64,000 nucleotides of DNA, taken from contig CM034549.1 of NCBI GenBank assembly GCA_020055645.1, positions 14,653,930 to 14,717,929 of the forward strand, read 5' to 3'. The position numbers and the translations under genes are program-made. Source of the DNA: Tomocerus qinae. Lineage: Eukaryota > Arthropoda > Collembola > Entomobryomorpha > Tomoceridae. How positions within the stretch are numbered: position 1 is the first letter of the stretch; each line of letters opens with the position of its first letter. A model generated the notes under the pieces. It had not been told where the DNA came from, ran no database searches, and worked only from the letters and a program-made list of their open reading frames with translations. Below are positions 1 through 64,000 of this stretch, piece after piece.

Positions 1-395
1 TGAACAAAACATGGTACAGGGTACAGTGTGTGAATGCGTAAGCTTCCAGTATTCAAGCCTAAAATGTTTTATGCCGGTATTAATAATCCTGTGACCAAAA
101 CAAACTTTCAGATTCGGTGGAGAATGCAATAGAAGGGATTAAATAATATATGCTTTCACTCACATACACGATACAAGTTTTTGGAATATTGTGGTCTAGA
201 ACTTTTATATTGTAAATGTTTTGTGGTCTGAAACTGGAACGAGAACAAGTAATCTAAAAGCACAATGATTGATGAATACTAAAAAAGTAGAATATTTCCG
301 ACGAAATTGCGGATTGTTTGAGCTTATTTCTATAAGATCCTTTTATGTGATTTCCATTAGTATTTTCATAGAACAAACAGTACAAAGTGTACCTA
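1..395. other. Left flank, no gene seen
   Basis: This AT-rich stretch lies outside the first palindrome. It holds no convincing ORF or repeat. Its junction with the palindrome arm at 395/396 shows no target duplication matching the far side at 14110 or the inner end at 6563. Confidence 0.5.
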
Positions 396-605
396 CTTAA
401 GGATGGGATAAGTTGGGTTTTTAGCACTATACGCAGTACAGCTAAATCACGTCCAAATGTACGACTATTCCATCGAGAGGAATATTTTGGCTGCTAAGCT
501 GCATTCTATGGCGCGACAAACCAAGTCTGTTGTGCAGTAGTTAATTACGGTGATTGCTATTTAGTTTTGGGAACTTGATATAATAATTACTTTAATTGAT
601 TGACG

Positions 606-2008
606 ATGGACTTGAAACTATGCCAAAAGGATGGCACAAGACAAAATGTGATCTATCCTGAATTGACGGCTAATGTGGTAAGTACATTTGAGATGTATAT
701 ATAAATACGTTATTACCAACTACCAATTATATAGCTGCGGTCCCACACAAATGTAAAATATGAACTGCATATTCTATCAGGAATTTAAAAATAATTAAAT
801 ATATTATTATTACTACAGAATAAATTGTTGAAAGAAATTTGCGAGTTATCAGCAGCAGACTTCTTTGCCTTGTCGATGGAAATGGTTAATCGTTCCCATG
901 CACCGAAGAGGAACTAACCGCGGTGAAGAACCAGACTCATCGCAAAATTTCAAAAATGAAGAATCGAAAGAAGTCTAATTCGGGGGTGGAAGCGAGGGCA
1001 GTACAAAGTTTCGTACAAGTGAGTGCTCCACCTCCCGATGCAGCTCCTGCATTTTCTGAAGTAAGTAGATTTTTTACTTTAATTGCAATGCTTATACTAA
1101 TGTTACTTAGAAAATAGCTAATATCAAGTAATTGAAATCATTAAAGTATTGATTTATCAACAGGTTCCACTGATATACAAAGGGGACTTAATTGATCGTT
1201 GCCAGGAAGTCTTTTTAGACACAGAAAATGTCACTGAGGGGGTTACACACAAACCAATAGCTGGAACAATTGCAGTGGTGGATAAGAATTGGAACGTAAT
1301 ATTTTGGGTCGTGGTTAATCAAGCTAATGTTTGTCGCTACAACACCCATTTAACCGGCATTGACAAAAGCCTTCTTAGCAAAGGATTGACGTATGATATA
1401 GTGAGTTTTGCTATATAACAATTATTCGTCGACTACTCAAATAAAGGTAATCTAAGTCTAATTATATATTGTAAATTCAGGTAAAACCGCTGTTGGAAAA
1501 ATGCTTGGACGGTAAAGAAGTTATTGAGTTTTAAATTAAAAGCGATTTAAAGTGCTTAGAAGTATGCCACTCCAACGTTACAGAAATGCAGAACTTCTAT
1601 CGAGATGAGAAAAACAATCCTTATGGGTTAGGTGACCTAACAGCTCACTTTTTGGGGAAAAATGCTCAATTTGATGCAGACGGAAAACAATTTCATACAG
1701 CAATAAGAGACGCCAGGATGACAGCACTATGCTATAGAAAGATGAAAGCTTTTAAAGCTGCTTATCCAGAGAAGGTACGATTTGAGTGCCTAGTATTCGA
1801 TGCCTACAGAAACTCCAAATCCAAATCAAAATTTGTGAAATGGGATTCGTGTGGTTGTGCGTTAAAGGAGATAAAAGAAAATGGTGTCACTAAACGAAAA
1901 TTTGTTCGGGATCGAATTGGAAACTTTTCAAATGTGCGCTTAGATGAGTTTGAATTTGGTGGATCATGGCAGGGAGCGGTTTGTGACAACGAAGATGATT
2001 GGGAATAA
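606..2008 (+). CDS. DEDDh 3'-5' exonuclease gene of the MULE, left copy (four exons, interrupted)
   Basis: Visible exons are 606-677, 819-1060, 1164-1400 and 1481-2008, each bounded by GT-AG (for example gtaagt at 678 and 1061, gtgagt at 1401). The product resembles RNase T/REXO4/ISG20-type exonucleases. It shows an Exo I motif (FLDTEN, the DxE metal ligands), an Exo II-like DLKCL aspartate, and an Exo III motif FHTAIRDARMT with H-x4-D. Exon 3 to exon 4 joins in phase 0. Two oddities are seen. Exon 2 changes frame near 890-945, where this arm and the right arm differ only in C-run and A-run length. An in-frame TAA at 1532-1534, present in both arms, falls between Exo I and Exo II. The copy is therefore probably inactive, unless the stop is an error or lies in an unrecognised intron. 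A role in processing transposition ends is inference only. Confidence 0.7.
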
Positions 2009-2215
2009 AATAATAATGCAAATTTGGCTTAAAATACAGACTAAAAATTAACTGATATTTTTATTACATCAACTTCTTTTAAATGTAACTTATGTCTCTT
2101 TACATCTAGATTCCAGTCAAGTGCACTCAGTTTACATCAACTAATTATATTTTTATTACCACATTATTAAGTAATTAGAATATACTACTTTCTATTTGCT
2201 ATAATTGTGTTAACT

Positions 2216-2579
2216 GACTACTCACATATAAATTTCATTCTATTGCTCTCAATCAAATAAGCTAGTTATAATTGTAAACATCACATTATTGTAACGTTAT
2301 ATTGAATGCACCTTATAAATGTTTTTATAAATGTACTGAATTGACTACTCACATATAGATTTCATTCTATTGCTCTCAATCAAACAAACTAATTATACTT
2401 GTAATCATACATTACTGTAATGTTACTTTTAATGCACTTTATAAATGTTTTATAAATGTACAGCATTGATTACTCACATGTAGATTTCTTTCTACTGCTC
2501 TCAATCAATTATCTAATTATACCTGTAATCATCATTGCATTGACTACTCACATGTAGATTTCTTTCTATTGCGCTCAGC
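2216..2579. repeat. Tandem repeat block A of the MULE, left copy
   Basis: Four diverged copies of a unit beginning (T)GA(C/T)TACTCACAT, followed by TAGATTTC and TGCTCTCAATCAA, start near 2216, 2343, 2468 and 2541. The spacing is about 125 bp for the first units and 73 bp for the last. The block lies between the 3' ends of the two convergent genes. It may act as a shared terminator or spacer region, which is inference. It is mirrored at 11926-12289. Confidence 0.75.
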
Positions 2580-2609
2580 CAGAAGTACTTTTAGAACAAA
2601 ACCACTGTC

Positions 2610-5273
2610 AAATTATATTGCTGCTTTCAACTGGCTCTTTTTTTTACTTAAGAAATTATCAATAGCTTCCTGACGGTATTTAGGCTGTCGGATTGGCATG
2701 TTTCGTTTAATCCGAGAGTCAATGAGCTCCGGACCAAGATCTTCCTGATAAAATTTTTAAGAATTTAGTGTACATTTCACTCCACAAATGATCCGTTTGT
2801 GAACTTCTTTCAATTCTTTGAATGAATGGTTTGAATGGAATTTGTAAACTATTTTCAATCTTATAAGAATAAACTACAAAATCACACCATTTCCTGTTTG
2901 TTACATAAAGTTGCATGATGATCTGCTTATAATAAGCATGCGATTGTTTTAAGACTAACCGCTTATTTATATCGTAATGCAAATAAGGTGACGACATGAT
3001 TGCGGGTAGAGTGATTGGGTCGTGACCTATCATTGTACTAGGGCATTTGACCTCTAAAATTCCGTCTGTTCCTATCAAACCGTCGGGTGAAGCTGCTAAC
3101 ACTCCGTTTTGTAAGGACACAAACAGACCACATTCTGTTACAACATTACCTGTTGTTTCAGTATATATTCGTTTTGCTTGCCCTTCTGTTGAACTTCCAT
3201 GCTTTAAAGAATCAAGGTTTTGTAATTTCGGATCTGGCTTCAAAAAATCTCTAATGATGGAAGAATTGTTAGTTTTATCTCCAAGACTGGCAATACGCCC
3301 TGCAAACGATGCTGTTATTCTGTTCTTTCTGTAGTGAAACCATAAATGATTAGCGGATTGTCCTATGGTCTGTCGTTCAATACTATCTTGTTCAGCTTTG
3401 TCTACTTGCAGTTCGGCTATTTTTTCTTCTATTCGTACGCTAATGAAATCTACATCCATATCAGCGTCGGCTGAGTTTGGGCCATAATCTGCATCACCCA
3501 TTGAATTACGCTTATTTCTGTCACCAAACATAAGTTTCCTTCGTATTAGATTGGGCCTTCGGAATTTCAAACTTTCCTGTTCCGATTTTTTCCAAACAAG
3601 CCCCGGGCTTTTCTTTTCAATACTTTTAAAGGCTTTTGCATAGAAACTTGAACCCGATGTATAAGACAACCCTGCGGCTACTACTCTGGTGTTATAACCT
3701 CCTCTTTGGTAAAAATTTATGCGTTTTCCGCATAAGTATTTTGCACACTGTCTCATGAATCCTTCAGCTCTGTTACTGGTTATGTTATGAATTATCCTGG
3801 CTGATAAATTAGCCGTACGATTACTGATTTCCATTAGATTATCCCACATTTTTGTCTTTGAAAGGGAAATTACTATATTGGCCTCTTTCTTTCTTTCTTC
3901 GGTGCAAAAACTGTCATCACATTTAGTATGTTGTCCAAATATATGAAACGGAATGTTCTTGATATTATTAGATAATTGCTGCACGGAATCAGGTTTTGCT
4001 TGTTTATTATGAAACACAACTGCGGAGCGCAGAGCTCGCCCAAACCGATTAATTTTGCTTTTTAAAAGCTTTCTGTCACCAATACTATGGCTTTTAGTAT
4101 CATTTGAAATTTCAAAGATGCCCTTGTTATATCGCTTAATTGTATGATTGATACATTCAATTTTCTGAATTCGTAATGTTCCGTACTTAACTTCTGAAAG
4201 AAGTCTGGAATATACGGAAGAATCTCCGTCTGCGACAAAACTTTTATACACTAATTGGTGCATCTGCATGCTTGCGTTAAACCCTTCTACAATAATTGAT
4301 GATTCCATACTGCTAGAACTTTGTTTATCCCCCAATTTTCAAACAAACGTGTATACGAGGATTTGCCATTTTTTCGTCAAGTTTGCATATTATACATAAC
4401 CTATTTTTAAATCCACAGAACAAAACCTTTAGTATGATGTCCGATGATAACTGCACAACCGGAGTTAGAGTTGTACGAGTGGCCATAGGACCGTTTCCCC
4501 CAGCCTCCATCACAATAAACTGTTGTATAAGCATATTCAACTCCGTCCACGGTGACTACATCACCCCCGCTGTAGCGCAATCTCGCGCTCTTCTTTGCCG
4601 TTTTCTTGTAATTCTTGCTGTAAAGCAATGCTCCATTTTTTGGATGTACAAGTTTCAAATGATTTATACAGTTGGAAGCATGGAACGTGACACTCCATGA
4701 CTTGCAAAAGATTTTTGCTAGCCGAAAAGGGGATCCACCTGCTAAAGTCCCCCAAGCGAAAGCTTCGTTGACTGGGAGATCGGTTGAGTCATCTTCAGTG
4801 TCAAGTTTACTTTTCCAGCAACAGGCTGTGCACGATACATGGAACACGGATCTCAATCCATGAAACACTTCTAAATCGAAACTAATTTTCCCTTCTTTAC
4901 ATTGTTTTCCGTGGTCCATTGCAATGTTCATGAACCCCCAAGTGAAGCTATTGGTATTAATCGCCGTCCTTTTAGTTTCACATCCTTTGGCTGAATCGGG
5001 TTAATTTTCCGCTTCTTTTGGAACTGGTGGATCGTCAAAGTCGTCATGTATCAAAGGTGTCACTTCAATTTGATCCATGTTATGCAATGGCGTAATTTGA
5101 CCAGTAATGTCCAATGCTGCAAAATTTCTGCCATCAGATTTAATAATCGGTGTTGACGATGCTTCCTTGTTATCAATTTCATTGCTGTTCGTTATGTCAA
5201 AAATAGAAGATCGTCTCTGTTTATGCGGCGGACGACGTTTTCTAACAGAATTGGTGTTTTTATATTTTGGCAT
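2610..5273 (-). CDS. Mutator-like transposase fused to YqaJ nuclease domain, left copy (frame-broken)
   Basis: This is the reverse-complement twin of the gene at 9234-11895, where the domains are described in full. In this arm the reading frame breaks in more places. The N-terminal ORF ends early at VPKEAEN, the middle part is split near 4560-4640, and the last residues leave frame near 2755. Nearly all of these breaks coincide with homopolymer runs one base longer or shorter than in the other arm, so sequencing error is as likely as decay. The largest open part, 2719-4335, retains the second catalytic aspartate region (DGDSS), the RAEGF glutamate, and the complete YqaJ motif set (SPDG, LEVK). 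Transcription would run outward, away from the palindrome centre, and converge on the exonuclease gene across repeat block A. Confidence 0.75.
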
Positions 5274-5345
5274 TGAAATGTGTTTATATTGGTCCGGCTT
5301 GGATACTATTTCCGCTCTTCGTTTCCTAACAAATTCAAAGCATTA

Positions 5346-5870
5346 AATTGTTAAACCTGAATAAATTCAAAATATATTATTCAAACGGCGAGGTGACTGC
5401 ATTGCAAAGCAGAACAGAGTGCCAAAATAATTGATCACAATAAAAATTGATTCCACTTAAAACGATATGAATTGAAAAATGGACTGCACTTGCTTTCTGC
5501 TGTTGTTGAAAAAGGTCGAAATCTCTGTTTAATTTTCAGTATACTCCATTCGCTTCTAAAACACAAATTGGCAAACCTGAATAAATTAAAAATATATTAT
5601 TAAAACAGCAAGTTGACAATTGCAAAGCAGGACGGAGTGCCACAACAATTGATCACAATAAAAATTGATTCCATGTGCAATCTGAAATAAATAATTGATT
5701 GAACTTACTTTCTTTGTAAAAATGTAAAAAAGGTTGAAATCTCTCAGTTGTATTTTTCAATATACTCTACTCGATTTGAATACAAAATGAAAAAAAGCTG
5801 CAAATTGTCAACACCTAAATAAAATCAAAACATTGTATTACAATGGCGAGTTGGGTTTATTACCCATGTC
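5346..5870. repeat. Tandem repeat block B upstream of the transposase, left copy
   Basis: Units of about 225-230 bp start near 5350, 5573 and 5805. The first two share AACCTGAATAAATT, AATATATTATT, GCAAAGCAG and ATTGATCACAATAAAAATTG. The third is degenerate. The block sits immediately 5' of the transposase start on the minus strand, so it may hold promoter or transposase-binding sequence, which is inference. It is mirrored at 8635-9159. Confidence 0.75.
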
Positions 5871-6232
5871 ATCATACATAATAAAAACCAAAAGAAAATA
5901 TTATATATATTATATATTTTGATATTTTTCAATCTTAGTACGCTCAACAAAATCTATTACCTTTTCATTTCCCAAAGATGTTACCGTTCTTTCATTTAAT
6001 GTGGGCGTAGTTTTAGTTTTCATAAAATTGTGTCAATTTTTATAAAAACAGTGAAGATATTTGATTTTGAAAGTGCTGTGTAATATCTGCATTTGTATGT
6101 TGTTTATTTATTAGAGGAGAGGAGCAATACAAATCAACTCATAAGCAAAACATCCTAACACGTGATACCCAATGTAACACAGTAATCTTCCTTTCCCACA
6201 ACTATACCATCAATTCAAATTTCAAAATTGCC

Positions 6233-6552
6233 CATCTGTACAAAAAGCGTCCAAAATATGTAACCGATTTAAATTTTGATTTTTGATTTTTGTTTCTGGT
6301 ATAAATATCTCGGACCCAAGGCTCCCCGATTGTCGGTATTTACCTGGCATTAGATGAAATCGCCAGGCAAAGTCATCCCGCGTTTTTCTGGCGAATTTCC
6401 AAAATTTTTTTCAAAACATAACAAAAATATCAATTTCAAAAGCAGTTTTTGAAGATGTAAGAGCCTTGGGTCCGAGGCTAATAGTGGTTCTTCCATAATC
6501 AATTGACATTTTTTGTTTCAGGTAAGTTTTACTCGGGATTTTTGTACAGATG
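6233..6552. mobile_element. Small MITE-like hairpin element at the inner arm end, left copy
   Basis: This 320-bp segment starts CATCTGTACAAAAA and ends with its reverse complement TTTTTGTACAGATG. A second internal inverted pair, CTCGGACCCAAGGCTC near 6312 and its complement near 6463, lets it fold back further. No ORF is present. Flanking target duplications could not be recognised. It is either a MITE inserted beside the MULE or part of the MULE end. It is mirrored at 7953-8272. Confidence 0.6.
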
Positions 6553-6562
6553 TGGAGTACGA

Positions 6563-7858
6563 ACTCCTATGTTAACTCATGAACTTATCGCAACCTTAAG
6601 TTGGCATTGGTAGCATTTCAATAAATATTTCCTACATAACTTATTGCTACATCACAAAAAATAAAAAAACGATTCAAGTTGAAGTCTTTGTATTCTATTA
6701 GTAAAATGCCTTAGTAAACCAAAAGCTTGATTTCGAAATTCGAACTGATAGCGCATTGCTATGCAAAAAGCTATGCAAATCTATGCAAAATATTCAACAT
6801 TGACGAGCTATCCTATTTTGTTACATAACTGTGTACATTTATTTGTTGAATATACATGACTTAGTAGTAAGCCAGTTAATTTCCTAAACAAATATTTTCT
6901 GTTACATCACATATAAGTAGTAAGTAGCATGCAGAAGACACGCAGAATAGTCAAAATGGTAAGTAAAGTATTAGTTGTTGGGATTAATTGAGAAAGCGTA
7001 GAATTGGCACTATTACAATCTTCATCTGTTACTTGGCTAGAACAATGACAGTAGTTGGAGACAACAGAATTGTCTTTTAAGATAACTACATGGATTTGAC
7101 AGTCTTATAATTGTCTTGACAGGTTTAATATGATTACGGCTATTTGTAAATCAAACTAAATTCTCGGGATTTTAAGCTACACAAATATCGAAAATCTCCA
7201 GATAGCATTACAGTTTCACGTAGTTTTACTAGTACATGTAGCAATTCTTATACTTACATCAGCTCTAAATACCTATCGAGTGAATCGTAAAAATATCATT
7301 AACATAAATTGAAAGAAACATTTCTTAAAATAACTTTAATTCAGTGGGTATTTCGTTGGAGAAGACTCAAACGTTTTCTTCTCTATCCCACCAGAGCAGA
7401 AGCAGATAGGCACGAATGACGAATGGTACCTGCTAAGTTTCCGTAAGAGACTATCAAAAGTGACGTGAAGGTCAACTATGCACTTGAAATGTAAAGTAGT
7501 TGATAAATATGTTAAGAGAAGATCTTTTGGTAATAATTTAAGTATTACATTATCTACATAGATGAAACAGAATTTTGTAATTTGACGAGTATAAATATTA
7601 ATGGTCTTCATTCATATTCATGATTCATACTTAATCTTATAAATATTCAAACACCATCATTTCATATTATATAAGTAAATAAGTACCTCTATATCCTTTG
7701 AAACGAAATAAATAGAATGATTTCATGTGAAAATTGAATGCGTTATAAGTGCCTACTATATAATATGTCGAAGAAAGGAAAATAATCGAATTCTTTCCCT
7801 TTACATGAGCTACTATAGTACATACAAATAAATTGGCAGAGTAAATGAAGCAAATATA
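6563..7858. other. Unique spacer of palindrome 1
   Basis: This is about 1.3 kb of AT-rich DNA present once in the window, lying between the left MULE copy and the 8-bp target duplication of the foldback element. No convincing gene was found. A short run of ATGCAAA-type repeats lies near 6761-6791. It probably represents the original host DNA between two insertions. Confidence 0.5.
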
Positions 7859-7866
7859 TAACGACA
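7859..7866. repeat. Target site duplication, left (TAACGACA)
   Basis: Exact 8-bp match to 18746-18753, directly abutting the inverted GTAGTAAGTATACTAC termini. Confidence 0.85.
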
Positions 7867-7952
7867 GTAGTAAGTATACTACGGTCTACGGCTCAAGCAT
7901 TGATAGGTATGCCCCTACTCCTTATACATGGAAAGGTATGCATCGTACTCCA

Positions 7953-8272
7953 CATCTGTACAAAAATCCCGAGTAAAACTTACCTGAAACAAAAAATGTC
8001 AATTGATTATGGAAGAACCACTATTAGCCTCGGACCCAAGGCTCTTACATCTTCAAAAACTGCTTTTGAAATTGATATTTTTGTTATGTTTTGAAAAAAA
8101 TTTTGGAAATTCGCCAGAAAAACGCGGGATGACTTTGCCTGGCGATTTCATCTAATGCCAGGTAAATACCGACAATCGGGGAGCCTTGGGTCCGAGATAT
8201 TTATACCAGAAACAAAAATCAAAAATCAAAATTTAAATCGGTTACATATTTTGGACGCTTTTTGTACAGATG
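7953..8272. mobile_element. Small MITE-like hairpin element, right copy
   Basis: Mirror of 6233-6552, with the same CATCTGTACAAAAA termini and internal CTCGGACCCAAGG inverted pair. No coding capacity. Confidence 0.6.
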
Positions 8273-8634
8273 GGCAATTTTGAAATTTGAATTGATGGTA
8301 TAGTTGTGGGAAAGGAAGATTACTGTGTTACATTGGGTATCACGTGTTAGGATGTTTTGCTTATGAGTTGATTTGTATTGCTCCTCTCCTCTAATAAATA
8401 AACAACATACAAATGCAGATATTACACAGCACTTTCAAAATCAAATATCTTCACTGTTTTTATAAAAATTGACACAATTTTATGAAAACTAAAAACTACG
8501 CCCACATTAAATGAAAGAACGGTAACATCTTTGGGAAATGAAAAGGTAATAGATTTTGTTGAGCGTACTAAGATTGAAAAATATCAAAATATATAATATA
8601 TATAATATTTTCTTTTGGTTTTTATTATGTATGA

Positions 8635-9159
8635 TGACATGGGTAATAAACCCAACTCGCCATTGTAATACAATGTTTTGATTTTATTTAGGTGTTGACA
8701 ATTTGCAGCTTTTTTTCATTTTGTATTCAAATCGAGTAGAGTATATTGAAAAATACAACTGAGAGATTTCAACCTTTTTTACATTTTTACAAAGAAAGTA
8801 AGTTCAATCAATTATTTATTTCAGATTGCACATGGAATCAATTTTTATTGTGATCAATTGTTGTGGCACTCCGTCCTGCTTTGCAATTGTCAACTTGCTG
8901 TTTTTAATAATATATTTTTAATTTATTCAGGTTTGCCAATTTGTGTTTTAGAAGCGAATGGAGTATACTGAAAATTAAACAGAGATTTCGACCTTTTTCA
9001 ACAACAGCAGAAAGCAAGTGCAGTCCATTTTTCAATTCATATCGTTTTAAGTGGAATCAATTTTTATTGTGATCAATTATTTTGGCACTCTGTTCTGCTT
9101 TGCAATGCAGTCACCTCGCCGTTTGAATAATATATTTTGAATTTATTCAGGTTTAACAA
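8635..9159. repeat. Tandem repeat block B, right copy
   Basis: Mirror of 5346-5870. It lies directly upstream of the transposase start at 9234, and three units of about 225 bp are recognisable. Confidence 0.75.
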
Positions 9160-9233
9160 TTTAATGCTTTGAATTTGTTAGGAAACGAAGAGCGGAAATA
9201 GTATCCAAGCCGGACCAATATAAACACATTTCA

Positions 9234-11895
9234 ATGCCAAAATATAAAAACACCAATTCTGTTAGAAAACGTCGTCCGCCGCATAAACAGAGACGATCTT
9301 CTATTTTTGACATAACGAACAGCAATGAAATTGATAACAAGGAAGCATCGTCAACACCGATTATTAAATCTGATGGCAGAAATTTTGCAGCATTGGACAT
9401 TACTGGTCAAATTACGCCATTGCATAACATGGATCAAATTGAAGTGACACCTTTGATACATGACGACTTTGACGATCCACCAGTTCCAAAGAAGCGGAAA
9501 ATTAACCCGATTCAGCCAAAGGATGTGAAACTAAAAGGACGGCGATTAATACCAATAGCTTCACTTGGGGGTTCATGAACATTGCAATGGACCACGGAAA
9601 ACAATGTAAAGAAGGGAAAATTAGTTTCGATTTAGAAGTGTTTCATGGATTGAGATCCGTGTTCCATGTATCGTGCACAGCCTGTTGCTGGAAAAGTAAA
9701 CTTGACACTGAAGATGACTCAACCGATCTCCCAGTCAACGAAGCTTTCGCTTGGGGGACTTTAGCAGGTGGATCCCCTTTTCGGCTAGCAAAAATCTTTT
9801 GCAAGTCATGGAGTGTCACGTTCCATGCTTCCAACTGTATAAATCATTTGAAACTTGTACATCCAAAAATGGAGCATTGCTTTACAGCAAGAATTACAAG
9901 AAAACGGCAAAGAAGAACGCGAGATTGCGCTACAGCGGGTGATGTAGTCACCGTGGACGGAGTTGAATATCCTTATACAACAGTTTATTGTGATGGAGGC
10001 TGGGGGAAACGGTCCTATGGCCACTCGTACAACTCTAACTCCGGTTGTGCAGTTATCATCGGACATCATACTAAAAAGGTTTTGTTCTGTGGATTTAAAA
10101 ATAGGTTATGTATAATATGCAAACTTGACGAAAAAATGGCAAATCCTCGTATACACGTTTGTTTGAAAAATTGGGGGATAAACAAAGTTCTAGCAGTATG
10201 GAATCATCAATTATTGTAGAAGGGTTTAACGCAAGCATGCAGATGCACCAATTAGTGTATAAAAGTTTTGTCGCAGACGGAGATTCTTCCGTATATTCCA
10301 GACTTCTTTCAGAAGTTAAGTACGGAACATTACGAATTCAGAAAATTGAATGTATCAATCATACAATTAAGCGATATAACAAGGGCATCTTTGAAATTTC
10401 AAATGATACTAAAAGCCATAGTATTGGTGACAGAAAGCTTTTAAAAAGCAAAATTAATCGGTTTGGGCGAGCTCTGCGCTCCGCAGTTGTGTTTCATAAT
10501 AAACAAGCAAAACCTGATTCCGTGCAGCAATTATCTAATAATATCAAGAACATTCCGTTTCATATATTTGGACAACATACTAAATGTGATGACAGTTTTT
10601 GCACCGAAGAAAGAAAGAAAGAGGCCAATATAGTAATTTCCCTTTCAAAGACAAAAATGTGGGATAATCTAATGGAAATCAGTAATCGTACGGCTAATTT
10701 ATCAGCCAGGATAATTCATAACATAACCAGTAACAGAGCTGAAGGATTCATGAGACAGTGTGCAAAATACTTATGCGGAAAACGCATAAATTTTTACCAA
10801 AGAGGAGGTTATAACACCAGAGTAGTAGCCGCAGGGTTGTCTTATACATCGGGTTCAAGTTTCTATGCAAAAGCCTTTAAAAGTATTGAAAAGAAAAGCC
10901 CGGGGCTTGTTTGGAAAAAATCGGAACAGGAAAGTTTGAAATTCCGAAGGCCCAATCTAATACGAAGGAAACTTATGTTTGGTGACAGAAATAAGCGTAA
11001 TTCAATGGGTGATGCAGATTATGGCCCAAACTCAGCCGACGCTGATATGGATGTAGATTTCATTAGCGTACGAATAGAAGAAAAAATAGCCGAACTGCAA
11101 GTAGACAAAGCTGAACAAGATAGTATTGAACGACAGACCATAGGACAATCCGCTAATCATTTATGGTTTCACTACAGAAAGAACAGAATAACAGCATCGT
11201 TTGCAGGGCGTATTGCCAGTCTTGGAGATAAAACTAACAATTCTTCCATCATTAGAGATTTTTTGAAGCCAGATCCGAAATTACAAAACCTTGATTCTTT
11301 AAAGCATGGAAGTTCAACAGAAGGGCAAGCAAAACGAATATATACTGAAACAACAGGTAATGTTGTAACAGAATGTGGTCTGTTTGTGTCCTTACAAAAC
11401 GGAGTGTTAGCAGCTTCACCCGACGGTTTGATAGGAACAGACGGAATTTTAGAGGTCAAATGCCCTAGTACAATGATAGGTCACGACCCAATCACTCTAC
11501 CCGCAATCATGTCGTCACCTTATTTGCATTACGATATAAATAAGCGGTTAGTCTTAAAACAATCGCATGCTTATTATAAGCAGATCATCATGCAACTTTA
11601 TGTAACAAACAGGAAATGGTGTGATTTTGTAGTTTATTCTTATAAGATTGAAAATAGTTTACAAATTCCATTCAAACCATTCATTCAAAGAATTGAAAGA
11701 AGTTCACAAACGGATCATTTGTGGAGTGAAATGTACACTAAATTCTTAAAATTTTATCAGGAAGATCTTGGTCCGGAGCTCATTGACTCTCGGATTAAAC
11801 GAAACATGCCAATCCGACAGCCTAAATACCGTCAGGAAGCTATTGATAATTTCTTAAGTAAAAAAGAGCCAGTTGAAAGCAGCAATATAATTTGA
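9234..11895 (+). CDS. Mutator-like DDE transposase fused to YqaJ nuclease domain, right copy
   Basis: Three overlapping ORFs (9234-9578, 9575-10219, 10159-11895) read as one protein of roughly 880 residues. The frame shifts twice, each time at a five-G run (near 9568 and 10173). The first part is basic (RKRRPPHKQRR). The second has cysteine/histidine pairs and the first catalytic motif VYCDGGWGKRSYGH (D140 of that ORF). The third has VADGDSSVYSRL (D40), a Cys/His cluster HTKCDDSFC, the RAEGFMRQ glutamate (E195), and then a YqaJ/lambda-exonuclease-like domain at about 335-440 with GSSTEGQA, SPDG (D422) and LEVK (E432, K434). This arrangement matches proteins annotated in arthropods as Mutator-like transposase domain proteins and the Cc8L18.2-like group. 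The start at 9234 follows a 5' region without an obvious splice acceptor. Both frame changes occur in both arms, so they are either inherited decay or systematic G-run undercalling. Confidence 0.82.
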
Positions 11896-11925
11896 CAGTG
11901 GTTTTGTTCTAAAAGTACTTCTGGC

Positions 11926-12289
11926 TGAGCGCAATAGAAAGAAATCTACATGTGAGTAGTCAATGCAATGATGATTACAGGTATAATTAGATAATTGATT
12001 GAGAGCAGTAGAAAGAAATCTACATGTGAGTAATCAATGCTGTACATTTATAAAACATTTATAAAGTGCATTAAAAGTAACATTACAGTAATGTATGATT
12101 ACAAGTATAATTAGTTTGTTTGATTGAGAGCAATAGAATGAAATCTATATGTGAGTAGTCAATTCAGTGCATTTATAAAAACATTTATAAGGTGCATTCA
12201 ATATAACGTTACAATAATGTGATGTTTACAATTATAACTAGCTTATTTGATTGAGAGCAATAGAATGAAATTTATATGTGAGTAGTCAG
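11926..12289. repeat. Tandem repeat block A, right copy
   Basis: Mirror of 2216-2579. Four units begin just downstream of the transposase stop, and it separates the two convergent genes. Confidence 0.75.
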
Positions 12290-12494
12290 TTAACACAATT
12301 ATAGCAAATAGAAAGTAGTATATTCTAATTACTTAATAATGTGGTAATAAAAATATAATTAGTTGATGTAAACTGAGTGCACTTGACTGGAATCTAGATG
12401 TAAAGAGACATAAGTTACATTTAAAAGAAGTTGATGTAATAAAAATATCAGTTAATTTTTAGTCTGTATTTTAAGCCAAATTTGCATTATTATT

Positions 12495-13899
12495 TTATTC
12501 CCAATCATCTTCGTTGTCACAAACCGCTCCCTGCCATGATCCACCAAATTCAAACTCATCTAAGCGCACATTTGAAAAGTTTCCAATTCGATCCCGAACA
12601 AATTTTCGTTTAGTGACACCATTTTCTTTTATCTCCTTTAACGCACAACCACACGAATCCCATTTCACAAATTTTGATTTGGATTTGGAGTTTCTGTAGG
12701 CATCGAATACTAGGCACTCAAATCGTACCTTCTCTGGATAAGCAGCTTTAAAAGCTTTCATCTTTCTATAGCATAGTGCTGTCATCCTGGCGTCTCTTAT
12801 TGCTGTATGAAATTGTTTTCCGTCTGCATCAAATTGAGCATTTTTCCCCAAAAAGTGAGCTGTTAGGTCACCTAACCCATAAGGATTGTTTTTCTCATCT
12901 CGATAGAAGTTCTGCATTTCTGTAACGTTGGAGTGGCATACTTCTAAGCACTTTAAATCGCTTTTAATTTAAAACTCAATAACTTCTTTACCGTCCAAGC
13001 ATTTTTCCAACAGCGGTTTTACCTGAATTTACAATATATAATTAGACTTAGATTACCTTTATTTGAGTAGTCGACGAATAATTGTTATATAGCAAAACTC
13101 ACTATATCATACGTCAATCCTTTGCTAAGAAGGCTTTTGTCAATGCCGGTTAAATGGGTGTTGTAGCGACAAACATTAGCTTGATTAACCACGACCCAAA
13201 ATATTACGTTCCAATTCTTATCCACCACTGCAATTGTTCCAGCTATTGGTTTGTGTGTAACCCCCTCAGTGACATTTTCTGTGTCTAAAAAGACTTCCTG
13301 GCAACGATCAATTAAGTCCCCTTTGTATATCAGTGGAACCTGTTGATAAATCAATACTTTAATGATTTCAATTACTTGATATTAGCTATTTTCTAAGTAA
13401 CATTAGTATAAGCATTGCAATTAAAGTAAAAAATCTACTTACTTCAGAAAATGCAGGAGCTGCATCGGGAGGTGGAGCACTCACTTGTACGAAACTTTGT
13501 ACTGCCCTCGCTTCCACCCCCGAATTAGACTTCTTTCGATTCTTCATTTTTTGAAATTTTGCGATGAGTCTGGTTCTTCACCGCGGTTAGTTCCTCTTCG
13601 GTGCATGGGGAACGATTAACCATTTCCATCGACAAGGCAAAGAAGTCTGCTGCTGATAACTCGCAAATTTCTTTCAACAATTTATTCTGTAGTAATAATA
13701 ATATATTTAATTATTTTTAAATTCCTGATAGAATATGCAGTTCATATTTTACATTTGTGTGGGACCGCAGCTATATAATTGGTAGTTGGTAATAACGTAT
13801 TTATATATACATCTCAAATGTACTTACCACATTAGCCGTCAATTCAGGATAGATCACATTTTGTCTTGTGCCATCCTTTTGGCATAGTTTCAAGTCCAT
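12495..13899 (-). CDS. DEDDh 3'-5' exonuclease gene of the MULE, right copy (four exons, interrupted)
   Basis: This is the twin of 606-2008 on the opposite strand. The start codon is at 13897-13899. Exons lie at about 13828-13899, 13443-13686, 13103-13339 and 12495-13022, with the same GT-AG borders. In this arm exon 2 reads further, through TEEELTAVKNQTHRKISK, before leaving frame near an A run. Together with the left arm this shows that the two single-base differences decide the frame. The in-frame TAA between Exo I and Exo II is shared. Motifs DTEN and H-x4-D (HTAIRD) are intact. Confidence 0.7.
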
Positions 13900-14109
13900 C
13901 GTCAATCAATTAAAGTAATTATTATATCAAGTTCCCAAAACTAAATAGCAATCACCGTAATTAACTACTGCACAACAGACTTGGTTTGTCGCGCCATAGA
14001 ATGCAGCTTAGCAGCCAAAATATTCCTCTCGATGGAATAGTCGTACATTTGGACGTGATTTAGCTGTACTGCGTATAGTGCTAAAAACCCAACTTATCCC
14101 ATCCTTAAG

Positions 14110-14405
14110 GGTATGAATTTACTCTGCCTTATGGATAGGTATGCCCCCTACTCCTTATACATGGAAAGCATGTAAATACCCGAGTGATGAGTCTGTTGAT
14201 TTCTCGGCTATGAACTTAGTCTCAGCTCAAGCATTGATAGGTATGCCCCTAATCCTTATACATGCAAAGTTATGCATCTTCCTGAGTGCCGAGTATTAGG
14301 ATATGAACTTATTTATGGATAGGTATGCCTCCTACTTCTTATATATGAAAAGCATGTAAATACCTCTGAGTGTTGAGTTATAGTGTGTGAACTACATCTC
14401 ATATC
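14110..14405. repeat. Subterminal ~97-bp repeats of the foldback element, left arm
   Basis: Units share GATAGGTATGCC, ACTCCTTATACATG and a GAGTG(C/T)(C/T)GAGT tail. Copies are near 14132, 14231 and 14322. A first copy at 7899-7942 is cut off by the MULE insertion. Units alternate between GCATGTAAATACC and ATGCATC versions, giving a higher-order period of about 190 bp. Such terminal repeats often serve as transposase-binding arrays, which is inference here. Confidence 0.75.
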
Positions 14406-14921
14406 ACTCTGTTACAGTAAGCTGCCTCAAACGGTCATTGGTAAAACAGTGGGGCGGGTGGGGTAGGCTGACAATTAATGTGAATATTCAAATTCAGACC
14501 CCTATTTTAAAAACGGTTTTCATTTGTGGATATTTTTTATTATTTGCCAATAAAATCACAGATTTCCATTATAGAATTTTGATTTCTAATAACCATCCCA
14601 ATGGATATCATTTATTTATAGTGCATTTTATTATACCCTAAGTAAGTTACATAGTGATTATACCAGCGTACACTGGGATGTATTATATTCAGGAACCTAA
14701 TTAGTTTATTTATTAGTATTATGACAGTCTCTCGAAGGAAATGAAGTCAATGCTCAGTGTTTAATATTTCCCAAACAAGAAAGATGCGATTGCAATTGAC
14801 TAAAAATATGATTTTAAATATTTTTTGTGATGCTTATGCGAATATGGTGGGCATTTTGCTAAATAAGTAATAAAATTACTAATATGTTTATTATTAGTTT
14901 TTTTTATTTCACGTATAGATT

Positions 14922-15584
14922 TTATTTCGTATTGAGTGCATCAACAATTGGGAAAAACAATTTCTTTGTTAATTTAAATCCGTCTTTTTCTGCTGCTTTC
15001 AGGATAACTCTTAAAATATCCAATGACATATCCGTTAGTTCATCATCACCATGTTCATCATCTTCATCATCAGTTTCAGCATCGTCATTTTCAGTTTCTC
15101 CGTCTTCTTCACTTTCATTGTCCTCTTCATCTTCATCGTCACATAATTCAGATTTGTCTCCACAAATTTCTTCATGGGTCTTGGTGCAATTCAGTAATGA
15201 TTTTAGCAAATTTTTGCTAAGCTTAATATAATTAAATTCTGCATTATGCACCATTCTTTGAAACATCTTAATGCATTCGGTTGAAAATTCTTCGTTTTCA
15301 CTTGAGTCAGCATTTGATTCCAAATTACTGTCACCAGAGTTGGATTCTTCTTCAGAACGATCATTTTGTTCAAAATTAGAATATTTGTTCTTTAGAGGAT
15401 TCAAAGTGTAATTTATTTGCGTGGCTTCATCCGATTCAATGTTAGAATATTTTCTTTTACGTCCAAGTTTATCAATGGATGAACCCCCAGACTGTCTTTT
15501 ACCATGTACTTCTCTTTGATGTCGGAATAAATTTCCCTTATTATAATAGCATTTTCCGCAAGTTTTGCATTCCATCTTCAACAA
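14922..15584 (-). CDS. Acidic single C2H2 zinc-finger protein, left arm copy
   Basis: This intact 220-aa ORF has a protein identical to the one at 17169-17831. One canonical C2H2 finger lies at residues 6-27 (C6, C9, H22, H27; spacing C-x2-C-x12-H-x4-H). A basic patch KLGRKRK follows, and then a long Ser/Glu/Asp-rich region including a stretch of nearly pure D/E at about 152-185. The last 40 residues look helical (LDILRVILKAAEKDG). The gene is transcribed outward from the palindrome centre. The product is probably nuclear and DNA-binding. A regulator of the element or a captured host gene are both possible. No transposase motif is present. Confidence 0.75.
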   Translation of the reverse strand: MLKMECKTCGKCYYNKGNLFRHQREVHGKRQSGGSSIDKLGRKRKYSNIESDEATQINYTLNPLKNKYSNFEQNDRSEEESNSGDSNLESNADSSENEEFSTECIKMFQRMVHNAEFNYIKLSKNLLKSLLNCTKTHEEICGDKSELCDDEDEEDNESEEDGETENDDAETDDEDDEHGDDELTDMSLDILRVILKAAEKDGFKLTKKLFFPIVDALNTK

Positions 15585-15717
15585 TTATATCTGAAATGTA
15601 ATAATTGATACTTTCAGGAGCAGTTATGTTGTGTTATGTTGTGTTCAGTTGCTGAACGTACAATGAAGTAAATATTAACAGACACAACACTTTTGTCTTT
15701 GCATACGTAATACATCA

Positions 15718-16262
15718 CGATGCAATGCAATATACTATATTTTTATGTAAAAAGATGCGATGTCATGCGAAGTGATATTATGCATTTGCATTATGATGCG
15801 ATTTGGTACAAGGCGACACAATACAATGCGATGCAATACAATACAATGCGATGAAATACAATAAAATGCGATGCAATACGATGCGATGTAATACAATACA
15901 ATGCGATCCAATACGGTGCGATGCAATGCAATGCGATTCAATATAATGCGATGCAATGCGATGCAATACAATGCGATGCAATGAGATACAATACAATGCG
16001 ATGCAATACAATGCGATGCAATACGATGCGATGCAATACAATGCGATGCAATGAGATACAATACAATGCGATGCAATACAATGCGCTGCAATACGATGCG
16101 ATGCAATACAATGCAATTCAATATAATGCGATGCAATGCGATACAATACAATGCGATGCAATGCGATACAATACAATGCGATGCTATGCAATGCGATACC
16201 ATACAATGCATAACATGCAATAAGATATAAATCAATGCATTATGATGTATACATTAACATGC
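15718..16262. repeat. Pentanucleotide-derived repeat tract, left arm
   Basis: About 540 bp built almost only from 5-bp words AATGC, GATGC, AATAC and variants. All long ORFs here are by-products of the repeat (HCIAS/YCIAL-type peptides). It is mirrored at 16520-17035 in opposite orientation, so the two can pair over about 500 bp. Confidence 0.85.
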
Positions 16263-16326
16263 ACTTCGATACAATACTTTAAGGTGGAATGCAATGCACT
16301 ACAATGCGATGCATCATGATAAGATA

Positions 16327-16455
16327 CAGTCTTGCGGTATAGTAACCGCAGTGCGGTTTTTGAGTCCGCATTGCGGTTTTGCGGACCGCAGTGCGGTTTT
16401 TCAGACCGCAATGCGGACTCAAAAACCGCACTGCGGTTACTCTACCGCAAGACTG
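16327..16455. promoter_or_regulatory. GC-rich core of short palindromes at the foldback centre
   Basis: At the exact centre the sequence switches to repeated ACCGCAGTGCGGT-like palindromes and GAGTCCGCATTGCGG, with a 27-nt loop at 16378-16404 holding a further CCGCAGTGCGG. It contrasts sharply with the AT-rich surroundings. It lies midway between the two divergent zinc-finger genes. It may be a bidirectional promoter, a protein-binding array or a replication/recombination hotspot. None of these is shown by the sequence alone. Confidence 0.5.
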
Positions 16456-16519
16456 TATCTTATCATGATGCATCGCATTGTAGTGCATTGCATTCCACCT
16501 TAAAGTATTGTATCGAAGT

Positions 16520-17035
16520 GCATGTTAATGTATACATCATAATGCATTGATTTATATCTTATTGCATGTTATGCATTGTATGGTATCGCATTGCATAGCA
16601 TCGCATTGTATTGTATCGCATTGCATCGCATTGTATTGTATCGCATTGCATCGCATTATATTGAATTGCATTGTATTGCATCGCATCGTATTGCAGCGCA
16701 TTGTATTGCATCGCATTGTATTGTATCTCATTGCATCGCATTGTATTGCATCGCATCGTATTGCATCGCATTGTATTGCATCGCATTGTATTGTATCTCA
16801 TTGCATCGCATTGTATTGCATCGCATTGCATCGCATTATATTGAATCGCATTGCATTGCATCGCACCGTATTGGATCGCATTGTATTGTATTACATCGCA
16901 TCGTATTGCATCGCATTGTATTGCATCGCATTTTTTTGTATTGCATCGCATTGTATTGTGTCGCCTTGTAACACATCATAACGCATAATATCACTTCGCA
17001 TGACATAATATATTACATTGCACCGTGTTGTATTA
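16520..17035. repeat. Pentanucleotide-derived repeat tract, right arm
   Basis: Inverted counterpart of 15718-16262, made of GCATT, GCATC and GTATT words. It differs from the left tract by substitutions and by the loss of some units near 16920-16980. Confidence 0.85.
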
Positions 17036-17168
17036 CGTATGCATAGGTAGATTAAGACAAAAGTGTTGTGTCTCTTTATATTTACCTCATTGTACGTTCA
17101 GCAACTGAACACAACATAACACAACATAACTGCTCCTGAAAGTATCAATTATTACATTTCAGATATAA

Positions 17169-17831
17169 TTGTTGAAGATGGAATGCAAAACTTGCGGAAA
17201 ATGCTATTATAATAAGGGAAATTTATTCCGACATCAAAGAGAAGTACATGGTAAAAGACAGTCTGGGGGTTCATCCATTGATAAACTTGGACGTAAAAGA
17301 AAATATTCTAACATTGAATCGGATGAAGCCACGCAAATAAATTACACTTTGAATCCTCTAAAGAACAAATATTCTAATTTTGAACAAAATGATCGTTCTG
17401 AAGAAGAATCCAACTCTGGTGACAGTAATTTGGAATCAAATGCTGACTCAAGTGAAAACGAAGAATTTTCAACCGAATGCATTAAGATGTTTCAAAGAAT
17501 GGTGCATAATGCAGAATTTAATTATATTAAGCTTAGCAAAAATTTGCTAAAATCATTACTGAATTGCACCAAGACCCATGAAGAAATTTGTGGAGACAAA
17601 TCTGAATTATGTGACGATGAAGATGAAGAGGACAATGAAAGTGAAGAAGACGGAGAAACTGAAAATGACGATGCTGAAACTGATGATGAAGATGATGAAC
17701 ATGGTGATGATGAACTAACGGATATGTCATTGGATATTTTAAGAGTTATCCTGAAAGCAGCAGAAAAAGACGGATTTAAATTAACAAAGAAATTGTTTTT
17801 CCCAATTGTTGATGCACTCAATACGAAATAA
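17169..17831 (+). CDS. Acidic single C2H2 zinc-finger protein, right arm copy
   Basis: This intact 220-aa ORF encodes the same protein as 14922-15584 on the other arm. The start at 17169 is supported by the initiator MLKMECKTCGK and by a good splice acceptor just upstream (ATTACATTTCAG, ending about 17162), suggesting an intron in the 5' UTR. An AATAAA overlaps the stop codon. Features are a finger at residues 6-27, a basic KLGRKRK patch, and an acidic D/E-rich domain from about 75 to 190. Keeping both copies open and identical suggests recent homogenisation, selection, or a recent insertion. Confidence 0.78.
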   Translation: MLKMECKTCGKCYYNKGNLFRHQREVHGKRQSGGSSIDKLGRKRKYSNIESDEATQINYTLNPLKNKYSNFEQNDRSEEESNSGDSNLESNADSSENEEFSTECIKMFQRMVHNAEFNYIKLSKNLLKSLLNCTKTHEEICGDKSELCDDEDEEDNESEEDGETENDDAETDDEDDEHGDDELTDMSLDILRVILKAAEKDGFKLTKKLFFPIVDALNTK

Positions 17832-18364
17832 AATCTATACGTGAAATAAAAAAATCTAATAATAAACATATTAGTAATTTTATTACTCATTTAGCAAAAT
17901 GCCCACCATATTCGCATAAGCATCACAAAAAACATTTAAAATCATATATTTTTAGTCAATTGCAATCGCATCTTTCTTGTTTGCGAAATATTAAACACTG
18001 ACCATTGACTTCATTTCCTTCGAGAGACTGTCATAATACTAATAAATAAACTAATTAGGTTCCTGAATATAATACATCCCAGTGTACGCTGGTATAATCA
18101 CTATGTAACTTACTTAGGGTATAATAAAATGCACTATAAATAAATGATATCCATTGGGATGGTTATTAGAAATCAAAATTCTATAATGGAAATCTGTGAT
18201 TTTATTGGCAAATAATAAAAAATATCCACAAATGAAAACCGTTTTTAAAATAGGGGTCTGAATTTGAATATTCACATTAATTGTCAGCCTACCCCACCCG
18301 CCCCACTGTTTTACCAATGACCGTTTGAGGCAGCTTACTGTAACAGAGTGATATGAGATGTAGT

Positions 18365-18745
18365 TCACACACTATAACTCAACACTCAGAGGTATTTACA
18401 TGCCTTTCATATATAAGAAGTAGGAGGCATACCTATCCATAAATAAGTTCATATCCTAATACTCGGCACTCAGGAAGATGCATAACTTTGCATGTATAAG
18501 GATTAGTGGCATACCTATCAATGCTTGAGCTGAGACTAAGTTCATAGCCTAGAAATCAACAGACTCAGCACTCGGGTATTTACATGCTTTCCATGTATAA
18601 GGAGTAGGGGGGCATACCTATCCATAAGGGAGAGTAAATTCATACCCTTAAACTCGGCACTGAGGTAGATGCATACCTTTCCATGTATAAGGAGTAGGGG
18701 CATACCTATCAATGCTTGAGCCGTAGACCGTAGTATACTTACTAC
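18365..18745. repeat. Subterminal ~97-bp repeats and terminus of the foldback element, right arm
   Basis: Four units in the reverse orientation (CATGTATAAGGAGTAGG...GCATACCTATC) run to the terminus CCGTAGTATACTTACTAC. This arm keeps the uninterrupted version of the repeat that is broken by the MULE in the left arm. It therefore shows what the pre-insertion site looked like. Confidence 0.78.
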
Positions 18746-18753
18746 TAACGACA
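18746..18753. repeat. Target site duplication, right (TAACGACA)
   Basis: Exact 8-bp match to 7859-7866. Confidence 0.85.
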
Positions 18754-20342
18754 ACATACAAACCGTCAAGCAAGATTTTCAGTGCAGTATACGTGAAGGC
18801 ATGTACAGATTAGTACAGCTAATATAAGTAAGCATGCATAAAGTGCAGCCCTATCTAAGTGATAATGTCAACGAATCCTGACAAAGAAATAACATGCTTA
18901 ATTTTTCTGTATCCTAGTCCCAATGGGCAGGATGAACAGGAGGAAGAGTGTCTGACTGTCTCGCTCTACATCGTTCACACCATCAGTACGATCCCTTCTA
19001 GATCTATCCTGTGTAAATTGACAAGTCTCGGCTCGGTGTTATACGGGGACTCCTGTCGGCTAGGAGGTGGATTGATTTCCTTAAAGGCCATAAAAAGCAA
19101 CCTCTTCATAGCAAAAAAAGACAGTATTAGTTTTTGCCAATCTTTCCTAAACTGTACTTTTTACTCAAACTATTGTTCTCAAACCTATAAGATAACAAGG
19201 GAAGGCCATTACACAATTCTCGAAGAAAAGTATTAACTTTTCTCACTGATTTTGGTACACTGACTTTAAATGTTATTTTCCTTGATCTGGAGGTGCAGAT
19301 TTCAAAAAGTTATGATTTGTATCCACGCTATACTCCAGTTTAGAGATCAGCGTACCAATTACGTCAGAAATTAGTCAGAAAACTAAGATTGTTCTGTGTA
19401 AACGTAAAATGTAGTTTTGCATATTATATTCTTTCTCAAAACTTGTTAGTTTACAGTATGAATGTCATAAAATTAATCTCATTTATAGTATTGTCAACTG
19501 CACAATAGTAGTAATTTTAGAAAAGTTTAGAATATCTTCTGAATTCTGAATATTTGTACTATATGTACGTATATACTAATATTACTATACGTACTTGCTA
19601 CCATAATTGGACTCACTATGTGCTAACTGTATTAAAATTTCTTACAGTTACAGCTGCCACTCCATTTGCGTTTTAATGTCAGCACTATCAACATTGTCAC
19701 ATCACAACTAAAAGCAAAGTAATGTTTCTGGTCCCCGCAGATATTAATGCCATGAGAAAATACAATAATGGAAGGTTGACGTTGTACTACCCACTTAATT
19801 TAATTACAGTTTCTTTTAAATGAATTAAAGTGGAATGGGAATTTGTAGCCTTTACCTTTTATTTGTCTTCTCAAACTTCAAAAGTTTCTTCCTGAGAATT
19901 GAAAATGAGAAATGACCTTCATCCAATTTAAACTTCTGCTCCGGCTTTTTCGGTTAGATGGACATAGACACATAATGGATTGCAGCCGGCAATAAGTAAT
20001 GCTATTCCCTTTCTTCCTGTTCATTTGTCAGACGAGCCTCCTTAGAATCTTACTTGTAATGTAATCAAATGGTACTCTCAAATGCCACAGACAGATATAT
20101 CGCCTTTGGCTCTGGAGAAATGTTTTCTACGGCTGATTTTCTCCCATTATTTTCAAAAGTTCATGCTAGACTGCTGCGCAACAATTATGATAGGATCTCA
20201 CAAAGCAATCTTGTGATACATTTTGAGGTGCAAATTAGATTAAAAATGCAATAAAACCAAATTAGCAAATTAAAATGGCTTATTATTTGAAAATCTTCAT
20301 ACTTCCGTTAAATTACTACTTTGTATACAATAAATAGCACAC
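18754..20342. other. Intergenic, no supported gene
   Basis: Mostly unique AT-rich DNA. A somewhat more GC-rich patch at 18915-19085 follows a possible splice acceptor (CTGTATCCTAG at about 18908-18918) and stays open for over 100 codons. No family is recognisable and no matching donor was settled, so it is not called as an exon. Confidence 0.4.
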
Positions 20343-20346
20343 TTAA

Positions 20347-20888
20347 GGTGGGGTTCATTGTTTCATAGCGGAATCTATAGTCTGCGACAAAACTTAAAAA
20401 AATAGGGTGTGCGCGCAAATTGTGGATGAGAAGGAATTGCTGCGAGTTGTTGAGTTGTTTTGATGGTTGCGAAGCTTTTGTTTGTAAAGAAATTGTTTGT
20501 GGACGTCTCCTTGTTCTTCCCACAAAATTTTTCGCAGTAATTATCAAAAATTTTGCATGGAAAATCGCATTTTCCAAATTGCGAAACTTTAGGACATTGT
20601 GCAGAGGTGAAATAAATTTCAAAAAAAAGACGATCAAAATATCTATCGAACCTGAAGCCGCTTTTTTCAGTTTTCATCATTTAAACAGTAAATAAAAATG
20701 TAAATACATTTCTGCAATGCATTTCTCCTACTCAAATTAAATTCAAATTTTCAGCTTTCGAAAAATGTTTTTGAAATGGCCTTCAGGTTCGATAGAGAAA
20801 TATGCGTAGATTTCAAAAGTGTCAATTTTATTACTATACTCTTTGCCGTTCTCTCTGAATCTGGAATTTGCGAACAATAAACCCACCC
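20347..20888. mobile_element. TTAA-flanked MITE-like element
   Basis: TTAA at 20343-20346 and 20889-20892 flanks imperfect inverted ends GGTGGGGTTCATTGTT and GGGTGGGTTTATTGTT (reverse complement of the right end). Inside, TCTATCGAACCTGAAG near 20640 and its complement near 20778-20795 form a second inverted pair. There is no transposase ORF. TTAA duplication points to piggyBac- or Kolobok-type movers. Confidence 0.55.
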
Positions 20889-20892
20889 TTAA

Positions 20893-23800
20893 AAAAATCA
20901 ATCGAAAAAGTACTTATAATACTAAGTTAAAATAAAATAAGAAAAGATATACAAAAAGTTAGCTTTAGTTTTTGTGGGACTCAAATGGAATTTCAGTCTA
21001 AATTGGCTAGTCAATTTACTTCCTTACTAATTTTGCAATATTTACCAATTGCAAAGTTTAGTTTGTTTAATATTCACTTAACGCTTGAGATCGCATGTAT
21101 TTAAATAGTAAGAACCACGGAATTAGACTACTACTAATAGGTTAATCTGGAAGGATAATGCTATAGGGCAAAAAGTGACAGCGTGTAGCTCTGAAACGGC
21201 AGTAGCGAAACTACACCTAAGGGAAACCAATTACTTGCTAAAGCTTGTAGACTAGGTTGAAATGGTAGATGGTGCACGGCGCAGTGCACAACAATAACAA
21301 TAATAAACTATATCCTGCTTGCATTGCATTCACATGAAATTTCACGTTTGCAAGTTTGAGATCGCGCCACGACCATTTGCCTGCTTCGCAGCTTATGCCC
21401 AACCAACAATTGTTTATCAGTAAGTCTATTGCTCTTAGCATGGTTTCCCAGTGGGTTGGTAAGAACATTTTAAATTGCATTGTATTAAATGCATATTCGC
21501 ATTATAGCAAGCATCGTGATGTGCGACTTGTGGAACCGTCTCCCTAAAAGTAGGGAATCGGGGCACTGTGTTACTTGTAAGAATTGTGAATGGAGTAGCA
21601 TAGGAAGAGTGAAATGCTTTATTTTATAACTAAGTTAATTAAATCTTGATGATACCATATGATACTCTTGTTGGCGTGCTTTTATTTCTTATTATGTTTC
21701 AATGGTGCTTGCAAAATTAAAAAAAATTCTTTTATACTATGTGAAAACATGTGAAAGGATTATTTTCACAGGGAGAAAGGCCCAGGATTCTTTGCCCAGG
21801 TTATGTCATAACAAAACGCTGTTTGACATGTATCTGACGCAGCCAAATTTTCTGAACATTTATGTCATAGTCCTATTACCCAAGCAGTCAAGTGGATTTT
21901 GTAAGGGTTCAATTTAATGAAGTAATGACATTTCAGGAATTATATTTCCATGTTCTCCATTTTCAAAAGGACATTGCAACACAAGTGCACAACTTAGGAA
22001 AAGTTTATCATTTTCCACTGCTTTTACGACTTCAATCAAATGCAGGCTTTTCGTTTTCATTCGCTTTGTGAGTAGTAGAAAATGCTACACATTCGGCTAC
22101 ATTATAGACTTTCTTTTGAGTCTGTTTGAAGTCAGTAGTACGCACAATGCTCAATAAGTATGAAAATTCGGGTCTCTTCAAGGGTAAATAGGTTTACTGT
22201 GAACATTTTGTTTCAACTTCTTCCAACCTATTTATTTACATACATATAGACACACCAAAAGTGAAATTGTGAAAACATTCTTGGAAAAAATTTACTTGTG
22301 TGCTCAATCCTCCATTTTATGATTGCTCCTTCAGGCTAACTTCCAAGAAATGTAAACCGCAATTGACAACATACATTAAATAGCCCACACGTCCAATACT
22401 AACATTGTTAAAGACAGGGAGAGCAGACACCAAAAAGTTATTTATGAAGGCAACAGCTAGCTTAGCATCAAAAATCTTCCTATAGGCTTATACATTAATC
22501 CAGCTAGTACTAAAACGGAAAATAGATACCATGTAAAATTAGGTATGCAGCTTTTCCTGTCTTTGATCACCTTCCATTGCATTTACCTCCAGGTTATGTC
22601 AACAGTATATTTTTTATTTTTGTACATTGACATCAAAAATTTTGGTCTTTGAAAATAATAGCGCAAGTCTAAAGTGAAACTGAAACTCAATACAGAATAA
22701 ATTCTTAGCTCGGGCCATCGAATATTTTTACCTGTCCAAAGATACCCCAGGCACAAACACAGCAATTCACACACATTATTACCTACAATTCACAATACAG
22801 TTCTAAGCAGGAGTTCTGCTAATTCTAACTATATCTGAATATTTGGTATCTGTTTTCATTTACCTATTATTCGAGTCTAAAGAAATAAATATTCTGAAAA
22901 AGAAAATATACCATACATTAATCTATAAACTATAATAAAAGTATAATAAAAGAATAAACACAAGAAAATAGCCAGGAGTCATCATAACTGCTGAATTGAG
23001 GAAAACACATGTAATTGCATATGCACTGCGTAGACTATAATTAAATTGTTCTCAGTGACTGTTAAAAGAGCGTTTGTGTGTATCAATTGCTCATCTCAGG
23101 ACAATCTCATAAATCTGTTGAAGAAAAGAATATTTCACATCACGCAAAGTAATATCGTAGGAACTGCAGCTGACAATGTGGAACTTTCACTTCTACTATA
23201 GTGTCTTTTAATAGTACCAAAACTCAACCATATTCGTCATCCATGTTACTATTATGAATTTAATGAGACTTTTCACCATTCTTGTTACCCTGGTTGGCCC
23301 ACGCACAATGCAGCACTACTTCTCTGTACTTTTAGGAGTATGCAAAAAAGAAAACCACTAAATCAGACGGAGACTCATCCGGAAATATTCATAATAAATG
23401 TACATGACATGACAAGATTATTCTTATTATGAACATTCGTTTATACTTATACTATACATTGGTTTAAACTTCTTCTCTTGACTCTAAAATATAATCTAGA
23501 CACTGGTTAAATCATGACACACTTTTACCAGGGTATGATATTAGCAGCTACACAATGAATTTAGTACCAAGTATTATATACAGGGTATCCAGTTTCAAAC
23601 AACTTAAAAGAATAAAATTGAATGTGAAAATCAAGAATAATGGTGCGATGGATGAAGTCTTATTTATTTATCGTATCTCCACTGTAGAATTATTGTAGAG
23701 ATACGTTAAGACGTTGTAGGTAGTCGAGGTGTTGGTGTTTGGGAAGAGTGGCAGGGTAAATCCACTTTTCCTGCCACGATTTTTGATTATTTTTTATGAA

Positions 23801-26800
23801 ATATTCATGTCATAGTACAGTTTTCGATATTTAGGTAACTTTTGAAAAACCAGTTAAACATATTTTCGACAAAAATGTTTTTTGTACCACTTAAGATTAA
23901 AGAATCTTGTTACTTTACGCTACAGCAGATTTAGATCATGGTTGTCTTGTCGTTCCTATGTAGAAAGCAATAGCAAATGTAAGTGCATAGAAGCGATGGA
24001 GAAGTTACACTGTATGAAAAAGAGATTCCATCTTCGTTTCCTGTTCACCATATTAATATATCCCTGGAGTGATACTTACTTAGAACTTAGGTAGGTTTAC
24101 AGCAATTTAAAGAGATGGTATTTGTATTCATGGGATGTAGAGGTAAATGTACTAACCTACTCCATTTTGCCATCCGCAATTTTGAATTTTCATCTGATAG
24201 AGAGATAAAGGACATTCCACAGATTCTCCATGACTGACAATAGATACCTACTATATGTGGGATGAATAAAAATTCCTAAAGTGCAGCAAGGCAAGCGCTT
24301 TTCAATCAACCGTGTATTATGAGTTTTCCTGCAAAAACCTATTTGCATGTTCTAGTAACATATTGCAATTGCACCAGCAGTTTCCCAATACACTATAAAC
24401 GATTCACATGCTCAACTACACACTTTGTTAAATTGCACTAAACTTTCAAAGTTTTCCATTAAGGGACAATATACTCTATAAATGTATGCATACTTATGAT
24501 TTAATACGTAAATGGAAAAGAGATAAGAAAATAGTTTCGTACTTTCAAAGAAGAAGTTCTCAAACTATCTCATCCATTTGTATACAACAAAGAGGTACTA
24601 TATTAAACGTGCAAATAAATGAAAGGTCACCTCTCTAGATCAGTTGTTATATTACAAACATGAGAATATAGTAGAGACCATAGCAAGTTGAGTACAGATG
24701 CACTAAACTAGTTCTGAGTACTGAGAATTTGAATGGTCTCCTCGTTAGCTACAAATTGTATAAATGTCCTAAGTATTTTTTCGGACATTGAATCTCCCTT
24801 TCTCATATAATTTCTACTAAGTGGTAACATTTAAAATTCCATATCTTGTGGTGGTTTGTATGAAATTCAGTTATGTTATAAGCAATTAGACATGCAGGAG
24901 GAGAGTTTTGAATTTCTCTAATTAAAATGGAAGTGCAATATTTTCTTTTGGGATTTCTCTTATTTTACTGTAAAGTAATGTAACGTCGCTTTAATTGTTA
25001 TACCGTTACCAATTAAAACGAAGATGTTTAGAAAAAATTCTTTCGAATAAATGCACAAATAAAATACTTTATAACTCAAAACGAATCAAGAAGGTCAGAA
25101 TCCAAATGTACAATACGAGTAATACCTAAGTTAATTGAATAGCTAAGAGGTTGCAATTATTGCTGAATCGGATTGCGAAAGTGGCTGAATGGATTTAATT
25201 GGTAGTTTTTCTGAGCATGTGAAAGCGGCATAGAATCTTCTTACGGTAGATTTAATATGAAGCTCTTCGTTGCAGTAGTGAAGTGTAATTAATCTTCTCG
25301 GCGACAGATAGACAGACACGGATGAGATAAGTCGTCGAAAAAAGAAAATAGTAGTGAAGAGCTCTATAGACTTTACGTAGTAGTTAGTAAAATGTTGAGT
25401 GCAATTTTCTCCGTATTCCTGAGGATCAGACACGATCCAATAGTTTACAGATCAAAACAAACTTAGTCGAAGTATAAGTGAAGTGAAGGCTGGCGTGTGA
25501 TTACGTTATTTTACTCCAAGAACTTTTGAAGACATGAAAAGTAGGGTATCATTCAAAGTGTATTATTTCAGGTGGCTATAAATATGAATTTCAGTTCCCT
25601 GGAAAACCTGTTTGGTTGCTCAATTCTACGAATATATAGTAATTTCATGGGCGGCGCATTAAACTTCACCCCCATCGTGTTTCTGTCCTTCGTGACAAAA
25701 GTTGGGTTGATCGTGAGTTTGGTTTAGTTTGCCATAAGATGAGATTTCTAGTATCCAAGATAATTCACAATTTTCCTAAGTACCTACATTATTACAGAAT
25801 CCAATCTTCAATGTGATGGATGCACTACGGATAGTATATTCTTGTGCAAAACCTAATTTCAAGTTTTGGTAGCTGATAAAATTATCAGTGGATTACGAAT
25901 CGTAGTTGGGAGTTCTGAGTAGAAGACTGAAATCTAGAAATTAGGAATTGTGCGGGCTCATTGTTCAAGAAATCAAATTAGCGATGACTATGGATTGTGT
26001 CCGCAGATGCGTGAGTCCTGTCTTTGCCTATATGGAGTTGGAGAAAGCGTGAGCAGTAAACTGCCTACTTCATGTTTTCCGGTGGCACTTGTTGTTTTAA
26101 TTAAGGAAGACAATTAGTGGATGTTCAATTTCATCTGTCATGAACAAATATTTGCTTCCTCATTTGCTAATAAGCATCTTCACGCATAAGTAGGTAACAA
26201 TACCACTTACCATAGGTATAGTCCTAAGTTTTCCCATTTTCACCATAAGTGCTGAAAATCGTATCGATTCGCCATAGCGCAATTAGGTGGGTGAATAGAG
26301 AATAAAACCACAACACAAGTTTGGTGCTTGGTGGGATTAGCAAATGGGGATTAATTTCCAGTGCATAATAATCCCAATAAATCTGCCTTATCTATTCAAT
26401 TGGATGGCAGTTCACATACCATAATTGCAATTTATATTCTTGGCACAAAGCCTCCCTGCTATTATAAACAACGAATTCAGAACTCATACCATAGGTAGAA
26501 AATGACTCGGAGAATGGGAGCATAGTACTTTTGTATAATCTTCTCGATTTATTTTGAACAGCTATACACAGGTCACATTCACATTATTACACAATATATT
26601 ATCATTATTAACCAATAAAAATAAGAGCACATCACATACACCTTTTTGACGTAATTTAATTAAAAATTAGTACTTAATGAATACTGATATAAGTTCACAA
26701 CGACAAAGTGAAAGTCTACTTTCACCGAAAGTTCAAAAAATAATTTGTGCACTAAACTTAACATCTGACTTTTCCTTTTAATACTTGCACTAACTTAAAG

Positions 26801-27006
26801 TAATATTAAAGTAGAATCCCCTCTGGAGGGAAGCGTTTAACCAAGTTTAACAAAACAATAAAGAAAATAGATTTTCTTTGCACTAAAAGATAAAACTAGT
26901 TTTTCTAAAACTTTACAGATTAACTTAGTCTCACGTCACGGACAAAAAAACTTTACAATTAGAATACGACATTCTTTATCTAAGTTAGGTACATCTCCAT
27001 TACAAT
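20893..27006. other. Intergenic, no supported gene
   Basis: About 6 kb of unique AT-rich sequence. Short ORFs have no family features. A TACAGGGTATCC motif at about 23580 resembles some transposon ends but has no partner nearby. Confidence 0.4.
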
Positions 27007-27008
27007 TA

Positions 27009-27276
27009 CTGTAAAAGGAAAAGTAAATAGAGCCCTGGGATTTCTTTGTAAGTTATTTGGCACGCGAATTTCATTGTTATCATTTTTGAAGTTGTTTTAT
27101 GCGAAATAAATATGGAAATAAACAGTATTCAACAGTGACATTATGCGGTTGTCTAGGATAATAGAGGTAGTTGCCAAGACAGTTGCCAATAAAATTTTGC
27201 GTTTTTCTGAAAACCTTTCAAAATTCGCTTATGGAAATTCGGGCTCCCAGGGCTCTATTTACTTTTCCTTCGACAG
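27009..27276. mobile_element. TA-flanked MITE-like element
   Basis: The left end CTGTAAAAGGAAAAGTAAAT continues into AGAGCCCTGGGA, and the right end carries the complement TCCCAGGGCTCTATTTAC followed by TTTTCCTTCGACAG. The inverted repeat is about 32 bp with few mismatches. TA lies at both borders (27007-27008 and 27277-27278). Length is 268 bp with no ORF. A Tc1/mariner-type MITE is the simplest reading. Confidence 0.55.
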
Positions 27277-27278
27277 TA

Positions 27279-30200
27279 GGTAGCACAACATCAGTCAGTA
27301 ACTTTTAATAACCTAGAGAATCTCATTCCACACGTGCCCATCATTGACAAGAAGCTCAATGTAAAATATCCATTCATCAGTTGTACATATAATAGTGTTG
27401 CTTAAAACTCAGTCAGTCAGTTCTCTGTAAACGTGGTGTGAGGTGAAGCAACAAAAGTTTTTGTATTTCAAGTCACGCAAAGCTAACAAACGGGGAATTC
27501 ATTTGGAAATAGGGTTTTGTATGCAATGCAATAGACTAATATATTATTTCCCTAGCACATTCAACATGACATTCAACATCACTATTTCATTTATATTTAA
27601 AACGTTCAGACATTCTATATTCTGCAAACATACTTTCGCAACTCAGTGGAGGAAACATAATATTTAACGATCTCTCCGTAATATTCCATAAGCCCCATTA
27701 CTTTCTCCACATTTAAGAAACCGGTGTAATTTGGTCATAGATCAGTCGATCTCCGTTCTGCTTCTACTACCCAATTAGCAAACAAAGCCTGTTAGAGATG
27801 AGCACAACGATTTGACTTCATTACTTCATTCATTCAGGCGTTGCTACTATTTAATAGCTTAATGTGGGGAAAACCTTGATGCCCCAATCTGGAAAATAAG
27901 AATCCCATTTTCCACATTGTCACGGAATATTACGTAAAGCATTGTAAACCATTAAACCTCAGAAGTGCTTCTCCGCCACTTGATATACAAAAAGTAACGT
28001 GGCGTAAGCAAAAATAAATCCAAAGAGTCAAAATGAAACCAACCATAGCGAATTGTAACAACAGTGCAAAGAATAGGTAAAAGGACAGTTCATGCCAAGT
28101 GCTCAAGGAGAAAGACTTGCTCAGGCAGAAAAAGGACACTATTCCTAACAGTCATTCCCTACATTTTCTTTTATCTCTACACATCCTACACTCATAAAAT
28201 TAATGCACCTACTATAAAGATAAAGTTTTAAGGGCCATAGTATCCTTATCATTTGTGCCTTGACACTATTTTTCTCCACATAATAGTAGACTAGTATATT
28301 TCTTGGCCATTTGTGGATTTCTAACTAATTACATATTAAATTACTTTCTCGGAAGAGGTTACTACTATCTATACTGACACAGTTGTGACTATAGGTACTA
28401 CTAATACTTACAAATGACACTCTTAGATTACCGCACATTATGGTAACTAATTGAAAACTTTTGGCAATGTATATTTGTATTTACTTTCCCTATTGGTATA
28501 CAGATACACTAATCAAATTACATTAGGTTAAAGATTACATACGCTAAAAAGCTTAGAGACAAGGTTTTCCAAATAGGTTAAATGATATTAGGTATTTAAA
28601 AATGCATATATAATGTCCATTCAATAGGAGTTGTTAAGTTTTATGTGTATGCTCAGTAAATAAACTAGTTAAACTACTAAAAATATCTACCAAGAAAATA
28701 AATATGTTAGTTGTAATGCTGAGAATGGTTATAGTAGTGCATACAATAAACAAAGGAGAGATACTACGTATTTACAGATTCAATAAGACCATATGTTTCT
28801 GTTTGATATAAATATAATAGACATGCCTGAAGTGTACTCTAGTTGCTATTTTGCAGTTGTAGAAGCTGCAGGAGCAATCTCACTTCATTTCTGTCAGATT
28901 GGAAGCAAGCCGTTTCTTTCCTTCGCATTTCCCAGGATTTTCTCATTAGCAACACCAACAGTCGTAAAAATAACGTCGGCGGACTGAGAGACAGAGTATC
29001 AAATGAGTCAAAGAGTTAAATGAAACCAATGGGAGTGGAATGCCTTACATTATGCAGGAACAAGAACAGACTTTATCGCACTAAAGTAGTTCTAGTGCAC
29101 TACACTAACTGCTAGTTTATGTAATAAAATGCACGTGAAGATCTTACATAAATTGCTCCGTTTGTTTCCCAGCCCCACCGTCTCTGAATATCATGCTGCA
29201 CTTTACACCACACTGGTTTTCACTTACATCACACGATTTACTCCCAAGTTGATGATAACATCCTCTTGCTTCCACTATAATAACGACTTCAGGGATCTGT
29301 CCTCCTTTCCTTGTCTTCCATTCTAACTTCCTAAACTTTCAAATCTTTTCGTACTTCTTTCTCTCAATCTGAGTGACATTACGTTTTGACTTCTGACGAA
29401 AATTGTACCCTTTTCACCCAGTGTCATAAACAGTTAAGAATTCACCACTAAAATATTTTCATCTGGTGACATTTTGATTTGCGGTGTAATTATTTATGTT
29501 TATTCCGAAAAACACACACCAGATTTGTACATTCAAAAGAGGCGAGTGACACATTAATCTGTGCGAAGTGCTTCAAAGATGTAGTAAGTAAATATATTTC
29601 AAGCGTTCAATGTCCCTATTATAGTTGTATGGATTACTCTGTATTTTATATAGGGTCAACTGCACTTTTACGGCAACCTCCGTTAGATCCTCTCTTAATG
29701 AAAAACAAACAAAACCATTCATAGATGAAAACTACGGAGCTTTAGCCTATTATCTTTAAACACACACGAACTGTGATGACGTTATCTGTTAAGCAGAAAA
29801 TGAGCTCTAAAAAGCCCTGCAGAAAAAGTCATCTAGAATTGACGTTGGTAAACACGGCGGTCTTACAGTAGTTGGCAAATAAACAATTCCCAACAGATAT
29901 AGATTAAAGGATTTTCAGTTCGTCGATTATCAATGTTTAATTACGTAGAGTTGAAACGTTTACCACAGTGTATTGTAGTACAAATATTATTTCACCATTT
30001 TGTATCTTTGAAAACCGTGATAAAGCCACCTTTATCTCTCAAATAACGTGATCAATGCCCTTTAACGCGACAATTTTCAATATGATGTTTTCTTTGTGAA
30101 TTCTTGTCAGTTGGATTATGTTTTAATTATGGTTTTTTGCTGTTTCGTAGATGAAAAGAACTAGAGTAACGGATCATGATTATGAATACCTAGAAAGATT

Positions 30201-30673
30201 TACTTCGTAGATTAATCACAATGCTAAAATAATTTTAATAAATATGCATGAGTTTTTTGTAGACATGACATGCATGTACATCTGTTGATTTGGGTCTAGG
30301 AGAAACTTCACGATGAGGTCACGTTTTGCGTATTCATAAAGATTACATAATATGAGTTAGTCTAGAAGCCTGATAACATTAATACTGGTTGAATGTGACA
30401 ACTAAATCTGTTAAACAAGTGATATAAATATTGCAAAGTTTAGTGAACCGACAGGTATTAATGTCTTATGTGTATCTTCACCTTCACGCACTGAAAGTCT
30501 TTGATGTTGATATATAATATCATTAGCAGGAGTCGAATTAGCAATTCGATGGAGTGGAAGTGGAGAAAGCAGGATATAACTATTGCTATTAAAGTGTTGA
30601 AGCTGCTCACGAAGGAAGTTTCATTCCCTTAAACACACACAAAGCAACTGAATGAAAAGGTGATTAGGAATAT
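27279..30673. other. Region downstream of the GPCR gene, no supported gene
   Basis: AT-rich. The 3' UTR of the receptor gene must begin just below 30674. A 69-residue hydrophobic ORF on the minus strand at 27930-28139 has no recognisable family. Confidence 0.4.
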
Positions 30674-33600
30674 TTAAGCGTAGGTGGTCTCCATTTCTAT
30701 TTCTGTTACCGATGTAGCAGCGGTGAACAGACTCTCCTTTTCTACATCATTGGACTTTTTTGTCAAAGTGATGCCGTTCTCCCGACGATGACCATTGCCG
30801 TTGACGTTGGCATTATTTAAAGTCATTCGATTTGATTTACGAGTGGATCTCATCGAACGGATGGAAGTGCCTCTCCGACTTACGTCTCTGTCTCCTCCCC
30901 GTCGCATGAAAATGTTCTTAAGAGATTTTCGGAAATTCCTTCCACTGACGCAATACAAGAGGAAATTCACAGAGAAGTTCGTATTGAATAGGATGTTCGA
31001 CCAACTCTGAAGTGCGCCCAGTGTTTGAGAATAGTCGTTTGAGCCCCACAGCGACTATTTTACCAAAAGAACAGAAAAAGTTATCAGATTAGATTGGATT
31101 ACGTCCATACAGTACATTGTCTATGTTAACGTTATCTCTCAACTCCCTAGAGGATCAATGAGCCTCTCTAGCAAAAAAAGAATATTTATTCCCTATTCCT
31201 ATACGTAGTAATTGTACAACATTTGCGACTGTATGAGAACCCGTATCTCACTTTTCTTTGACAATAATTACAGACTCAACTTATCGTTATACAATAGAAT
31301 ACAAAAGAACCCACGCACGAACTAGCTATCATAACACTAAATATCGCATTTTTGACTGCGAATTTTCACAATGTGATACATAAATCTGACATTGCGAACG
31401 CAACTTGCTCTTGAAAATCTACCGTATTATTTCTCGTTTCATCCAATGGATTTGATACTAATGGATATAAGGCGTTACTCCTTACGGGTACCAAAATTCT
31501 GATTTCCTTTCTGTGAACCAGAAAAACTAACCTGGCTGTCTTTCAAGATGTTCCAGGGTATCACCAGGAAGAGAAACAACAACCACAAAAAACTTCCGGA
31601 TGAGCAAAAAAATAAAAACTAAACCTACAGCAAGCCGTAACAGAAGCTCGCCTGAGTAAAGGTTGCCGTGTACACATTTTGGTAAACGAAAAGTACTCGC
31701 ACGTAACAGAAAACCGAGCGTACGGATTTTGAGCAAATTTTTAGAACTGAGTCTTTATATATAGCTACGGCATATTAAAAATTCAGACATTGATATTATA
31801 TACTATATCACTTGAAAAATCAACATACAATCAAAATTGATAATTGTTGACTGAAAATCAAAAGAAAAACAAAATGGATTAATGTTGACTATGAAAATCA
31901 ACAGAAAATCAAAATTGATTAATGTTGACTATGAAAATCAACAGAAAAACAAAATTGATTAATGTTGGCTATGAAAATCAACAAAAAATCAAAAATTGAT
32001 TAATGTTGACTATGAAAATCAAAAGGGAATCAAAATTGATTAATGCTGACTATGAAAATCAACAGAAAATCAAAATTAGTTAGTATTGAGTATTAAAATT
32101 AACAGAAAATCAAAATTAATTAATATTGACTATGAAAATCAAAAGGGAATCAAAATCGGTCAATATTGTTTATCAAAATCAATAGGAATTCGAAAAATGC
32201 AAGTTTGACTACATAATTGAATACAAATGCGAAATATATTTATTTCCGTCCTCTAATTGTTATTTTCCGGTTTGATTTGCTTTATTATAAAATCTTAAAT
32301 TTGGTAGAAGCGGAGTGAAATATTTTATACTATCCTCTAACAATTTATAGGAAACGCCATTGAACTTTTTAATGTCCATTTAATGCCTAATTTTCACTTT
32401 GACTATCAAAATGAAGACAAAGTGAGCGCGCGGTATCACAGCAACCAATGGACCGATTTACCCCAAATTCAATAGGGATCGTCAGTGGCCCATAGGCATT
32501 GTTTTTGCCAAGTTTGGTCAATAACCGTCTTTGCTTTCGAAAGTTATCGTGGGGACGGACGGACGTACGGACGGACGTACGGACGTACGGACAGACTGTG
32601 CGGTTCTATAAGCTCGCTTCCTCAGGCGAGCTAAAAATAAACTGAAAATCTTCAAAAAAGCTATTAGAAAAAACCATCATGAATGAACTGCTATCCTATC
32701 CTCCAGAGGCTTCCTTAGAGACCGTGGCCTTCGTCGCTCCCGAAGAAATCGGAGATTTGGCAGATTATCAATTCAAGGATTGTTTCTATATAACTTTGAG
32801 AAAAAGTAGATAAGTTACGTTTGTCAGTAAAAAACACCTGGGTATGCAAAAAATAAATTTGCATTACATTGCCGGAATGTAGGTATTTTGCATTTAGAGC
32901 ACATAATAGTATACACATGGAAATGAAAAGTGCATTTCTGTATGCCAAACAATGCCTTAGTTTCTCCTTTCATAGAACTCAAATTACTGAAGACTAGTGA
33001 AAGTTTCGGATAGTTTTAGTACGTGAAAAGAGAAAGTTGTAAGCACCTTTAAAAACACCATACCCTACAGTAACGGATTTCCAATCTAAATTCTAGAAAG
33101 GTTGTTTTGTGAAACTATTAGAAAACATAATTAAATTGTAACTAAACCTATTAACCACATGTATCCATGTATTTTGTGAGAAGAAAACATTATGGAAAAT
33201 GAATTTCTGTACCGAAGTTTCCCTTTTCTCCGCACAATATCTGATTAAACTTTCTCCATACGTATTACGTAACATTTCTCTATAGGTATCATTTTCTTTC
33301 AATCTAAAGCAACCTATTCACATTTTCTTTGGACTATTTTGTAAATATGACCAGATATTGCGATGTAATGGGTTGTATACATGTAAAACAGTAATCTTTA
33401 AAACGGCATCAGATTTTATAAATACTAGTGATGATAGTAAAAATTATACCTTAAGAAACATCGCAGCCCTAATAGCATGAGACGGCAAATTCAACACAAG
33501 AAATACCGTCGAGACGAGCAAAAGTGTTTTGGTGACACGGACTTCAGCAGCCGAATGACCCGGGGATGACGAGGAGTTGCAACCAACGATACTGTTGATA

Positions 33601-36423
33601 TTGAGTCCCCGTGGCTGCATATTGACTGACTTGGTGCTCACTCTATTCTGATTTAAATTTTCACCAATAGTATTTTCGTCGTTATCAATTTCAACGCTGA
33701 TTTTGACAAAGTGGGTATTTCCATTGGTTTTAGCTCCTGGTATATTCAGATTTTCGCAACTGTTCACATTGCTCTCCTGATATTTGGGAGAGGATCCATT
33801 TTTCAAAAGATGTTTGCCTTTGCTTCCTCTCCGACTGGAAATGCTTTGGTTTAATTGATCTTTCAGGCGTTTAGAGGTCGTTCTCTGCGTAAGACTCAAT
33901 GAATTGTTAATTCGTTGGGGTGCCATTATGTTATCTCTCTGTCCACGCAGCCTCCACACACACAGGGCTATTCTCAGGTTCAGAAATGTGATGAGAAAAA
34001 ATGGGAGGATGAAAGTTAGCACACTGTCTGCGTAATTAGCAATCCTAGAAATATTGTTGTATCTTTCCAAAACATAACATATGGATCTGGTTTCCATTTT
34101 CGTAATATTTTCCATTGATGTATCATTGCCTGGATAATTAGCAAATCCATCAGCAACTGAAAAGAAATAATAACAGTAACAATAACAAATTATATAGCTC
34201 ACCTCAGAATACTCTGGTCTTAGTATCTTTTGTTCCTTTCAAATACATCTACCTAATGAATAAATTCTTTAGAAACGAAACTAATCCTACTTTCTCTCAA
34301 GAAAATGAAAGCATTCACTTGAAAATATAATTTCTCCAAAAAGCTTTTGTGAGGTGTAATTGAAGTAATCTTTAGGGGGAAACTAAGCAATCGCTGTAGA
34401 GTGTCAAAAATATACTTATACACAAACGAGACATGAATAGATATATAGGTAGACATATTTTATTGCTTTACCAAGTTTGTAGTTATAATATAGAGATAGA
34501 TTGAGACATCAAGGAATTGTAGTCGTGCTTTTAATATCTTTCAACCAACTATTTTACAGAATTTTCATTAATAAGCCACATATGGAAATATTGCTTTGTA
34601 TCAGTTTTATACAAAGTTGCTATTATGTAATATTATGTTCCACAAAATAAGTAGGATGAATTAATCATCGTATGATACGACGAAAATTGCAAAACCAACT
34701 GGAAAATACCTCTGAGGCAACAAATTAGAATAATCTTCAAAGCAAATCCTCTTGTGGGCAACTTAGTATTCACCATACAGAGACAGAAACACAAAAGGCC
34801 TATTTATCTGTACTCTATTCATTATTGCAGAATGGAACTTTCTCCACTTCATTAGCTATGTACACTAAAAGCCTCCGTTATGTCGCGAAAAGCGCTGTTA
34901 CATAGACTATTTGTTTTCAAGAATTCCAAACAAAAAGTTAAAAAATGACAGAAAAAGGCTAGGTATATATTTATTTTATTTCTGTTACATGGACTTCTAC
35001 GCGGAAATCACTCTCCTGGGGAGGACTACTCCTTATGCATTAATAAGCCAGCTAATACATGCACAGTGCAGCCATCAGTTTAAGATTGCTTTACAGTTAA
35101 CTAATTTGAAGAGTCACGAACAGATGTTGTTTAATGTTTTAAAATAAATTAAAAGCATTCAGTTAATGTCTGGCATTGGAGATTTTGGAGAAAGAAATAC
35201 TATCTAAAAATCTTTTGGAGAAAAGTTTTTTTTAGATCCTTTATACTAGAAAACGGTCCGGGTTCATTTCATAACATTTTGTTTGTATACGCCTTAAATA
35301 ACCGTATTTATTATTCGAGTCTCTTAAATAAAAATCAAAGAAAAAATGTGTTTCATTTCCTTATACGCGTTCTGTAGTATTACCAAGGAGTATGGGTGTT
35401 ATTTAATATGTGCAGTGAAAGCAACTATTAAGAATTCACAAAAACAAATCCTAATTCTACACGTTATCCAACTTAAGAATAAAAGGTCTTCCTTCAGAGC
35501 ATAACTTGATCACACTACAGAATGACTTTCCCCGTGTTTAGGCATAAATTCAAGGAATAAGATTTCAGCTTTCTTAAGCTTTTCTTCCCTTCATCCAACT
35601 ATGCCATATATACATAATACTGTATTTAGCAGAACATTCTCGGTGGAGCAACGAACTTTGAAGGGAAATGATTTCAATTAGGGAAACCAGATAGGGATTT
35701 AATAGAAATACACTAATCATTAGGATATTGGAGAAAGATTGTAATAGGATGGAAAATAACAACGTACCTGAGTCTCCAGGATGTTCTCTGCCTTTATTAA
35801 CGGTTCTAGGGCAGTCAACAGTGCAATTTTCTGTAACCGGATGAAAAGTCGAATTGGTGAGTTGAGAATAAGATAACTCAATTCCGTTCTCATCCTTCAA
35901 GTTTCCAAAACCAGTGGAGGAAGCAGTTGTTGTTGTAGTGCTGGCGTCATTAATCGTTTGGTCAAATGGGATATACTGAATGACGGTGGCTATAACCCAT
36001 ATGTACGAAAAGAAAAGAGCGGCGACGATGACCAAACAAAATATTACTTTCTTGGCTCTGGCCACTGTACAAACAGTTGGTCTAGTCAAAGGGTAGCAGA
36101 CTGCGAAAAATCTTTCGACGGTAAAAGCGACAGTGAGCCAGACGCTGAGAAAACTCGTTACTTGACCCAAGTAGTAAATAAGTGGACACGTAAGTCGTGA
36201 AGACATCACATCGTATTCCATATCTGTCAACCATACTGCAAGAAGATTAATGAGAAATCCAGTGTCGCTTATGGCCAATGCTGACAGGTAGAAGGATGAC
36301 GAAAGATTACGGTGCGTTGGAGACATACAGAAAACCCAGACCGAAAGACCGTTCCCAAGCGCTCCGAATAAACATAGCAAAGGTGTGTAGACCAAATTGA
36401 ACTTTTCGCCGCCCTTGAGAAAC
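30674..36423 (-). CDS. Class A neuropeptide-type GPCR (FMRFamide/TRHR-receptor-like), 5' exon missing
   Basis: Three exons join in frame on the minus strand: 36423-35768, 34156-33450 and 31054-30674. Donors are gtacgt below 35768 and gtataa below 33450. Acceptors are TTTTCAG before 34156 and AATAG before 31054. The first covers TM1 (LVYTPLLCLFGALGNGLSVW), TM2 (YLSALAISDTGFLINLLAVW), TM3 with ERF in place of DRY (TVERFFAVCYPL), and TM4. The second covers TM5, a long third loop rich in Ser/Arg/Asn, and TM6 (VFLVLNLPSHAIRAAMF). The third covers TM7 (NTNFSVNFLLYCVSG) and the tail, ending TEIEMETTYA. The second extracellular loop is unusually long, over 100 residues, with several N-x-S/T sites. 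The exon with the start codon lies upstream of 36423 and was not found. The ligand is unknown, and GHSR- or TRHR-like naming is equally possible. Confidence 0.85.
31815..32210. repeat. ~40-bp minisatellite in the last GPCR intron
   Basis: About ten diverged units of the form ATGAAAATCAACAGAAAATC followed by AAAATTGATTAATGTTGACT. Unit length is nearly constant at 40 bp. Confidence 0.85.
32440..32636. repeat. GGAC-microsatellite-bearing interspersed repeat
   Basis: The stretch runs from AATGGACCGATTTACCCC through AAAGTTATCGTGGGGACGG to a (GGAC/GTAC)n run at 32552-32590, ending in CTCGCTTCCTCAGGCGAGC, a short hairpin. The organisation resembles a dispersed non-coding repeat seen in several invertebrate genomes. 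That comparison is from memory and unverified. Confidence 0.5.
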
Positions 36424-37595
36424 CTTTAAACAATATAAATTCATTTCATCAAGTTGCTTTTACATGTTGACCTACTCATTCAAGCTAAATATTTTGTTAA
36501 CCACCCAGACTACAGATATTGTAGTTACGCAATCCTAACTAAGTGTTTATTTTGATAAATTCTAAAAATAGAACGAATTATTCCGGATAGATAAGTTAAA
36601 ACAGAAATTTGATTCCCCATCTTCCTTCACCTCGCTACTGTCGCTACTTCACTTGGAAGTTTCGCAGTCTGTGAATTTGAAATATATTAAACATTTGGAC
36701 GTAAAGACGATATACTACTGACGGAGATACATTTTATTTCCAGGAAGTCTGTGTAATGTTGCAAAGGTAAGAGGTAACTGTTTCTTCGAGTTTCTTTTAT
36801 TATGTGACAAGAAAGAAGGATTTTTCATGCAATTTCCTACACCTCTTAAGTAAACAGTCCGTAAATACGACTTTGTGTTGAGAGATTCGACGCAATATCA
36901 AACACATGGATAATTTAAATGTCTATTTTTGCCACATGGGTAAACATGAAAGAATGATGCACAGTGATGCTCACAGTAGTCATTGAAATTCAAAATAATA
37001 CTGCAGATATGAGAATTCATTTTTCTCCTGCATTCCAACATTTTCTGAGAAAAACGTAATAAATTCAAGCTGCTTCAACAATAAAATTACTTTTGAAAAA
37101 TATGGCTGAGCGAATGTTACTAGTGCACTATGTGATATCTAAAAGATTCAGTTTTGCAATCCAATGATTTTGGTTAATACCTATATGTTTGCATCTCATA
37201 TTCGTACACCGCTGTGCTACCAAATACCCCTTCAATTCAGTTCAGAAGATATTCATCTGTCAAATGTTATTTACTTTCTTGTTTCCCACAGCCTTTGCGA
37301 TTCAAACAGTTTGAGTTTCAACAAACGCGATTCTTATGCTTGCTCAAGCAAAATTAACAAGCCATTAGCTAATCAGTTTCAATAATTTTAACGTAGGGAT
37401 TTCAAGCTTGTGAAGAGGGATCTCATACTCAAACAATGTAAACCACAATATAACACCTAGGGAACTTTTGAGCATCTGCACCTGCTCAAAAGTTCAAAGG
37501 AACTTTTGAGCACCCATGCAGCATTTGGCATAGGTAGGCATGCCATGAATGCCAGGCCGTGCCAGACGCTTCACAAATAACCCTTTTCATTTTAT

Positions 37596-38222
37596 GTAAA
37601 TAAAATACCCAGTAAATAAATAAAATACCCAGTAAATAAATAAAATACCCAGTAAATAAATAAAATACCCACTAAATAAATAAAATACCCACTAAATAAA
37701 TAAAATACACACTAAATAAATAAAATAACCACTAAATAAATAAAATGTCCACTAAATATATAAAATACACAATAAATAAATAAAATATCCACTAAATATA
37801 TCAAATACACACTAAATAAATAAAATTCAAACTAAATAAATAAAATACCCACTAAATATACAAAATACCCACTAAATAAATAAAATACCCACTAAATAAA
37901 TAAAATACCCAATAAATGAATAAAATACCCACTAAATAAATAAAATACCCACTAAATAAATAAAATACCCACTAAATAAATAAAATACCCACTAAATAAA
38001 TAATATACCCCCTAAATAAATAATATATCCATTAAATAAATAAAATATCCATTAAATAAATAAAATAACAACTAAATAAATAAAATAACAACTAAATAAA
38101 TAAAATAACAACTAAATAAATAAAATAACAACTAAATAAATAAAATAACAACTAAATAAATAAAATAACAACTAAATAAATAAAATAACAGCTAAATAAA
38201 TAAAATAACCTCTAAATAAATA
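37596..38222. repeat. 20-bp tandem array, left arm of the FB-like element
   Basis: About 31 units of AAATAAATAAAATACCCACT and variants. A homogeneous block of ATAACAACT variants lies at 38060-38190, which shows local amplification of one variant. Confidence 0.88.
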
Positions 38223-38223
38223 T

Positions 38224-38662
38224 ACAGGTATTTTATTTATTTGGTGGGTATTTTATATATTTAGTGGGTATTTTATTTATTTAGTGGATATTTTATTTAT
38301 TTAGTGGGTATTTTATTTATTTATTGGATATTTTATTTATTTAGTGGATATTTTATTTATTTAGTGTGTATTTGATATATTTAGTGGATATTTTATTTAT
38401 TTAGTGTGTATTTTATATATTTAGTGGGTATTTTATTTATTTAGTGGGTATTTTTATATATTTAGTGGGTATTTTATTTATTTAATGGGTATTTTATTTA
38501 TTTAGTGGGTATTTTATTTATTTAGTTTGTATTTTATTTATTTAGTGGGTATTTTATTTATTTAGTTTGTATTTTATTTATTTAGTTTGTATTTTATTTA
38601 TTTAGTTTGTATTTTATTTATTTGGTGGGTATTTTATTTATTTAGTTTGTATTTTATTTACA
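38224..38662. repeat. 20-bp tandem array, right arm of the FB-like element
   Basis: About 22 units of GGGTATTTTATTTATTTAGT, inverted relative to the left array and nine or so units shorter, so the arms differ in copy number. Confidence 0.88.
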
Positions 38663-38811
38663 TAATATGAAATGGGTTATTTGTGAAGCTTCTGGCACGG
38701 CCTGGCATTCGTGGCATGCCCACCTATGCCAAATGCTGCATGGGTGCTCAAAAGTTTCTTTGAACTTTTGAGCAGGTGCAGATGCTCAAAAGTTCCCTAG
38801 GTCAATATAAC

Positions 38812-41800
38812 AGGATACGAAATCAAGGAACTGTTAATTATCCGTTCTAGTTCTTTTATAGCGGTTTGATATTTGTTTTCTTAAGAAGTGGTTTTTCTCA
38901 TGCAGAGCTTCTAGAAGTTTTTCTTATAAAGTCATCTCTACAATGTACTTTAAATGGGGGAATGCATGTAGCTCAGTCATTTTTAGAAACATTAAAGTGA
39001 AAATTAATAACTTTGGTAGATTAAATAGTGTAAAAATATATTTGATAATCGATAAAAATCGAATTTTTAAGGGCACAACTGTAGTTTAGAAAGACTGTCA
39101 AAAATGTTATAGGTTTTTTATACGTTAATCCATGCTACAGCAAATTATTGAAGCGAAGAACTGCATGCCCCAATATCTTACGTTCAAATCAATGCTACAA
39201 TTGTTTGCAGATATAATATCTTGTGGGTTGAACAAAATCGAAGTACTGTGTACATAGATTCCCTTTAGAAAAACATATCTTACTGATACGGAAATTCTAG
39301 AATGACTATGGCCCGGAAAATCCCGTTGAGAAGAGAGTACTTATCGTCTATCCGGCCAAAGGAAAAAGCCCAGACTTTGGTTTTGAAGAGATTTTTCTCC
39401 CTAGGGTGTACCCAACATTTTACTGATTTCGGTCTTATAAAACATATTCTTTCCATCATATTCCACTTTTCAGAACTTTCTACTAGAATTATCTAGGGTT
39501 TCCAAATATCAAAAAAATTAATACTTCTCCTTGTAAAAGTCACGAAGGAGAATACGAGAGCATCCTGTTCATCGAAGCCATTAGTTGAATTAGTTCAAAT
39601 ATTATATTGAATAGAGTATGGGTATGAGTCTGAGAAAAAGACGTGATATTTAGTTGGAGGAAATCTACTAGAAGATCAAATGCTCGGGTTAAGAAAACTT
39701 TGAAGTTCTCTGTCATTCTAATAGAGAAGCCTTAAAGAATCTCGCAATGTGGGTTGCCTTTCTTCTTTTCAAATGTTGTCTGAATGGGAATGGTGTTTCC
39801 GGGCAAATTCCCACTACTAATAGTATAAGTTGGAAGAAATTCCATTTTCAAGAGTTTTAGTTGCCTCCAAGTCAAAGAATGATCAGAGGTGGTTAAAAAG
39901 TAAACTTGTTTTTAACTACTTAGATAATCAAGAAGGCTAATAAGTTGACCCCTACAGACTGAAAGAGCTAAAAATAATTTACTACTTGAATGGTAATGCA
40001 ATTGCATTAGGAGAATTACAAATAAAGCTTTCAGACACAACAAAGAAATGCGGTTGCCCATACTTGGCAATTGTTTGGTCGTTATATTCAGCTGCTGTAG
40101 TCCCTAGCAAGTGAGCTGGGTTAAGAGTAATTGCATCTTCCGACCTAAATGATTCAAAAGAAATCTTGAAGCAATATAAGTTGAAAAAGTATTACAACTT
40201 TTGCTTTGCTCTCTTTCTCAATACCAAATTATAGTGTAATACCCGGTTAGACTTACCACTTACAATCTAGTAGCTCGAAATAATTTTTGACTTTAGTCTC
40301 ATACCAAGGACAGCTTCTAGAATACTAAACTACTTATCTGAAGCTTAACGGGTCGGGGATCACCTCAATTGTTTACTTTCCGAGTAGCTACTTTACTCTT
40401 TGAAACGTTTTCAATGTCAAGCAATACTAGTGTGAGATATCCGAGACAGACGCCCAAAGATATGAACAAATAGCTCAGCTTTTCGCCTCTTGCCCTACCT
40501 TCTATTCATCTCACGGATGTTGCAGCGGTTATTTCATGCACGGAACTGACGTCAAAAGCAATTTACTATGTACCTCACACTTCATCGACAATCGCCTTGC
40601 GAAATTACTACCATTTACCAAAATTAAGATAATTAAACCGTCAGAAATGAAAAATTAAGGCTAATGATAGTAATGAAAGGTCAAGTATCATCAAAAACAA
40701 CCTTACCCCATTTAAAAAATAAAATCATGTGCACAAACAAGTTTTCAATGCTTTTCCCTGCTTTATAGGGATTAAAATTGATTCAATGTTTACTTAGGTA
40801 TCCTATCCGCAGTAATTTATTATTACTGCAATAATAAACTGTCTATATCAACCTTTCATAAATTCCAAGCTCTCTTTTCCAGACTACAATGATTTCTTAA
40901 TAGAAAATGTCCAATACCTACACTTGTATTAGATTTATGGGGTAAAATATTCCATTCCCCATCATCGATTTTAACCCTTTGATGATTCCCTGCAACAATG
41001 TACAAAGGGGGTACCTAAAAAGCCAAAAGCTGAAATCAAACGAACATTTCTATCCGAATGTGCAACACGCATGCAATTATTATTTGTAGCTTCAGTCAAG
41101 CTGTTGGACATAGATAATAAAAATTTTCGCTTGATTTATTCAGAAACAAATAAGGAACTGTGTCCTGCCTGCCTGGTGAAACTCCGGCTGTGAAAAACAT
41201 GACTACGGCACGAAACATTCATGTGTGCAGAGATATTGCATAAATATATGGCAGGTCCATACACTTTCGAATTTGTGTCCTGTCATACGGTTGGCCATTC
41301 GGTGGAAAGTCGATATAGAACATTTCATGCTTTGATGGTGTCCAATGATGTTACATCATAATAAATTATCATCGTTTATCAAACGTGATGTGAATAGCTA
41401 GTGCAAGCTCGCATGTTTAATTGACTATATAAATTGTACTTTATAGTTATATATCAGCCAAGTCAAACTTGTTGTGGAATATTGTTCCCGAGTTGATGGA
41501 GTAAGCTGATTTAAACCCTTTGAACTTAGCATATAACCACTGACATGAATTCAAAGCCTTTTACATGTGGTAATGCAAGATGTCATAACGTCTTTGCCTG
41601 TTCTGCTCTACATATTAATTCAATACTTTCTGGTTAATGCTCCAATTTTCTTTTGTGTAATCTACGAATGTTACATTCTAAAAACGGCCACAATAATGTA
41701 GATGACACTCACTCTCCCTCTTCTTATCACTTCACATACATAAATTAACCAAAAATATTGTACAGGGGTCAAAGTTCAAAAAATAAACTTTACCACAACA

Positions 41801-44800
41801 CGATCTAATTCATACACTTCTGAGAAATTCGATTTTGTACGTACTACTTCGTACAATCTCGTTCAGTAACTAGTTTACTGTAATTGAGTTAGATCAAAAT
41901 CTAATTCTGAATTCTGTTCCTTTGAAAATATAGCCAGTCATGTCCCAGTCTAATAAACCACTTTTGTCCAAGTATAGTCTGTCTAGTTTTGACATTTATA
42001 TTGGCATTTACGTATAATATCTATATGTTCCATCCATATTGTTATGTCGTGGATATCTGAGTTCATTTTAGATGCATTTGTATTTGAGAGTTATTTACTG
42101 CTTCTTAATACACATTCGTACTTTTATTACTAAACGTATACCAAGACCGATATAAGGACCAAGGATGGTAAACATTATTTAATACTTTGAGAAAGTGTCT
42201 ATTTGACCTAGTGTAGTAAGTAAGTAAGCAGTGAACTAGTAAGTGTCTAAATATTTTGTTTGAAGTAATAGTGTACATTTTACATTACAGTGAAGGGAAT
42301 ACGAATAAATATTTATAAAACTCGAGTGTTATTCTACTATGTAAGTGAATACAGATTGCTAATACAGATATATAAATCCACAAACAACTTTTTCGACTAA
42401 ATATTGTGAAAATTCGTTCGGAAGTGTGTATTTATCTGCTAGTGACAGATTTTGGGGAAATATGTACTTGGCAATACTTGGAATGATGTGGCAACTCTAT
42501 TGCCATCAAAATTCCAGGAAATTCCAGGTTTTGTAATATCCACAACTTCCAATTAATTAGAATCCACAATTTACGTTGGCAAACTCTTTGAGCCAGTAGA
42601 AAAGCTAGCAGAAACCCTTAGGCATCGTCTGTGGTCCTTTGTGGTCAAACAGGATAACAATATTATAAGTTACCAGATATTACTATTGTAAATGAACCTT
42701 TTTCCCATGGAGAAAGGATGAGATTAATAATGAGGTTTGATATTATCTAATATCAAAATGGGTTCTTGAATAGAAATACGCAGTTGTAAGTAGTTAGCAT
42801 AGAGAAATGGGTTTAACAGATACATAATGCTGAAAGTATTAAAAGAGATTGAGTTACACAGAGTTTTTATTTTTCATTCACTTCTCTGACGTTCTTTTAA
42901 ATGAAGACTTAAGAAATAGCCTAATTTATCTTGTCATGGTCAACAACACTCCAATTTGTAATTATGACTGAATGACGATGTAAACAGCTATATTTTGAAA
43001 GATAAAAATTAGGCCATTAGTACTAACGCTGTCTCCATCTTATTTAATATGCTAGAGCAGTCATTTGTTGGTACACGTACAATAAAAGTTAGCCATTAGT
43101 TCTATTTACAAAAGCATTATTTCCAACATTTCAAAGGAGTTTCGGGTGTCTATTATGACAGCCGAAATATAAGACGGGGAAGGCCTTGTTGTCTCTATCT
43201 TTCACGAACCTTATTATTTATTTCTTACCACCGCCCGCAGTCCCTATCTATCTATTACCTACAGTTTGTGGAGTAATAAGTGTATTTATATGTTTATAGT
43301 ACATACATGGGTATGATGAGAATATGATCGTCATTTTCTGTTGAGGTATCAAGTATCTAGGGCAGGTATCTTATATCCAACATATAAAGTTAACTAAGCA
43401 TAATTACTGGGAACTAATCCTTTATGCTTTCATTACCATTATACCAGGCAGAAAATAATCTGCAGAATTTATGATTTGTTAATGTTTTCTCCCAAATGCG
43501 TCAAAGGAAATATTGTAATTTCCAGAACCTAACCCATTAGAGTTTAATTCTAAAAATAGCCTCAGTCAAAACCAAAATTACTTGACATTCATGAAAAATA
43601 TTAGCGTCCTATGTTCTCTTGTCCGTTTGGAATACACTAAACGATTCCGATACCATTCTGCCAAAATAAATTATTCTATTTTTATATAAATGAGATTTTT
43701 ATACATCATGGTAGGATTTCCATTGTACTATATATTTATTGGTGGGAGTTGGATGGGAGTTATTTAGATATAAATTTCCTTAAAAGTTGGACCATAATAG
43801 TCATTACGTCAAAAAGTTTGTATCGACATACCATGCAGCAGAAAAAACAGACGGGTTTTTCATAGGATCCATTTTGATGTGCACAATTATTTCTTATCTT
43901 TACTGCTTTGTTTCCAAAAGTTCATGCTTATTTGTGAATAATTTCTTTGTTTGTCTTCATGTAAATGTTTCCATCTCCACTCGCGAATAGACGGCTGTTG
44001 AGTTAGATAATAAGAGTGTCTCAATGTCTTAAAACTTGCAAAAATGTGCAGAGGGGCAAGGTAAAAAAGTTTTCACATCACTTGCAGATAAACTATGCAA
44101 ACTGTTCCTATTCACAATCAGGGAAATAATAATATAGTGCCTACAAGATTGCACTCTCAATTGTTTGATGATATAGTGGTACTGATTGATGCATCAACCT
44201 TGATTTTTTTTCGACCCTCGATAGAATAAAGTTTAATCAGAAGTCAATATCAACACGTATATCCAATTGTACATGCCATAGACACAGTAATTATCTCATT
44301 AGTTTGTGTATGAGTATTTAATGGATAATATTCTTATCCTGGTTGTTCGCAAATTACAATGATGTTAGTCACAAAATGTTTTTAAATTCTTCCACCTGCA
44401 CTCGGGCCAATTGCAATACGACTTAAGTCATCATGACATGTGTCACCACAATTCCAAAGAGTGTGTCTGTGTCTGAAAATATGTAAAATTATGTAACTGG
44501 GTCAAACTAATCCTTTGTGTATGGAGAACAATTTTCTTCTCAAGTCTGAAACAAAACGGCACGCGGTTGCGGTAAATGGAAGAAATGTTTCTTGGAGTGT
44601 TATTTTCTTTGTTGAATTTCACTATAATTGAGATGATTCTGCTTACTAAAATTGATAACTTAAAGAGTTGTTCGACATAAAGGAAATGAAAAGGCTTCTT
44701 ATTTTCGTTAAACAATAGTACTAGATGAGGAAAGAGAGGAGATGCTTGAGTGAGACGGAGAGAGTGACTAGAAGAACTTCGAGGGAATGCATCTGATGCT

Positions 44801-47800
44801 CAAACAGGATCTGCGCTTCTCCTGTGGTAACGACAGAACTTTTGCCAATGGCACTCAAAGCAGTACAGACAGAACAAGCACAGAGAACATAGAAAACTAC
44901 ACTCGAACTCAACTTCACTCCACATCACACAAAATTTCTCTCTGGACTTTCCTTCTCCACATTGTCGTGTTGGCGTTTTTTACTATCCTCCACACCCGAC
45001 TAAAAATATTCAAGAGGCAATATCAACGAAAAAGGCGTTTGGAATTCTCAACCTTCTTTTCGTGAAAGTAAATATGTCGACTTGCCACTGAGAGATTCTT
45101 CTTTGTCATCCTTTGAATCTTTTATTGTTGTATCAGTGTATAAAGTGTATTCCCTTTGGCATCTTGGTAGAATTAATTTTCTGATTGTGTGGTCCACTGA
45201 GTACCTAAATGCACCATACTTCAGTTACACGCGTGTATTTTAATATAGGTTAACACTTCTGTCACTGAAAACCACAATTTATTATATACTTCCACAACAT
45301 TTATTTAAATGATACAACATTTGGCTTATTGGATTGACCATGAAATAATTTAATGGTAATTTTCTCTAAATAACATTACTTTCAGTTATCTACACAAGTT
45401 ATCACCAAAGTTAGTGTGCGTAATAAATGGATAGTTGACACTTACGTAGTACACTTACAGACTTATAATAACAGTATAATCCTTGTATTGAACTTTGCTT
45501 TTGCATGAGCTTGAAAGGTTTCATGTGTAGTTGTTTTATCAATTTTTATAAGTTCTAAACAGAGCTATCTACTTCAGTCCAGTTAATCCCTAATGTTTTG
45601 ATTGATGGCAAAATTACAATACACCAGGGGGAGTAAAAGCTGGATTTTGAACCAGTTTTTGTTCACTTTAGGATTTAACATGGAAGATAGTTTCTACTAT
45701 TTGATTTATCGTAAAAGCCCTCTACGCCCACGCCCATTTTACCCTTCCAAATATTTTGTTATATTATTTGCACGTGGAGTATTTACAGCACAATGCATCA
45801 CAATGCAATCGAATCCTGCGTGTTGCTATCTCCCACACGATAAAAAGCTTGAATATGTTGGACTATCCATTCAGACTTTCAAATGCAATTCACAAATGTC
45901 TAAGTAAATATGTTACGTAAATACTACATTCACGTAAGAAATAAACACTTCAAAATAGAAATGGAATTGAAGAAATGTTTCATGATCGTTGCATGAAAAG
46001 TGAGTGGATCTAGGTATGTAAACTGGCCTGGATCCAATGTACCTAAATTGTAAAGGTGATTTGTTCCAAACACAAAGGTGATATGAACTAACACCCAAAT
46101 ACGATTTCCGTTTTGTAAATTAAGGAGATGTTGAGAGTAGAACTTAATAAGTCTATGTTGTACCTTGTGAAATGCAATTAATTTCACAATGCAAATACAT
46201 CTAATACAGACATTTAGCGTGCTGGAGAATGTAATTTGGAACTTGTATAACTCTCTTTGTATAATTTCGCCAGTAAATTAGAAATCTAGCCTATTGCCTG
46301 AAGCCTCACTTGATCTGATGACCTAAATTGCGACACATAGCCTACCTACGACTAATTAAAACGGTTATTTATTACATGTAGCAAAGTTTGATTCGCGTGG
46401 AGCAGTTAAACATTATGAATTGATGAGACTCTTTAGAAGTAGAAACATGTCTTTCAATAAATACAGCATTATAGCATACTTAATAACAGTTAATAACTCT
46501 ATAATAGGCAATTATAATTCTATTTCTATTTGTTATTGTTAGGATATTTATACAATCAATTGTTATAAGACCAAATCAACTTTTGTGATTAGAGCAATTC
46601 ACCTTTATTATCATAACAGTTCCTTCCGTAGCTATGCACAATGTAAATGCTTACTGAAACTTCCTAGAAGGGGAAATTGGCCCAATGTATTTTTGTTCTA
46701 GATGGATTGAGACGATAGTAAAGATTGAGCATTGATAGTGGCATAGTCTATTTGTAACGAAATGATAGGGAAAGTCCAACAAATTGTGTTGAACTATTGT
46801 GCGGAACTAGCTACACACCACTCGTTTCGTAATTTTCAATAAAAATTTCAGAATTATATTTTCTGAGAAGCAGAGCAATGAAAAATCTTTGCCTGAAGTA
46901 ATCCTATGGATGTTCATTTATACCTATAGACATGACTCAGCATGACGCACTATTACCAGTTACCCCAGTACTTGATCATAAAATTCGATCAGGTACACGT
47001 ACACTTGGCGTGTGCCAATATTGCCAACTACTATGTACTTATTCATCATTTTCTTGTCAATTAGGTGCAATATTTGTTTCTGTTCAGTGTAAGGTTCGTC
47101 TCGGATGTTATTTGCCCTAAGGACAAGACATAATGATGAAAGAGGTATGCTGTGCATGTAAAGAGTAGACACTCAGTAACTAATTTAATAATATAATTTG
47201 ATAAGAATGTTCAATGTTCGCACTGTATTAAACTTTGAATAACCACTTATGAGTTGATTAGGGATAAATTTAGAAAAGGTGAAGGTTATCTTATGCAATA
47301 TATTAGGGTCGAGAACATGTTTATTATACAAAGCCAGATGGTAATTTAAAATCTGTTTACTCATAAGATTATAATTTTATATAAGCATAATGCTATACAG
47401 TAACTGCTAAAACTGCTACTCAAATAATTGCTTTTTATGATGCAATTTCGAATACAGTCTGGCATTTAAAAAAATTCTGTATGATGTATGATTAATACCT
47501 AACTCTCAGCTATCAATACACTAATATTATGGGTTATAAATAGGCTAATGCATCTGCACAATTCGACTTTGTGCATTGATTAGCAGGTGATATATAAAAA
47601 CGACGAAATAACTCAGCGTACGTTTGGCAGTAGTGTTAAATAGTGAATTCGATATTTGTATTCCTATCTTTTATGCATGATGAATGCACACTGAGAATCA
47701 ACACGTAATATGTGAAGGGAGAATCATTGTGTGCAGCTCATAAATCAAATGTCTATCTGACATCATAAGACCCGACCGAGAGACACCAACTAAAACGACA

Positions 47801-50800
47801 AAATATATACGTCATAGCCAAGGTAGAATAACCAGAATAACAGACAGACGTTAAATTAGCCAGCAGCATTTACTCAAAAATGATAATATTACAACAGGAA
47901 ATTGCTTGATATACGTATAATATTTGTAAGCATAAGTTTATTAAAATCAGTCAAAACAATTCTAGGTAGCAGGTAAAAAATGTCTACAATGACTACAAGA
48001 GTTGCCCCCACTAAAATTGTTATTACAATATTCTAAAGATATTATAAATTGTTGCAATAAATTGCATCAAAGTAGATAGTGGAAATAGTGTTATGATTGA
48101 CTAGACTATTTTAAAGTTTTGTTTTTTATTGAGCTAGGAGGGGGAGGATTGGAATCTCCAGTTGGCTACGGGCTACGACACATGCATAGCTTGCAGGCAA
48201 ACAAACATATAAATGTACATTACATTGGATAGAGCGCAACACAAGAGCTTCAATGTAATCACCAAATAGTGGCAGTCGGCAGTGTTGCTGAATAGATAAG
48301 ACACCGCAGTCGAAATACCTCGCAGTAATGATACCTAACTTAATTCTATTGCTTGAACATGGCAGAGATATGGACTGTTGGCTGGTCTGTTATTGGATAG
48401 ACATAGTTGCACGAAGGTATATACTGTGGTTGTCTGCCTTCTCTTTCTTTCATGAATTAATTCAATCAACAAACGGAACAGTTTGCTCATCCATGGAATT
48501 GTATGATGATATGAAACACATTTGTGTCTGAAGTGTTCATTCATGCAGTAATATTAAAACAACATAGCGCCTTTCTCTTCGTCTTTCCCCAAACCTTCCC
48601 AGGCATCCCATCGTATACTAAATTACCTAATTATTCTCTTGCGTGAGCGATGATAGGCAAGGTACGATGAAACTGACTTTCCGTGCTGTTCTATAAGTTC
48701 AATCAATCTTGACAGGGATGTGCACTTGTTCTACTCTGGATTAATTACTTTCACTGCCCATTTATAATTACAGAGCTAAAGGTGAGAAAACCCACATAGT
48801 TAGCTGTTACTATTTAATAGATACACTTAAACAAGGCAAATAGTGTAGATCGTGAATTCTATAGCATGCCATGGTGAATGTGGTAACAATGCAAGCATGA
48901 TTACAGTAGCCAGAGTTGCTATTTAGCCTTGGTGTTTACTTATGTACTTTATGGGTTCTTCGTTGATCAATCAGCTAAGCATCAACGTTTCATACTAATT
49001 CCAACCTAGAATTTATAACTTGTTGGCGTGGGTTTTTGGTTTCCTAACTGCATTTGAAGGATTTGAATAGAAACGTGCATTGAACTGAGTGATCTAAATT
49101 ATAAACTGCTTAAGTCTTGGTTAATTACAATTTACGAAGAAGCAAGTAAGGAAATTACAACTATAAGTGGGTTGTAGTTGTAATGAATTATTGTTACATG
49201 TTTGTTATTTCTATTCTACATTGAAATCTGTAATTTAAATGAATAAAGAGTATGTCCCATAATTAATAGATAGAAGTATTCAACCTACAATTTCCCTGCA
49301 AGATGCAAAAGCATTCTGGAAAATTGCCGAAAGCCTTTCCTGTGTAAAGATACTAGGAACATGGTTTTAATATTAGGATCATGGTTCAAGCACCTCCGAG
49401 ATGAAAGCAGATAGGGTCTTTATTGAATTGCAGTTTAATTAAGTGCCGTAGTGTTGGTTCAGTAACTTAATAATGTGAAAGTGAATGGCCGTGGAAAGGT
49501 TAGTAAAAGTCAAGTGATCAGTAAATACGTAGAGAAAGTAATAAAAATGGTTTCAATAACATTTTGTAGCCAGCATGTACATGACACTTCATGGGGTCTA
49601 GTTCAAAAAGAACTACTCCTAGATTTCTCCGAAACACTTTTATTTACAATTCAACATTAGTGCTACAGCGTTAACTGTCACCCAATACCTCTATCTTTTA
49701 ATGGCACTCATGTAGAGCACTTTTCCAATAATATGCATAGTATCTATTCATCTTAAATTCGGAAGAATGCAATTACTTACAGCCACTAGAAGACGACAGA
49801 AATGGAACTACTTATACTTATTTACCATATGATTTGAATGCCATATCATATAACTATATAATATACTTGCAATCGAATGAACTCCTTTACTGTATTAAGT
49901 ATTTATACTGGTAGGAAGAAAAACGAGATGCTAATACCCATATCTCACCTGTCTCGTATACTTAAACAATAAAATATACTACAACTAAGAAATACTATCT
50001 TTACCTCGATTAAACATCTAAAATGCATTAAATAATGCGAATCGGATATTCAGTCTACATTAAAGAACATCTTGACATAAAATCTTGAAATATTGGATTA
50101 AAGAAACAGCTTGACTGTAAAGATCCAATTTCTGAAATAATGAAATGGTAAATGGATACTAAAGTGCACTTGCTCGGTGCTCCAAATTTTGCAGATGGAA
50201 AGATATCATATTGTAAGCAATAGTTTCGATTGTAGATTGTCGTTTCTGTTTTATAAAGAATCAGAGTTATAGACGAGGTAAGTAGCAAACTGTAGAATGA
50301 AATTCTGTTATTGTGTTATCCCCATGTATTCTGTCTTTTTATGAGTGAACAGCCTAACCTTTTGCCTAACAACTTTTGGACCAAAAACACTATAAGTTCA
50401 AACTTTTCTTTCTCTTGGATTCGATTTAAAATTGGAATGAGACTTTCTCGGGGGATCAGTTGAAAAACAAAAATATTATGCAAATCCCTTTAAGAATCTC
50501 TGTCCAGATAACTGAATGTTATTGATACCCAATAATAGTTGCAATGTGACTACTTCATTACAAGTATCGGTTTTATGTATAAGTGTGCATGTTATTTGTA
50601 TTAGCAAGCTTTATGATTTCGTTTAGTCTGGCTGTCAGAGTGTAAGGTGTAAGTATAAGTTAGTAGGAGTATACTATAACTCAAGATTGGATTAAGACAA
50701 TTCTTTTAAGTATTTTATACGTGCTAGCTATTGGGTTTGGGGTCCTATGTATCTAACATTGAATCCCTACCTACATAGATGTTCGTTTAGATTAGCGTAG

Positions 50801-53720
50801 GAGATGGGTAAGTAGCATCTATGCTCACACTAACGGATTCGGTATTTTGTAGTGTAGGTGTTGATCTTATTTGTCAACGGAAGTCAATGCTAAGTAAATG
50901 TGCGTTTAGGAAGTGTACTTTCCTTGTTTGCTGAAAGTGTCTACAGACAGAGTAAATATCAAGTGTTCAAAAATTATGGAGCAGTTAAATAGGTAATAAC
51001 CTAATCTAAATTTAACTTTCAAGGATTTTTCTGCATGAGCAGCACACATCAGAACACCCGTACAAATCTGCAAATTAATGTTTTCACAACATGGGCTTCT
51101 GTTTTTGACTCTAATTGGAAATAAACAACTCTAATTTAACTTTATGTTCCGTTCCTGAAAATTAAAACGTAGTTTGCATTTAAAAATATTTCAATGTAGG
51201 AAGTTTCAACCAGTTTTAAAAGAGAATCCAAGCTATAAAGGTATAAAGTAAATTGTTATTAATATATTTGCTTTTTTATTCCATACCACGAAATGATACT
51301 CTAAAGTTTTGTATGCACGTATGTTTACAAATACGTCATTGGTAGCAGTTAGCTATTCAATACATTCTACTATTTAACTGTAAGTGCGAATTATGAGACC
51401 AAAGGTTGGTAAATATAATAACATTGCAATAGTTACATTGAAAATGGGCCACTATTTTCCTGGTATATACCTACCTAGCAATATCTGGAACATACCCAAA
51501 GATTTAACTTGTCATGAATTACCAGTCTTTGTATATCTAAACTAGACTCTATGGGTTGTTTATTTTTACGTGAGCTTTAGAAACATTTTGTCTGAGACAG
51601 GTAAAGAGAGAAAATGAAAGGCACTGTCTCCCTTTGCTCCTGTTAAAAAAAACAACCAAAGAAAGCTCTTCCTGCTAACTCACAATTTTAGCCTTTCTTT
51701 GATTAACAACTGGACTAGACTGGATAATTGCTCTAACAAAGGTTCCTTTGACATAAGTCTTACAAGTCTTATAAAAATTGGAAACGTACAACTTACATAA
51801 TCACGTAATCCGTTGTACGTGTTATATAATAACTAATACTCACTACGTAGACATAATGATACAAAGCATTATGAAAGCAGCAGAATCATCTAAAACTTTC
51901 CTTTCGCTTGAATAATGCTTTTCTACGCTCTTTTATTCCTGCATAGGACCTGAAAGGTTCTATTTTATCTCAAGAGGAAATCTATCAAGTTTTTCTTTGA
52001 AATTCAGAAGAATAATGAAAACCAAGACTGAAATACATAGTAATATTTTTGAATCGAAAAAAGGAAAGACGACAGAACGAGAAAGTATGATGACAGTCTT
52101 TAGTATTAATTGTTATTAATAAAAGTCTGAAGCGAACGGAATTGCAATTTCCAGAAATGTAAGTTGCACGCGAAATGAAAATATTGTGCTAAAAATGTAC
52201 TTAGGTACTACATAAAAACTTCATAATATCATGCATGTCTATCAATTATGATAGAAACTATAAGTACTTATGTAACAGTTGGTGAATGTGAATGTCATTG
52301 CAAAACTTCGTTCCTGGGGGTAATCGACAACTAACATGCACTGCTGGTAATCTCATTTCAGCAAAGTTTTCTCATGAGATTTTGTCCCGTTTACTGTACT
52401 CCTCACGAATGAGGATCACTATCGCAAGTGAATTTTCTAGAGAACTGCTTAGTTATTTAAGAAAATTCTTTTCTTTAGCTCGCATATGGCATAGAGTTAC
52501 AATTTTTAGCATTCTGTAGAATTGTGAACAAAGAATACTGAGACAAAGGATGTCATTAAATAGTAATAGCAAATAATGAAATTGGGTAGCATGTAGATGT
52601 GATGATAAATTTATATTATGCACATATTCTTTCTTTCTTCGTACGCTTTCACTTATTCCTCTCCCTCTTGTCATGTGCAATTTTCTCATTTGCTTGAATA
52701 ATACATCTAGTTTAACAGGTCATCTGAGTAACTTCGGGCAAGACCTAATGCTTAGTATTTCCCAGTTAAAATTCTAAGAATCCTCTTGTGAAATAAAATA
52801 TGCAAAAGTTCCTTTGAACTAACACTGTACTACTGTACTGGGTAAAGACACGATATATCAAAATGTAAAACGACATTGTAAAGCGGTTATTTTTTGCGGC
52901 TACAGAAATTTTATGTGGGTATCAGTGGATGTCAGTGGGTTTAAAGAACTCCGTCGGAAAGTGTTTGACATTTAAATGAATATATATCAGGTAGTAAATA
53001 GAACTCGAGATGCAACTGAAGAATAAACATAAAATCATGCACTAACCTTGAATAAAAGAGAAAAATTGCTGACACTTGCAAAATTTATCAGAGACAGGAC
53101 GGGGTAATGACAGACGAAAAAAATGAAGATAAAATTTAAGTTAAATATAGTGCCAAATATTTTTAAAAATGCATTTACTGTAGGTCTAGTATAAACTTAG
53201 AAATGTGAAAAGTGTCAAGAGAAAGTATATTTGCGTAATGTAAGTATTTAATGGTCATAATCCGATTTCAACTTGCAATAGGCTTTATACCGATATATCA
53301 AAAAGAAAAACGCACTTATCCTTTTAAATACTATACTGTCTTGTGTATCTTAGAGAAGTTATAATATTATATAAAAATATATCTGTGGAATGGAAGGATT
53401 CCAATTTCCAAATACCGATGCTGTGCTGATCTAGTCATCTTTGATGTCGGGATACACTGGATGCCAAACTTCCTCCGTAAAATCTCTAGTCACCCTCCAA
53501 ATTCTCAATGAAGTTTAGTTGATAGGGGCGTTTCTGGTTACGTAGTTACTTCAAAATGAATTAATGGCTTTTCGAAAATCCTTGTCCAAATACAATACAT
53601 ACCATGCATTGTTTGCGAAACGCAGAGTTAATTTTCTAGTACCTCTATAGGGATTATCTATAGATTTTAAGCTAGCTTTTAGAGAAGCAAAACAATCCCA
53701 TTATACTAGATCCGAATGCT
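38812..53720. other. Long AT-rich region, no supported gene
   Basis: About 15 kb without a gene that can be defended. It may hold the missing 5' exon and promoter of the GPCR. Short ORFs lack family signatures, and no long inverted repeats were noticed by eye. Confidence 0.35.
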
Positions 53721-54260
53721 AAAAGGTTTTTAATCCTCTGCAAAGATTTCCATTCAAGTTTATGCTAAACTACTGGCTCTTTTGAGAAGTAAACAACTTT
53801 GATGAGATTCACCGCAGCTATTGTCAATTTAATTTCTTCCGTAAAATAAAATCCATTCGTAATCATAACGCTCCCTGAATTACTTTTCAGTTCAAATAAA
53901 ACCTAAGGTGGTCACGCTAAAACATCAAAAGGATATTACTTGATTTCAAGGTCTTTTTTAACGTGTCACAAATAGGAATCTATCTCCTATCAAACATGAA
54001 ATACAATTATCTACCATATAGTTCAGCTTAGAATTTAGTACTATCACATCTTTGTAAGAAAAGTGATATTGACTACTGCTACCAAATACCATTTACTATT
54101 TATTGGCTTTCAGTGACCTAAAAGACAAATTGTGGTTCAGATTAATATTTAAAGAGGTTCTAGTCCTCTGAGAATATTTGACATTCTCCACGTCCAGTCT
54201 CATAATCCCTTTTGGGAAGCAAACAACTTTATGGTACTCCCTGCAGATATTTAAGCTATT
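53721..54260. repeat. Weak diverged duplication
   Basis: Two segments about 430 bp apart (near 53725-53825 and 54155-54255) share AGGTT...TAGTCCTCTG or TAATCCTCTG and GAAG(T/C)AAACAACTTT in the same order. They may be old copies of one repeat, with low similarity. Confidence 0.3.
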
Positions 54261-56357
54261 TGTTTTTCACAACATTAGAGTCCCTATATCCCATCCGTAC
54301 AAAAATAAAACTTCTGCTAGTTGAATGATCAGTGGCATCTTTACTTTAGTGGACGAAGTGGAGTAAAATAAAGAGTTGAGTAGTTATTGAATACAACATT
54401 AGTAAAGTAAGAATTAAATCAGGATTTCTTTTTTTCACTTCATTTGCAAATGCAAGGAAAACTACTTAATACAAAACGCCTACGATGAAATGATCGAGAC
54501 TTAAACAATAAGTAGCAGATGTAGAGGAATTCGTTTTATTGACTTGGCCCACACATGACACAAAAGAGAATTCAATTTCGCAATTGTCTAAGTAGACTTT
54601 TATTTAAAATGCAATAGAGCATGCATGACCATGACGTAATTGTTATTTGATTTTGATTTGAGAAACTGAGAATAGCTACTACACAAGGTCCTTTGCATAC
54701 TCAATGTTCACAAACTCCACCCATTGTATTCTGTAAACTTAGAATGACATTAAATAGTACATGTAGTACTATAATTGTGTATAAACAAACGCAAAATTTT
54801 AATACAGACCCAAGGACATGTTCTTGTAGAGGTTTATTAAAAGCTCCTTCAGATGTAAATATGCACCTACTCCAACATTATTGTATATTTCGCAAAATCT
54901 TTAGATTACTCCGGAAGACAAAGTGGGAGTAACAAATTCAGCCATGTAAACAAGAGAATATCATTGCAGAATGCACGGACACTTCCGATACTCACTGAAA
55001 GTTTGGGTAGAAAAGGCTAACCAAGACAAAGACAAATAGAAATTACTCCAAGTTTGGATTTTGAATGTGTGCATTGTTAAGATGCAAATGTACCAAATGG
55101 TCTGTGAAATTAAAATAGCAGAGCAGCATGTGGAAACGATGGTATTACAAGGCTCAAGCGTCAACATTTGATATTTAAATTGGCTTTTCATGTCTTACTA
55201 CACCAACTGCCATTGTTATATTGTGGAAAAGATGGACAGTTACAAATGCTCATGTTATTCTGGGTGTACACAAATTTTTCGAATGCCTACGCACTATTAA
55301 TCTTATATTCAATTTCAGTGCACCACATTTTACATAATGCAGTATATTTTATGCAAAAGTATCTTAATATGGAGTAGAACCATTTTGTTTTTCATCCCAA
55401 GGTAATTCAGATGAAAAGTAATGCTGCTAATTGTGTGTATTTACGCAATTGGCAATTCCTATATTGACATATTTTTCGGTTATTGTCGATGAACAAATTA
55501 TTAGGGTAACAATCTTAAAACCGTTGGTAATACCCAAGTGCTTGTTAGATACTTTCATGCTTGCTCTTATCAGGAAACTCTACTTGGAAACTGCGAAATC
55601 TGTGGAATATTAAATAAAATCAGTCTGATCATATGATAATTTAACAAATGGTATTTTCTACTCTCCACGATTCACAAATACAAATGTGCAGACAATTGAA
55701 TTTCTTTTTTAAATAAATTAATTGTAAACTTATATGACTATGCTATGACATACCCAAGAATTGAAAAGACAAATAGATGAAGTATCAGCAAGTTCTTTTC
55801 GATAATATTTATTAAACACATGCTAAATGACTTATATAGTAGTACAGTGTTATCCGTACCGTAGTAGTAGTATTTATAAGTAATATACAATAGTTAAATA
55901 TATACTAGTGTTACCTGCCTAATGTAAATTAAGCTAAAGCGGGGATGACCAAGAGAAGGTGACAATCATCTACAGTGACAGCTCCAGGACATTATTCTTC
56001 ACTATTAAGTAGCAACTGCGTACAAGTAATAAAATAGCTTATTATAAATAGCTCTACTGCTACCGTATGTACATTTGCATAATATTAGTGAGCGAAAACC
56101 GACTATTTCGTTAAGGTTGTTTGTAAAGCTCTTTAGTGAATGCACTTAGCACGGCGTTACACACGCCCTATTCATTTATCACATTTATATCAAAATCACA
56201 GTCAGTTTACACATTTGCTCAGCTCACGTAATCAGTGCTTTGTTTGCATAAGGGTTGAGGGGACAAAAAGACTTTTCATATTGCTCTTGTGTACTTCATT
56301 TTACATTATTGACTATCTGGAAAATGAGAAGGATTTCCTATGAATGAAAGTTTCTAC

Positions 56358-58308
56358 TTATTTCATTGAATTCATTGCAGTTACTGCTGGAAAGCGTGTA
56401 CCGTGTACCCATCTAGGACTAGGATAACTATACTCTATTTTCATAATATGATTAAAACGAATAGGTTTGGGTTTTTGTACTTCTGGACAAATAGGAACGA
56501 TCCCTGAAGATGATGGCGATAAATGCCTTTTAGGATTGCTGTGGCAAGTTCCCTCGTGCCGCTGTACCGCATCCTTTCGAGAAAGTCTGTTAAATTGAAG
56601 AAAACACTGATGTAATAGTTCAAATGTGAGAAGGTAAGAAGAAAGCAGTTTAAGTTAAAGCAGCTCAAGTTAAAGCTTAGGTTATTAGCGATGTGATGAC
56701 TCACGATTTTGAGCAGAATTGGCATGTGGGCTTTGCATCAGAGTCGTGCTTCATTTTTCGGTGTCGCGTCAGATTATCTTTCCGTGTGAAGGCTTTTCCA
56801 CATTCCTGTCGTAAATGTAAAACAACAATTCGAAATAAACATTTATGTCGAAGTAAAACAACCAATCGATACCAACCAATACCCCTCTAGTATATTTCAA
56901 AACCATACGGTCTGAATCACTCGTCTTTATGCTCAAAATAAAAAAAGTTATTTGCTAAAAATACATTTGAACTCACAGGACATTTCTCGGTTTGATGGCC
57001 ATGTCTCGCTTTGAGTTGTCTTTTGTTGTACTCTCTTTTGCATTCCACAGCACAGCGATTTGGGATAGGATGGTTCTTTTCCGATTCTCCGTCACTGACT
57101 TTGTCGTTGTCTTCCCAAGGCCTGAAGATTCCTGTTGTCAAATAAAATTACCATAAATACATGTAAATCTGTTCTATTGGGTTTACTAGAGGAACGCCTG
57201 TGAGGCTATTCCGATCTTTCTTTTACAAATTTGGCAGAAGCGTCTGTAGATATATACTAATCTGTCCAAATTTTCCATACACGCCACGTGTATGCATCGA
57301 AATACTGACGTTACCCCTAAAGCAGCATGATCTAATTTGGCCTACGATTATATGTGATGTCATCCTCTGATGTCTGCTCCTTATTGTGCTTATACTACAA
57401 CAACCAAGGAAGACAGATTATAATAGTGTGACAACACACTACTGAAAGCAAGATTTATAGACCTGGAGCTTATTTATCCCCGGAAATATTTTAGTCTTCG
57501 CACTCACTCTGTGAACACAGTGAAAATTTACAATACAAATGCCATCAATGTATGATGTTGTCGTTAGCTGAACAAATCATAGCGATTTATGCAATACTAC
57601 CGTAATATCAATCTATAGGTATTTAAACGGTCTTCCAGCGTGTCGTTAATTAATAACTATTGTAGTACAAACAAAGTACAATACCTAAATTAAAATTTCT
57701 GTTTTGTAAAAACAATAAGACAGAATTACTTAAACGAAGCTAAAGTATTTCAAGTTCACAATCACAATAATTTACTGTATCATATCAATTTACTGACTTA
57801 TTTTCATAGATTTAGACTGTACAATGTTCTTAATTACTGTTAAATAGGTTTAGCTCTGTAGCTCTATTTAGAAATAAGCCCCTGTGTATTCCACTTCAGT
57901 CCAGATTGTAACTAATGTGTTGATGGAAGCTTTCGATTCGTTCGTATTAAGTAATTGTAATTCTATCATTGCCCCAGCCCAGGTAACGATATGTAAGAGA
58001 AGTAAATATCTTATTTACAATCAAAAACTTACATTTTAATTACATTTAATTAAGCAATAGTTTTTACTGGTTGAATAAAGTTGCTTAAGTTTCTCTAGTG
58101 AAAGTTGCAATTATATTATGAAATGATTACTAAATGCCCCACCCTATTTACTACGTAATTGCACTAATTAGCTACATACGACATAAGTACTACACCTACA
58201 TCATGTATGCTTAAAATGACTTTGTATAAATGAAATTTAATTTACTAAAACGGTATCAAAATTTCAGAAATATAGATAAATTTAAAACATACTTGAATGG
58301 GCGACCAT
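56358..58308 (-). CDS. C2H2 zinc-finger protein, 166 aa, four exons
   Basis: Coding exons are 58308-58293, 57131-56977, 56805-56705 and 56586-56358, totalling 501 bases. All phases agree (1, 0, 2). Donors are gtatgt, gtgagt and gtgagt, and acceptors end ACAACAG, TTACGACAG and TTTAACAG. The start is MVAHS in an exon bounded 5' by TTTCTTACAG at 58345, implying another, non-coding exon upstream. Finger 2 (C56, C59, H72, H77; KCP/ECGKAFTRKDNLTRH) is split exactly by an intron after KCP, and joining restores a textbook finger. Finger 3 is C85, C88, H101, H106 (CQFCSKSLSRKDAVQRH). A degenerate finger lies at C32, C36, H49, H51. The C-terminal 55 residues have no known motif. It is likely a nuclear DNA-binding regulator, with target unknown. 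Confidence 0.8.
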
Positions 58309-58344
58309 TTTTCTTAGATCCAGTGAGTCAACTTAGGCAGTCGC

Positions 58345-61300
58345 CTGTAAGAAAATGAAGAAAAAGTAGAATGTGGTGAGAGACTACAGTTTGAAAAGAA
58401 GTCGTAGAGAGTGGACCGAAATGTAAAATGGCGTCAGTGATATGAGAAATGGAGTGAAAATTGTAATTTGTGGACGTTGTTGTGGACGGGGAGTTGGGGA
58501 GGAGTAATTATGTTGTTTGTAGTGGAGGTGACCATGGACTAATGGAGGCTCCTGAATCGGACTGGTCTTTAAATGACTAGTGTTAAATCTCCACCAAGTA
58601 ATGATAATGATATCAGGATGAAGCAGGAGTGTAAAGGTAGACATTTAGGTATCATATGAGGAGGAGGGTAGATAGGACTGGACAGTCGGAGACAACGATG
58701 GAGTTAAATATGATTTCTGTAGGGACTGTGCTTTTAATGTTTTAATCGTTTACCCAACAGAGCCAATAAAAGACCATGAAAGGGTTAGTTAGTCCTACAG
58801 CTACGTGCAGGTATTTATCAATCGCAAATCGTAGAAAAGTCGCAATTCATGCATTACATGTACATGGAAAAATATTCCCTAAATATCTCCTAAGCTTTAT
58901 CATGTAATATTTACAGTGGGAGGTAATTGTTTTATTTATGTATTAAATTTTATCTGTCCATACTTTTGCCACACGACTGAGACACGGTCACAACTCAACA
59001 CTACAAGCTCTTCATAAAAGTTCGCTTGTACATACTAGACAGAGATTTGTGATTAAATTTAATTATGTATAGCACACACTTGCAAAATTACCTTGCTGCA
59101 TTAAAATATATACTAAAATTCTGTATACCTATTACATCGATATATCTGCGTATCTATAAAAGTTAAAATTACGCGTATATACATTAATATACAGGTAATC
59201 CCAGAGCAGACACACGTAAATGGCATAAAAATTAAAGCACTCACTCAGAACATCAAAGAAAAATTTGATATGATAAGTAAATTAACATTTCACCTTCTGA
59301 AAAGCCTATTGTGTGTAGTTATCATAAATCAATGAAAAACAAAGCAGATGATTACATAGAGATAGATCACGAGGAGCAGAGCAAAGCCTCCCCATTAATT
59401 TTTTACGATTGTCAATGAGGTTCACTAATGAAATGGAATATTGGAGTATTCTCGTACCTCTTCTAAGTGTACGATAATTGACCCGGACTGAAAGTTTACT
59501 CTAGGGATTTTTATAATTCATTTACCTACACATACTCTCGAGTTGGGGTGATGTGCACTACCATCATTAGAAATTACCCCGTGTACCCTCTCTCTACCTG
59601 ACACAAGTAGAAAACAATCCTGACTAAAATACATTGCTCTTGGAAATTAAACATACACTTACATATATTATACCTACCTAGGATTCAAATCATCCTATAG
59701 CAAATACGATTTACGTGACACTTTATTGCTTTACTTTTCTACTTTTTAACATTGACTTCAATATTTTCTGGGACGGATTATTATTGTATGCTTGCTTGTT
59801 ACGCTCGGTCTCTATGAATCCCTAATGGTCCTAATCAGTAAGGAATCTTAAGCATAGACTCTAAATTATACTCCAACCCTTTCCTAGTTAATAGAGTTGT
59901 ACCCTTCTATTTTTTACAAGGATGAACAACATTTGTGCTTTTCTTCATCAACCTCATGATTACCGTACTCAAGTTCTTATTTATTATGCAACAGACTTGT
60001 TGGCTTTTGACTTTTCGTGCAAACATGTTATAAATGACACACACAGAAATAGAAAATCGAAGTCTTTGAAAAGAGGACGATATCTCATTTAGTAATGTGT
60101 CCACTGATACGATATGCACTTTTAAGCACTTAAAAGCTATTAGAGCTAAGAATAAACTTAAAAGGTGATGAATGTAAATACTTATTCAGCAAAATTTAAA
60201 CTGTTGTCTCAATTTATTCTACATTAATATTTGTAAAACAACATGCATGTACAACTTTTCAGAATTAAAGTATCTGAAAAGTTGTAAATAATATTTCGCT
60301 GACATCCTGTATATCACGATAAAAGATGTGTAAATCGCAATGTGTTTGGGGTAAGGTTCTTTCGTTAATACAGTTTCATATAAAATTGTGCAAAAAATTA
60401 CGAAATAAAATTACGTATTATGTATTGCTTAGACGTATTTACCTGTTTGAGTTGAGGAGTATGTATGTGTAGAGTAGAGATTTTACGCTAATTTGCATAT
60501 ACGGAGATATTGATATAGGTGAGAATTCCACATTTGAGATGTAATCAAGTTATTAGGGTAAAATAGTCTTCACACAATATTATCTTTACAGATTTATGAA
60601 AAGGCAGCTGCTTTGTGATGTGACTCAGTATTTTAATCTATATAGGTATGTCGAATGCTTGTCAGATACATTCCATATCATCAGTATACACATAAGTACT
60701 TGGTATTTCACAACAGTTCCGATTATCTCATTTCTGTTCCACATCCACAGGAAGTTTATAAGCTATGCCATTTATCTACATTTATGGCCATTGTATTTTT
60801 GGAATGCATTTGGTAGACAAGAACAAGACTACTTATCAGCCCCACAAAACGATGAGTTTTAACTTCTATGCACTATGCACCGAACTGTGGAAGTTACGTA
60901 TTTGTCAATCTTGGTAAAACACAGGATAAACTAGTCCACATGAGACAATTCAACAACCAGGTATATCAATGAGAAATTACATGGGTTAATATTTGCAGAA
61001 CCCAAATTCACATGGGGAATCTCACTTGGAACAGATTCTATTATAAAAATGCGTATTTTATTGTGAGAGTGCACCCGTTATGGTAAACAGTAGGTTTATA
61101 GTTTACACCACTACTCAGTACTAATAGTTTAAATGGATAATGAAAAATCCTTGCAAGATCACACAGGATTATAATGTCATTGTAAACTCTATTGAAAACA
61201 TCTTTCTGGGTCGATAGATAATTGTTTTATGTGCTTTGCAGCTGATTGTAAAAAATTCTGCATAGTTTTACAATGCATTGATTTCCATTTGGAGAACTAA

Positions 61301-63280
61301 TTGAGTTGGTGATACTGATAATACAACATTTGACAAACTAGACTGCGGGACGTCGACAAATAATGATGAGGTGTTAGATCGTATTATAGTGCTATATAAT
61401 TGTATATAGGTACTTATAACAGGCACTATGTCTAATAATATACTAAAACTGTTCTCAATTTTGGATACCGTATCTATTTACATTTATTTGCATTATACTT
61501 ATTGAAAGGTAAATGATTACAGTGATATGAAAACGTTTACTAAACGAAAAATGCCTCTGCAAGATACAAAATAAAATTTTAAACGAGTTGTTAAAGGGTA
61601 GAAATTATAAGTACGGCAGGGTAAGCCCAAAGTGTGCTTTAAAACTGAGTTTTGTATACAAATGGTTATTTGTCTCTCGCTGGAGAACTTTGCAATTTTT
61701 GGTTGTTCTAACCCGTTCGAAGCTACTACTAAGTGGAGTAATCAGAGTTTCGTAGTTTTTAGCCATTGATTGTTCTTGATCTCAATCGAAGTGTAAATGA
61801 AAGCAACATTCTCACGCTAACGAAGTGTAATATCAATGCAGTAGCTTAATTTTAAGTCATATCAAAACAAAATAATGATTAAAATTGCGATTTACAATGA
61901 GCGGACGAAGATAAAGTTCTTTGTTTACCCTCCCACGGTCCGTAAGGTAGATATTTTACTTTTAATGATGATGAAAGAAGGACGTGAGAAAGAATTGACC
62001 TAATATCATATTATTGAAAATTACAATGCAAAGTGAATCATCATCATTGCATATAGATTAGAGTGGAGGTTGGAATTATTGTGTACATAATATCTGTTTT
62101 TACAGTAATAGGTCCGTTTGTGGATAACTCAGCGTGAGATACTCCTCTTATGGTGTTTGCATAAATGTATTTTGGTATTTGGTACCCATGTTTTAAAAAG
62201 ATAGCATTTACTAAAGTCAATAGGACTATCTGCAAAGAATTCCACAATATGTCAGTTCCTATTCTGTTATGTATTATGTTGTGCTTGATGCAGACTATTT
62301 GGCGTAACAAATGCCAAAACAAAATATGTATATTGTAGAATGGACATTGTGCAGATTACAAATTCTGAACAGACTTAATGGCTAAAGTAATTATTATAGT
62401 ATGTTTATAGCCCGATAGTTTACGCCATACTTATTCCTGCGAATATATACTGGGTGTACATGTTCTTGTCATGATAATCTTTGGCTAACAGTCAAATGCG
62501 AGGAGAATGCTAATAAAAATAGAATTGTTTATTTATACCCATTATGTGCTTACCTAACTCTAACCAACTAAATGTGGGAAAAAGTGCGATTATACCGAAT
62601 ACTTTTGTTGTGATACGACTTTTGTTTGTTTATCTCACAGAGATAAATGGACACACATACATACCGATGTCAAATTCGGAACTGCATAATGTTCCAAATG
62701 CAGTAATAGTATTATGTGTGGGCAAGAAGTATAGACTGGAGATGACAAACTGTTTCATTTTACGGATCGTTCTCGAATACATATTAGTTTAAGTGGACTT
62801 TAGGTACCTATTTAGTTGATAAGAAATGGAAAGCAAATATATCATGGCAGTAACTGTCATTATCCTATCAAGCAAATCCTCCACTATATCTAAATTCTGC
62901 TGAGTTAAATAATTCCAGTAATTAGCATTATCAGTTTAACTGTCATTGATGAATATGATTAATTTTAAACGTTTATATACGTGTAACAAGCCGGACCTCC
63001 GGTGACTCAGTGAAAGTATGCATGTACTAACACGAAGCAGCCGCGTTATCATAAAAGAAAGGAAGTGAAAACCACTATCTTTGTAGCATTATCAGTAATG
63101 TCGCAACAAATGAGCTCATCATTTAAATTCAATCTCAATTTGTCCTTTTAAGGCAATAATATTTATTACGTAGCTAGTACAGTATACATATTAGCATGCA
63201 TACGCTATTTTGGTACTAACTACTGCACAATCAAGTCCCATTTGTTTTTGTTACCTGAGTACATCAATTTTGAAATGTAA
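58345..63280. other. Upstream of the zinc-finger gene, no supported gene
   Basis: The 5' non-coding exon and promoter of the zinc-finger gene should lie here. The G-rich patch at 58380-58700 is a candidate but shows no decisive signal. The rest is AT-rich with no recognisable gene. Confidence 0.4.
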
Positions 63281-63289
63281 CTATTTTTC

Positions 63290-63640
63290 ATTCACACAAA
63301 TTCTGAAAAGGTGTATAAGAATAATTTTTCTGTATTCAATTAATGTTTATTAAAATACTTCAATTCAATTGTCAACTTACAGAATTCATTCAACCCATTT
63401 TATTGTCACAAGCTAGTTCAGATCGAAACTGTCATCCGCGATCTTTATCTGTGTGTGTTAGTACTGAGATGTAATTAGGTCTGCCTACATTCATATTCAT
63501 GGCTGTGTAAATTCTGAAGATGTGTACAAAAATAACACTTCTGCATTCAATCAAATTGTTTATTACTATTTCGATTAAATTAACTTACTCCTTATAGCGT
63601 TCATTCAAAACATTTTATTGCGACAAGCAAGGGATTTAGG
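63290..63640. repeat. Diverged tandem duplication, period ~211 bp
   Basis: Near 63297 and 63508 the sequence repeats AATTCTGAA...TGTGTA, TTCTG(T/C)ATTCAAT, TGTTTATTA and, further on, ATTCATTCAA...CATTTTATTG with intervening changes. There is no coding potential. Confidence 0.55.
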
Positions 63641-64000
63641 TTTGCTAACGACTCATTTTTGTCTATTGTATAGACTTCTGATGTTCTGACATGAGACTTT
63701 TTCACATTCATCATTTAAACATTGAGGATTGAGTATGGATTATGGATGTCTTGATTGAAGGACCTCCTGAATGCTAACCATCAGTATTATATAAACCTCA
63801 GTACACATAAATATTATTATATTATCTAGTGCAGTGCAATAATATTAACTTTAATATACGCTTGTTCAAAAGTACACTTAGAAAGAATGTTTACAAAGCG
63901 AGTTATCTATTAATCAGGATATTTTTGCTAGGGTTTCACAGATTTTTCATGCTATGATAAAATGAATTCGCTTGCAAGAGCTAAAGCGGTTTACCGAAAA

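Follow-up and report, generated by a model that had tools for sequence, protein, structure and literature searches.

Structure of the element

The window, a stretch of 64,000 bp from the genome of Tomocerus qinae (GenBank assembly GCA_020055645.1, contig CM034549.1), contains a foldback element between bp 7859 and 18753. The element proper consists of bp 7866-7944 and 14105-18746 and measures approximately 4.72 kb once a nested transposon is removed. The features are as follows, with the strand where one was assigned:

7860-7865: left target site duplication (TSD) AACGAC, 6 bp, based on comparison of the termini across copies
7866-7944 (+): left arm, outermost 79 bp, with the terminus AGTAGTAAGTATACTACGG; a 100% inverted match to 18668-18746
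7945-14104: nested unrelated transposon, outside the element proper (boundaries accurate to a few bases)
14105-15699: remainder of the left arm, with subterminal repeats and the zinc-finger (ZF) gene
14922-15584 (-): left ZF gene, encoding one C2H2 finger, acidic regions and conserved helical segments; 217 aa from the ATG
15807-16210: 5-bp repeat tract
16326-16460: central palindrome, with five CCGCANTGCGG motifs at a spacing of exactly 20 bp
16573-16970: mirror-side 5-bp repeat tract
17054-18746: right arm; contains the ZF gene, the subterminal repeats and the terminus
17169-17831 (+): right ZF gene, same sequence as the left copy
18747-18752: right TSD AACGAC, 6 bp

The inverted arms described in the original prediction were confirmed, with complementary blocks of 898 bp (99%), 686 bp (98%) and 568 bp (97%), and the 5-bp repeat tracts were found on both sides. 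The two ZF genes are both read outward and are identical as had been claimed, with 0 differences in 663 nucleotides; the acidic C2H2 product is 220 aa as an ORF. The core is indeed a GC-rich palindrome: the GC content of the CCGCANTGCGG region (16326-16460) was 53%, versus 35% across bp 14105-18746. Besides the ZF gene, the ORF list of the foldback proper contained ORFs in the repeat tracts, ORFs antisense to the ZF gene and nothing else; it included no PolB, rve integrase, ATPase, protease, capsid or transposase ORF. The inverted repeats are long and internally repetitive, which structurally places the element in the foldback class.

The left arm is split by the nested transposon, a 6.2-kb element encoding a Mutator-like transposase (PF20700) and a YqaJ nuclease. 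It had gone unnoticed before. An inverted second copy, with 99.7% identity, is located at bp 396-6562. Because bp 7945-14104 is a nested transposon, the region 7859-18753 is not a palindrome as a whole; the palindromic body that had been proposed holds for the element proper. Terminal repeats of 97 bp had been described; up to the insertion the match is exact over 79 bp, and approximately 17 bp present in the right arm are absent from the left arm at the insertion point.

Termini and target site duplications

The 18-bp terminus was found at 73 places in the genome with at most 2 mismatches (28 exact), compared to 20 places with at most 2 mismatches for the backward control. This recurrence is not due to chance. 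In three other DNA searches, the first look scored 40 candidates, and the copy counts from these are lower bounds. The genome search found the ZF protein in other copies and showed that the element is not single, so that, on the evidence of the assembly, neither outcome proposed as fatal to the original prediction (a protein absent from all other copies, or an element occurring once with arms that collapse in raw long reads) was obtained.

An exact 6-bp TSD was present in 13 out of 13 pairs of exact termini (12 tested together, and L045/L046 read separately), 7 of them Maverick-like and 6 foldback. The duplication in the window had been read as 8 bp, a length that counts in one terminal base of the element on each side; it is actually the 6-bp AACGAC. 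Neither the Maverick-like ends nor the 6-bp duplications had been noticed earlier.

The seven Maverick-like elements are 9.6-10.6 kb long, and the AGTAGTAAGTATACTACGG terminus of bp 7866-7944 is common to those of 9.6 kb. All seven have matches to a packaging-type ATPase, an integrase and a capsid-like ORF, some of these broken. In one of them, L039, Pfam matches were obtained for rve (7e-10) and an A32-type ATPase (6.7e-5); the protease match (0.011) fell short of the cut-off and the capsid-like ORF had no significant Pfam match. One end of foldback copy L050 matches both L039 ends, with 84% identity over 208 bp and 92% over 154 bp. PolB was not among the matches listed inside the seven elements, nor in the ORF list of L039. 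Among the matches listed, no exact-terminus element contained PolB, and a replication helper thus has no exact-terminus candidate.

Nine more pairs with related ends comprised ZF-bearing elements (F71, F48, F136, C1:54.47 and C1:81.70), Maverick-like elements (C1:136904-146788 and C1:138.70) and palindromes carrying PolB (C1:39.71 and C1:67.60). The 6-bp TSD was exact in seven and matched at 5 of 6 bases in two (C1:81.70 and C1:138.70). The genome thus also contains related ZF palindromes whose AGTAGTA ends differ from those of the foldback.

A 6-bp target duplication is typical of Polinton/Maverick elements, and 8 bp of P/hAT-type foldbacks. Because of the 6-bp TSDs and the termini common to Maverick/Polinton-like elements, we assign the foldback to a Maverick-type integration system and not to the P/hAT-type foldbacks. 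Its duplication, and termini common to elements encoding integrase and virion genes, are those of a non-autonomous Polinton/Maverick; the protein-primed PolB and the rve integrase, ATPase, protease and capsid genes of an autonomous one are absent. Superfamilies with an 8-bp TSD were rejected on the 6-bp duplications of the other copies.

Palindromes carrying PolB

In the genome, twelve inverted PolB pairs were found. The PolB and ATPase rows used numbered 74 out of 83 and 112 out of 137, respectively, with apparent second fragments of the same genes omitted. Both PolB pairs examined were palindromes with 6-bp duplications, and their ends resemble the ends of a Maverick with PolB and of a ZF palindrome: the Maverick end has 91% identity over 157 bp to palindrome L070 and 80% over 158 bp to ZF palindrome L032. 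The distance from the end to the start of the PolB query was 3257 bp in the PolB-bearing Maverick versus 3414 and 3262 bp in the two palindromes. For the PolB palindromes only, this spacing and the end match argue for an origin from a genome end.

The zinc-finger protein

Using one arm per copy for 16 open-frame copies, the ratio of mean dN to mean dS was 0.215, 0.300, 0.259, 0.251 and 0.236 in five groupings. The stop-bearing L021, fragments, copies of C9, L056 and L072, and copies for which no sequence was retrieved lie outside this set. The values (0.22-0.30 by group) agree with the conserved protein of the original prediction and indicate that it is under purifying selection. The predicted fold had a mean pLDDT of 63.9 and no match in PDB or BFVD (viral folds) at E≤0.001. 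At E≤1, 93 PDB sequences were obtained; among the best 60 of these, all with E<0.1 align to the finger end of the profile. In viral contigs, no confirmed relative was found for the ZF protein (A1) or the L039 ATPase.

The protein may bind repeats of its own element; 20-bp-spaced CCGCANTGCGG motifs occur in 8 of the 10 ZF palindromes. The other two palindromes (F39 and C9), inspected separately for motifs, contained no CCGCANTGCGG.

Origin of the foldback

Most probably (we estimate about 0.72), the foldback belongs to a Polinton/Maverick (adintovirus-like) family as a non-autonomous satellite, derived from a snap-back terminal fragment and mobilised by the Maverick integrase. Its origin would lie in snap-back (copy-back) synthesis on protein-primed linear Maverick DNA: copying of a terminal piece, with one Maverick end and one gene, would give a head-to-head dimer of which both ends are usable. 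Palindromic derivatives exist for linear killer plasmids and adenovirus. Maverick PolB and integrase would replicate and insert the foldback in trans, and copying of one arm from the other would make the two equal again. On both sides of the centre, the ZF protein would be expressed outward and, by binding the repeats or the shared ends, might control transcription, replication or packaging.

Since no ZF gene was demonstrated within a Maverick, the joining of a Maverick end to a ZF gene is proposed from the PolB case and from published reports. At C1:75.6 Mb, ATPase and PolB matches stand approximately 6.1 kb and 7.4 kb, respectively, from a ZF match (C1:75596417-75597004) that may be part of a PolB Maverick; inspection of the ORFs in L056 and L073 revealed none recognisable as a Maverick gene. 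Three palindromes are misfits to an origin as Maverick satellites: C9 has different ends and a target-duplication match of at most 4 bp, F39 extends beyond any AGTAGTA end, and L021 lacks a TSD and lies between inverted flanks. L072 (229-aa group) also counts against it, having a single ZF gene flanked by long inverted repeats.

Within one element the arms are 99.3-100% identical, and in 7 of 8 palindromes the arms of the same element are sisters. This equality could come from ordinary gene conversion, an established behaviour of palindromes, which would leave the central loop asymmetric. It is conceivable, if rather unlikely, that the element is a Maverick satellite whose arms stay identical through intrachromosomal gene conversion once it has inserted, and not through snap-back replication. 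In the per-bin statistics, for which, as for the motif statistics, 8 of the 10 ZF palindromes were used, F48 and F136 arms were 99.7-100% identical per 300-bp bin, with only the central bin at 95-96%. The differences in palindrome W, which favour conversion, are scattered also along the outer 1500 bp (98.3-100% per bin), and those in L051 and F71 lie well off centre. However, gene conversion alone leaves unexplained the recurrence of entire palindromes with two different genes, and the agreement of the palindrome arm with the distance from Maverick end to PolB.

The ZF gene had also been suggested to be a captured host gene, which a Maverick-derived foldback would then carry. The C2H2 finger is of a type common in hosts, no long inverted repeat surrounds the ZF gene within the retrieved stretch of L022, L025, L029, L035, L036, L038 and L056, and relatives known by sequence match only (C1:139.10, C1:64.84, C1:40.13 and C81) lie outside the loci compared. 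However, ten ZF loci lie within palindromes, and five more (L047, L052, L021, L026 and L072) are copies with a single arm or with inverted repeats. In addition, zinc-finger genes have been reported in some adintoviruses (PMC11071296). Capture is therefore not supported and we consider it improbable.

It is very improbable that the element is an ordinary foldback of a cut-and-paste superfamily (P/Galileo, hAT or Mutator) that makes 8-bp duplications and acquired a ZF gene. Its long, internally repetitive inverted repeats are as reported for Galileo and Foldback (PMC3573991), and the window copy alone permits the 8-bp reading, but against it stand the 6-bp TSD in all 13 exact-terminus pairs, the termini common to integrase- and ATPase-encoding elements and the lack of a transposase ORF in the element proper. 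As had been suspected, no ordinary foldback family fits a multi-copy palindrome whose arms each encode a conserved protein of DNA-binding type. Palindromes being a familiar long-read artefact, and L021 and F39 continuing into flanking DNA, foldback chimeric reads were considered, but many copies in several families have 6-bp TSDs beside otherwise different flanks and the ZF gene is under purifying selection, which makes an assembly or sequencing artefact the least credible explanation.

The Maverick-satellite origin would account for a coding foldback element, and predicts for any Maverick-rich genome elements with shared ends, a 6-bp duplication and one gene, mirrored. Such gene-bearing, selected, near-perfect palindromes would model the break-up of a single-molecule virus-like transposon into separately inserted parts. 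Tentatively, there may even be a segmented Maverick lineage, with capsid and integrase on a segment that has lost PolB, and PolB and a ZF regulator on separate palindromic AGTAGTA-ended segments that integrate independently. PolB-bearing Mavericks occur in the same genome, and interdependence of the segments is therefore not required. If the lineage is segmented, palindromic dimers would be the stable segment form in a protein-primed DNA virus-transposon.

Comparison with known systems

By title or opening of the abstract, in literature mainly outside subscription, no description of palindromic Maverick satellites was found among the papers listed. Polinton/Maverick elements and adintoviruses share with the foldback the terminal inverted repeats, the 6-bp duplication and the ends common to integrase, ATPase and capsid-like elements. 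In contrast to them, the foldback has no integrase, ATPase or capsid genes, and its body is palindromic with a single ZF gene in either arm. The adintoviruses described in PMC8363768 carry PolB on the same molecule, whereas the exact-terminus partner of the foldback had none among the PolB matches listed.

Drosophila FB and Galileo resemble the element in their long, internally repetitive inverted repeats. Galileo differs in its P-superfamily transposase and 7-bp flanking sequences, and the available part of the source does not mention that each arm carries a gene (PMC3573991). In Vesanto virus and the bidnaviruses, several separate segments have similar inverted terminal repeats, and some of these segments carry PolB homologues; these viruses are, however, described as multi-segmented ssDNA viruses, and the available part of their description mentions neither a palindromic segment body nor an rve integrase (PMC8363768).

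The snapback subgenomes of AAV (5'-SBG and 3'-SBG) are head-to-head palindromes of one genome end, as is proposed for the foldback; the 3'-SBG has a central promoter with bidirectional expression, and the snapback subgenomes are regulatory (PMC8235507). AAV subgenomes are packaged and parvoviral, whereas the foldback is integrated and multi-copy, with a gene under purifying selection.

Structure of the element in the window

The foldback element looks like a palindrome with coding capacity that lives as a satellite on Maverick-like elements. The palindrome of the original prediction is real, with inverted arms found in the window, and the two ORFs said to be identical indeed differ at 0 of 663 nt and both read outward. 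Their 220-aa acidic product (217 aa from the ATG) contains one C2H2 zinc finger (ZF; Pfam, 2.2e-5), scoring 25.1 bits, just below the curated cut-off of 25.2; the rest gave weak Pfam matches. The following features lie in the window:

396-6562, inverted copy (99.7% identity) of the nested transposon
7866-7944 and 14105-18746, foldback element with a ZF gene in each arm
7945-14104, separate, nested transposon in which Pfam finds a Mutator transposase (PF20700) and a YqaJ nuclease
31816-32199, about 9 copies of a 40-bp repeat in an array
37455-38802, a further foldback-like structure, in which an inverted pair (about 574 bp, 91%) is built of 20-bp tandem repeats, with about 31 copies on one side and about 22 on the other

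Without the nested transposon the foldback measures about 4.72 kb. Where the transposon sits, the foldback arm lacks about 17 bp, and no duplication was seen. The first 2.26 kb of the transposon occurs at 99-100% identity at at least 13 places in the genome, the two in the window included, which, together with the 99.7% identity of the inverted copies, suggests recent activity.

Termini and Maverick-like partners

A genome search with the 18-bp terminus, allowing at most 2 mismatches, gave 73 places, 28 of them exact (backward control, 20). The exact termini formed 13 pairs and two single ends (L052 and L053). Reading of the flanks placed the true start of the element one base outward of this terminus (AGTAGT...ACTACT), with a target site duplication (TSD) of 6 bp that was exact in all 13 pairs (12 by comparison, the L045/L046 pair by direct flank reading). 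The window copy is flanked on both sides by AACGAC; the 8 bp originally predicted are these 6 bp plus one element base per side.

Seven of the 13 pairs were 9.6-10.6 kb in length. L039, the one annotated among these seven long elements, has 15 ORFs of at least 80 aa. Ten were scanned against Pfam, giving an rve integrase (7e-10), a poxvirus A32-type ATPase (6.7e-5) and a weak adenovirus-protease match (0.011, under the cut-off), each in one ORF. Its 388-aa protein gave nothing significant in the Pfam scan; from its position and sequence features we take it to be the major capsid protein. Each of the seven elements has matches to the ATPase (98-100%), the integrase and the capsid-like protein of L039, some of these matches being broken, and no Maverick-type DNA polymerase (PolB) was among the matches listed for them. 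One end of the foldback copy L050 was 84% (over 208 bp) and 92% (over 154 bp) identical to the two L039 ends. The foldback thus uses Maverick-type ends and itself encodes no Maverick enzyme.

The class of zinc-finger elements

The ZF protein had 100 matches in the genome, many as diverging pairs. Several belong to elements with other AGTAGTA-type ends or to shorter copies.

ZF-bearing elements and their TSDs
F71, palindrome, other AGTAGTA ends: AACGTC, exact
F48, palindrome, other AGTAGTA ends: ATTGTG, exact
F136, palindrome, other AGTAGTA ends: CTAATT, exact
C1:54.47 Mb, AGTAGTA-type ends: GGTAAG, exact
C1:81.70 Mb, AGTAGTA-type ends, a single ZF match, arms inverted (about 0.85-0.9 kb, 94%): 5/6 bases
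L047, 2667-bp copy, 294-bp inverted ends, one ZF match: exact

Two Maverick-like elements that match ATPase and integrase likewise have F71-type ends, at C1:136904-146788 (exact TSD CATTGT) and C1:138.70 Mb (TSD 5/6 bases); again PolB was not among the matches listed.

The ZF frame is open in both arms of 7 of the 10 ZF palindromes (window, L048, L051, F71, F48, F39 and C9); in L049, L050 and F136 the second copy is broken or split. Exceptions were C9, with ends of another type and at most 4 bp shared; F39, an 8.97-kb palindrome whose limits lack AGTAGTA; and L021, with inverted flanks and no duplication. A further exception is the more distant L072 (229-aa group; C2:48537400-48541400), which has one ZF gene between inverted repeats of about 1.3 kb, possibly the older form. 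The stretches analysed for L022, L025, L029, L035, L036, L038 and L056 showed no long inverted repeats flanking the ZF gene.

Arm-to-arm identity within one ZF element was 99.3-100%, against 93.7-98.8% between most elements of the window's family (99.5-99.7% for L049 versus L050), and in 7 of the 8 palindromes the two arms of one element were sister sequences. In 300-bp bins, F48 and F136 were 99.7-100% identical everywhere but in the central bin (96.2 and 95.0%); that of L048 was 73.7%. Lower identity extends several hundred bp away from the centre in L051 and F71, and in the window copy differences lie along the outer 1500 bp (98.3-100%). The motif CCGCANTGCGG occurs in eight ZF palindromes, 2-11 times each and in 20- or 40-bp steps within clusters. 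It was found neither in the 70,000 bases of L039-L045 nor in the part of the window that lies outside 14105-18746 (59,358 bases). It was also absent from F39 and C9, and is therefore not general to the class.

Palindromes carrying PolB

A genome search for the PolB family gave at least 83 matches. Of the 74 used, 50 had an ATPase match at most 12 kb away, and 13 of the remaining 24 form six inverted pairs. A second search, whose query was a 510-aa part of the PolB from one palindrome, found at least 12 inverted pairs (left copy plus, right copy minus; 53-100% identity). Two were checked at the DNA level:

C1:39708886-39722263, PolB palindrome, flanked on both sides by TGTTCT, 100% in the outer 600 bp and 98.5% in the centre
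C1:67600607-67613550, PolB palindrome, TTTGTT on both sides, centre 97.5%

The PolBs near an ATPase match include copies 90-97% identical to this 510-aa query, such as those at C1:112.51 and C1:112.78 Mb, both with the match order capsid+, integrase+, ATPase-, PolB-. At C1:112.5 Mb the candidate element end lies 3257 bp from the start of the PolB query; the corresponding distances in the two palindromes are 3414 and 3262 bp. This candidate end is 81 and 91% identical to their ends and 80% to that of the ZF palindrome F136. Given this spacing and end similarity, these PolB palindromes resemble a mirrored end of a PolB-bearing Maverick. L039, the PolB-less element, has its ATPase and capsid-like ORFs both on the minus strand, and the capsid-like ORF sits on the side where PolB-bearing kin carry PolB, which suggests a rearrangement rather than a simple deletion.

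The two PolB palindromes checked (L068 and L069) have an imperfect central hairpin in common. By eye, it resembles one beside a ZF gene at C1:129.06 Mb (L035:278-364), possibly a common centre of the two palindrome classes. Among the matches listed, PolB, ATPase, integrase and ZF lie mostly on C1, by eye above the share of this contig (140 of 334 Mb).

The zinc-finger protein

The protein is under purifying selection. Among 16 open copies, dN/dS (ratio of means) was 0.215 for near (21 pairs), 0.300 for near-mid (14), 0.259 for near-far (49), 0.251 for mid-far (14) and 0.236 for far-far pairs (21). Bootstrap 95% ranges were 0.15-0.42 for the window copy versus F48 and 0.13-0.89 versus F71, a breadth that makes the closest comparisons weak on their own. 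An alignment of seven sequences showed two conserved segments, at about residues 104-128 and 180-207, separated by acidic stretches. The C9 fragment in this alignment lacks the finger, and in L026 one finger cysteine is altered. The predicted model places helices in both conserved segments and contains long low-confidence stretches.

Proposed origin and relation to known systems

The palindromes may have originated by copy-back, with replication and integration provided in trans, and the ZF protein would act in regulation. Since PolB-bearing kin are present in the same genome, an obligatory segmented Maverick system is possible and not required. The bidnavirus-like Vesanto virus is described as having PolB homologues on segments of their own (PMC8363768), and some adintoviruses are reported to carry zinc-finger genes (PMC11071296). 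The nearest described process that we found is that of the AAV snapback subgenomes, head-to-head pieces of one genome end, for which regulatory effects are described (PMC8235507).
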